DNA from: Acidobacteriota bacterium
GTDB lineage: Bacteria; Acidobacteriota; Terriglobia; Terriglobales; Acidobacteriaceae
DNA length: 37,870 nt
Reading direction: 5' to 3'
Assembly (NCBI GenBank): GCA_021793405.1
Contig: JAJYSV010000040.1
Coordinates: 1 to 37,870 of the forward strand
The position numbers and the translations under genes are program-made. This document shows positions 1 through 37,870 of this stretch, in pieces. How positions within the stretch are numbered: the first letter of the stretch is position 1; each line of letters opens with the position of its first letter. Below the pieces are notes generated by a model. That model worked only from the letters and a program-made list of their open reading frames with translations, was not told the origin of the DNA and made no database searches.

Positions 1-1
1 G

Positions 2-106
2 GCTCGCACCAAGGAAGCACTGGAGGAAGCCATTTCCGAGTTGCTGCCGCAACTCTCTCCGGGGAACGCCGAGGCTTGGTTCAGAACTCGCTTCGGTACT
101 CTATAG
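2..106 (+). CDS. C-terminal end of an IS630-like transposase (partial)
   Basis: Only the last 34 codons lie in the window and they end at TAG 104-106. The readable tail contains TKEALEEAISELLPQLSP followed by AEAWFR. This resembles the C-terminus of IS630-family transposases, where a TPEAL-x-A-I helix precedes a short D-A-R-x-W-F motif. The catalytic DDE core would lie outside the window, so it cannot be seen whether the element is intact. No terminal inverted repeat was recognised in the next 150 bases. The call rests on motif resemblance only; another helical protein tail is possible. Confidence 0.42.
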   Translation, partial: ARTKEALEEAISELLPQLSPGNAEAWFRTRFGTL

Positions 107-263
107 CAACTGTGAAAATGCTCTAGAGCGGATTTACAGATACTGGGATCAAAATGGAAGGAGTCATTCTGAGCGCAGCGAAGAATCCAGAGGGGCGATT
201 GCAGCGTTTACGATGCGGGTATCGTCGCGATTTTTCGCCACGAATGACCATACAAACTGTAAA

Positions 264-914
264 TCAGCTATAGCAGCAGCCGCAAGGATTTCCCCGCCAA
301 GCTGCCTGGCCCTCTTTGAGCAGAAATGGGATGGCGGCCAATGCCGCGATGGAATCGAACCATGCGATATGAAAGGTGGCGTTGAGCGAGAGTCCAACCA
401 AGGCAATTAACGCTAGATATGCACATGTAGCCGACTGCGCCGCATCCGCTGCCAAGGCAGAGTTGTTTCTTCGCCGTGCTTCCCGGCGCTTCAGTCCAGC
501 CAGGATTGGCATTGCGAAAAGGGCGGCGATGGTGATACCGATTCCTGTCCGACTGGTCTCAGGTCGTAGATGCAGGGCCAGCGATAGAGCTGCAATCAGC
601 AATACGACCATTGCAAGAAGAAAGAGGAGTGCCCCAGCAGTGCGGCCAGCCGTCCGTTCCGAAATCGAGACTCGCGGTACGAACTGCAAGAGCACAACAC
701 TTGCAGAGAACAATTCAACAATGCTGTCGGAGCCGAAGGCAAGCATTGCCGGACTATGGGATTCCACTGCGGCGTAGAGTGAGACTGCGGTTTCCACCAG
801 CATCCATCCCAGCGTAATCCCTTGTAGCCAGAAGACCGCAGTGGCGGGACGGTGCACTGAGGCGCACACCTGAGCTTCAGGAAGCGGAGCGCGAATTTGA
901 AACAATCCAGGCAT
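264..914 (-). CDS. CDF-like cation transporter membrane domain protein
   Basis: A 216-residue integral membrane protein with about five to six hydrophobic segments. Near residue 60 it carries GSDSIVELFSAS, matching the second transmembrane helix of cation diffusion facilitator (CDF) proteins, where the Asp helps bind the metal. Near residue 155 AADAAQS matches the metal-binding helix 5, and FDSIAALAA matches helix 6. The usual cytoplasmic C-terminal dimerisation domain is missing; the chain ends in a Cys-rich tail, CGCCYS. Short CDF-like proteins of about 200 residues exist, so this need not be a truncation. Substrate is unknown. It stands alone, about 90 bases from its divergent neighbour side, and no strong ribosome binding site was seen. 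Confidence 0.68.
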   Translation of the reverse strand: MPGLFQIRAPLPEAQVCASVHRPATAVFWLQGITLGWMLVETAVSLYAAVESHSPAMLAFGSDSIVELFSASVVLLQFVPRVSISERTAGRTAGALLFLLAMVVLLIAALSLALHLRPETSRTGIGITIAALFAMPILAGLKRREARRRNNSALAADAAQSATCAYLALIALVGLSLNATFHIAWFDSIAALAAIPFLLKEGQAAWRGNPCGCCYS

Positions 915-1001
915 GCGGTTTTCTACAGAATAATCTCTTACAAACTATCCAATCTGGCCGTTCTATAACCAGCTTCCAGCTTGTCCGATGAATTGAGTGC
1001 C

Positions 1002-1787
1002 TCACACGGGCGTATGGATACAAGCACGGCACATAGCCCGAACTATATGCCAACCATGTTCGTCAGATCCCTTATCGAAAGGCTCGCCGGTATGATCGAT
1101 GGCGTTGGTCACATGGGCCACCACGCCGACGTTTGCGTGACGCCCTTGTGCGAAAGCAAACAGTGAAGCCGCTTGCATCTCGACGGCCAAGGCCCCATTG
1201 GCTGCATGCTCCCTCAGTTCCTCCGCAGTTTCACGATAAGGAGCGTCCGTTGTCCAAACAAGCCCTTGCGAAACTGGAAGTCCTAGCGCTTGCAGACCTT
1301 TGTAAAGACTGGCCGCCAGCTTATTGGGGGCTGCAACGTAATCTGCCGCGGGCAGATAGTGATATGAAGTTCCTTCATCCCGAATGGCGCTGGTTGCGAC
1401 CACAAGACTCGGCACGGGAAGAGCAGGACTGACCCGGCCTGCGGAAGTGAGGCCGAGAAGAACACGAGCGCCGGAGACGTAAAGCTGCTCGGCAACCAGC
1501 ACCGCATAGGGGCCGCCGATGGTCCGGGCCACGATGCCACATTCCGTTCCGTCGATCTCAAAGGAATACATGGTTGTGTGAAAGCACGCCCAGGCTGGAT
1601 ACGGGTGGGCCATGCCTGTCTTTACGAGCCAGTCGGTAAGATCACCATCGAAGTCGAGGACACATATCTCTGGTACGCTTGCGGTTTCGATTCCGCGTTC
1701 GGCGCGAACAGCCTCCACGAGTGCTTCCGGCCTGAAAGCGCTGGGCGATGCAAGCCGGTGACGGAACAGCGGGAAATGTTTATCCAT
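1002..1787 (-). CDS. Nucleoside phosphorylase (PNP/UDP family)
   Basis: A protein of about 261 residues of the purine/uridine phosphorylase superfamily, which cleaves nucleosides with phosphate to a base and ribose-1-phosphate. Supporting segments are a glycine-rich phosphate-binding region (VARTIGGPYAVLVAEQL), the SAGRVSP strand-loop and the late motif ALAVEMQAASLFAFA, whose Glu-Met pair contacts the ribose in the family. The ending is typical of the fold. The chosen start is ATG at 1787; an in-frame GTG at 1793 is also possible and neither has a clear Shine-Dalgarno. The gene is divergent from the exported-protein gene at 1847. Between them lies an ArsR-type inverted repeat (1817-1840) that may control both. 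Which nucleoside is used cannot be told. Confidence 0.8.
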   Translation of the reverse strand: MDKHFPLFRHRLASPSAFRPEALVEAVRAERGIETASVPEICVLDFDGDLTDWLVKTGMAHPYPAWACFHTTMYSFEIDGTECGIVARTIGGPYAVLVAEQLYVSGARVLLGLTSAGRVSPALPVPSLVVATSAIRDEGTSYHYLPAADYVAAPNKLAASLYKGLQALGLPVSQGLVWTTDAPYRETAEELREHAANGALAVEMQAASLFAFAQGRHANVGVVAHVTNAIDHTGEPFDKGSDEHGWHIVRAMCRACIHTPV

Positions 1788-1816
1788 ATTCACGTTTATA
1801 CCAAGCCGTTTGACTT

Positions 1817-1840
1817 ATATTCAAGTCAATGATTGACTAA
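1817..1840. promoter_or_regulatory. Candidate ArsR-type operator (imperfect copy)
   Basis: The left arm ATATTCAA (1817-1824), an 8-base spacer and the right arm TTGACTAA (1833-1840) match the perfect inverted repeat in front of the ArsR-rhodanese gene (4153-4176) at 14 of 16 arm positions, with identical spacing. A second, nested palindrome GTCAAT-g-ATTGAC occupies 1825-1837. The site lies between the divergent nucleoside phosphorylase and exported-protein genes and ends only a few bases before the ATG at 1847. The inferred role is repression by the regulator encoded at 4183. Confidence 0.5.
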
Positions 1841-1846
1841 TTGATT

Positions 1847-2662
1847 ATGAGGAACTCGAGGCTGATAAGCCGCCAGTGCAAGGTATCTGGAATAAGAATC
1901 CTGTGCGTTTTGGCCGGTTTTTTGTTCATTCATCTCTCAGTGCGGCCAGCATACTCGCAAGCGAAAACGGCGGTCCCGCCTGACGGTACTGCAATCCCTG
2001 TCTCCTTTACCCATACGATCGATGCCCGGAAGGAAAAGCAGGGGAATCGAATTATTGCAAAAACTATGCAAGTTGTTCTTTATGGTCCTGTCGAAAGCAT
2101 TGACAAGGGATCACTGGTGCTTGGTCATGTCGTCGATGTTTCGTACACAGGGAAAGACGGGCCATCCACGATAACGATCAAGTTCGACCGGATTGTCGAT
2201 AAACACCGGACTGTGCCGATATGCGCCTCCGTGCGGGCCATGGCAAACTCCATCGCGGCAAACGATGCCACTGCGGAATCGACTTCGCTCGACTCCGGTT
2301 CACCCATGGGCACCACCCTTGTCGGAGGCGATCATCTGTGGCTTGGAGGCAAGAAGGTTTACGCAACAGATCACGATATTGTTGGAATCCGGGACCGTTT
2401 CGGAATATTTTCTCGGCTAGAACCAGCCGAATCAAACGATGGAACATCTGCTGCGTGCGGTGGAATCCCTACCTTGCAGTCGGTCGCAATCTTCTCTTCC
2501 GGAGCATGTGGCCTCTATGGATTTCCCGAAACACAAATGAGCGCCGCAGGCAATACAACCCCTCGCGGAGAGATAAAGCTTGAGTCAAATCGATATCCGG
2601 TGGAGATTTCTTCTGGAAGTGCCGCACTTTTGCAGATCGTCAGATGTGACGCATCGCGATAG
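1847..2662 (+). CDS. Exported protein of unknown function
   Basis: A protein of about 271 residues. The first 33 or so residues form a signal peptide: a basic start, then a hydrophobic core ILCVLAGFLFIHLSV and a cleavage region ending AYSQA. The mature part begins with a segment of the form VSFTHTIDARKEKQGNRI, then KTMQVVLYGPVESIDKGSLVLGHVVDV. This looks like a beta-rich domain found in many acidobacterial exported proteins of unknown role. The second half has several cysteines (near SAACGG and SSGACGLYG) that could form disulfides. ATG 1847 is preferred; a TTG six bases earlier would lie against the operator. A ribosome binding site is not obvious. Function not recognised. Confidence 0.6.
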   Translation: MRNSRLISRQCKVSGIRILCVLAGFLFIHLSVRPAYSQAKTAVPPDGTAIPVSFTHTIDARKEKQGNRIIAKTMQVVLYGPVESIDKGSLVLGHVVDVSYTGKDGPSTITIKFDRIVDKHRTVPICASVRAMANSIAANDATAESTSLDSGSPMGTTLVGGDHLWLGGKKVYATDHDIVGIRDRFGIFSRLEPAESNDGTSAACGGIPTLQSVAIFSSGACGLYGFPETQMSAAGNTTPRGEIKLESNRYPVEISSGSAALLQIVRCDASR

Positions 2663-2751
2663 TTCCATGCTAGCTGGCGAGACTCCCATGGAGTTTCCTG
2701 TCTTCCTCCCACAGATGAACCCTATTTACATCCTTTACATCGGAGCATGGA

Positions 2752-3681
2752 ATGCAATTGTGGTTGCCTAATTTAAAAGTCTGTAGCGGATTTTTGCTTG
2801 TTGGTTTTGCGTTTTCCGCAGCACGCTTTGCTTTGGCCTCGCCTGCTACCTTTATTACGGCGCTGCCAGTCGCTGAGAACCAAACACTGACTCGTTTTAA
2901 TTGGGACCCCATCTTTAGCGGTCAGGATCTAACTAACTTCCAGTTCCCATTTGACATTGCTTATGGCTTGAATGCGCGATGGACTCTTTTTGCCACGTTG
3001 AATCCCATGTATAACTCCATCCAGACGCAAACACCCTCTGGCCAGAGCAACATCAGTTCTGGCGGTTTGGGAGACACGCTTGTGTTTGCCCGTTACACAT
3101 TATTCAGCCGCGATACATCGAAATCGACATTGCGCATTGCTCCAGTGGCAGGCTTGTATTTACCCAGCGGCAGCAATGCACTCAGCGATTCCAATGGACT
3201 CTTGCCAGCGCCGATACAAACCGGCTCCGGCAGCGTGGCTCCTTATGGAGGTGTGGCATTTGGCTGGAACGGCCCAGCGTACGGGCTTGCCGCAGACAGC
3301 ACCTTTCGCCACAATCCCATTACAAGCACGGGCATCAACCCCGGCGACCAATTCCGCGTGGACGGGCAGGCAGAGCTGCGATTATATCCCTTGACTTTGC
3401 CCGAAATCGGTCTGCCGAAAGAGCTATGGATCTCGATCGAAGAAAATTACCAGCACAATTCTCTTTCCCACATCGACGGCCAGGTCTCGCCCGGCTCTGG
3501 CGGTTTGAGTTTCTATCAGGATGCGGTTCTTGAATATGCAACATTGCACTACGAGATCGGTGCGGGCATACAGCTTCCAGTCGTACAAGATTTGAATGGC
3601 CCGAACGATGTGCGGGAAAAGCGTCAACTGTTATTTTTTACCGAATACTATCTCTCCGGTTTCAAAAGGCACAAACAATGA
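2752..3681 (+). CDS. Outer-membrane beta-barrel protein (MetA/phenol-degradation-like family)
   Basis: A 309-residue exported protein. Residues 1-30 form a signal peptide with a hydrophobic core (GFLLVGFAFSAARFALA). The rest alternates short amphipathic strands with turns, including GGLGDTLVFARYTLF, VAPVAGLYLPSG-type and YGGVAFGWNG segments, and ends in an aromatic strand, FFTEYYLSGF. This matches the barrel family often labelled putative MetA-pathway of phenol degradation, whose members are outer-membrane proteins without a proven transport substrate. Its stop overlaps the next gene's start by 4 bases (ATGA), so the two are probably translated together. It also lies upstream of the sulfur operon, on the same strand. 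Confidence 0.65.
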   Translation: MQLWLPNLKVCSGFLLVGFAFSAARFALASPATFITALPVAENQTLTRFNWDPIFSGQDLTNFQFPFDIAYGLNARWTLFATLNPMYNSIQTQTPSGQSNISSGGLGDTLVFARYTLFSRDTSKSTLRIAPVAGLYLPSGSNALSDSNGLLPAPIQTGSGSVAPYGGVAFGWNGPAYGLAADSTFRHNPITSTGINPGDQFRVDGQAELRLYPLTLPEIGLPKELWISIEENYQHNSLSHIDGQVSPGSGGLSFYQDAVLEYATLHYEIGAGIQLPVVQDLNGPNDVREKRQLLFFTEYYLSGFKRHKQ

Positions 3682-4115
3682 CGGTCTGTACAGGGAGTTT
3701 ATATCGCGTTTTGGCACTCTTGCTGCTCCTTAGCGTGTCGTGTGTCGCCGACTCTCAAACATCGAAATCTTCGCAGGATGCATCGTGGCAACGTGTCACA
3801 GCGCATCTGAATGGGGTATTTTCTCCTCGTGGGTTCTTCAATATTCTGGTCAGGCTCTACTCGCTGCCGACTTTGGAGAGCGCGCAGTTCAATCTGCGGC
3901 AGTCCTCCATCATTCTGGATTTTCCTCCGGGCACTCCTCCAATAACCAGCGACCAAATTCAACGCATCGAGAAGGACGCTGGGTATCGCCCCGGTCAAGT
4001 CGAGATTCAGCAAATTCCGGTGCGCAGTTTTGCCGAGAGCGGTCCGGGATGGACAAAGATAAAGCATCCACAGTCGAAATACGCTGTCATCCGCTGGTTG
4101 AAACAAAACTTTTAG
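3678..4115 (+). CDS. Small exported protein with an HMA-like fold, lacking the metal-binding cysteines
   Basis: A 145-residue protein with a signal peptide of about 26 residues (VLALLLLLSVSCVADSQ). The mature part reads like a beta-alpha-beta-beta-alpha-beta heavy-metal-associated domain. It has a first strand FNILVRLYSL, then LESAQFNLRQSSIILDF, then a helix DQIQRIEKDAGYRPG ending in the typical D-A-G-Y turn, and a last strand VEIQQI. The CxxC that binds metal in true HMA domains is absent. Start and preceding stop overlap as ATGA, so it is coupled to the barrel gene. The fold call is an inference from pattern; function is unknown. Confidence 0.55.
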   Translation: MTVCTGSLYRVLALLLLLSVSCVADSQTSKSSQDASWQRVTAHLNGVFSPRGFFNILVRLYSLPTLESAQFNLRQSSIILDFPPGTPPITSDQIQRIEKDAGYRPGQVEIQQIPVRSFAESGPGWTKIKHPQSKYAVIRWLKQNF

Positions 4116-4152
4116 CGCGGGGAACAAACCAGTTTCGACAAACTTTTGACTG

Positions 4153-4176
4153 ATATTCAAGTATGTGTTTGAATAT
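4153..4176. promoter_or_regulatory. ArsR-type operator, perfect inverted repeat
   Basis: ATATTCAA (4153-4160), an 8-base spacer and TTGAATAT (4169-4176) form a perfect inverted repeat with 8-bp arms. It sits 6 bases before the preferred ATG (4183) of the ArsR-rhodanese gene, as expected for an autoregulatory operator of an ArsR/SmtB protein. The same design recurs at 1817-1840. Confidence 0.65.
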
Positions 4177-4182
4177 GTGAGC

Positions 4183-4863
4183 ATGAAGAACTTAACCAAG
4201 CGAGCATTCAAGACTGAGCTGTTTGAGGAATTCGCGCGCATCGGTAAAGCGCTTTCGAGTGGCCGTCGGCTAGAGCTTATCGAGCTTCTCGCCCAGAGCG
4301 AGAGGACCGTCGAGGAGCTTGCTGCGGAAACTGGCATGTCGATCGCCAATGCTTCGCAGCATCTCCAGGTACTTCGGAGTGCGCGTCTTGTGGATGTGCG
4401 CCGCCAAGGAACCTATGCCTGGTATCGCTTGAGCGATGAGCATGTGCTGAGATTGTGGCTGAGCCTGCGTGAGGTCGGCGAAATGCAGCTTGCTGAAATC
4501 GAGCGTATTGTCGAGGACTTCTTCAAAGACCGCAAGGACATGGAAGCAACCACCTGTGAGGATTTACTGAAACATCTCAAAACAGGAAGCGTGGTCGTGC
4601 TTGATGTTCGTCCAGAGCAGGAATACAGCGCGGGGCACATCCGGGGCGCACGGTCGATCCCAGTGAATGAACTGGAAGCACGATTGAAGGAAATTCCTAA
4701 AAAGAAAACCATCGTGGCGTACTGTCGCGGCCCCTACTGTGTTCTTGCTGACGAGGCTGTCGCCATCCTGCGAGCCAAGGGTTTTAACGCGCTCCGTTTC
4801 AAAGGCGGGTTCCCGGACTGGAAAGCGCGAGGGCTGCCCGTGGAACGCGCGATCCCTCCTTGA
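4183..4863 (+). CDS. ArsR-family repressor fused to a rhodanese domain
   Basis: A 226-residue two-domain regulator. Residues 10-90 form an ArsR winged helix (FARIGKALSSGRRLELIELL, recognition helix SIANASQHLQVLRSARLV, wing RRQGTYAWYRL). Residues 122-222 form a rhodanese domain with VLDVRPEQEYSAGHI and the active-site loop Y-C-R-G-P-Y-C (Cys181, Cys186). Rhodaneses carry sulfane sulfur on the first cysteine, so a persulfide-sensing role is plausible, in line with sulfide-responsive ArsR proteins such as BigR and SqrR. A GTG at 4165 in the same frame would lie inside the operator, so ATG 4183 was chosen. The gene leads the operon with the flavoprotein, desulfurase and DsrE genes, which fits sulfur control. 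Confidence 0.85.
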   Translation: MKNLTKRAFKTELFEEFARIGKALSSGRRLELIELLAQSERTVEELAAETGMSIANASQHLQVLRSARLVDVRRQGTYAWYRLSDEHVLRLWLSLREVGEMQLAEIERIVEDFFKDRKDMEATTCEDLLKHLKTGSVVVLDVRPEQEYSAGHIRGARSIPVNELEARLKEIPKKKTIVAYCRGPYCVLADEAVAILRAKGFNALRFKGGFPDWKARGLPVERAIPP

Positions 4864-4899
4864 AGCAGGAGAAAGATCCGAGTCAATGAGGTAGGGCGG

Positions 4900-6120
4900 G
4901 TGAGCATGGACAAAAAGCGAGTCGTGGTGGTGGGTGGGTCATTTGGTGGAATCAACGCGGCCTATGAGCTTCGTAGGAGGCTTCCGCGAGATGCCGAGAT
5001 CACGGTGATCTCACGGGACGCGGCATTTACGTTCATGCCTTCGCTGCTGTGGGTCATCATGGGATGGCGCGATCCATCGCGACTACAGGTTCCTCTGGAT
5101 GGGCCGCTCCAACGTCGGCGGACACGTTTTGTGCAGGATGAAGTGAAGGAACTCGACCCTAAACGGGGAGAGGTCCGAACGTCTTCGGCGAAATTCCCAT
5201 ACGATGCCCTCATTCTCTGTCCAGGAGCGGACCTGGATTATGCAGCGGTCCCCGGTCTTGATCCGAAGTATGGGCACATCCATTCCACCTTTACGGCCGA
5301 TGAAGCTGTCCAGGCGCGCGATTCTCTGGCGAAGGTGCTGGCATCGGATTCAGGACGCATCGTGATCGGCGCGGTGGCGGGAGCAAGTTGCATCGGCCCG
5401 GCATACGAGTTGGTGATGATGATCGACACGGTGCTGAAACGGGCAAAGAAGCGTCATCGCTTCTCGCTTGCCTTCGTGACGCCGGAACCATTTTTGGGTC
5501 ACTTCGGCGTCGGCGGCATTGGCGCATCTCCTCGCATGATTCAGGACGAGTTTGCTGAGCGGGACATTAACTCTACCGTAAATGCCAAAATCGTCGAGGC
5601 GCGACCAAACAGCCTTACGTTGGCGGGCAACACAGAACTGCCGTTTGATTTCTCGCTTGTGGTCCCGGCGTTTCTCGGCAGCCCATTCGTCCGCGCGGTC
5701 GAGGGTCTGGGCAATGCGAAGGGATTTATTCCCGTAACGCCGCACTTGTCCAGCGCAAAATTCGAAAACATCTACGCCGCCGGCGTCGCGGTTGCGATTG
5801 CTCCGCCTGGAGTGACCCCGGTGCCCGTTGCCGTTCCGAAAACTGGCCACCTGAGCGAATTGATGGCCCGGATTGCCGCGCGCAATGTTGCGGCGGAGTT
5901 CGCTGGCGGCAAAAAACTGAATGGTCTTACGCTGCCTATGACCTGCATCGCGGATGCGGGCGACACGGCGTTCTATTTGTCCGCAGAACCATTCCTGCCC
6001 CCGCGCAACAAGATCGTCGCAAAACGCGCCAAGTGGGCGAGGTACTTGAAAATCGCTTTTGAACGGTACTACCTGGCCAAGATCCGGCATGATTTGCCGT
6101 CGGTCCACTTTGGGTGGTAG
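4900..6120 (+). CDS. FAD-dependent oxidoreductase, sulfide:quinone reductase-like
   Basis: A protein of about 406 residues with an N-terminal Rossmann FAD-binding motif (VVVVGGSFGGINAAYELRRR, residues 8-27). Cys164 lies in GASCIGPAYE and Cys349 in PMTCIADAGD. Both cysteines sit where sulfide:quinone oxidoreductases carry redox cysteines, and the GASC-x-GPAYE context is typical of SQR-like proteins. The likely role is oxidation of sulfide or another low-potential sulfur donor, with electrons to quinone. The C-terminus (KIAFERYYLAKIRH) is amphipathic, suiting a membrane-edge protein. The start is GTG 4900, seven bases after GAGG; ATG 4906 is also possible. It begins 36 bases after the repressor gene and is the second gene of the operon. 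Confidence 0.8.
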   Translation: MSMDKKRVVVVGGSFGGINAAYELRRRLPRDAEITVISRDAAFTFMPSLLWVIMGWRDPSRLQVPLDGPLQRRRTRFVQDEVKELDPKRGEVRTSSAKFPYDALILCPGADLDYAAVPGLDPKYGHIHSTFTADEAVQARDSLAKVLASDSGRIVIGAVAGASCIGPAYELVMMIDTVLKRAKKRHRFSLAFVTPEPFLGHFGVGGIGASPRMIQDEFAERDINSTVNAKIVEARPNSLTLAGNTELPFDFSLVVPAFLGSPFVRAVEGLGNAKGFIPVTPHLSSAKFENIYAAGVAVAIAPPGVTPVPVAVPKTGHLSELMARIAARNVAAEFAGGKKLNGLTLPMTCIADAGDTAFYLSAEPFLPPRNKIVAKRAKWARYLKIAFERYYLAKIRHDLPSVHFGW

Positions 6121-6146
6121 GCCGGTTGCGACACACAAGGAACAGT

Positions 6147-7262
6147 ATGCGCATCTACCTTGATTTCAATGCGAGTACGCCGGTAGCGCCCGAGGTTGCC
6201 GCTGCAATGCAGGCGATGCTGGATAGGCCGTTCGGGAACCCGTCGAGCGATCACTGGGCAGGAAAGCCCGCGCGGGAGGCCGTTGAGAAGGCGCGGGCAC
6301 AGCTCGCCCACCTTCTGGGGTGCGACGCCTGCGAGGTTGTCTTCACCAGCGGTGGAAGCGAAGCGAACAATCACGCATTAAAGGGAATCTTCTTCGCCAG
6401 ACCAACTGCGCACTTCCACATCATCACGACGCAGGTCGAGCACCCTGCGGTCATCCATCCCTGCCGCTTTCTGGAACGGCTCGGGGCGAAGGTTACCTGG
6501 CTGCCGGTGGATGCCTTCGGTCGCGTCGATCCAGAAGATGTGCGGCGCGCGGTGACGCAGGCCACGGTCCTGATTTCCGTAATGCACGCCAATAACGAAG
6601 TTGGCACCATCCAACCCATTGCGGAGATCGGTCAAATCGCTCGCGAGCACGGAATCGTGTTCCATACCGATGCCGCCCAGTCCGTGGGAAAGATTCCAAC
6701 AAAGGTTGGAGAGCTGGGTATCGATCTCTTGTCTGTGGCGGGCCACAAACTCTACGGTCCAAAAGGCGTGGGAGCGCTCTATGTCCGTGCCGGTATGCAA
6801 CTGGAGCCGCTCATCCACGGCGCGGGGCATGAAGCGGGCCGCCGCGCGGGTACGGAGAGCGTTCTGCTCGATGTAGGTCTTGGCGCGGCTTGCGAACTGA
6901 CCGAATCATGGATCGGCAGGCAGTCAATCCGGGAACTGAGAGACCTGTTCTGGCGCCGGTTGACCGAGGAGTTCGACGGCAGCGTAGTTCTCAATGGGCA
7001 TCCGACGGACCGTTTGCCGAACACTCTGAACGTTAGTTTCCCCGGCAAGGTTGGGGCGGAGATTCTGCACGCCTTGGATGGGGTGGCTGCCTCAACGGGT
7101 TCGGCCTGCCACTCCGGTTTGATCGAGCTATCACCCGTCCTGAAGGCGATGAGGGTTCCTGCGGAGACCGGTATGGGCGCGATTCGGTTCAGCCTGGGTC
7201 GCACGACGACCGAGGAGGAAATCGAAGTCGTTGTGAGGCGACTGAAAGAGATTCTTGGCTAA
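6147..7262 (+). CDS. Cysteine desulfurase (NifS/IscS class)
   Basis: A 371-residue pyridoxal-phosphate enzyme that removes sulfur from cysteine as an enzyme-bound persulfide. It starts MRIYLDFNASTPV, typical of the family. Residues 66-80 hold FTSGGSEANNHALKG. The phosphate/pyridine site is HTDAAQSVGK, the PLP lysine is Lys201 in SVAGHKLYGPKG and the catalytic cysteine is Cys321 in STGSACHSG. ATG 6147 is preceded by AAGGA at a good distance; an upstream in-frame start at 6114 would overlap the flavoprotein and was rejected. It lies 26 bases downstream of the flavoprotein and 27 upstream of the DsrE gene. In this context it probably supplies persulfide sulfur to DsrE or to Fe-S assembly. Confidence 0.92.
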   Translation: MRIYLDFNASTPVAPEVAAAMQAMLDRPFGNPSSDHWAGKPAREAVEKARAQLAHLLGCDACEVVFTSGGSEANNHALKGIFFARPTAHFHIITTQVEHPAVIHPCRFLERLGAKVTWLPVDAFGRVDPEDVRRAVTQATVLISVMHANNEVGTIQPIAEIGQIAREHGIVFHTDAAQSVGKIPTKVGELGIDLLSVAGHKLYGPKGVGALYVRAGMQLEPLIHGAGHEAGRRAGTESVLLDVGLGAACELTESWIGRQSIRELRDLFWRRLTEEFDGSVVLNGHPTDRLPNTLNVSFPGKVGAEILHALDGVAASTGSACHSGLIELSPVLKAMRVPAETGMGAIRFSLGRTTTEEEIEVVVRRLKEILG

Positions 7263-7289
7263 TAACCTCAACCATGCGAAAGGAAACCT

Positions 7290-7640
7290 ATGAATTATCT
7301 TCTGATTCTCAATGATCCTCCATACGGTACCGAGCGTAGTTACAATGGCCTTCGACTGGCGAATGAACTGGCCAAAGACGAGAAAAATACCGTTAAGGTG
7401 TTCCTAATCGGAGATGCGGCGGCTTGTGGAGTTGCGGGGCAGACGACGCCCAACGGATATTACAACATCGAGCGAATGTTGAAAATCCTTGCATTGAAGC
7501 ACTGCGGGATCGGCGTTTGCGGGAGTTGCATGGATGCGCGGGGCATCAAACCCGAAGCAATCATGGAAGGCGCTCACCGGAGCACCATGAGCGAGTTGAC
7601 CGGCTGGACACAGGAAGCGGATAAAGTCATTGTTTTCTGA
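7290..7640 (+). CDS. DsrE/DsrF-like sulfur carrier protein
   Basis: A 116-residue protein of the DsrE/TusD fold. Its N-terminus MNYLLILNDPPYGTERSYNG and the strand VKVFLIGDAAACG are typical of YchN/DsrE proteins. Cysteines lie at 46, 72, 77 and 80; the C-G-S-C pair in GVCGSCMDARG is at the position where DsrE-family proteins carry persulfide. The C-terminus ends in the short strand ADKVIVF. As the last gene of the ArsR-rhodanese operon it probably relays sulfur between the flavoprotein, desulfurase and acceptors. The start ATG follows GGAAA. No clear terminator is seen downstream. Confidence 0.85.
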   Translation: MNYLLILNDPPYGTERSYNGLRLANELAKDEKNTVKVFLIGDAAACGVAGQTTPNGYYNIERMLKILALKHCGIGVCGSCMDARGIKPEAIMEGAHRSTMSELTGWTQEADKVIVF

Positions 7641-7731
7641 CTTTTTTGGCGTCGACACGGCGATGGTTTATCCGACATTCCTGGCTGCCATTAACGATGT
7701 CGCGCAGGCAGCATGGGTAGGGCCGCGATGA

Positions 7732-8373
7732 CGAGGTCCGCCGAGTTGTATCGCCACGGCCATTTATCAGTCTGAGCTGACTTACCGGCTTTGCCAGCTT
7801 GGCTACAAGATCATTGCCGGGCGCAGCGGCGCACCGGAAATCAAGGGCTACACTCAGGAGTACCTCGACGCATCGAGTCCGCGCAGTCAGCAGATTCGCG
7901 AGTATCTTGAGCGCACGGGCCGCTCGGGCAGCGAGTCCGCAGAGATTGCAGCGCACGCAACGCGCGACTGCGAGGGAATCCATTCGCTTGCCGAAGTGAT
8001 GGTCGCGCATCGCAGACTCGCCGCCGAGTCCGGCCACCAAGACGAGGCCGTCGTTCGCGCCGCATATGTACGAATGCACCAGAAAGAACACGGTATTTGG
8101 CTGGAACGCACTCAAGAGCGGGTTCGCGAATCCATCACCTTTGCGCACGACAAGAATTTCGAGCGCGAGGCTGCGGTCAATGCGCGGCTGTTCGTCCGCG
8201 ATGCCCTGCGCCGTGGCATGGGCGAGATCACTTACACCCAGATCCGTCCACATGTGGGAAGTCGTATTGCACCGGCAGAATTCCTTCCGAAAGGTACTAC
8301 GTCAGTAAGGATTGAACATCCTCATCTCGCCATGAGAATTTTCGAACCAGCACCGCCCGAATTTCTGCGGTAA
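7732..8373 (+). pseudogene. Fragment of a MobF (TrwC/TraI) conjugative relaxase
   Basis: An open stretch of about 214 codons without a usable start. It begins right after a TGA at 7729-7731 and reads ELTYRLCQLGYKI, GAPEIKGYTQEYLDASSPRS, QQIREYLERTGRSG, AEIAAHATRD and later ESITFAHDKNFEREAAVN followed by RDALRRGMGE. These are recognisable pieces of MobF relaxases from the region after the catalytic domain up to the start of the helicase part. The tyrosine-bearing N-terminus and the entire helicase are absent, so this is a relic. From about 8297 the frame only runs antisense to the PIN-toxin remnant, so true homology ends near 8260-8290. It marks past insertion of an integrative or conjugative element. 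Confidence 0.7.
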
Positions 8374-8488
8374 TTTGATCGTAATACGCGATCTCGTAGG
8401 ATACGAATGCGCGTTCGATAGCAGCTAGCGGAGTTCCGCCGAATTGAAACACTTAGACCCAGACGCCGGAATCGAAGAGGACAACCAC
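8297..8488 (-). pseudogene. Broken PIN-domain toxin
   Basis: Reading from GTG 8488, the codons give VVVLFDSGVWV, then a TAA stop, then in the same frame VFQFGGTPLAAIERAF, EIAYYDQITAEIRAVL and RKFSWRDEDVQSLLT before a TAG at 8297-8299. This is the N-terminal half of a PIN-family toxin (normally L-D-T/S-N/G-V-W-V-S followed by GGTPLAAIE). An in-frame nonsense codon sits at about residue 12, and everything after the first 60 residues is lost at the relaxase junction. It begins three bases after the antitoxin's stop, the normal toxin-antitoxin order. It cannot make an active nuclease. Confidence 0.72.
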
Positions 8489-8491
8489 GCT

Positions 8492-8776
8492 TCAGCTTTT
8501 CTCTTTCCGCGAGAACTCGGAGCGAATCTCGTCGACGAGGCGCTCCACGTCACCCTCCCGATACTTCTTCGGAGCACGCACAGCCGCACCATTGCGTGCC
8601 GCAAAGAGTTTGCGCTGAATACGCTCAAGCCGGTAGGTGCGAAATGCCTCACGGAACAACTCGCTGATGTTCCGGCTTTCCTGTTTCGCAACTTGCTCAA
8701 CCTGTTGGGCAAGATCTTCTGGAAAACTGATCGTGAAGACTCGCGATGTTCGGAATTTAGATATACCCATCCCCAT
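8492..8776 (-). CDS. Ribbon-helix-helix antitoxin (CopG-like)
   Basis: A 94-residue protein. After a short N-terminus the strand RVFTISFPEDLAQQVEQVAKQ and the helix ESRNISELFREAFRTYRLE form a ribbon-helix-helix DNA-binding unit, normally an antitoxin that binds its own promoter and its toxin with the C-terminal tail (rich in Lys and Glu here). ATG 8776 is favoured, with 8770 the alternative; the longer frame up to 8935 has no homology-like content. The partner toxin immediately downstream is broken, so this looks like an orphan antitoxin. Confidence 0.72.
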   Translation of the reverse strand: MGMGISKFRTSRVFTISFPEDLAQQVEQVAKQESRNISELFREAFRTYRLERIQRKLFAARNGAAVRAPKKYREGDVERLVDEIRSEFSRKEKS

Positions 8777-8988
8777 ATTTTTACATAATATGATGTTGTC
8801 GTACTCGTCCGGATGGAGTGCATTCTGGTGGATCCAGGCCCACAAATAATTCATCATATCAGCCATGAACTCATGGCTGATTGAAAATGGCAATACCGAT
8901 TGGATTGCCAATGCCAATGATCTGTCTTGATGCAAGGATTCCGGAAGCTGCTAGACTCTAATGTGCATCTGTCATATTTGATGCACAA

Positions 8989-9077
8989 GGCGAAGGGGTT
9001 CGCCTAAAGTGCTGCTCAATCCTTGATTGAAATGGATGGGCGGATGATGACCCCTGACGAGGTTTCGTCGGGGAGTC
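8989..9077 (+). promoter_or_regulatory. Fluoride riboswitch 1 (crcB motif) for the phosphoesterase-cfa operon
   Basis: The first stem-loop is GGCGAAGGGGTTCGCC (8989-9004). The second stem pairs CTGCTC (9012-9017) with GGGCGG (9038-9043), followed by the conserved GATGATGACCCC. The loop GGGGT pairs with ACCCC (9050-9054) as the expected pseudoknot. The other copies use GGAGT with ACTCC, so this is a compensatory change that supports the structure. The following TGACGA...TCGTC stem with GGGGAGTC (9070-9077) can compete with the aptamer. The gene start (GTG 9168) is about 90 bases downstream. Confidence 0.85.
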
Positions 9078-9167
9078 TCCTGCCCTCACGAAATCCTCGG
9101 CAAAAAAATCTGGATGAACACATGCGCAGAAGATGCAGCGTTTGTGTGCCATAGCCCAGGGGGTTTT

Positions 9168-9899
9168 GTGAAAATCGTCATCGTTTCGGATATTCATGCC
9201 AATCTAGCCGCTCTGAATGCACTTCCCGAGAGAGATTTCGACCAACTCTGGTGTATCGGAGACTTGGTGGACTATGGACCAAGACCCCACGAGGCCGTCG
9301 AGTGGGTGAGGCACAACGCTGCCATTACTGTTCGCGGCAATCATGACCATGCAGCCGGGTTCTCCGTGGATCCCCAGTGTTCCGCGCCCTTCAGGCGGCT
9401 TGCGACTGAGACATTGAGATACACGCAAAAAGTCTGCACTGAGCGAGACCTGAATTTTCTGCGAAATCTTCCTACTCACCGTGAGATCGCGGTGAACTCG
9501 ACCAGCTTTTATCTGGTCCACTCCAGCCCTACAGGTCCGCTATTCGGATATTGTCCTGAGTATTCTGAGCGTTGGCCGAAGGAAGCTGAGTGGTCCAACG
9601 CCGACGTGCTCATTGTCGGTCACACACACACGCCCTTCATTCGAACCGTCGGTAAGACGACCGTCGTAAATCCCGGCAGTCTCGGTCAACCAAAGACGGG
9701 ACGCCCTTTGGCGTGTTATGCGCTTTGGGAAGATGGCCGGATCTCCCTCAAGGAATACGCATACCCCGTAGACGAAACCATTCTGCAGATCCGTAAAATG
9801 CCAATCCCCCGCGTCGATCAGGACGCATTGATCGCCGTGCTTCAGACCGGCGAGCTTCCGTCCGACGATTACTCAAAAGCGGCAGCGATTGGCTTGTGA
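9168..9899 (+). CDS. Calcineurin-like metallophosphoesterase (YfcE/MJ0936-type)
   Basis: A 243-residue phosphoesterase with all five family motifs in order: SDIHANL near the start, GDLVDYGP, GNHDHA, then VGHTHTPF and a following NPGSLGQP. These residues bind two metals in phosphodiesterases and phosphatases of this class. The natural substrate is unknown. GTG 9168 sits five bases after AGGGGG and gives the canonical start VKIVIVSDIHAN. An upstream ATG (9114) would add a Cys-rich stretch without family resemblance. It is the first gene of the operon led by fluoride riboswitch 1. Metal-phosphate-fluoride complexes inhibit many phosphatases, so an extra copy under fluoride control makes sense, but this is inference. 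Confidence 0.85.
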   Translation: MKIVIVSDIHANLAALNALPERDFDQLWCIGDLVDYGPRPHEAVEWVRHNAAITVRGNHDHAAGFSVDPQCSAPFRRLATETLRYTQKVCTERDLNFLRNLPTHREIAVNSTSFYLVHSSPTGPLFGYCPEYSERWPKEAEWSNADVLIVGHTHTPFIRTVGKTTVVNPGSLGQPKTGRPLACYALWEDGRISLKEYAYPVDETILQIRKMPIPRVDQDALIAVLQTGELPSDDYSKAAAIGL

Positions 9900-9940
9900 G
9901 TTGGATTTCCCAGCAAGAACGATTTTTTGGGGGGAAGAAA

Positions 9941-11221
9941 ATGATCGAATCCATTGAGGCACAAAGAACAACTTTATTCGGCGCGCTGTTTCAGGGTTAT
10001 GATGGGCCTGCTTTCGCCATCCGGTTGTGGGATGGCTGGCATTGGTACTCGTCAGGAGACGAAAAGCCTGTTTGCACAATCGTTCTAAGGCATTCGACGA
10101 TATTCGCGTCGTTCATCGCAGAGCCAAACGAAATTACGTTGGGGGAAGCATTCATCCAAGACGATATAGATATCGAAGGAGATATCTTTTCGGCCTTTTC
10201 TATCGCTGAACATATCCTGAATCGTCCGCGCTCGCGGAGGCAGCAGATACTGGAGAAAATCGCCGGGACGTTCTTTGGTTTGAACCAGTGGTTCAGGCAT
10301 GGAGCGCGGCATTCCCGGCGAAGAGATCGCTCCTCGATTTCGCACCACTACGATCAACCGGTTGAATTCTACGCGCCTTGGCTGGGCGATTCCCTCGCAT
10401 ATTCCTGCGCGTACTTTCGGGACGGGAACGACCCTCTGGATGATGCACAAGAACAAAAGCTCGAACTGATCTGCCAGAAGCTGCGGCTGCAACCGCGTGA
10501 GCAGTTCCTGGATATCGGATGCGGGTGGGGAAGCCTCATCCTGCACGCCGCCAGCAAGCACCGCGTCTTCGCTCAAGGAATTACGATAAGCCGGGAACAG
10601 GCCGAGGTGGCAAAGCTCCGAATTGAGCGAGCCAGATTGAACCAATCCTGTGCAGTGGAGCTGCAGGACTACCGCGAGTTGGAGAAAATTGACAAATTGT
10701 TCGACAAGGTTGCCAGCGTTGGCATGTTCGAGCACGTCGGCCTGAAAAACCTGCCGCAATATTTCAAGATTGTGCAGCGGATTCTGAAACCTGGCGGTGT
10801 CTTTCTCAATCACGGCATTGCACGCTCTTATTCATCTCCAACCAGAAAAAATTCTTTCATCAATCGGTATGTGTTTCCCGATGGCGAGCTCGTGCCCCTT
10901 TGCGAGGCACTTGAGGCCGCGGAATCTCAGGGTCTGGAGGTGCGGGATGTTGAGAACCTACGGGAACACTATGAACTCACCCTGCGCCGCTGGGTCGAGG
11001 GGCTGCGGCAAAACGCCGACACAGTCTTGCGGCATGTGCCTGAGGTCGCGTATCGCGTCTGGCTTTTGTATATGGCCGGTTCGGCGGCTGCCTTCCGCAG
11101 AGGGGACATTGGCGTGTATCAGGTCCTGCTTAGCCGCCCCGACCGAGGGGCCAGTTATCTCCCTCTTACGCGCGAAGATTGGTACTCCAGCAGTTCCTGT
11201 CCCCAGAAGGTGGAAGTGTGA
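9941..11221 (+). CDS. cfa: Cyclopropane-fatty-acyl-phospholipid synthase
   Basis: A 426-residue SAM-dependent enzyme that adds a methylene bridge to unsaturated phospholipid acyl chains. The N-terminal 110 residues match the lipid-binding domain (GEAFIQDDIDIEGDIFSAF). SISHHYDQPVEFYAPWLGDSLAYSCAYF is the substrate region (around residues 131-159), LDIGCGWGS (190-198) binds SAM, and VGMFEHVGLKN and FPDGELVPL follow as in the family. ATG 9941 was chosen over an upstream ATG; it follows a purine-rich GGGGGAAG. The gene is in the fluoride-riboswitch operon. Cyclopropane lipids make membranes less permeable to protons and weak acids, so lower HF entry is a plausible role (inference). Confidence 0.9.
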   Translation: MIESIEAQRTTLFGALFQGYDGPAFAIRLWDGWHWYSSGDEKPVCTIVLRHSTIFASFIAEPNEITLGEAFIQDDIDIEGDIFSAFSIAEHILNRPRSRRQQILEKIAGTFFGLNQWFRHGARHSRRRDRSSISHHYDQPVEFYAPWLGDSLAYSCAYFRDGNDPLDDAQEQKLELICQKLRLQPREQFLDIGCGWGSLILHAASKHRVFAQGITISREQAEVAKLRIERARLNQSCAVELQDYRELEKIDKLFDKVASVGMFEHVGLKNLPQYFKIVQRILKPGGVFLNHGIARSYSSPTRKNSFINRYVFPDGELVPLCEALEAAESQGLEVRDVENLREHYELTLRRWVEGLRQNADTVLRHVPEVAYRVWLLYMAGSAAAFRRGDIGVYQVLLSRPDRGASYLPLTREDWYSSSSCPQKVEV

Positions 11222-12180
11222 CGAATCCGTTGACAGAAATGTCTGGGCAGCAGATCGACCGGCTGATCGGCGCGCTTGATTCATTAAAGGACGGCGATCT
11301 GGCGGTTGACATGCTTATCGCGTGTGGAGAGCGTGCCATCCCTTCTCTTGAACTCCTTCTCCTCAAAGGCCCTCCGAGGACAATCTCGTTGCCCCGCTGT
11401 CGTGCTGCGCGAGTGCTGGGTGAGCTGGGGGTGCGCTCTGTGCTTCTCTCGTATTTCCAGGAATATGAGCGCCCCTTGGATGCGGCCGTCCTGTTCGCGG
11501 AGGATGCGGTCAGAAGCGCGGTAGCTCGTGAGCTTGTGCGCTGGAAATCAGACGAGGTTTTCCACGTCTTGCTCGACGCAGCCAGACAGCGCGTCACCGC
11601 AGGGTTGGTTCTCGCGTTGGGTGAATTCCATCGACCCGAGAGCATTCCATTGCTGGTCGAGGTCCTGGAAGACGATCTGTGCAGAGATGAGGCCATGGAA
11701 AGCTTGCGGATGATTCCCGACGCCGCCCGGCAATACGGCATCCTCGCGATTCTTGGATTCATCGATGTGCAGCTCGAAGGCCGCTCCGCGCTGGTACGAC
11801 GACGCGCGGTGCTTCAACTTCTGGCTCAATTAGGCGTTGCTTCGGGCGATTGGGAAGGCCTGCGCACGATTTTATGGGAAGACGATCCGGGCACGGTGAT
11901 TGCCGCTGTACAACTCGGTTTCATGGCTGCGCCGGAATCAGACTGGCCACAGATCGCGGCTGCTCTACTCAGAGTTGCCGACAAACTCAACTGGGTTCAG
12001 GAGGCAGACGCCTTGCAATTGCTGGACGCCCACCCCGGTGTTGCACGCGAAGGTGCTCTGCAAATCGCAAAGCATCGCTCCGAAAGCGGCGAACATCCGA
12101 ACTGGATGTCCCCACTCTGGAGAATATTGCGACATGTGCTGGGCGAGGAGTTGGACAACGGAAGTACGACGGAGCCATGA
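11218..12180 (+). CDS. HEAT-repeat protein
   Basis: A protein of about 320 residues consisting almost wholly of amphipathic helix pairs. Recurrent repeats carry Ala/Leu/Val-rich helices such as RCRAARVLGELGV, AVRSAVARELVRW, VTAGLVLALGEF, SIPLLVEVLEDDLCRDEAMESL and VRRRAVLQLLAQLG, the pattern of HEAT or PBS-lyase-like scaffold repeats. No catalytic motif was found. The GTG start overlaps the Cfa stop (GTGTGA), so translation is coupled. It is probably a protein-protein scaffold linking products of the operon, such as the downstream GTPase (inference). Confidence 0.72.
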   Translation: MTNPLTEMSGQQIDRLIGALDSLKDGDLAVDMLIACGERAIPSLELLLLKGPPRTISLPRCRAARVLGELGVRSVLLSYFQEYERPLDAAVLFAEDAVRSAVARELVRWKSDEVFHVLLDAARQRVTAGLVLALGEFHRPESIPLLVEVLEDDLCRDEAMESLRMIPDAARQYGILAILGFIDVQLEGRSALVRRRAVLQLLAQLGVASGDWEGLRTILWEDDPGTVIAAVQLGFMAAPESDWPQIAAALLRVADKLNWVQEADALQLLDAHPGVAREGALQIAKHRSESGEHPNWMSPLWRILRHVLGEELDNGSTTEP

Positions 12181-12281
12181 ATGCTCAGGATCGACTGTCG
12201 TTGGAATTCCAAGATTTTCTCCTCAAGGCGAGTGCGCCATCAGAGAAAACAATAGAGCAGAATCAAACGCACCCGCAGTAG
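12177..12281 (+). CDS. Small ORF of 34 codons coupled to the HEAT gene
   Basis: Starts ATGA-overlapped with the HEAT stop and encodes a 34-residue hydrophilic peptide: NAQDRLSLEFQDFLLKASAP followed by a Gln/Thr-rich tail ending at TAG. It contains one amphipathic helix (LSLEFQDFLLK) that could be a docking helix. The four-base overlap and the position in a tightly packed operon argue for translation, but there is no homology to lean on. The next gene starts 28 bases later. Confidence 0.4.
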   Translation: MNAQDRLSLEFQDFLLKASAPSEKTIEQNQTHPQ

Positions 12282-12308
12282 TTCAGATCGTGGAATTGAG
12301 CTTTCCTC

Positions 12309-14018
12309 ATGGACCTTAAAGAGTACGAACAAGAGAAATTTGCAATCGCCGATATCATCCGTTCCGCGCAGGCCATCGACACGAAAGATGATGCCTTGCG
12401 TTCCGACTGCCGGGATCTTCTGACACGTCTAGCCGAGGACAGGTTTAATTTGCTGGTGGTTGGCAGGTTCAGCCGCGGTAAGTCGACGCTGATGAACGCG
12501 CTCCTGGGCGGGGACCACCTACCAACTGGAATTGTTCCTCTCACCTCAGTGATCACAACTGTTCGATATGGCAGCCAAAAGCAAGTTGTGCTTAACTTCA
12601 ACGATTCTGGCCTGCGCCGCAAGGTGCCGTTTTCGCAACTGGCCGAATATGTGACCCAGCAATCGAACCCCGGAAATATCAAACATGTCGCGTATGCCGA
12701 AATTGAGTTGCCAGTCGAGATGTTGCGCCGCGGCTTTTTCTTCGTCGACAGTCCGGGACTGGGTTCATCGATTCCAGAAAATACACAGACGACAGAGCAA
12801 TTCCTGCCCGAGGCGGATGCCTTCGTTCTGGTAACGAGCTACGAAAGCCCGCTGTCGGAAGAAGAAGACCGTATCCTGCATCGAATACGGCTAACGAACA
12901 AGAGGCTCTTCGTCGTGCTGAACAAACAGGACACAGTTACCGCAGAAGAACGAAGTCAAGCCTTCAAGTTTGTATCGGAGCGCCTAGAACGTTTTTCATT
13001 TTCGGAGACACCTCGCATCTTTTCCATTTCCGCGCGAGAGGCGCTTGACGCGAAACAGTCGGAAAACGAAGATAGCCTGAAAGAAAGTGGACTCCGATCG
13101 CTGGAAGAGGAACTGCTGCGGTTTCTCACCGAAGAACGCGCTCAATCGTTTCTTTCCAATATGTACGGACGGACCACGACGTTTCTTACTTCAAGATTGC
13201 GATTGGAGAGCGAGCATGAACGTGAAGAAGCATACAACACGCTCCTCGGGAGACTGCGAGACCTGCGAGAGAAGAGCCTTGGCCCAGAGGCCCAATCGGA
13301 GGGGGCTGTCGGTATTGGCCAGGAGAGCAGCGTACCAGTCGCTACGCTACAGATCGAGAAGCGTACAGGGTGCTGGATTTGTGGATCGGTGCTGGACGCG
13401 ATCTTTCGATTTCTGGGGCAGTATCAGTACGATTTGACCATCAATCCAGAAACGCAGCGGGAACATGCCAGAAGAGGCGGATTCTGTTCTCTGCATACCT
13501 GGCAGTACGAGAATATTTCGTCACCATACGGAGTATGTACAGCCTACCCGGAACTTGCGCATCGTATCGCCGGGGAACTGGAGCGACTCGCCAAGGAAGC
13601 ATCCCATCCCAACGGGGCTCTTGAAAACGTCAAGTGGCTGCTGGCCACTGCCGACACCTGTCGAGTCTGCGAGGTCCGCCTTGAGGCGGAAAGAAAGGCC
13701 GTCGAAACCGCCACAGATGCCGCACGTGATGCAGATGGAACTGAAGGCAAGCATTTGCAAGCCTGCTGTCTTCCTCATCTAGTTTTGGTTGTAGAGTCGC
13801 TTGGAACGGGTCGACCGGCCCAAAATCTTCTTCTCGCTCATGCAAAACTCCTGGAACGCACTGCAGAGGATCTGCAACGGTATGCGCTGCGACATGACGC
13901 GCTGCGTCGTTATCTGACGAGCGAGGAAGAGCGCCAGGCTTCCCAGTTGGCTCTGTTGTTGCTCGCGGGTCACCGTAGCGTCGGCGCGCCCTGGGCGGTC
14001 GAATTCATCGCTTTCTGA
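12309..14018 (+). CDS. Dynamin-like GTPase with a C-terminal double C-x2-C / C-x2-H module
   Basis: A 569-residue protein with a dynamin-superfamily GTPase domain: G1 GRFSRGKST (52-60), a threonine-rich switch I region with LPTGIVPLTSV, G3 DSPGLGS (147-153) and G4 NKQD (205-208). After a helical stretch (residues 270-330), residues 350-495 hold a cysteine module with the pattern C-x2-C (355, 358), C-x2-H (393, 396), C-x2-C (451, 454), C-x2-H (487, 490). The same pattern forms the free-standing protein encoded at 23599-24165, next to crcB. The C-terminus is hydrophobic and could touch membrane. It is the last gene of the riboswitch-1 operon and meets the opposite gene four bases later. Confidence 0.82.
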   Translation: MDLKEYEQEKFAIADIIRSAQAIDTKDDALRSDCRDLLTRLAEDRFNLLVVGRFSRGKSTLMNALLGGDHLPTGIVPLTSVITTVRYGSQKQVVLNFNDSGLRRKVPFSQLAEYVTQQSNPGNIKHVAYAEIELPVEMLRRGFFFVDSPGLGSSIPENTQTTEQFLPEADAFVLVTSYESPLSEEEDRILHRIRLTNKRLFVVLNKQDTVTAEERSQAFKFVSERLERFSFSETPRIFSISAREALDAKQSENEDSLKESGLRSLEEELLRFLTEERAQSFLSNMYGRTTTFLTSRLRLESEHEREEAYNTLLGRLRDLREKSLGPEAQSEGAVGIGQESSVPVATLQIEKRTGCWICGSVLDAIFRFLGQYQYDLTINPETQREHARRGGFCSLHTWQYENISSPYGVCTAYPELAHRIAGELERLAKEASHPNGALENVKWLLATADTCRVCEVRLEAERKAVETATDAARDADGTEGKHLQACCLPHLVLVVESLGTGRPAQNLLLAHAKLLERTAEDLQRYALRHDALRRYLTSEEERQASQLALLLLAGHRSVGAPWAVEFIAF

Positions 14019-14021
14019 TGC

Positions 14022-14297
14022 CTACTTCTCGCAGGTGCAATATGCTTCCTCTAGTTCGGGATAGGCAGCCAGCCAGCGATGGAGGCTGACCAGGTGGCTG
14101 TTTTCGAGCGCGGCGCGCAGCCTTGGGTTCTTCAGTCCCCTGCGTAAAATTGCGCCGATCACCTCATCCTCATCGCCCATTTCAAAGCAGCACTGAAAGG
14201 CTCCTTCGTTTGCTACGCGATCACGCAAAATGTTTGCGATAGCGTAGCGCACTCGATAAGCGTGTGCGTGGGGATCGTAGACCTTTGGTAGATACAT
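14022..14297 (-). CDS. Hypothetical small protein
   Basis: A 91-residue protein beginning MYLPKVYDPHAHAYRVRYAIANIL. It has no recognisable domain. It is helical in the second half (EVIGAILRRGLKNPRLRAALENSHL, then SLHRWLAAYPELEEAY) and ends in C-T-C-E-K. GAGG precedes the ATG at 14297, which decides this start against a longer frame beginning with TTG at 14363. It is the last gene of the pyrophosphatase operon, about 90 bases behind the ATPase gene, and is convergent with the dynamin-like gene. No function is proposed. Confidence 0.5.
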   Translation of the reverse strand: MYLPKVYDPHAHAYRVRYAIANILRDRVANEGAFQCCFEMGDEDEVIGAILRRGLKNPRLRAALENSHLVSLHRWLAAYPELEEAYCTCEK

Positions 14298-14387
14298 GCA
14301 AACCTCAAGGTAGATGGCACAACTTCTCTGGCCATTCATGTTGGGTATCGACAACTCCCTCAAACCTTCATCGAAGCTCTTCGCCCG

Positions 14388-15137
14388 TTAGCGACGACCC
14401 ATGAGGTAATCGAGATAAAGGACATGGGCCTTGATCTGGTCATCCAGTCTGTATCGCGGCAGGTGGGCCATTCTCACCATGTGGAGGATGGCGGCTGGAT
14501 TCCCGTCACTCCACTCGACGAACATGTGCAACGCAGATTCCAGATTGGACGCCCATAGCTGGCCCTTCTCTGCCTCGCGATGCGCGAATTCGATTGCAAT
14601 GTGCTGCGGCCAGTTTTTCAATTCAATGCGTTCCGACTTATCCGCGCACAGCGGTTGCAGGGTGCCAATATCTTCCATGTGCGGAGAACGGGATGCAAGA
14701 ATCACAGGCGTGCGTCCGTAGTGGTGGAGATCTTTAATTAAGCCCGTGACCACACGGGACGGGCCGTTGAGTTGGTCTAGCACCATCAGGAATGGCTGTG
14801 TGTCGAGAGCGCGCTGCGCGACGCCCTTTAGCGAAGTCGTGGACAGCGTGTTGAAATTCGCTGGGATTCTCGCTGCTCTCGCGGCTGAATGCAGGGCGTC
14901 GAGTAATGCAAGGAGAAACTCTCGCGGCGATCGGATTTGCGCTATATAGAGTGCAAGCGGTTGGTTCTCGACGAAGGTGTGCAATAACCTCGATTTGCCC
15001 ACGCCTTCGGGCCCGAACACCAGCAAGGATTTTCGTGCTTTTACCTGATTGCGAAGCCAGGTCAACTCCTCCTCGCGCGCCACACGACTCAGATATTCAC
15101 TAGTGGGCTCGTGTTGCACAGAAAAAGAAGCGATCAC
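14388..15137 (-). CDS. P-loop ATPase of AAA/STAND type
   Basis: A 249-residue single-domain ATPase. The Walker A motif GPEGVGKS is at residues 42-49, preceded by KSLLVF, and the Walker B-like strand FLMVLDQL is at about 115-122. An arginine-bearing sensor strand PVILASRSPHM follows. The C-terminal part (HMFVEWSDGNPAAILHMV) resembles the small helical lid of STAND/AAA proteins, where G-N-P is common. No effector domain is attached. It lies 23 bases after the pyrophosphatase gene, so it is very probably in the same fluoride-controlled transcript. A direct link of such an ATPase to fluoride is not known to me. Confidence 0.72.
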   Translation of the reverse strand: MIASFSVQHEPTSEYLSRVAREEELTWLRNQVKARKSLLVFGPEGVGKSRLLHTFVENQPLALYIAQIRSPREFLLALLDALHSAARAARIPANFNTLSTTSLKGVAQRALDTQPFLMVLDQLNGPSRVVTGLIKDLHHYGRTPVILASRSPHMEDIGTLQPLCADKSERIELKNWPQHIAIEFAHREAEKGQLWASNLESALHMFVEWSDGNPAAILHMVRMAHLPRYRLDDQIKAHVLYLDYLMGRR

Positions 15138-15160
15138 TGCGGGACCTCTTTCTGGCGAGG

Positions 15161-15688
15161 CTAGCTGGTTTTGTTTTCAAGATAGCGTTGATGGCTAGAT
15201 CGGATGACCTCGTGCGCTGTTTCTCGGTCCTTCCAGCCCAACACCTGAGTCCGCTTATGTTCCAGGTCTTTGTAAATCGAAAAGAAGTGTTCCACTTCCA
15301 GCAGAATTTGTTGCTGGATATCTTTGTAGCTTTGGATGCTACTGAACCGAGGATTGCCGGTTGCGCAGGCCAGAACCTTCTCGTCTAGTACCCCCTGATC
15401 CATCATCTGAAACAGACCCACAGGGCGTGCGGCGAACACACAGCCTGGAAAAGTCGGCGCGTCCCCCAGAATTAAAATATCGAGGGGGTCGCCATCCTCG
15501 GCAATGGTCTGTGGAATGAAGCCGTAGTCCCCTGGATAGTGGACAGGCGAATGTAGATTTCGATCCAGCCGGAAGACGTGCAGCGTCTTGTCGTATTCAT
15601 ATTTGTTGACGCCATCGAGAGGAATCTCAACGACGGCGGTGACGATGTCTGGGACCTTATCGCCAATGGGAAGATCAAGATAGTCCAT
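15161..15688 (-). CDS. ppa: Inorganic pyrophosphatase (family I, soluble)
   Basis: A 175-residue enzyme that hydrolyses pyrophosphate to two phosphates, a classical target of fluoride inhibition. The signature DGDPLDILIL carries the metal-binding aspartates; PGDYGFIPQT and KYEYDKTLHVFRLDR contribute the substrate-binding Tyr, Lys and Arg residues. Start ATG 15688 (MDYLDLPIGDKVPD) is supported by an upstream GGGG and by the family N-terminus; the longer frame from 15724 has no such support. The gene is led by fluoride riboswitch 2 and followed at 23 bases by the P-loop ATPase gene. It is probably a second copy made when fluoride is high, but other copies cannot be seen here. Confidence 0.92.
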   Translation of the reverse strand: MDYLDLPIGDKVPDIVTAVVEIPLDGVNKYEYDKTLHVFRLDRNLHSPVHYPGDYGFIPQTIAEDGDPLDILILGDAPTFPGCVFAARPVGLFQMMDQGVLDEKVLACATGNPRFSSIQSYKDIQQQILLEVEHFFSIYKDLEHKRTQVLGWKDRETAHEVIRSSHQRYLENKTS

Positions 15689-15725
15689 CACATTGCCCCT
15701 TCCAGCGCTGTGGTGCAGGAGCAAA

Positions 15726-15803
15726 TAGAAAGACCCCTACACCATCGTAGGAGTCATCAGCCGCTCCATCTCGGAGGGCAATTATGGCGGATTCCTTCGC
15801 CAA
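15726..15803 (-). promoter_or_regulatory. Fluoride riboswitch 2 (crcB motif) for pyrophosphatase
   Basis: Read on the minus strand: first stem-loop GGCGAAGGAATCCGCC (15801-15786), linker ATAAT, a second stem built from GCC/GGC with an inner TCC/GGA pair, then the conserved GGCTGATGACTCCTACG (15762-15746). The 3' conserved part can instead form a 9-bp hairpin, GACTCCTAC with GTAGGGGTC, around a short loop, followed by TTTCTATTT. That looks like an intrinsic terminator and so suggests transcriptional control. The structure matches the crcB family; one pseudoknot pair is mismatched (GGAAT against ACTCC). Confidence 0.87.
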
Positions 15804-15971
15804 TCAAGGTGTACCACACGTAATGGAGAGGCGCAAGCTCGGACCGACCCTGCAAATACGATGAGGTTTTAGCAGACTTCGTTGTCGTCGGGCATAGGGA
15901 TATCAGCTGCGTCGGGCGTTGGCTTGAGGGCTCTACGTCTGAGACACTAGAACCTCAAAGGCTTCGGTCCT

Positions 15972-15988
15972 GGTCGTCCACGACGACC
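15972..15988. promoter_or_regulatory. Palindrome in the divergent ppa / MFS promoter region
   Basis: GGTCGTC, three bases, GACGACC: a perfect 7-bp inverted repeat about 28-44 bases before the MFS riboswitch aptamer, so roughly at a -35 position. A possible -10 (TACGAT, 16005-16010) lies between it and the aptamer. It could be a repressor site or a plain hairpin. The rest of the 210-base divergent interval (15804-16015) shows nothing else clear. Confidence 0.3.
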
Positions 15989-16015
15989 GTCCTAAGCAAT
16001 AGCATACGATTTACC

Positions 16016-16086
16016 GGCGATGGAATCCGCCATAATCGCCTCTGTTGTACAAGGCTGATGACTCCTACCGAATCTACCTGAAGGGG
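16016..16086 (+). promoter_or_regulatory. Fluoride riboswitch 3 (crcB motif) for the MFS transporter
   Basis: GGCGATGGAATCCGCC (16016-16031), linker ATAAT, the second stem GCCT/AGGC (16038-16041 with 16052-16055) and the conserved GGCTGATGACTCCTACCG (16053-16070). The CTCCT of the aptamer's 3' part is complementary to the Shine-Dalgarno AAGGGG (16081-16086), so the ribosome site can be hidden when the aptamer is unfolded. This is a close match to crcB-family fluoride riboswitches. Confidence 0.9.
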
Positions 16087-16092
16087 ATTTCG

Positions 16093-17295
16093 ATGGAACC
16101 AACAAAAGGGGCAGGCCTGCAACCGACGGCACCTGACAACGGCACAAAACGCCGTAGGGCACTGAAATTTGTGCTCATGATTGGCGCGGTCAGCTTCTTC
16201 GCCGATTTTACCTACGAGGGGTCAAGGTCAATCACAGGCCCGTTCCTCCAGACACTTGGGGCAACAGGCGCAATCGTCGGAATTGTTGCGGGCCTTGGAG
16301 AGTTGCTCGGATACGGACTGCGGTTTTTTTCCGGACGCCTCAGCGAGCGAACAAAAGAGTTCTGGCCCATCACCTTTGTTGGGTACATCGTCCAAATGGC
16401 CGCAGTACCGCTGCTTGCTCTTGCCGGCAATTGGAAGATTGCCGCGCTGCTGATTCTGCTGGAGAGGACCGGGAAAGCGATTCGGAATCCTCCCCGCGAT
16501 GTGATGCTGTCTCATGCGGCAAAGGAAATGGGTTTTGGCTGGGGCTTCGGGATTCATGAGGCGCTCGATCAATCGGGAGCGCTAATTGGCCCGTTACTTG
16601 TGGCGCTGATCCTGGCCCATCGTGGATATTACCAACTGGCCTTTGGCACGCTGCTTGTTCCCGCCATCATGGCTGTGCTGCTACTCTCGATTGCGAGATT
16701 CCTGTATCCTCGTCCAGAAGACTTGGAACCAGTACCCCAGAACATGCAAGCTGCTGGCTTGTCCCGCCGGTTCTGGATCTACCTGATCGCGGCGGCACTG
16801 GTAGCCGCCGGCTTCGCTGACTTCCAATTGATCTCCTTCCATTTCCAGCAAGCAGCTATCGTGAAGACGCTCTGGATTCCAATCTTTTACTCAGTCGCGA
16901 TGGCTGTCAGCGGCGTTGGATCGCTCGTTTTTGGCAGGCTGTTTGACCGCTTTGGCATCTCTGTTCTCATACCCCTCACAGTGCTTTCCGCGTGCTTTGC
17001 GCCACTGGTCTTCCTGGGCGGATTCTGGCTGGCGCTCGTCGGCGCCGCGTTGTGGGGGCTAGGAATGGGCGTGCATGAATCGATTATTCCAGCTGCGGTC
17101 GCGACGATCGTTCCTGCAAGCCGGCGGCCATCTGCTTACGGATTGTTTACCGGTGCATATGGTCTGGCGTGGTTCCTGGGAAGCGCAATCATGGGTATTT
17201 TGTACGACCACTCCATTCCGGCGGTGATCGCTTTCTGCGTCATCGTCGAACTTGCCGCGATTCCTCTACTTTTTAAGGTCCGTAAATCGAAGTAA
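16093..17295 (+). CDS. MFS transporter, fluoride-riboswitch controlled
   Basis: A 400-residue membrane protein of the major facilitator superfamily with 11-12 hydrophobic segments in two halves (first from KFVLMIGAVSFFADF, second from FWIYLIAAALVAAGFADF). The loop between helices 2 and 3 has the GLRFFSGRLSERTKEF signature, and the matching second-half loop is GSLVFGRLFDRFG. Substrate is unknown. ATG 16093 has AAGGGG six bases before it; a longer start at 16045 would lie in the aptamer. Being directly under a fluoride riboswitch, it may export fluoride or a fluorinated or metal-fluoride species, or another stress metabolite (inference). Confidence 0.87.
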   Translation: MEPTKGAGLQPTAPDNGTKRRRALKFVLMIGAVSFFADFTYEGSRSITGPFLQTLGATGAIVGIVAGLGELLGYGLRFFSGRLSERTKEFWPITFVGYIVQMAAVPLLALAGNWKIAALLILLERTGKAIRNPPRDVMLSHAAKEMGFGWGFGIHEALDQSGALIGPLLVALILAHRGYYQLAFGTLLVPAIMAVLLLSIARFLYPRPEDLEPVPQNMQAAGLSRRFWIYLIAAALVAAGFADFQLISFHFQQAAIVKTLWIPIFYSVAMAVSGVGSLVFGRLFDRFGISVLIPLTVLSACFAPLVFLGGFWLALVGAALWGLGMGVHESIIPAAVATIVPASRRPSAYGLFTGAYGLAWFLGSAIMGILYDHSIPAVIAFCVIVELAAIPLLFKVRKSK

Positions 17296-17307
17296 GTGTG
17301 CGAATCA

Positions 17308-17379
17308 ATGAAGTACCTGAAGACATTCCTGCTCGGTGTTACTTTGGCAAGCGCGGCTTCCCTGCCATGCGATGCATAG
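17308..17379 (+). other. Short signal-peptide-like ORF (23 codons)
   Basis: ATG 17308 opens a reading of MKYLKTFLLGVTLASAASLP then CDA and a TAG. The reading looks like a complete signal peptide with nothing after it. In-frame codons after the TAG give TVLTILAGEVPL before TAA, so this may be the relic of an exported protein with a nonsense change. It overlaps the promoter area of riboswitch 4. Weakly supported. Confidence 0.25.
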
Positions 17380-17385
17380 ACAGTG

Positions 17386-17413
17386 TTGACTATTCTCGCC
17401 GGCGAAGTACCAT
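17386..17413 (+). promoter_or_regulatory. Possible promoter of the MutS-like operon
   Basis: TTGACT (17386-17391) and TACCAT (17408-17413) with a 16-base spacer. A start about 7 bases downstream would place the transcript's first base right at the aptamer (17421). The -10 match is only 4 of 6. Confidence 0.4.
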
Positions 17414-17420
17414 TGTAATA

Positions 17421-17506
17421 GGCCAAGGAGTTCGGCCTTAACCGCTGTCCCTCATAGGTCGGACAGATGATGACTCCTGACAAGGGATTCTTGTCGCGGA
17501 GTCATG
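17421..17506 (+). promoter_or_regulatory. Fluoride riboswitch 4 (crcB motif) for the MutS-like pair
   Basis: First stem-loop GGCCAAGGAGTTCGGCC (17421-17437), then TTAACCG, the second stem CTGTCC/GGACAG (17445-17450 with 17461-17466) and GATGATGACTCC. GGAGT and ACTCC make the pseudoknot. The platform is a long hairpin: ATGACTCC (17470-17477) pairs perfectly with GGAGTCAT (17498-17505), with an inner GACAAG/CTTGTC stem. The right arm contains GGAG and the first two bases of an ATG (17504) that opens a leader ORF. Folding of the aptamer would free this start. Confidence 0.9.
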
Positions 17507-17581
17507 TCATCCGCGCTGCGATTCCCAAAAGACAATATAGACCGAATGGAGTTTGCGGCATGGGGCAAATTCGCTGAATAG
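17504..17581 (+). CDS. Leader ORF of 25 codons between riboswitch 4 and the MutS-like gene
   Basis: ATG 17504 lies in the riboswitch hairpin, two bases after GGAG, and opens a reading of [19 protein letters not shown] and WGKFAE that ends with TAG 17579-17581. The MutS-like ATG at 17584 follows after two bases. This spacing suggests that ribosomes released on fluoride binding translate the leader and then reinitiate on the main gene. The peptide itself has no recognisable domain. Read as a coupling device rather than a functional protein (inference). Confidence 0.45.
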
Positions 17582-17583
17582 CC

Positions 17584-19119
17584 ATGACTTTTTCCAGCAT
17601 CCTTTTTGAAAGACCAGACGACGACCGAAGCGGCGAGACACCCGAAGCGCCTGCTTTTTTAGGTGATTTGAATCTGGATCAACTCATCGACGTCGTCACT
17701 GCCGATTGGAAAGACTATGAACTCTTGCCCTTTTATTACACGCCTCTGAACGATCTCGAAGCGATCGAATATCGGCAGCAGGTGATGCGCGATCTGGGAG
17801 ACGAGGGCCTGATGCAAGCTGTCAGGACGTTCTCCCAACAGATGCGTGCAATGCGCGATCACCTCGATCATGCGAAGAAGCGCGACAGCAAGCAGGCGAC
17901 GGAAAGATGGTTTCTGGATTCGGTCGAAATCTATTGTGAGGCGGTTGAGCATCTTTCTCTGGAAGTGCATTTGCTCAACGCAAAATCGCGGGGTCTGACA
18001 GCGTTCCGCGAATATCTGATGGAGTACGCGGCATCGGTCTCCTTTCGCGACCTCCAGACGGAAGCTGCGAAGTTGAAGTCGGACCTGTCCGCCATCCGGT
18101 ACTGCCTTCGTATCAAGGACGGAGGTGTCACGGTTCGCCACTACGACGGAGCAAGCGATTACAGCGCCGATGTCGAGGAAACATTCGAGAAATTCAGAAG
18201 TGGGACCGTGCGCGATTACTCGATCAAACCCCGGAATCGGACGGGCATGAACCATATCCAGGCACAGGTGCTGGATCGGGTAGCGTTGCTATTCCCCGAG
18301 ACGTTTCTCGCCCTCGAGACTTTTTGCGCGTCGCACGCTGAATATCTCGACGAAAGAATTTCTCGCTTTGACCGTGAGATACAGTTCTATGCAGCTTACC
18401 TTACCTACATCGACGAGTTCCGGAGCGCTGGCTTGAACTTCTGCCTGCCGGCGCTCTCCCGGACCTCCAAGGCGGTCAGCGTCCGTGATGCCTTCGACCT
18501 CGCGCTGGCCGATAAGCTCATCCGCGAAGGTAGTGGCGTCGTCTGCAACGATTTCTCTTTAAGCGGACCAGAGCGCATCTTCGTCGTTTCCGGTCCGAAC
18601 CAGGGTGGCAAGACGACGTTCGCTCGCATGTTTGGCCAATTGCATTATCTTGCTAGCCTCGGTTGTCCGGTTCCGGGCTCAGAGGCACGGCTCTTTCTTT
18701 TCGACCGCCTCTTCACGCACTTTGAACGGGAAGAGGACATCACGAATCTCCGCGGCAAGTTGCAGGACGATCTGCTTCGGATTCGCGAGATCCTCGACGA
18801 AGCGACGCCGAGCAGCCTCATCGTCATGAACGAGATTTTCTCCTCCACAACGCTCAAGGACGCAATCTACTTGAGCAAACATGTCATGGCGAGACTTTCC
18901 GCGTTGGACGTGCTGGTTGTCTGCGTTACCTTTCTGGACGAATTGGCATCGTTCGATGAAAAAACGGTCAGCATCGTCAGCTTGGTCGATCCGGAAAATC
19001 CGGCGGTTCGGACCTTTAAATTGGAACGAAGACCGGCCGATGGACTGGCGTATGCGCTTGCGATCGCCCAGAAGTATCGCGTAACGTACGACAGTCTCAA
19101 GGAGCGCATCCAGGTATGA
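17584..19119 (+). CDS. MutS-related ATPase, first of a tandem pair
   Basis: A 511-residue protein with the ATPase domain of the MutS family at its C-terminal end. The Walker [10 protein letters not shown] (337-345) is preceded by RIFVVS. A region with the D[11 protein letters not shown] motif (about 374-385) matches the MutS Q-loop strand. The Walker [13 protein letters not shown] (412-423) has Asn in place of the usual Asp. The family's middle clamp region is suggested by [21 protein letters not shown] (51-71), but the N-terminal mismatch-recognition domain of true MutS is absent. It therefore belongs to the short MutS-like proteins of unknown role. It is the first gene under riboswitch 4 and overlaps the next gene by 4 bases (ATGA). 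Confidence 0.82.
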
Positions 19120-20636
19120 AAGCGCTCCTGATGCACCGCGACCTAGATTTCAACATGAAGGAGTCATTGCCGTGGAACGAGCGGGCGCTGACGCAGGACC
19201 TCGAAGTGGTCACGCTGCTGCACGCCATGGCGGACCATGACGACTTCCTGTTCGACGTGGCACGGAAGGTGGTCTTTTCCGGGTTCCAGAACGATGTCGA
19301 CACAATCCTGTATCGGCAGGAAGTAGTGCAGGATTGCTTGAAGAACCCTGCGGTGGTCAGGGATCTTTACGTCCTGATAGTGGAGGCAATCGAGCGGGCG
19401 AGGAAGCAGTGGTGGGGCTTGTCCAACTACCCGGACTCGTTGCTGTATAGCTCCATCGAATTGATCGAATCGTCACTGGGTACACTTAGGAAGCTGAGGA
19501 GCATCGCCGAAGAGCTATCCGAAAGATTCGCCTCGAAGGCTTTCACAACGCTATTCGCCATGCTCCGCACGGAATTGGACGATGACTACTTGGTCCGTAT
19601 CCAGCACCATCTGACAGCATTGAAATTCCGCAAGGGCGTATTGCTCAGCGCGGAACTGGGCGAGGGTAACGAAGGCGCAAACTATATGTTGTGCCAGACT
19701 CGCGACGATAGGCCGAACTGGTTCGAGCGAATGCTTGGTAAAGGCCCTCCAGCCTATACCTTCCATATCGACGATCGCGACGAGACTGGGGCCCGGATTC
19801 TTTCGGACATGCGGTACCTGGGTATCAGCCGAGTTGCGATTGCGCTCGCCGAATCCGCCGATCACGTTTTGAGCTTCTTCAAGATGCTGCGAGCGGAGTT
19901 GGCCTTTTATGTCGGCTGCCTGAATTTGTACGATCGGCTGGCAGCCAAGAAAGAGCCGATATGCTTCCCCACGCCAACACCCGCAGGCGAACGCAGGCTC
20001 CAACTTTCCGGGCTTTATGATGTTTGTCTGGCGCTTCACATGGAGGACCGAGTGGTTGGCAACGTAGTCGAGGCCGACGGCAAGGGCCTTATCATCGTCA
20101 CCGGCGCCAACCAGGGCGGTAAGTCGAGCTTTCTGCGCAGCATCGGTCTGGCGCAGCTGATGATGCAATGCGGCATGTTCGTTGGGGCTGAGGCTTTCAC
20201 CGCGGAACTCTGTCCTGCTCTGTTCACTCACTACAAGCGGGAGGAGGACGCCACAATGAAGAGTGGAAAGTTCGATGAAGAACTCGCCAGAATGAGCGAG
20301 ATCGCCGACCACATTGGGCCGAACTCGATGCTGCTGTTCAACGAGTCATTTGCTGCGACAAATGAACGAGAGGGATCGGAGATCGCCAAACAGATCGTAT
20401 CCGCATTGCTGGAGAAGCGCATCAAGATCTTCTACGTGACGCACTTGTACGAATTCGCCCACGGCTTCTTCAACAAAAAGCGTGAGGATGCGATCTTCTT
20501 ACGCGCGGAACGAAATGTTGACGGTACGCGCACCTTCCGGCTGCTCGAAGGCGAGCCACCGGAGACCGTGTATGGCGAAGACTTGTATCGTCTGATATTC
20601 GGCTCGGATGATGGACCCAGTGCAGCCAGAGCGTAG
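19116..20636 (+). CDS. MutS-related ATPase, second of a tandem pair
   Basis: A 506-residue paralogue of the preceding protein. It has [19 protein letters not shown] in the middle region, Walker [10 protein letters not shown] (330-338), [21 protein letters not shown] after it and a Walker B-like [13 protein letters not shown] (404-416), again with N-E in place of D-E. The end, [23 protein letters not shown], resembles the MutS tail. Residues 165-230 contain extra sequence with [11 protein letters not shown] and [11 protein letters not shown], absent from the partner. MutS proteins work as dimers, so the two products probably form a heterodimer (inference). The ATGA overlap with the first gene gives coupled, near-equal expression. 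Confidence 0.82.
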
Positions 20637-20736
20637 ATGATCGCACATGCCATTCCCAGGTTCTAACACTTCGCGACGATGGCTTCATGCAACGGATGGC
20701 CGCTCCAGACCGGCTAGCGAATTCCGCTGAACGGGA

Positions 20737-22491
20737 TTAGACGAGCGCTGAAACGTCCCGTTCCAATCGATTGAGCCGTTCAACTGCCGACTGCACGGCG
20801 GGAGTTCCTTCTTCTTTGACTTTCCGCGCCCGGTCAAGTGCTTGTTCTGCAATGCGACTGACTTCATGCAGCAGCTTGCGAATCTCGGCCTGCAGGCGCG
20901 CGCGGCTATCCTGAATGCGATTGAGGACATCGTTTTGTACGCGCGCGGTATTAATTTCCAATAGGTGCTGCAGAAATTCTTTAGCTTCGTTCGTGATAAC
21001 TTTGCGCGCTCCCACAAGCGGCAAAAAGATATCAGCGAGCCAGCGTAGCGGCGATGCAGGTTGCGCAATTTCGATGAAGTCCAGGAATGTGAACCTGGAA
21101 CGAACGCGGAAACCTTTCTCCGGATCGAGCGCATGGGGCATCCGCGTCAATTCACTGAGGCCCGCATCCGCCAGCTTTGTCAGAAAACCATTCCCCATCT
21201 CCACAAATCGAAGGGCCGCGGCACTATATTGGCGCTCGCCTTCTTCCTGTTCAGGTTTGAGCCAGGGCATAACCTTGCGGCGCGAAATTTCTTGCGCGAG
21301 ATGCATCACTCGGCGCCGATAGTTTGGGCCAAAAACGAGGCGCACGGACAGTAGAGCATCGCCAAACTCAGCTTCAGATTCGCACCATGCGGAACCGAAG
21401 AATTGCTTGCGCCTGTCACCAAAGAGGTCCGAAATCCGATGCTGCTCCGCCATAAACAGGTAATCCAGTTCGCGCATGGAGCGCTCAGCCTCGCCGATGG
21501 TTTCCTTCATGAGCTCGATGCGCCGTTCGGATTCTTCGATTGGCCTCTGAAGCGCGTCCCGGTCCTCACCGATAATTGCCAGCAGTTGCTCACTTAAGCG
21601 CTGGAGACCTCGGTCGCAAGCGGTGCGAACGAGATTCCTGCCTGAGTCTTCAACGAGGCGATGCAAACTCGCCAGCAGTTTTTCCCAATCCCGTAGCGGA
21701 CCGCGCTTCTCCATCCGTTCGGAAGCGCTAACCTCAAAAACCTCGCCCATCGGGCGATGCAGCCGCTTTTCCAGAATCGCGCGCGTAAACTTAACAGCCG
21801 CCGCACGCTCCGGATCGCTGGTGCGGTCGGCCTTGTTGACAATCAGGATTAAATCTTGAACCTGGGTACCGATGGATTCCACCAGCGCCAACTCCTCGCC
21901 CGCAATCGGCGGATCGGCTCCAACCACAACCAATGCTGCACCAATGTGAGGAATGAACGCCTGCGTGGTTGCTGTATTTCCGGTGAAAATTGAGCCCAAA
22001 CCCGGTGTGTCCACAAAACACATGCCGGAGGACAACAATGGGCTGGGCACGAATACTTCCGCTCCGTCCACGCCCTTCTTGTTTTCTGGGTTGAGTTCTT
22101 CGGTCACGTATTCCTTCAAGTCGGACATGGCAATGTCCCGCCAGGCTCCGTCTCGCATGCGCACGCGTGCTTGCAGTTCCTCGCCAAAACGAATCACGGT
22201 GGGCACCGCCGTGACCGGAACAAACCCGGTCGGGACAACCGCGTGGCCAACCAGAGCATTGAGCAAGGTGGATTTGCCTCGCTTAAACTGACCGACACAA
22301 GCTACATAGAAACGTCCTTCAGAAACTCGCGCTGCGAGCTCACGCGCTTCCTCGGCGACAGGTTCAGCCCCGAGTTCCTGAGCCAGATCGGAAAGTCGCA
22401 ACAGACGGGAGGCACCATCCACAGGCACGGGTGTCTCGGTCGGAAGGCTGCCGAAATCTTGCACGGTCGAACCGCTGTTATATTCCCGCAT
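20737..22491 (-). CDS. Dynamin-like GTPase (third of three in the island)
   Basis: A 584-residue protein with an N-terminal GTPase domain: G1 GQFKRGKST (67-75), switch I VVPTGFVPVTAVPTV, G3 DTPGLGS (161-167) and G4 NKAD (219-222). After it comes a long helical region with coiled-coil-like stretches (EESERRIELMKETIGEAERSM and ARLQAEIRKLLHEVSRIAEQA). A hydrophobic patch near residues 505-525 (LRWLADIFLPLVG) may insert into membrane, as the paddle does in bacterial dynamin-like proteins. The gene starts 6 bases after the DUF190 stop and is the last of the crcB operon. It lacks the Cys module seen in the protein at 12309. Confidence 0.82.
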   Translation of the reverse strand: MREYNSGSTVQDFGSLPTETPVPVDGASRLLRLSDLAQELGAEPVAEEARELAARVSEGRFYVACVGQFKRGKSTLLNALVGHAVVPTGFVPVTAVPTVIRFGEELQARVRMRDGAWRDIAMSDLKEYVTEELNPENKKGVDGAEVFVPSPLLSSGMCFVDTPGLGSIFTGNTATTQAFIPHIGAALVVVGADPPIAGEELALVESIGTQVQDLILIVNKADRTSDPERAAAVKFTRAILEKRLHRPMGEVFEVSASERMEKRGPLRDWEKLLASLHRLVEDSGRNLVRTACDRGLQRLSEQLLAIIGEDRDALQRPIEESERRIELMKETIGEAERSMRELDYLFMAEQHRISDLFGDRRKQFFGSAWCESEAEFGDALLSVRLVFGPNYRRRVMHLAQEISRRKVMPWLKPEQEEGERQYSAAALRFVEMGNGFLTKLADAGLSELTRMPHALDPEKGFRVRSRFTFLDFIEIAQPASPLRWLADIFLPLVGARKVITNEAKEFLQHLLEINTARVQNDVLNRIQDSRARLQAEIRKLLHEVSRIAEQALDRARKVKEEGTPAVQSAVERLNRLERDVSALV

Positions 22492-22497
22492 CTGCTT

Positions 22498-22851
22498 TCA
22501 TCCTTGCGACCGAATACCTTCCTGATGAGAGTAGCGGATAACCTCCACGCGAGACATTGCGATCAGACCTTCTTCGACCATTGCATCCAGATGCGGAATG
22601 AGCTTGGCAATCTGCTCCTCGGTGTCGATGATGCTCACCATGATGGGAGCGTCTTTGGAAAGGGTCCAATGGCTGGCATGATGGATTCTGGTGCTGGTTC
22701 CATATCCCTCGATGCCCCTGTAGATCGTGGCGCCCGCAATGCCCAACTCTCTGCACTTGGCGAAAATCGCCTCATGCAATGGTTTGCCCTGCCACTTGTC
22801 ATCTTCACCAAAATGTATCCGCAACATACGCGCTTGAAACTGTTCTTTCAT
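22498..22851 (-). CDS. DUF190 protein, single domain
   Basis: A 117-residue DUF190 (PII-like fold) protein: ARMLRIHFGEDDKWQGKPLH at the start, IAGATIYRGIEGYG in the middle, then SKDAPIMVSIIDTEEQIAKL and a C-terminal strand with SRVEVIRYS. DUF190 genes often lie next to crcB in bacteria, but the biochemical role is not established; a regulatory, PII-like binding role is usually proposed. It follows the two-domain DUF190 gene after about 14 bases and precedes the dynamin-like gene by 6. Confidence 0.87.
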   Translation of the reverse strand: MKEQFQARMLRIHFGEDDKWQGKPLHEAIFAKCRELGIAGATIYRGIEGYGTSTRIHHASHWTLSKDAPIMVSIIDTEEQIAKLIPHLDAMVEEGLIAMSRVEVIRYSHQEGIRSQG

Positions 22852-22865
22852 GACCTATCCTCCGC

Positions 22866-23588
22866 TCATACCGCGCCTTGATTCGTATCCAGCGCGCGAT
22901 AGGAGTACTTGATGATGTCTACATCCGACAGAACGACCAATCCCTCCTGCACCATTTGTTCGACGATGGGCAGGAAGGATTGCAGCTTCTCTTCCGTATC
23001 GATCACCGAAAGCATGATGGGGCAGTCATGCGACAGATGCAAGGGCTTATCTTTGTGGACTCGTCGGTGCGCGCCATATCCAAGAATGCCTCGATAGACG
23101 GTGACGCCGGCAATGTCGTTGGCCCGCATCGCTTCGACGAGTGCCTTGTGGAGTGGCTTGTCCTTCCATTGGTCAGCTTCGCCAATGTAGATGCGCATCA
23201 GCCTGGCTCTGCCCTCGATCTTCAGGTGTGCTGGAAGTACGGGACTCTTTTGCTTCGAGGTTTGGGCAGGCTTGGCCACCGTAGTCTCTTGCACTTCGAT
23301 CATGCCGCTGCCAGCCATTTCCTCCAGCTTTCCGAGGAGTTCATCCACCTTTTCCCGCGATTCGATAAATTCAATCTTCATAGGAAGGTGGTCTGAGATT
23401 TCGACGAAACTCGCGGAATGGATGTGATGGTCCGCGCCAAACCCGGCTACCCCCTTCAGCACGGTTGCGCCGGAAACTCCCCGATAGAAGAGAAAGTCGA
23501 GGATGCTTGAGTACGTCGAAACTCCATGATGGGTCGATCCCTCACTCAGATAGATCGAGACCTTGACTGCCTTGCCCGCTTGCAACAT
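22866..23588 (-). CDS. DUF190 protein with two domains
   Basis: A 240-residue fusion of two DUF190 units. Residues 5-105 hold KAVKVSIYLSEGSTHHGVSTYSS-type and GATVLKGVAGFGADHHIHSA segments. Residues 130-240 repeat the pattern with RARLMRIYIGEADQWKDKPLH and GVTVYRGILGYGAHRRVHK. The first unit has diverged in the leading loop (SEGSTHHG instead of GEADQWKDKP). The start ATG 23588 is fixed by a perfect AAGGAGG 4-10 bases upstream; the longer frame from 23756 runs into the neighbouring gene. With the next gene this makes three DUF190 units beside crcB, enough for a PII-like trimer in one operon (inference). Confidence 0.85.
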   Translation of the reverse strand: MLQAGKAVKVSIYLSEGSTHHGVSTYSSILDFLFYRGVSGATVLKGVAGFGADHHIHSASFVEISDHLPMKIEFIESREKVDELLGKLEEMAGSGMIEVQETTVAKPAQTSKQKSPVLPAHLKIEGRARLMRIYIGEADQWKDKPLHKALVEAMRANDIAGVTVYRGILGYGAHRRVHKDKPLHLSHDCPIMLSVIDTEEKLQSFLPIVEQMVQEGLVVLSDVDIIKYSYRALDTNQGAV

Positions 23589-23598
23589 GAATCCTCCT

Positions 23599-24165
23599 TT
23601 ATCCGCGTAGCCCGCGCTGGGCAACGAGAAACTCGGCAGTTCGGCCGAGCGATCCCCAGCCAGCTCTGTCTGCTTCCGGTTCTTTGCTGAGTTGCAACAA
23701 CTCCTGCGCCAGCCGCTCGCGATGACTCTCGATGATGGCGTCAATCCGGGTGGCAAGAACGATCGGAACTTTTCGCCGCAATTGTATCCCGTGCGGGATG
23801 CAGAGTACCGGCTCCGTTCTCAGCCAGCGAGAGACATCTTCCCGCGCAAGACAACTCACAAACTCCCGGATACACCGCTCCTCCTCCGCGAGAATTTCCC
23901 GGCAGATGTCACATCCAGAGTCTTCGTTGGAGACCGCAGCAGGTTCTTCGAGCAGTTTGAGGAAAACGTGCGCGGCGGATGGAGCGTCCTGAACCGCGGC
24001 AAGGCCCCATGCGTGAAAATTGCACAGGCGGTGGATTTCCTTTTCCCGGTGGTTCTGGAGACGCGCCGTCTGAAATTCTTTCAGAAAGCGACAGAAGGGA
24101 CAGCCATGCTCCGGAAGCACCTGCAGAATCGATTGATGAATGACGAGTTGTTTGTGGGTCCTCAT
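23599..24165 (-). CDS. Cys/His-rich protein with a double C-x2-C / C-x2-H module
   Basis: A 188-residue soluble protein with the ordered motifs C-P-F-C (22, 25), C-N-F-H-A-W (48, 51), C-D-I-C (85, 88) and C-I-P-H (122, 125), followed by a helical tail. This 4+4 ligand pattern suggests two metal (zinc or Fe-S) sites. It is the same pattern as the C-terminal part of the dynamin-like GTPase at 12309-14018. It resembles a module of unknown function in other bacteria (possibly DUF6062-like; from memory, not verified). ATG 24165 overlaps the crcB stop by 4 bases (ATGA), so its synthesis is coupled to the fluoride channel. Function unknown. Confidence 0.75.
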   Translation of the reverse strand: MRTHKQLVIHQSILQVLPEHGCPFCRFLKEFQTARLQNHREKEIHRLCNFHAWGLAAVQDAPSAAHVFLKLLEEPAAVSNEDSGCDICREILAEEERCIREFVSCLAREDVSRWLRTEPVLCIPHGIQLRRKVPIVLATRIDAIIESHRERLAQELLQLSKEPEADRAGWGSLGRTAEFLVAQRGLRG

Positions 24166-24539
24166 GAGATCATCTCCGCGAGAAGGATGCCGCACCATAT
24201 GGCCACAAGGCCAAGAAATAGGCTGCCAAATGCATAAAGGGCCGCCATGGAAAAGTCTCCGTTACGCAGTATGGAGACAGTCTCCCACTCATATGAGGAA
24301 AACGTACTGTAAGCACCAACAAAGCCGATCGGCACCAGGAACCTCCACGCAGGATTCAGGTCCGTTCGCTTGGCCAGAAACGTCAGAGAGAAGCCGATGA
24401 TCACACAAGCCGTGATGTTGATGACAAACGTCCCAAAAGGGAACTTTGTTCCCAGCCTGCTGGCGACCGCCGAACCAACCCAGAATCTTGCGATAGCACC
24501 AAGTGATCCGCCTACCGCAATATACATATATTTCGACAA
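24162..24539 (-). CDS. crcB: Fluoride ion channel CrcB/Fluc
   Basis: A 125-residue protein with four membrane segments, the size and layout of Fluc channels, which act as dual-topology dimers letting F- leave the cell. Diagnostic segments are GGSLGAIARF at the start, GTFVINITACVIIGF with the conserved Asn of helix 2, and GFVGAYSTFSSYEWE with the T-F-S motif of helix 3. The start is TTG 24539, eight bases after GGAGG; starting here gives the typical opening MSKYMYIAVGGSLGA. An ATG would shorten the first strand. It is the second gene of the operon after the dynamin-like gene (16 bases) and overlaps the Cys-rich gene by 4 bases. Confidence 0.95.
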   Translation of the reverse strand: MSKYMYIAVGGSLGAIARFWVGSAVASRLGTKFPFGTFVINITACVIIGFSLTFLAKRTDLNPAWRFLVPIGFVGAYSTFSSYEWETVSILRNGDFSMAALYAFGSLFLGLVAIWCGILLAEMIS

Positions 24540-24555
24540 AACCCATGCCTCCCTA

Positions 24556-26646
24556 TCAAAGCTTTTGCATAACTTCAGAACTCTCGCCTGCCTCCCAGTT
24601 CTTCAGGCGCGCCAGGTCGTCTTCCAGTTGCGGCGCATCGATCGCGTCCTTCGAAGTCCCCGCGATCCTATGCAACTGGACACGATAGGCATCGGCGTAG
24701 GAATTTACCAGGAACTCCATCTTGCTGGCGAACTGCTGGTTCCACTGCGACAGCGCGCGACCGTACAGGTGAAGTTCCTGTTGCAGCAATTCGCCGATAC
24801 TTTGCCGCAGGCTGTTTCTGATTTTGGCGCGGACCAGGCTATCTCCCAGAAACATCCAATGGCTTGTGTCGATGTCCTTCGGTAGCGCCGCCAGCTCAAA
24901 GCGAGGCATATCGCGCAAGAGAATCTCCAGGTCATCCTGGGCAGGCACGTCGGTCCGCCCCATCTCCTGCGCCACGCTCAGCAATGTGTCGATGGCGCGC
25001 CGACTTACCCAGCCGACACTTCCAATGGATCGCTCCAGGTCTTGCCGAACAGCATCGTGGATCCATTCTGAGAGTTGGAAGGAAGTGACGCGGGCCTTGG
25101 AATGAGTTCGCATCCATCGCAGCGCGGTATCCGCTACCTGGCTCAGGACCGCCTCCGGCGACTCCGCGAGTTTGAGAAAGGCATAGTTGAGAGTGGTGCG
25201 CTGCTCCCCAATCATGCCGGTCACATGGCGCAATCGCTCCTCCAGACCCTGCGCATCGGTTGGAAGATTGTGCCCTCCCCGTTTTTTGCGGTCGAGATTC
25301 GTCTCCAGCGCCGCAATCACCGAGTCGCGCAAGGTCCCGATCTTTCTTGCGACGGAGCCGTTCCGGAGACTGCGTGCCTGATCGAATCGGGGAAGCAACT
25401 CCCGCTCAAAGAAATAATCGAGCAGGATGGAATGGCTCGAAAGCGAGCTGACAGGATGGACGTTCATTTCCAGGCCCAACTCGTGTTGCAGCTGTTTCTG
25501 AATGTAGCCGACAACCTGGTGCAGATCTCCTTCCCCGAGCAGGTCTGCCTTGCTGAGTAGAACGATGGCGGGGATTCCCGCTTCATACAGCAGGCGCAGA
25601 GTTCCGATGTCTTCGTCGTTGAACGTAGCCCCTGCATCGATCAAGAGCAGCGCAAGGTCGCATGTGGGAAGATAGGCCAGAGTTTCCGCTCCACCCCGCC
25701 TCGCCAGGGAGCCGAGTCCCGGCGTATCCACCAGCACGATGCCATGCCGGAGGCGTGGCGAAGGGACCTCAACCACCACTCGCACGACATTTCTCAGGTT
25801 GCCGGGGTTCTCTTGTTCCGTGACCAGGCCCGGTAGGTCCTCGACCTTGACGATCTCATTTCTGCCGTCGCCATAGGTCACCGCCCCTCGCAAGGATGTC
25901 CCGTAGCGCAATTTGGTGGGCACCGCCGTGATGGGGTTGATGCCGACGGGAAGAACATCCGTGCCGAGCAGCGCATTCAGCAGAGAAGATTTGCCGCTGC
26001 TGACTCGACCGAACAGGGCCACTTCCAAATCGTTGTCCTCCAGGCGTGACGCAAGCGAATCGATGCGCGATCGGAATTCCACTAGGCCTTGACGGGTGAC
26101 GATCTGCTCCATGAGTCGCAACAGGTCCACATCGCACCCGGTTTCCTCCAGTTTCCGGAGGCGCGCCTCCAGGTTGGTACCCAACTCCTGGCGGACATAG
26201 CGTTCCATGCCTGCGACCAGGGAGCGAAGCTCGTAGACCACTCCATTGAGTTCGCTTACCGCATCCTCCGGGACAGCGCCATAGCCACGCATGTAACCGG
26301 GCTTCAGTTCCTCGACCGCGATGTCGACAAAAGCCAGGTCTGTCATCACCGCGCGTGTCGCTGGAATTTCCGGCGAGTTTGGTCTCATGTGCTGCCAGGC
26401 CAGCGTACGCAGCAGTTGCGAACGCAGGCGGCGGATGTGGTCCTCAATCGCGCGGGTCTGCGCGGGTGTGATGTCCACGACGTAGCGGGGAAATGGAGAT
26501 GGAGACGTCGCCGCATGAAGAACGTGTTCAACGTCGCTCAGAAGCTTGTCGATATATTGGCAAGTGACTCTGAGATGTCTCTGCTGGGGATCATTTAACT
26601 CCCCGGGGTGTCGGTTCATGGTGAGATCGGGTATGGGTTCGGGCAT
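24556..26646 (-). CDS. Dynamin-like GTPase (first gene of the crcB operon)
   Basis: A 696-residue protein. The first 190 residues are helical with no catalytic motif. The GTPase domain follows with G1 GRVSSGKSS (213-221), switch I VLPVGINPITAVPT, G3 DTPGLGS (307-313) and G4 SKAD (365-368). Residues 430-690 are helical, probably the stalk, with GELLQQELHLYGRALSQW near the end. Start ATG 26646 is the one whose GGAG lies in the hairpin of riboswitch 5; the GGAG-to-ATG distance is only two bases, which is short. A second ATG at 26619 lacks any ribosome site. It leads the operon with crcB, the Cys-rich gene, two DUF190 genes and a second dynamin-like gene. Confidence 0.82.
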   Translation of the reverse strand: MPEPIPDLTMNRHPGELNDPQQRHLRVTCQYIDKLLSDVEHVLHAATSPSPFPRYVVDITPAQTRAIEDHIRRLRSQLLRTLAWQHMRPNSPEIPATRAVMTDLAFVDIAVEELKPGYMRGYGAVPEDAVSELNGVVYELRSLVAGMERYVRQELGTNLEARLRKLEETGCDVDLLRLMEQIVTRQGLVEFRSRIDSLASRLEDNDLEVALFGRVSSGKSSLLNALLGTDVLPVGINPITAVPTKLRYGTSLRGAVTYGDGRNEIVKVEDLPGLVTEQENPGNLRNVVRVVVEVPSPRLRHGIVLVDTPGLGSLARRGGAETLAYLPTCDLALLLIDAGATFNDEDIGTLRLLYEAGIPAIVLLSKADLLGEGDLHQVVGYIQKQLQHELGLEMNVHPVSSLSSHSILLDYFFERELLPRFDQARSLRNGSVARKIGTLRDSVIAALETNLDRKKRGGHNLPTDAQGLEERLRHVTGMIGEQRTTLNYAFLKLAESPEAVLSQVADTALRWMRTHSKARVTSFQLSEWIHDAVRQDLERSIGSVGWVSRRAIDTLLSVAQEMGRTDVPAQDDLEILLRDMPRFELAALPKDIDTSHWMFLGDSLVRAKIRNSLRQSIGELLQQELHLYGRALSQWNQQFASKMEFLVNSYADAYRVQLHRIAGTSKDAIDAPQLEDDLARLKNWEAGESSEVMQKL

Positions 26647-26718
26647 GACTCCTCCAAGTATTTGCAGCTTCGAGGAGTCATCTGCCCAGTTGAGCGGTTT
26701 GCGGTGGACTCCAACACC
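26644..26718 (-). promoter_or_regulatory. Fluoride riboswitch 5 (crcB motif) inside the enolase-crcB region
   Basis: Minus strand: GGTGTTGGAGTCCACC (26718-26703), then CAAACCG, the short second stem GCTC/GGGC and AGATGACTCC. GGAGT pairs with ACTCC. The alternative hairpin pairs ATGACTCCTC (26681-26672) with GAGGAGTCAT (26654-26645) perfectly over 10 bp; its right arm contains the GGAG and the first two bases of the dynamin-like gene's ATG. The aptamer starts only 13 bases after the enolase stop, so it may sit within the enolase transcript as a separate translational switch. Confidence 0.88.
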
Positions 26719-26730
26719 TACTGCGATTTG

Positions 26731-28035
26731 CTATGCCTTCACCGACGTCTGCCAGCGGTCGTAGATGGTGGTGCCTGCGTAGCGGGCCTTGGTTCCGAGT
26801 TCGCGTTCGATCTCCAGAAAACGGTTGTACTTTGCGATGCGTTCGCCGCGACTGGTCGAGCCGGTCTTGATCTGACCCATACCCGCAGCCACCGCCAGGT
26901 CCGCGATGCTGGTGTCATCGGTCTCGCCCGAGCGGTGAGAGATGACCGCGCCGTAGCCGTTCGCGCGAGCAATCTCAATGCATTCGAGCGTCTCCGTCAA
27001 CGTGCCGATCTGGTTCAACTTGATCAGGATGGCATTGGCGATGCCGTCTTTGATTCCCTGACGAAAGAGGGTTGGATTGGTGACAAAATTGTCGTCGCCG
27101 ATCAATTGGATTCTGTCTCCCAGGGTTTTGGTCAGTTGCTGCCAGCCGGAGTGATCGTCTTCGGCAACCCCATCTTCGAGGGCCCATATCTCGGGATACC
27201 TATCAAGCAAGATTTTCCAGAAGTCGACCATCTGTGCCGGCGACTTCCTGCTTTGGTCTGACTTCTCGAAGACATACGCTCCATCTTCAAAAAACTCGCT
27301 GGTAGCCGGGTCCAGGACGATGACGAGGTCCTTGCCAGGCTTATAGCCGGCCTTATGAATTGCTTCGAGAATCAGTTCGATGGGCTCTTCGTTGGACTTC
27401 AATTGCGGCGCGAATCCGCCTTCGTCTCCGACCCCTGTGCTGTAGCCTTTCTTGTGCAGCACGGCTTTTAGAGCATGAAAGGTCTCGGCGGCTGCGCGCA
27501 GTCCCTCGCTGTAGCGAGGCGCGCCGACTGGTGAAATCATGAACTCCTGAAAATCCACGTTGCTGTCGGCGTGACTTCCACCATTCAGCACGTTGAACCA
27601 TGGCGCCGGAATTAGATTGGTAGCCTCGTTCCCCAGACTGGCATAAAACGGGAGTCCTCGGTCTTCCGCCGAAGCTCGTGCAACGGCGAGCGACACTCCC
27701 AGAATTGCGTTGGCTCCCAGGCGCGCCTTGTTCGGCGTCCCATCCAGTTCGCACAGTTTCTTGTCCAATGCCTTTTGATCGTTGGCGTCGAACCCATGCA
27801 CTGCTTTTTGGATTTCACCTGTTACGTGGTTTCTTGCGTTCAGTACGCCCTTACCGCCGTACCGTGCCTTGTCGCCATCCCGCAGTTCTACAGCTTCGCG
27901 TTTGCCGGTCGATGCTCCGGAAGGAACCTTTGCCATTGCTTTCACACCGTTCGACAATGTTGCCGCGACTGCGAGAGTCGGATTCCCTCGGGAATCGAGG
28001 ATTTCAAGAGCTTCAAGTTTTGCAATCTCAGACAT
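26731..28035 (-). CDS. eno: Enolase
   Basis: A 434-residue full-length enolase (2-phosphoglycerate to phosphoenolpyruvate), another classical target of fluoride, which forms an inhibitory fluoride-phosphate-magnesium complex. Visible motifs are LDSRGNPT near the N-terminus, [52 protein letters not shown] and SHRSGETDD. The usual GDDLF strand reads GDDNFVTNP. Start ATG 28035 ([10 protein letters not shown]) agrees with the family; a longer frame to 28200 was not used. Expression is under riboswitch 6, whose aptamer lies about 285 bases upstream. An overlapping leader ORF ends 5 bases inside the gene. Whether the enzyme is unusually fluoride-tolerant cannot be told. Confidence 0.94.
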
Positions 28036-28246
28036 AATGAGTACGCTTTCCCGACACGAGGTCGTTGGTTGTAAGCCATTCCACAATACGCAATGGAGCG
28101 GATGATGAACGCCACGGCGCAATGCCATGGACTCCGTTCCGAAAAGGAGGAAGTTCGATCGCAGTTTGCGCGCGAGGGATCGCGTCCACGATCGCGTCAA
28201 GCGCGAAACCGCAGCACAAAGCCGAGAGAACCCACCTATAGTTCAT
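28028..28246 (-). CDS. Possible leader ORF overlapping the enolase start
   Basis: A 72-codon frame from ATG 28246 with a hydrophobic opening [19 protein letters not shown] that looks like a short signal sequence, followed by an unremarkable stretch. It ends at TGA 28028, eight bases past the enolase ATG on the other reading frame. The enolase start itself has only a poor Shine-Dalgarno, so coupling through this frame is possible. No homology is recognised. It may simply be a chance frame in the 5' untranslated region between riboswitch 6 and enolase. Confidence 0.3.
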
Positions 28247-28292
28247 GGATTCAAAAACCCCAATTCACTCGTATTCAGGGAAAACGCCGGGA

Positions 28293-28380
28293 CACAACTC
28301 CGCGACAGGATTCCCTGTCAGGAGTCATCATCTGTCCGGCCTATTGGATTGGACAGCGGTTAAAGGTGAACTCCCTCACC
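28293..28380 (-). promoter_or_regulatory. Fluoride riboswitch 6 (crcB motif) for enolase
   Basis: Minus strand: GGTGAGGGAGTTCACC (28380-28365), TTTAACCG, the second stem CTGTCC/GGACAG and GATGATGACTCC; GGAGT and ACTCC form the pseudoknot. The alternative hairpin pairs ATGACTCC (28328-28321) with GGAGTTGT, which needs two wobble pairs, with an inner GACAGG/CCTGTC stem. The inner stem differs from the otherwise near-identical riboswitch 4 (GACAAG/CTTGTC) by a compensated base pair. A GTG (28295-28293) follows GGAG, as ATG does in copies 4 and 5. Confidence 0.9.
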
Positions 28381-28394
28381 TAACCAACCCTTAC

Positions 28395-28423
28395 TTGTAT
28401 TCCATTGGTACCGCCGCTGTCAA
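28395..28423 (-). promoter_or_regulatory. Promoter of the enolase riboswitch transcript
   Basis: Minus strand TTGACA (28423-28418) and ATACAA (28400-28395), 17 bases apart. Initiation about 7 bases further would be at about 28388, just ahead of the aptamer at 28380. The -35 box is perfect and the -10 is fair. Confidence 0.6.
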
Positions 28424-28556
28424 CACTCACTACTGAAAGGCATGGCATTACGAGTTCCCTACGGTCATAATGGTCGAACGTCAATGCGGCCAACTTTTGC
28501 GATCTTGACAAACCGGCAGCGAGGATCGAAGATTCATTTACAAACAATTTGTACCT

Positions 28557-28614
28557 GGTGATGAAGTCCACCGTTAACCGCCTTCATGGCTGATGACTCC
28601 TACCCTAACGGGGA
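28557..28614 (+). promoter_or_regulatory. Fluoride riboswitch 7 (crcB motif) for the Ehr operon
   Basis: GGTGATGAAGTCCACC (28557-28572), then GTTAACCG, the short second stem GCC/GGC and the conserved GGCTGATGACTCCTACC (28588-28604). The CTCC and ACCC of the 3' part are complementary to CGGGGA (28609-28614), the ribosome site of the following leader ORF. The pseudoknot GAAGT/ACTCC has one mismatch. A TTGACA lies at 28505-28510; a good -10 was not seen. Confidence 0.87.
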
Positions 28615-28622
28615 ACTATGCC

Positions 28623-28715
28623 ATGAAGAAAGTCCCGCCCCTCTCGCGCCATCCGCACAGAAGTTCTGTCCCAGGAGATTTCCCACATCACCGCAAGCGC
28701 AGGAGAGCCGCGTGA
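28623..28715 (+). CDS. Leader ORF of 30 codons coupled to the Ehr operon
   Basis: ATG 28623, nine bases after GGGGA, opens a basic peptide: MKKVPPLSRHPHRSSVPGDF, then a run ending RKRRRAA. Its TGA (28713-28715) overlaps the GTG start of the first complex gene (28712) as GTGA. This is typical translational coupling, so control of this leader by the riboswitch would pass to the complex. A peptide function is not suggested; the sequence is Arg/His/Pro-rich with no known domain. Confidence 0.45.
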   Translation: MKKVPPLSRHPHRSSVPGDFPHHRKRRRAA

Positions 28716-29659
28716 TTCTCTCCGATGTCCTCCTGCAGATCCTTCAAGTCCTTTGCGTGTTGTTGCTGGCTCCGCTGCTGCAAGGCTTCATTCTCAAGGT
28801 AGAAGAGCGCGTGCAGCGCAGCCGCGGACCAAGTCTTTTCCAGCCGTATCGAGACCTGTGGAAGCTCTTCCATAAGGAATCCGTCGCGCCTGAATCGGCA
28901 TCGTGGATTTACTTCACCGCCCCGATTGTCGCCTTCACTGCGATGTTGACCGTGCCGATTCTGATTCCAGTTCTCACCGATCGGCCGCTACCGCTGTCCG
29001 ATATGGGAGACATGCTCGGTGGCGGAATGATCCTGACGCTGGGGTCGTTCGCTATTATCCTGGCCGGACTCGACACAGGGAATGTGTATGGCGGCATCGG
29101 ATCGAGCAGGGCGGTCATGCTGGCGATTTTGGCAGAACCGACCCTGATCCTGGTGCTGGTCGGAATTAGCCTGCTGGCCAAGGCCATGCTGCCCTTCGTC
29201 GTCAATCATTTGTTGCTTGGCAGTCTCTCTATCTACTGGAGCCCCGCACATTTGTTCCTGATCCTGGCTTTCCTGTCACTGCTTCTGGTAGAGACGGACC
29301 GGCTGCCAGTGCATTCGAGCACGCACCTGGAAATCTACATGATCGACGAGGCCCGCATCCTCGAATACTCCGGACCGCTGCTCGCTTTGCTGAAGTGGGC
29401 TTCGATGATGAAGCAGGTGATCCTCTACACGATCTTTTGCAACGTGTTTCTGCTTCCCTGGGGAATGTCGCAGGTCGGCACGCCGCTCGGTGAACTTGGT
29501 TCCCTTGCAAGTTTAACCATCAAGTTTCTGCTGGTGGCGTTGACCGTTGTCGTGGTCGAAACAGTGCAGTCGCGCCTTCGCTTCTATCGCTATCAGGAGC
29601 CGCTGGCGGCAGGATTTTTGTTCGCCGTGCTTGCCATCGTGTCCAGTCAATTGCTATGA
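28712..29659 (+). CDS. Ehr complex membrane subunit, HyfC/HycD/NuoH-like
   Basis: A 315-residue membrane protein of the complex I subunit 1 (NuoH/HycD) family with about eight hydrophobic segments. Near the N-terminus it has LLLAPLLQGFILKVEERVQRSRGP followed by SLFQPYRDLWKLFHKE, the conserved quinone-site-like cytoplasmic loop of this family. Later VETDRLPVHSSTHLEI matches the conserved E-x-D-R-x-P motif, and EYSGPLLALLKWASMMKQ follows. Start GTG 28712 has AGGAGA at a five-base distance. It anchors the soluble arm on the membrane and begins the six-gene operon. It is the first gene downstream of riboswitch 7. Confidence 0.85.
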   Translation: MILSDVLLQILQVLCVLLLAPLLQGFILKVEERVQRSRGPSLFQPYRDLWKLFHKESVAPESASWIYFTAPIVAFTAMLTVPILIPVLTDRPLPLSDMGDMLGGGMILTLGSFAIILAGLDTGNVYGGIGSSRAVMLAILAEPTLILVLVGISLLAKAMLPFVVNHLLLGSLSIYWSPAHLFLILAFLSLLLVETDRLPVHSSTHLEIYMIDEARILEYSGPLLALLKWASMMKQVILYTIFCNVFLLPWGMSQVGTPLGELGSLASLTIKFLLVALTVVVVETVQSRLRFYRYQEPLAAGFLFAVLAIVSSQLL

Positions 29660-29669
29660 GGAGCGTCAA

Positions 29670-30350
29670 ATGTTTCTCGCGCATGTGAATTCACTGCAGG
29701 CATCGATCTTCAGCTCGCTCGCGATTTTGAGCCTGCTGCTGGCGTTTGTCATGCTCGGTTCGCATTGGCTACGGAATTATGTCTATGCCTTCGCTGCAGA
29801 GTCCTGGCTGATTGCGGTTCTGTCCGCTGCGGTTGGATACTTCGGAGGATACCCGGAACTCTACGCCATCGCTTTCCTGACTGCGATCTTTCGCGGACTC
29901 GTGCTGCCGTATCTGCTGATGCGCATCATCGACCGTTTGCATGTTAAACGCGAGGTGCACGCGATTCTTCAACCGAGTTCGAGCCTGGTGGTGGGCGCTC
30001 TGCTCGTGATGTTCGCCTTTGTCATCGCCAACCATATGAATCGCCAGGCGCCTCCCGCCGGCTATGTTGTCGTGCTGGCATTGACCATCATGATCTCAAT
30101 GAAGTTTCTGGGATTCCTGATGCTCTCCGTGCGCAACGAGGCTGTCAGTCAAATCCTCGCTCTTCTCGTTCTGGAAAACGGCATCTTTCTGGGGTCTCAG
30201 ATTCTCGTCCCTGGAATGCCGATGCTGATCGAGATTGTGATTCTCTTCGACCTCCTGATCGTGGTGGCGTGCTTCGGAATGCTGGTGCGCTTTCTCCTGG
30301 TCCATGCAGGCACAACAAGCAGCCGCGAACTCAAGCGGCTGGTGGGTTAA
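29670..30350 (+). CDS. Ehr complex membrane subunit, HyfE-like (NuoK-related)
   Basis: A 226-residue membrane protein with six to seven hydrophobic segments, of the HyfE family, which carries the complex I subunit K-like part. ENGIFLGSQILVPGMPMLIEIVILFDLLIVV has the conserved Glu residues expected in the transmembrane helices (Glu in LLVLENGIF and in LIEIV). The start ATG 29670 follows GAGGAG by six bases; an upstream frame within the preceding gene was discarded. It is the second gene of the complex operon, 10 bases after the first and 6 before the next. Confidence 0.82.
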   Translation: MFLAHVNSLQASIFSSLAILSLLLAFVMLGSHWLRNYVYAFAAESWLIAVLSAAVGYFGGYPELYAIAFLTAIFRGLVLPYLLMRIIDRLHVKREVHAILQPSSSLVVGALLVMFAFVIANHMNRQAPPAGYVVVLALTIMISMKFLGFLMLSVRNEAVSQILALLVLENGIFLGSQILVPGMPMLIEIVILFDLLIVVACFGMLVRFLLVHAGTTSSRELKRLVG

Positions 30351-30356
30351 GGGACG

Positions 30357-31826
30357 ATGGTACAAGACCTGGTCATCATCCTTTTCTGTGCTCCCCTGGC
30401 AGCGGCGCTCCTGTCGTTTGGATCGCGCCACTCCCGCGCCGCCGAGTATGGCACCGTGGTTGCCGCAAGCGCAGACTTTGTCGTCAGCATTCTTCTGCTG
30501 GTGGCCACGCTGCGCCATGGTTCAACTCTGTGGTGGCGGGCCTATATCCAGATCGATGCCCTCGGCGCGTGGGTCATTCTTTGTATCTCCATCGTGTATG
30601 CGCTTTCGTCCATCTATGCCGTCGGGTACATGCGATTGCTCGACGAGGAAGAACGGCTTCCTCTGTTCTATGGATTGTTCTCCGGCTTCGCCTTCACCAT
30701 GCTGGCAGCCTGCGTCATGAACAACGCGGGAGTGTTCTGGATCGCCATCGAATTGACGACGCTAATCAGCACCTTTCTGGTGGGCTTTGAACGTGAGGCC
30801 GAGAGCACGGAAGCAGCATGGAAGTACATCGTCGTTGTTTCTAGCGGCATCAGCTTGGCCCTGCTCGGCACGGTCTTGTTTTATTGGGGCGGATCGTTCG
30901 TCCTCGGACCGACCTATGCCATGACCTGGACCGCTCTTCATCATTCGGCCTCTCAGGTGTATCCACCTCTCTTGACGGTTTCCTTTTTGCTGGTGCTGGT
31001 GGGTTATGGCACCAAAGCGGGATTGGCCCCGATGCACACCTGGCTGCCGGATGCGCACAGCGAATCGCCCGCACCGGTCTCCGCAATGCTGTCGGGCGCA
31101 CTATTGAATGCCTCGATGCTCGGCATCGCGCGATTCCTGGGAGTCGTCAGCGGCACTTCCACCAGCAGGCTTGCACATACCGCTGTAGTCTGCTTCGGTA
31201 TCTTCTCCTTTGTCATCGCTTCCCTGTTCATCGTGAGGCAAACAGGGATCAAGCGGCTGATGGCCTACTCCAGCGTCGAACATATCGGCGTTCAGGCGCT
31301 TGGCCTGGGCTTTGGCGGCGTTCTCGGCATCGCGGGCGCGCTCTACCACATGCTCAATCATTCCCTGAATAAGTCTCTGATGTTCTTCGGTGCCGGGAAT
31401 GCCATGCGCGCCTATGGCTCGAAGGAGATCACGGACATCCGCGATGTACTTAGGACCTTTCCGGTCACAGGAATCCTGTGGCTGCTGGGCGCTGTGGGCA
31501 TTGCGGGCGCCCCGCCCTTTGCTCTTTTCCTGAGTGAGTTCACCATTCTTCGTGCAGGGATTGCGGGTCCCTATCGCTGGGCTGTCGTCTTGTTCGTGAT
31601 TTTCTTGGTCGTGGTGTTTATCGGATTTCTTTCCCATTTTCGCGCGATGTACTTTGACGAAACCGAAAACCCACCTATGCCACGAATCCTGCCCGGCCTC
31701 GTGTGGCGGGCCCTCCCCATGTGGCTGTCATTTCTCCCCGTGCTGGTTCTTGGGCTGTGGTGGCCGCACGTTCTATGGAACGCCTTCACAACCATCTCGG
31801 CTGAAATCATGGGGGGCGCGCGATAA
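30357..31826 (+). CDS. Ehr complex antiporter-like subunit, HyfF-type
   Basis: A 489-residue protein of the proton-conducting NuoL/M/N-Mrp type with about 13-14 membrane segments. The strongest signature is TKAGLAPMHTWLPDAHSESP followed by APVSAMLSG, typical of antiporter-like subunits, with the conserved Lys before the Pro-rich loop. LMAYSSVEHIGVQALGLG and HMLNHSLNKSLMFFGAGN are further hallmark stretches, with a His and a Lys on broken helices. Such subunits carry ion movement across the membrane. It lies 6 bases after the HyfE-like gene. Confidence 0.88.
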   Translation: MVQDLVIILFCAPLAAALLSFGSRHSRAAEYGTVVAASADFVVSILLLVATLRHGSTLWWRAYIQIDALGAWVILCISIVYALSSIYAVGYMRLLDEEERLPLFYGLFSGFAFTMLAACVMNNAGVFWIAIELTTLISTFLVGFEREAESTEAAWKYIVVVSSGISLALLGTVLFYWGGSFVLGPTYAMTWTALHHSASQVYPPLLTVSFLLVLVGYGTKAGLAPMHTWLPDAHSESPAPVSAMLSGALLNASMLGIARFLGVVSGTSTSRLAHTAVVCFGIFSFVIASLFIVRQTGIKRLMAYSSVEHIGVQALGLGFGGVLGIAGALYHMLNHSLNKSLMFFGAGNAMRAYGSKEITDIRDVLRTFPVTGILWLLGAVGIAGAPPFALFLSEFTILRAGIAGPYRWAVVLFVIFLVVVFIGFLSHFRAMYFDETENPPMPRILPGLVWRALPMWLSFLPVLVLGLWWPHVLWNAFTTISAEIMGGAR

Positions 31827-31846
31827 AAGGTGCGATTGAGCGCGTA

Positions 31847-33316
31847 TTGCGTCCCGAGGAGATACCGCAGGCGTGCGACGATCTCATGAAGGCTGGCGGA
31901 CGCCTGCAAATGGCCTATGCCTGGTTCCCCGCGCCCGGCCAATCCGTGGAGGTTGCGTACCTGGCGGCCACTGCTCCCCATGAACCCTTCGTCTTTCTAC
32001 GCTGCTCACTGCCTGCGGACTCGCCCCATCTCCAGTCGCTTGCCCCTCAGGTTCCTCTGCTGGGCTGGTATGAACGCGAAATTCAGGAACTGTGCGGAGT
32101 CACATTCGACGGACATCCCGAGCCCAGGCCGCTGGTCTTGCACGAGGGCGCGCATCCCACCATGCCGCCGCTCGATCCCCGGTACCAGCCGGACGAAATG
32201 ATGCCCTTCACTTCTGAACCCTGGGACCGTCCTCCGGTCGAAGGCGACGACGTGCAGACATTGCCGTTCGGCCCGGTGCGGGCCGATGTGCTGGAATCTG
32301 CGCAGATCTTCTTCTACTACATTGGGGAAGCGATTCTCCATTGTCATCCTCGTTTGTTCTTCAAGCATCGCGGAATGGAAAAGCGATTTGAAGGGACCTT
32401 GCCCTCGCTCGGTGTCGTATTGGCGGAACTAATTTCAGGCGTTGACAGCATCGCCCACTCGTTGGCCTACTGCCAGGCAATCGAGGCAGCCTGCGGATGC
32501 GAGATACCGGAGCGCGCTCGCTATCTTCGTACCGTTCTGGCGGAACTGGAGCGCCTCTACAATCATCTCCACTATTTCGGCCATCTCTGCCACACAACCA
32601 CGTTGAAAGTAGGCGAAGCGCAAGGAAAGCTGCTCGCGGAACAATCGAAACAGATCAACGGGATACTTACTGGCAGCCGTTTTCTACGTGGCATTCTCAA
32701 GCCGGGCGGACTGCGCCGCGACCTCGACCTGAGCACGTTGCCAGAAATGTTGAACAGGTTGCAGCCGGAGATCACCACCTACCTCAGGTCGATGGAAGAG
32801 ACCAATAGTCACCTCGATCGATTGATTACCACCGGTCATCTGCCGCTGCAAACGGCCTACGATCAGGGCGCAACCGGGCCCGTCAAGCGCGCCTCTGGAA
32901 TCGGCCGCGACCTTCGCGGCGACCACCCCTACGCAGCCTATGACCGGCTCACGATGAACATACCGGTGCGGACTGAAGGGGACGCGCACGCTCGCGTGCA
33001 AATTCGGATGGAAGAGATTCATGAGAGCCTCTCCCTGATCGCCCGCGCCGCGAAGGATGTCCCGGAGGGCCCGGTCTCTTCCGAAATTAGCAATGTTTCC
33101 GGTGGCGAAGGTTTGGGTTGGTGCGAAGGCGCGAGAGGCTCGACGTATTACTGCGTGCATCTCGACAACGCGGGCCGGTTGGCGCGGGTCAAAATCAAAT
33201 CGCCCTCATTCTCAAACTGGCGTGTATTTCCATTGACCGTACACGACACCAACATGATGGACTACGCCATCAATGAAGCAAGTTTTGGCCTGACGATGGC
33301 TGGCTGTGACCGATAG
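31847..33316 (+). CDS. Ehr complex large subunit (NuoC-D/HycE-like) without NiFe ligands
   Basis: A protein of about 489 residues fusing a 30-kDa-type N-terminal part (WYEREIQELCGVTFDGHPEP, 74-93) to a NiFe-hydrogenase/NuoD-like large subunit (FKHRGMEKRFEG; NHLHYFGHL). The first nickel motif of hydrogenases, C-G-x-C, reads S-G-V-D here (197-200, in ELISGVDSIAHS). The C-terminal D-P-C-x-x-C reads E-A-S-F-G-L. All four nickel-binding cysteines are therefore missing, so no hydrogenase activity is expected. This is the mark of energy-converting-hydrogenase-related (Ehr) complexes. The start is uncertain: TTG 31847 is given, and an upstream in-frame ATT or ATA cannot be excluded. The substrate site is probably a quinone or unknown donor. 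Confidence 0.86.
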   Translation: MRPEEIPQACDDLMKAGGRLQMAYAWFPAPGQSVEVAYLAATAPHEPFVFLRCSLPADSPHLQSLAPQVPLLGWYEREIQELCGVTFDGHPEPRPLVLHEGAHPTMPPLDPRYQPDEMMPFTSEPWDRPPVEGDDVQTLPFGPVRADVLESAQIFFYYIGEAILHCHPRLFFKHRGMEKRFEGTLPSLGVVLAELISGVDSIAHSLAYCQAIEAACGCEIPERARYLRTVLAELERLYNHLHYFGHLCHTTTLKVGEAQGKLLAEQSKQINGILTGSRFLRGILKPGGLRRDLDLSTLPEMLNRLQPEITTYLRSMEETNSHLDRLITTGHLPLQTAYDQGATGPVKRASGIGRDLRGDHPYAAYDRLTMNIPVRTEGDAHARVQIRMEEIHESLSLIARAAKDVPEGPVSSEISNVSGGEGLGWCEGARGSTYYCVHLDNAGRLARVKIKSPSFSNWRVFPLTVHDTNMMDYAINEASFGLTMAGCDR

Positions 33317-33331
33317 GGCGAAGGAGTAGTT

Positions 33332-34135
33332 ATGCCAGTGTGGACACTGTATGGAATCCGCCGTGGAATCGCGACAACTTCGTGGCCGGAGAAGGAGGGG
33401 CCGACCCAGCCAGGAGTGCTCGGACTGCCGCACTACCACGCCGACCGCTGTCAGGATAACTGTCGCGCATGCGCCGATGTTTGCCTCCCAGGCGCGCTCT
33501 CGTTCGAATCGTGTGAGGCGGAGGAGCGGCTAGCTCTTGACTACGGCAAGTGCATCGGCTGCCAGCTCTGTACGGAGGCCTGCCCCAACGATGCGCTGAC
33601 AAAATCCAACGACTGGGCCTTTGGCGTCCGCAACCGCGACGATCTGATCTGGACGGAAGCGCTCCAGTCTCCTCCGGCTGAGGAAGTGACCAGGAAAATC
33701 CAGAAATATTTTGGCCGCAGTCTCCATGTCCGCCATGTAGACGCCGGTTCCTGCAACGGATGCGAGTCCGAGTTGCAGGCATTGAACAACCCGTATTACA
33801 ACCTGCACCGGCTGGGCATCTTCTTCACGCCTTCACCACGCTTCGCGGATTTGCTACTCGTGACCGGCCCGGTCACCTATGCCATGCAAGGTCCGCTGAG
33901 GGAGACCTATAACGCCATGCCGGAGCCGCGCTGGGTGATGGCAATGGGGGCCTGCGCCGTTTCCGGCGGTGCCAGCGGTGGAGGATATAGCTGCGGACAC
34001 GGCGTAGAGGAATTCCTGCCGGTAGACATTTATGTGCCCGGTTGTCCTCCAAACCCGGCAGCGATGATTCACGCGCTGTTATTGCTGCTCAATCGTGCGA
34101 GTCAGCATGTTCAAGGAGGCCAAGTTGCTCACTGA
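33332..34135 (+). CDS. Ehr complex small subunit fused to a 2[4Fe-4S] ferredoxin domain
   Basis: A 267-residue protein. Residues 38-90 hold two 4Fe-4S motifs, C-x3-C-x2-C-x3-C (40, 44, 47, 51) and C-x2-C-x2-C-x3-C-P (74, 77, 80, 84). Residues 130-255 match the NuoB/HycG-type small subunit, with C141-N-G-C144, C208 in MAMGACAVSGG and C238 in VPGCPPNP, the four ligands of the proximal 4Fe-4S cluster. The fusion of HyfH-like ferredoxin and HyfI-like small subunit in one chain is uncommon. Start ATG 33332 follows AAGGAG. Unlike the large subunit it keeps all its cluster ligands, so electron transfer through the complex is still possible. Confidence 0.88.
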   Translation: MPVWTLYGIRRGIATTSWPEKEGPTQPGVLGLPHYHADRCQDNCRACADVCLPGALSFESCEAEERLALDYGKCIGCQLCTEACPNDALTKSNDWAFGVRNRDDLIWTEALQSPPAEEVTRKIQKYFGRSLHVRHVDAGSCNGCESELQALNNPYYNLHRLGIFFTPSPRFADLLLVTGPVTYAMQGPLRETYNAMPEPRWVMAMGACAVSGGASGGGYSCGHGVEEFLPVDIYVPGCPPNPAAMIHALLLLLNRASQHVQGGQVAH

Positions 34136-36119
34136 TGCCCTCTTGCTGATGGCGCTGCTGTGGCTGATTTCCGTCGGTGTCGCGCTGATCGATCCGCGCG
34201 GCACGATGGCCCGCGCGGGAATTGTTCTTGGCTGCGCCGTTGGCATCGCCGCCTGCTTGATCGGTATGCCCGGCGAATCGAGCACACTATCGCTGGGAAT
34301 TCGTTTGAGCGACACGCCGGTCCAGTTCAAGCTGACCGCGGCAGCTCTTTGGTTGATGTTTTTTGGGCTTCTACCGGCCATATTTGCCGCCGGGTTAGGT
34401 ACAAACGCGACCTCGTTCCGAGGGAGAAGATGCTGGTACGCGGGCCTCGGCCTTACCCTGCTGGGAGCAATCGGCGTGTTCGGGCTCCAAGACGCGATGT
34501 CCTTTCTGATCGCGTGGGAGACGATGAGCATCGGCGGGGCCGTCATGATTTTTGGCGACGGACATTCGGAACGTCCGGGCACCCCGGTTCTGTTCATGCT
34601 CGGGTTGCTTGAGGTGGGAGCTGTGGCAATCTTGCTGGCCCTGCTGCTGCTGGGCAACCAGGCTGGGTCGTGTTCCTTTGCAGGTTTTCATGTAGCAAAC
34701 GCTGTCGCAACCCCCTTGTCTTTTCTTCTTGGACTGTTATTGCTTATCGGGTTTGGAGCGAAACTGGGCATCCTCCCGTTCTACGAATGGTTTCCCGCAG
34801 CGTACGGTTCTGGCAGCGGTGCAACCGGAGTCGTCTTTTCCGGCATCGTTCTGAATGCCGCTTTCTATGCGCTTGCCCGTGGCGTGATCGAGTGGCTGCC
34901 GCGCTCTGGCACGTGGACGACGAGTGCCGCTGGGATCATGATTTTAGCCGGAGTGCTGACCGCGATTCTGTCGATCTTCAACGCCTTCCAGGAGGAAGAC
35001 TGGCGGCGGATGTTGAGTCTCTCGTCGGCGGAAAACGCAGGCGTCGCCGTGGCGGTGCTGGGTGTTTCGTGGTTGCTGCTCGCCAGCGGACTCCCTACGC
35101 AGGCAGCGCTGGCATGGATCGTTTGCCTGCTGCATCTGGCCGCCCATAGCCTTGCCAAAGGGACCCTGTTCCTCACAGCCGACGGCGTCGATTCCATGAA
35201 CGGCAGCTACACCATTGTGCAGCGAGGCTTGTTGCGAAACAATCCCGCCGTTCTTGGCATTGGCGCACTGTTCGCTGCAATGAGTCTGGCGGCACTGCCT
35301 CCCATGGCCGGCTTCGTTAGCGAATGGTACATATTCCAAACTCTGTTTCATGGAATGCAGGTGAATGGACTGCCTGCAAGGCTGACCATGACGCTGGCGG
35401 CCGCGGGTCTGGCACTCGTCGTTGCTGTAGCCCTGGCAACGTTTGCGAAGCTGTTTGGCATTGGCCTGCTCGGCGATGGCCACGTTCATACGCGACGTTT
35501 TGCTCGGGTTCGAACAGCGGCCATCTTTATTCTTGGATCCTCTGTGCTCGTTCTCGCCGTGGGGATGCCGTGGTGGTTGCATGCGTTGGGGCCAGCGAGC
35601 CAGGCCATCTTCGGTGTCAATGCAGCGGCACAAATGCGGGACGGATGGTTGCTCGTCCCGCTCAGCAACAAATTTGCCTTTATCTCGCCGACAAAAATGC
35701 TGGTGGTGTGTCCTCTGCTGGCGCTCATTCCGATTGCGTTGCTACTGATAGGCAGGCGGGCGTTTCACGTTCGTCGTGTGCCAGTTTGGTCGGGCGGACG
35801 CCGGGAAGATGCGCGAGAGATTGCCACCACATCCCTGGCATTTTCCAACGCGCTGCGCACATTCTATGGATTCATCTATGGCCCAACGCACAATCTGGAG
35901 CGCGAGTATGACCACGGACCGTATTTCGTAAAGAGGCTCATCTTCAATCAGGAAGTGGCGCCCATCTTTGGCCCGTACCTCTTCTCGCCGTTGGTAAAAG
36001 CTATGCGCAGGGTCGCTGAAACAGTCAGCAAGCTGCAATCCGGCTACCTGAACCTTTATAACGCCCTGATCGGGATGCTCTTAGTGCTGATTCTTGCATT
36101 GGCGTTGTTTTACAAATAG
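34125..36119 (+). CDS. Ehr complex antiporter-like subunit, HyfB-type (NuoL-like)
   Basis: A protein of about 664 residues with some 16 membrane segments. ETMSIGG (Glu in a membrane helix), GAKLGILPFYEWFPAAYGSG and SLSSAENAGVAVAVLG are the expected antiporter-like signatures, and HLAAHSLAKGTLFLTADG carries the conserved Lys/His helix. A TTG at 34125 stands five bases after a perfect AAGGAGG, so that start was chosen over GTG 34095 and ATG 34107, which have no ribosome site. It overlaps the small-subunit gene by 11 bases. The C-terminal residues form an amphipathic stretch and a last membrane helix. It completes the six-subunit complex. Confidence 0.86.
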   Translation: MLTDALLLMALLWLISVGVALIDPRGTMARAGIVLGCAVGIAACLIGMPGESSTLSLGIRLSDTPVQFKLTAAALWLMFFGLLPAIFAAGLGTNATSFRGRRCWYAGLGLTLLGAIGVFGLQDAMSFLIAWETMSIGGAVMIFGDGHSERPGTPVLFMLGLLEVGAVAILLALLLLGNQAGSCSFAGFHVANAVATPLSFLLGLLLLIGFGAKLGILPFYEWFPAAYGSGSGATGVVFSGIVLNAAFYALARGVIEWLPRSGTWTTSAAGIMILAGVLTAILSIFNAFQEEDWRRMLSLSSAENAGVAVAVLGVSWLLLASGLPTQAALAWIVCLLHLAAHSLAKGTLFLTADGVDSMNGSYTIVQRGLLRNNPAVLGIGALFAAMSLAALPPMAGFVSEWYIFQTLFHGMQVNGLPARLTMTLAAAGLALVVAVALATFAKLFGIGLLGDGHVHTRRFARVRTAAIFILGSSVLVLAVGMPWWLHALGPASQAIFGVNAAAQMRDGWLLVPLSNKFAFISPTKMLVVCPLLALIPIALLLIGRRAFHVRRVPVWSGGRREDAREIATTSLAFSNALRTFYGFIYGPTHNLEREYDHGPYFVKRLIFNQEVAPIFGPYLFSPLVKAMRRVAETVSKLQSGYLNLYNALIGMLLVLILALALFYK

Positions 36120-36807
36120 TGAAGATGGCAAACCGACGATTGGAAATGTCTTCGGAAGTCGTAAGGTCGCAATCGCGCTGAACCACGTTGTGGCGCACTA
36201 GATTGTTGACAACGCCTGAGAACTCCGTGAAGGTGCAGATTCTAGCGAGCCAGTCGGGTCGGGAGAACATGACGCTCTCGTGGGCGAGAGCAACCTTGAG
36301 GGCAGGGAGAGGGGCAGGCAAAAATGGGACTATCCGAAAAGGCTGTTACGAAGCTTTTGAACTTAATTGGTTGAAATGAGAAGATGCCCTCTCGGGAGCG
36401 AGGGCACCACGTTTAGGTAACGCTTTTTCCCGGTGATTCTGGACGATCTGATTCTATCGATCGTGTGTGACGGGTGGCGTCCTCTAGCGTCTTCTGGATG
36501 CGCTGAATAGTAAGCGCCCGATTCTTGCCGTCTGGACATGGTGCTTGATCTGACCCACGATGACTTTGTGTGCGACGTGGTCGAAGTTGGCACGCTAGGT
36601 AGTTCCGCGAAACGGGTTCATCGCACGGCGAGGAGAAGCGTAGCAGAAGACGTAATGAGCGCCGCGGATTGCTAGGTTTGGCGCATACCCGATACAACTA
36701 TGGCCTGAATGCTGACCTCAATTCGACTAATAGAGCGAACTGGGAGGAAAACGGTAAGCCCCGAATGCGGACCCCACCCGCAGGTCTTGCTTCTGGAGGG
36801 TACTTCG
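36120..36807. other. Gene-poor interval with hairpins and a possible IS remnant
   Basis: No convincing gene is seen over about 690 bases. Two strong hairpins occur: GCTCTCG/CGAGAGC with a 4-base loop (36274-36291) and TGCCCTC/GAGGGCA with an 8-base loop (36385-36406). Neither is followed by a T run, but either could end the Ehr operon. The stretch 36413-36590 on the minus strand shows a weak IS110-like remnant. Confidence 0.45.
36413..36590 (-). pseudogene. Weak remnant of an IS110-like transposase
   Basis: On the minus strand a reading gives NRALTIQRIQKTLEDATRH and then SIESDRPESPGKSVT, which recalls the IS110-family stretch with R-x-Q-K-x-L-E-D-A followed by K-L-x-S-I-x-S-D-x-x-G-x-S-G. 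The frame is broken and no conserved catalytic residues are visible. A chance likeness cannot be excluded. Confidence 0.25.
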
Positions 36808-37719
36808 ATGCGATTCCCTCACTTCAGCATAGAGATATTGATGGCAGTCGTTGTTACAGCCGAAAAGAAAAGCGTGACCCGTGCGGGCAAGGAATTGGGA
36901 CTATCGCCCTCCGGCGTGACTAAAAGGCTCAAAATTGCAGAGCGGATTGCCAAGACAAAGCTATTTCACACCACTGAAGAAGGACTCACCTTGACCGAAG
37001 TGGGAGAACTTCTGTATTCCGAGGCGAAAAAATCCATAGAGCGCGCCTTGCTTGCCGAGGAGAAGGTTGCGGCGTACCTGATGCTGAAGGAACGTCACCT
37101 TCTGGTGGGCCATTCCACCTACCTGCCATCTCGCCTGATGGACATTCTGATCCACTTCCGTTTCGATGGCACCCCGGCGGTCGAGATCGAACATCAGCCA
37201 GGGCTGACGGCTTCCATCGTCCACCAAGTTCTGGATGGAAAACTGCATGCCGGGTTCGGTTTTCTCCCGCAGCAACATCCGGAGCTTACCGTGCGCCAGT
37301 TATTCGAGGAACCGTTGGTCGCGTGCATTCCTCTGGGTCATCCCATGAGCACCAAACACACAATTTACCCGCAAGACATCCAAAGCCAACCGTTTATCGC
37401 CATAGGTCGAGGGCCAATGCCTGTCTTGCATGAAGAGATTGAGAATTTCTTTCTTGGCTTCGGCGTACATCTGAATGTGGTTGCGGATGCATTTGCACCG
37501 CTGGAAGCGTTAGCCTATGTAGAGCAAAAGATCGGCATCTGCCTGCTCGCTCAATCCGCTGTGGTCTCGCGGTCGGGCATTGCGACCAAACCGCTTTCCA
37601 ATCGAGTTCTGACCAGAAAATGCGGATACTTCCTACGGGAAGACAGCGATCATGAGCTTATCCGGGAGTTCAGTGCCCAGGTCTGGAAGAAAACTGAAGG
37701 ATTACGGCGCAGGCCGTAA
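36808..37719 (+). CDS. LysR-family transcriptional regulator
   Basis: A 303-residue regulator with an N-terminal winged helix (residues 1-60: SVTRAGKELGLSPSGVTKRL, then KLFHTTEEGLTLTEVGE) and a LysR substrate-binding domain from about residue 88 on (LLVGHSTYLPSRL; VACIPLGHPM; GIGICLL-type strand). The effector is unknown. ATG 36808 follows GGAGGG at six bases; a longer frame from 36709 lacks a ribosome site. No divergent target gene lies next to it within the window. Confidence 0.85.
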   Translation: MRFPHFSIEILMAVVVTAEKKSVTRAGKELGLSPSGVTKRLKIAERIAKTKLFHTTEEGLTLTEVGELLYSEAKKSIERALLAEEKVAAYLMLKERHLLVGHSTYLPSRLMDILIHFRFDGTPAVEIEHQPGLTASIVHQVLDGKLHAGFGFLPQQHPELTVRQLFEEPLVACIPLGHPMSTKHTIYPQDIQSQPFIAIGRGPMPVLHEEIENFFLGFGVHLNVVADAFAPLEALAYVEQKIGICLLAQSAVVSRSGIATKPLSNRVLTRKCGYFLREDSDHELIREFSAQVWKKTEGLRRRP

Positions 37720-37727
37720 ATGGAAGG

Positions 37728-37868
37728 TCAATCTTCATCGTTAAGAAAATAATCGAGGGGTTTGGAGTAGATTTTCGCGAGTTGCAAAAATTCGATCACA
37801 TCGACTCGACGCTCGCCGGTCTCGCACTTGGACAGAAACGAGTGCGCCATGTGCATCTTCTCCGATAC
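37728..37868 (-). CDS. C-terminal part of an XRE-type (HTH_3) regulator (partial)
   Basis: The last 46 codons of a gene running off the window. They read MAHSFLSKCETGERRVDVIE and FLQLAKIYSKPLDYFLNDED. The form H-S-F-L-S-K-C-E-x-G-E-R-R followed by D-V-I-E-F-L is the recognition helix and following helices of the lambda-repressor-like HTH_3 domain. It is convergent with the LysR gene. The target is unknown. Confidence 0.65.
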   Translation of the reverse strand, partial: VSEKMHMAHSFLSKCETGERRVDVIEFLQLAKIYSKPLDYFLNDED

Positions 37869-37870
37869 GT

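Follow-up and report, generated by a model that had tools for sequence, protein, structure and literature searches.

In the passages of Weinberg 2010 that deal with these genes, the crcB motif lies ahead of "genes encoding formate hydrogen lyase", and the corresponding passages of a 2024 review count formate hydrogen lyase among the commonest riboswitch-associated enzymes and read it as a fermentation response. These "formate hydrogen lyase" genes (Weinberg 2010; Baker 2012, as cited in the review) are very probably the same as those described here, and in the passages concerned they carry that name without the missing catalytic site being recognised. According to section 13 of PMC11139923, fluoride export needs proton-motive force; among riboswitch targets, Na+/H+ antiporters are frequent, ranking next after the exporters. 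Three further systems are close. The Ehr (energy-converting hydrogenase-related) complexes, as introduced in PMC6349859 and PMC10284858, are likewise group 4 hydrogenase homologues without Ni-binding motifs and with antiporter-like subunits. The MBS sulfane reductase of Pyrococcus furiosus, as set out in the pertinent part of PMC7684303, is also NiFe-less and ferredoxin-fed, has antiporter-type subunits and lacks the quinone His/Tyr of complex I; its proximal-cluster motif is three residues shorter, with one non-Cys iron, and two NiFe Cys are kept. Finally, formate hydrogenlyase/hydrogenase 4 of E. coli (Hyc, Hyf; PDB 7z0s) shares with our locus the subunits, the large-subunit fold and the CxxC spacing of the small subunit.

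The window analysed here is a stretch of 37,870 nucleotides from an Acidobacteriota bacterium. Six tightly packed genes at 28712-36119 (+), with a riboswitch upstream, encode a Hyf/Hyc-like complex, and the features of this operon are as follows.

28548-28609, +, fluoride riboswitch aptamer RF01734, 5ʹ of the complex genes (61.3 bits, E 8.5e-15)
28582-28627, +, putative switching stem, CTTCATGGC (28582-28590, in the aptamer) against GCCATGAAG (28619-28627)
28712-29659, +, HyfC/NuoH-like membrane subunit (PF00146 4e-34; GTG start, RBS AGGAG at 28701)
29670-30350, +, HyfE-like membrane subunit (NF008556 1.2e-12, under its curated cut-off)
30357-31826, +, HyfF-like antiporter-type subunit (PF00361 5.8e-53; NF005044 hydrogenase 4 subunit F 2.1e-118, below cut-off)
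31847-33316, +, HyfG-like large subunit (NuoC+NuoD type) without Ni ligands (PF00346 2.1e-42; first standard start TTG)
33332-34135, +, fused HyfH-like 2[4Fe-4S] ferredoxin domain and HyfI/NuoB-like small subunit (PF01058 2e-28, Fer4)
34107-36119, +, HyfB-like antiporter-type subunit, last gene (PF00361 5.9e-28; NF005086 hydrogenase 4 subunit B 3.1e-82, below cut-off; ATG 34107)

The single packed unit, with a family match for each subunit, bears out the six-gene Hyf/Hyc-like membrane complex of the initial annotation, and the two antiporter-like subunits claimed there are HyfF and HyfB, both PF00361. No donor- or acceptor-specific subunit was found in the operon. An ORF call from 28586 begins within the aptamer; the HyfC GTG at 28712 stands behind its AGGAG at 28701. 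The HyfG proteins of two relatives (L048 and L049) have a Met start eight codons earlier, and since the codon at that place in the window is ATA (31823), the start of the window HyfG (TTG 31847 or ATA 31823) is uncertain.

A fluoride riboswitch before the complex genes had been proposed from the outset, and the aptamer, whose 61.3 bits exceed the gathering score of 34 bits, is assigned to RF01734 by its covariance model. The CTTCATGGC/GCCATGAAG stem and the aptamer fold are putatively mutually exclusive, judging from the leader sequence. Among the leaders listed, this pairing recurs in L054, L056 and L060, and in L062 with one wobble, while a comparable pair that differs on both sides, TTCCAGGC/GCCTGGAA, occurs in L059, L064 and L070, and in L068 one base shorter. 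In the window leader the switching stem is part of the minimum free energy fold, and the overall fold is no more stable than that of shuffled sequences (z-score only −0.87). Across 66 leaders (the window and 65 of the 66 testable loci defined below, L096 being left out), the best stem was followed by a T-rich tail in only 4 and was better than 95% of shuffles in only 23, which leaves the switching mechanism uncertain. An intrinsic terminator as the expression platform was rejected on the T-rich tails and the fold z-score.

The operon sits in an island of further fluoride-linked genes.

15161-15810, −, inorganic pyrophosphatase (PF00719 2.1e-54) with a fluoride riboswitch at 15741-15810 (−; RF01734 38.2 bits)
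16007-17295, +, fluoride riboswitch (16007-16074, RF01734 55.7 bits) and MFS transporter (PF07690 1.6e-28)
17412-20636, +, fluoride riboswitch (17412-17486, RF01734 35.7 bits) and a pair of MutS-domain-V proteins (PF00488 2e-17 and 1.3e-19)
24162-24539, −, CrcB/Fluc fluoride channel (PF02537 1.6e-26)
26731-28200, −, enolase (PF00113 5.5e-110), divergent from the complex
28312-28389, −, the enolase's own fluoride riboswitch (RF01734 39.6 bits)

The linkage was examined in F1, the family of fluoride-linked complexes to which that of the window belongs, and in F2, a sister family found in the same class as the window. F1 was sampled as the 80 best relatives found, from Acidobacteriota and alpha-, beta- and gamma-Proteobacteria. 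A riboswitch was present upstream at 66/66 testable F1 loci, a tally that sets aside 14 of the 80 nearest loci with less than 3.0 kb upstream, counts the identical L095 and L096 separately, and does so too for L047 and L069, which length and place mark as one contig; the L047 riboswitch belonged to the training set of the search model. For F2 the count was 12/13 testable loci, the remaining one being truncated within the operon and four loci with less than 400 nt upstream being left out. The F2 upstream regions scored 19.6 to 50.9 bits in cmsearch; when five of the weaker matches were rechecked with Rfam, four were above gathering and L203 had 33.8 against 34. At L222 a gap of 414 nt, without a HyfC match, separates the riboswitch from HyfE downstream. 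The survey of the class gave 61 large-subunit matches, of which all but G174 and G186 were retrieved. By contrast with these families, no riboswitch was found upstream at any of 33 testable Ehr-type loci or 5 NiFe loci. Model matches of 10-17 bits occurred in L136, L147, L150, L151, L153, L154, L233 and L235 (Ehr-type, NiFe and added loci); of those whose position was compared with the operon, which leaves aside L233 and L235, none lies just upstream. The link between riboswitch and complex is thus not chance and is conserved across two phyla. The initial annotation had called fluoride control unexpected, which does not hold, as the quoted passages of Weinberg 2010 and the 2024 review already tie the riboswitch to "formate hydrogen lyase" genes.

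Among the 53 loci of at least 15 kb, 49 carry homologues of other island genes and 32 carry CrcB. Fluoride movement by the complex itself, as in F−/H+ coupled export, is very improbable: only the tight fluoride linkage speaks for it, a dedicated CrcB channel is there in those 32 loci, and no subunit matches a fluoride transporter family among the matches listed.

To examine the metal site, the window HyfG was aligned with E. coli HycE (CGIC from 241, DPCYSC from 529). The Ni-ligand columns hold S197, D200, T483 and G486, so that no conserved nickel ligands emerge, whereas HycE, the HyfG of hydrogenase 4 and true hydrogenases have CCCC. The pairing of S-G-V-D with the hydrogenase C-G-x-C given in the initial annotation was exact; at the C-terminal motif the absence of ligands stands, and the pairing of E-A-S-F-G-L with D-P-C-x-x-C has to be replaced, the true partner being G-L-T-M-A-G a few places beyond. 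None of the 87 F1 rows has a Cys at any of the four columns, and none of the 17 F2 rows has two, with two F2 rows having one. The wording that the complex "has lost" its NiFe site is right in that the ligands are absent. A loss caused by fluoride control was not supported, because Ehr-type relatives without the riboswitch also lack the ligands, and the one need not accompany the other.

The last residues of the large subunit are GCDR, at which point HycE runs on. Large subunits of group 4 NiFe hydrogenases have a C-terminal extension that is cut off by a maturation protease. The structure predicted for HyfG (mean pLDDT 88.6) has E. coli HycE (7z0s_E) as its best fold match, with Z 42.6 and 27% identity, confirming the HycE/NuoCD fold and nothing further; no pocket was read from the model because residues 145-147 and 485-489, near the positions of interest, are of low confidence.

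In the 80 loci, HycI, HycH, HypA, HypB, HypD and HypE had no match, with the positive control working, and neither had FdhF in a search of the nearby DNA that had no FdhF positive control. Matches to HycB/HyfA were few and weak; those listed reach at most 48.5 bits and lie just downstream of the large subunit, at the fused ferredoxin domain. HypD was absent from 31/50 host genomes, and from 14 of the 21 whose titles name a strain rather than a MAG. The other 19 have it, as does the genome from which the window comes; for that organism the Hyp argument falls away, and HypD fails as proof there.

A real formate hydrogenlyase, serving fermentation when fluoride blocks glycolysis, would fit the name used in the cited passages of 2010 and 2024, the homology of every subunit to Hyc/Hyf, the fold match to HycE and the HypD genes of some hosts. 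It is contradicted by the ligand columns of all 87 F1 rows, the early end of the large subunit, the accessory genes not found in the loci and the many hosts without HypD; on these four grounds we rejected a hydrogenase or formate hydrogenlyase identity, which has next to no probability left. Since none of the fluoride-linked relatives examined has the catalytic site, the fermentation reading of the review should be reconsidered. No paper in the literature searched states that the fluoride-linked complex cannot be formate hydrogen lyase. The result is only partly new: the linkage has been known since 2010, and the novelty lies in the wrongness of the name.

The rest of the complex appears maintained. 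The 12 cysteines of the ferredoxin and small-subunit clusters were complete in 85/85 fused-subunit sequences, the window included (85 of the 87 F1 candidates entered this count), which bears out the intact clusters first noted, and the charged residues of the antiporter subunits were at least 95% conserved (84 sequences each). Both the electron path and the ion path therefore look maintained. An Mrp-like secondary cation/proton antiporter, with the hydrogenase-like arm as a structural relic, would account for the two antiporter-like subunits and agrees with the rank of Na+/H+ antiporters among riboswitch targets in the section of PMC11139923 cited above; it is nevertheless quite doubtful, since neither Fe-S cysteines invariant across two phyla nor a large subunit with 67% mean column identity (43 sequences) looks like a relic.

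At the columns of the complex I quinone site, the Tyr is replaced by G or A in 87/87 F1 rows and the second His by L, V, F, M or Q in 86/87. The quinone pocket whose presence was to be checked is thus not of the complex I kind, which is ruled out on sequence by the missing His/Tyr pair; a different quinone site may exist. C141 and C144 of the proximal cluster and the motif CxxCE were present in 85/85, and the adjacent Cys pair of complex I (CC in NuoB) was not found in any of them. MBS-type chemistry was likewise not supported, the same 85 sequences showing CxxC spacing and no shortened proximal-cluster motif. Compared with MBS (presumably the complex of PDB 6u8y), the window family also differs in that all four NiFe Cys are gone. 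The CxxC spacing is described for hydrogenases in the relevant part of PMC7684303.

In the first tree, thinned of short and near-identical rows to 96, the fluoride-linked rows fell on one side of a branch with an SH-aLRT of 98. With NuoCD included, fluoride and Ehr-type rows together were split from NiFe and Nuo at 99. Support for the Ehr-type rows was 84 in the first tree and 76 in the second, their label being our own, given for missing ligands, with no published Ehr reference sequence in the tree. Support for F2 was 38 with the long-branch L158 and 100 without it. The Ehr-type assignment made at the start thus agrees with the grouping, as well as with a group 4 homologue that lacks Ni motifs and has antiporter-like subunits. 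Within this assemblage the window complex belongs to its own clade. The fluoride-linked complexes share the gene order C-E-F-G-(H+I)-B, whereas most Ehr-type relatives seen start with B; their riboswitch is upstream at every testable F1 locus; and the large subunit has invariant, clade-specific residues, such as the F1 Arg at 145 for a conserved Ehr His, and a C-terminal EASFGL for NKSFNL.

Such residues and the intact Fe-S chain would also suit a complex that primarily disposes of electrons, a fluoride-tolerant bypass of a fluoride-blocked metabolic step with pumping secondary, and the neighbouring riboswitch targets do include the fluoride-inhibited enzymes enolase and pyrophosphatase. We consider this unlikely, given that the operon has no donor- or acceptor-specific subunit and keeps charged antiporter subunits that a pure redox bypass would not need.

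Our preferred reading, with a probability of about 0.6, is that the operon encodes a redox-driven, Ehr-like ion pump dedicated to fluoride, which restores the proton-motive force lost through HF entry and F− export, in keeping with the gradient restoration surmised in the initial annotation. Binding of fluoride and Mg by the riboswitch would turn on the operon, as the conserved aptamer and the competing stem suggest. A soluble low-potential donor would pass electrons into the fused 2[4Fe-4S] domain, from which they would reach the small subunit, whose proximal cluster is fully ligated, and then an acceptor in the cavity between large subunit and HyfC; this acceptor would be neither protons at NiFe nor a quinone held by the His/Tyr of complex I. 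The redox reaction may power export of H+ or Na+ through HyfF and HyfB, as their family and conserved charged residues suggest. HF would diffuse in and dissociate, and F− would leave through the co-encoded CrcB down the electrical gradient, the net effect being proton entry; the induced pump would restore membrane potential and internal pH and thereby keep export going.

Proton (or sodium) pumping is more likely than hydrogen making. E. coli-type formate hydrogenlyase is homologous throughout, and homology alone therefore does not show pumping. Many hosts of the complex are organisms that we take to be aerobes, and aerobic hosts without an obvious supply of strongly reducing ferredoxin count against the redox-pump reading. 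We hold only tentatively the more specific view that the acceptor of a fluoride-devoted redox pump is something other than protons at NiFe, quinone in the site used by complex I, or polysulfide on an open cluster, and that the "formate hydrogenlyase" named since 2010 is this same pump.

In response to fluoride, then, soil bacteria probably switch on a membrane complex without the hydrogen-making metal site. A single, tightly conserved inducer provides a handle on what an Ehr complex does. The linkage also suggests that cells facing high fluoride cannot rely on export alone and have to make good the proton leak. If the redox-pump reading is true, the complex would be a further NiFe-less solution within the complex I superfamily, one that pays for fluoride export.

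The window (37,870 bases, GC 55.8%) comes from an assembly of 4.6 Mb in 137 contigs, and the nearest named relatives of its large subunit, HyfG, are MAGs titled Acidobacteria (96–97% identical, among the best 80 of 168 loci). Five fluoride riboswitches in the window scored over the Rfam gathering cut-off, and they are surrounded by genes for a pyrophosphatase, an MFS transporter, a MutS-like pair, three dynamin-like proteins, a DUF190/P-II protein, CrcB, enolase and the six-subunit complex, indicating that the complex belongs to a fluoride-resistance island. The features concerned were as follows:

28548-28609, plus strand: fluoride riboswitch aptamer before the complex (61.3 bits)
26665-26727, minus strand: weaker, sub-threshold riboswitch match (26.8 bits), just upstream of the dynamin-CrcB run
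8980-9063, plus strand: weaker, sub-threshold riboswitch match (23.2 bits)
12309-14018: dynamin-like GTPase gene of the island
20737-22491: dynamin-like GTPase gene of the island
24556-26646: dynamin-like GTPase gene of the island

Dynamin genes also adjoin the Burkholderia copies of the complex. At 28312-28609, two riboswitches lie back to back, 158 bases apart, one before enolase (minus) and one before the complex (plus); the same pair was found on contig C134 of this assembly and at the related loci L048 and L049. The whole genome holds 14 riboswitch matches, nine above the cut-off. Parts of the island recur, in collinear order, as a second copy on contigs C134 (1-10767; 83.6% identical, two stretches totalling 10.6 kb) and C26 (91–94% nucleotide identity); C134 has its own riboswitch and a large subunit 90% identical to that of the window. 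The two copies may represent two islands or, the assembly being fragmented, a mixture of two strains.

Downstream of the aptamer, the ribosome-binding site AGGAG (28701) precedes the GTG start of HyfC at 28712, and the genes that follow overlap or are spaced by at most 20 bases. They encode HyfC/NuoH, HyfE, HyfF, HyfG (NuoC+D), a fusion of an HyfH-like ferredoxin with an HyfI/NuoB-like small subunit, and HyfB. A terminator scan of the operon region on both strands gave no clear excess over shuffles (10 vs 7.9, SD 3.0). Among the NCBIfam matches listed for the six subunits, NuoB subfamily model NF005012 was the sole pass (126.5, cut-off 116), and the mostly missed cut-offs fit a divergent clade. 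The start of HyfG is tentative, since ATA (31823) stands at the codon where L048 and L049 begin with Met, and the first standard start, TTG at 31847, lies 24 bases past it (31823-31849); the ATA may be a real variant, an assembly error or an unusual start. In HyfC (28712-29659, numbered from 28712), H180, H201, R215 and E296 were 100% and H205 and R293 99% conserved in 76 sequences. E. coli HyfC, HycD and NuoH differ at these clade-specific charged residues, which are candidates for an unusual substrate or coupling site.

To systematically study the riboswitch linkage, 84,980 species genomes (genome_contigs) were scanned with an alignment of eight sequences including the window, yielding 168 encoding loci. 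The best 80 were retained, and the DNA upstream of their large-subunit matches was searched with a covariance model trained on 24 riboswitches. A plus-strand riboswitch lay 3.2–3.7 kb upstream at 65 loci and 4.5 kb upstream at one more (L097); the remaining 14 had less than 3.0 kb upstream and fell outside the testable set. Thus the riboswitch was present at 66 of 66 testable loci among the best 80 of 168 (65 once one identical pair was removed), with a lowest score of 30.2 bits (L088). Hosts include Acidicapsa, Paraburkholderia, Caballeronia, Trinickia, Pollutimonas, Mesorhizobium, Rhodopila, Ancylobacter, Thiomonas and Dyella, and the complex with its riboswitch also occurs on three plasmids of Burkholderia and Caballeronia. 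The islands on the plasmids of B. multivorans and B. cenocepacia (L051, L053) combine the complex with dynamin, pyrophosphatase and DUF190 genes and with a MutS or CrcB gene, and the B. cenocepacia plasmid was typed as conjugative. The gene order C-E-F-G-(H+I)-B was kept in 68 of the 70 loci with all six genes found; at the other two, the HyfF gene takes the best HyfB match.

In the window, CTTCATGGC within the aptamer could pair perfectly with GCCATGAAG just downstream. Among the leaders listed, this pairing is kept in some relatives, in others it is replaced by an analogous one in which both strands differ (TTCCAGGC with GCCTGGAA), and in further groups the downstream strand faces a GATGACTCC or GATGCCTAC segment instead. 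Twenty-three of 66 stems were better than 95% of downstream-strand shuffles (about three expected), which suggests a putative anti-aptamer stem in the leader. T-runs are rare in the leaders, so any mechanism by which this stem would control expression is tentative.

The initial annotation had described the complex as lacking a NiFe site, and alignment with E. coli HycE, HyfG and NuoCD bore this out: the Ni-ligand columns read S, D, T and G in the window, and none of 87 window-type (F1) sequences has Cys in any of the four. In the second riboswitch-linked family (F2), 0 of 17 sequences have two Cys and two have one. The same or parallel alignments recovered CCCC in E. coli HycE and HyfG and in the hydrogenases at L141, L145, L149, L151, L224 and L236, indicating that ligands are found where present. 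The window protein terminates at GCDR, and HycE runs on beyond it into the peptide that is cleaved off during maturation. An AlphaFold2 model of the large subunit (mean pLDDT 88.6) matched HycE best (Foldseek E 1.9e-32; Z 42.6, rmsd 2.3, 481 residues). The quinone pocket that the initial annotation had proposed looking for did not appear in complex I's form: every one of the 87 F1 rows has G or A in the Tyr column, and in the second His column 86 of them have L, V, F, M or Q. At the first His position, HycE, NuoCD and each of the 19 Ehr-type rows counted have His; F1 has Arg there in 86/87 rows, and F2 mostly Tyr (81% of 16). CxxC is retained in 85/85 small subunits, a spacing of the hydrogenase kind according to PMC7684303; complex I has adjacent Cys at the proximal cluster, and the sulfane reductase MBS a motif three residues shorter. 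On sequence, the ligand, quinone and proximal-cluster comparisons thus suggest that none of the hydrogenase, complex I and MBS chemistries applies.

Weinberg 2010 (PMC2864571) reported 'genes encoding formate hydrogen lyase' downstream of the crcB motif, and a 2024 review (PMC11139923) counts this enzyme among those most commonly associated with the riboswitch and interprets it as a response through fermentation. We rejected this identity on the missing Ni ligands, the C-terminus, the accessory genes and HypD. HycI, HycH, HypA, HypB, HypD and HypE had no match in 1.31 Mb of 80 loci, in a search whose E. coli positive control worked, nor did FdhF in the same loci, searched without a positive control. 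As far as is known, HypD is required to build any NiFe centre. Of 50 host genomes, of unstated completeness, 31 lack it, among them 14 of the 21 titled as strains and not MAGs. The argument has no force for the remaining 19 hosts or for the genome of the window, all of which have HypD. A literature search, with Baker 2012 outside it and sources covered in part, returned no statement that the fluoride-linked 'formate hydrogenlyase' lacks a NiFe site. PMC5533749 describes a fluoride island of Enterobacter cloacae FRM with enolase, pyrophosphatase and crcB; 'hydrogenlyase', 'formate' and 'NADH' are absent from its main text.

To examine relatives independently of the close ones, we surveyed 299 genomes from the class to which the window belongs; with a limit of E 1e-50, 56 of them gave 61 large-subunit matches. 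The surroundings of 59 were read, giving 4 F1, 15 F2, 4 NiFe hydrogenases and 36 Ehr-type complexes. Most F2 members carry FAAxxAFAH ... ILATFGLSxxE; their gene order runs from C first to B last where the ends are visible, and several loci have an extra HyfB-like antiporter-type gene, making three antiporter-like subunits. Loci of this second riboswitch-linked family include:

L138, L140, L200, L203, L209-L213, L215, L217-L222

In a tally including relatives from other searches (genome G042 and a Mycobacterium branderi plasmid), the riboswitch lay upstream at 12 of 13 testable F2 loci, the thirteenth (L210) ending inside the operon; it was found at 0 of 33 testable Ehr-type and 0 of 5 NiFe loci, and four later-added loci gave riboswitch-model matches of at most 13.9 bits. 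On the M. branderi plasmid pJCM12687 (L158, 3414-16771), an actinobacterial complex has genes for enolase, DUF190, MFS and NUDIX proteins as neighbours, and our covariance model gave three fluoride-riboswitch-like matches there (39.7, 26.8 and 24.2 bits). In two trees from quick searches with some long branches (L158, NuoCD), F1 and F2 together were split from the rest by a branch with an SH-aLRT of 98 in each tree, and Ehr-type rows by a weakly supported branch (84 and 76), with NiFe hydrogenases separate, a result compatible with, but not proof of, a single origin of fluoride control. At least one riboswitch match occurred in 188 of the 299 genomes. By-eye comparison of the two tables gave 21 genomes with at least four matches and 167 with one to three; F1 or F2 complexes occurred in 17 genomes, every one of them in the group of 21 and none in the group of 167, indicating that the complex marks heavily fluoride-adapted genomes.

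The Fe-S clusters of the ferredoxin and small subunit were intact, as the initial annotation had held, with each of the 12 cluster cysteines kept in every one of the 85 fused subunits that were long enough, out of 87 F1 candidates. Disposal of electrons as the main role is one chief rival to reading the complex as a pump, and we consider it unlikely. The two antiporter-like subunits of that annotation likewise held up as HyfF and HyfB, sharing charged residues with their E. coli counterparts: E152, K220, K299, H331, H335, K339 and E394 in HyfF, and E138, K219, H347, K351, E406 and K448 in HyfB (from 34107), each at least 95% conserved in 84 sequences. By family, these are presumably the pumping residues. 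The other chief rival, an antiporter keeping its hydrogenase-like arm as a relic, seems less likely still.

Ehr complexes are described in PMC6349859 and PMC10284858 as of unknown function or suspected of translocating charge. The 2024 review (PMC11139923) states that HF permeation acidifies the cytosol and that the proton-motive force drives fluoride export. For a complex that joins conserved riboswitch linkage and a fluoride-island context to missing NiFe ligands and intact Fe-S and antiporter residues, the best available reading, at a probability of roughly 60%, is that of the initial annotation: under fluoride, HF entry and the proton-motive force spent on F- export would together form a leak, which the complex may repay as a redox-driven pump.
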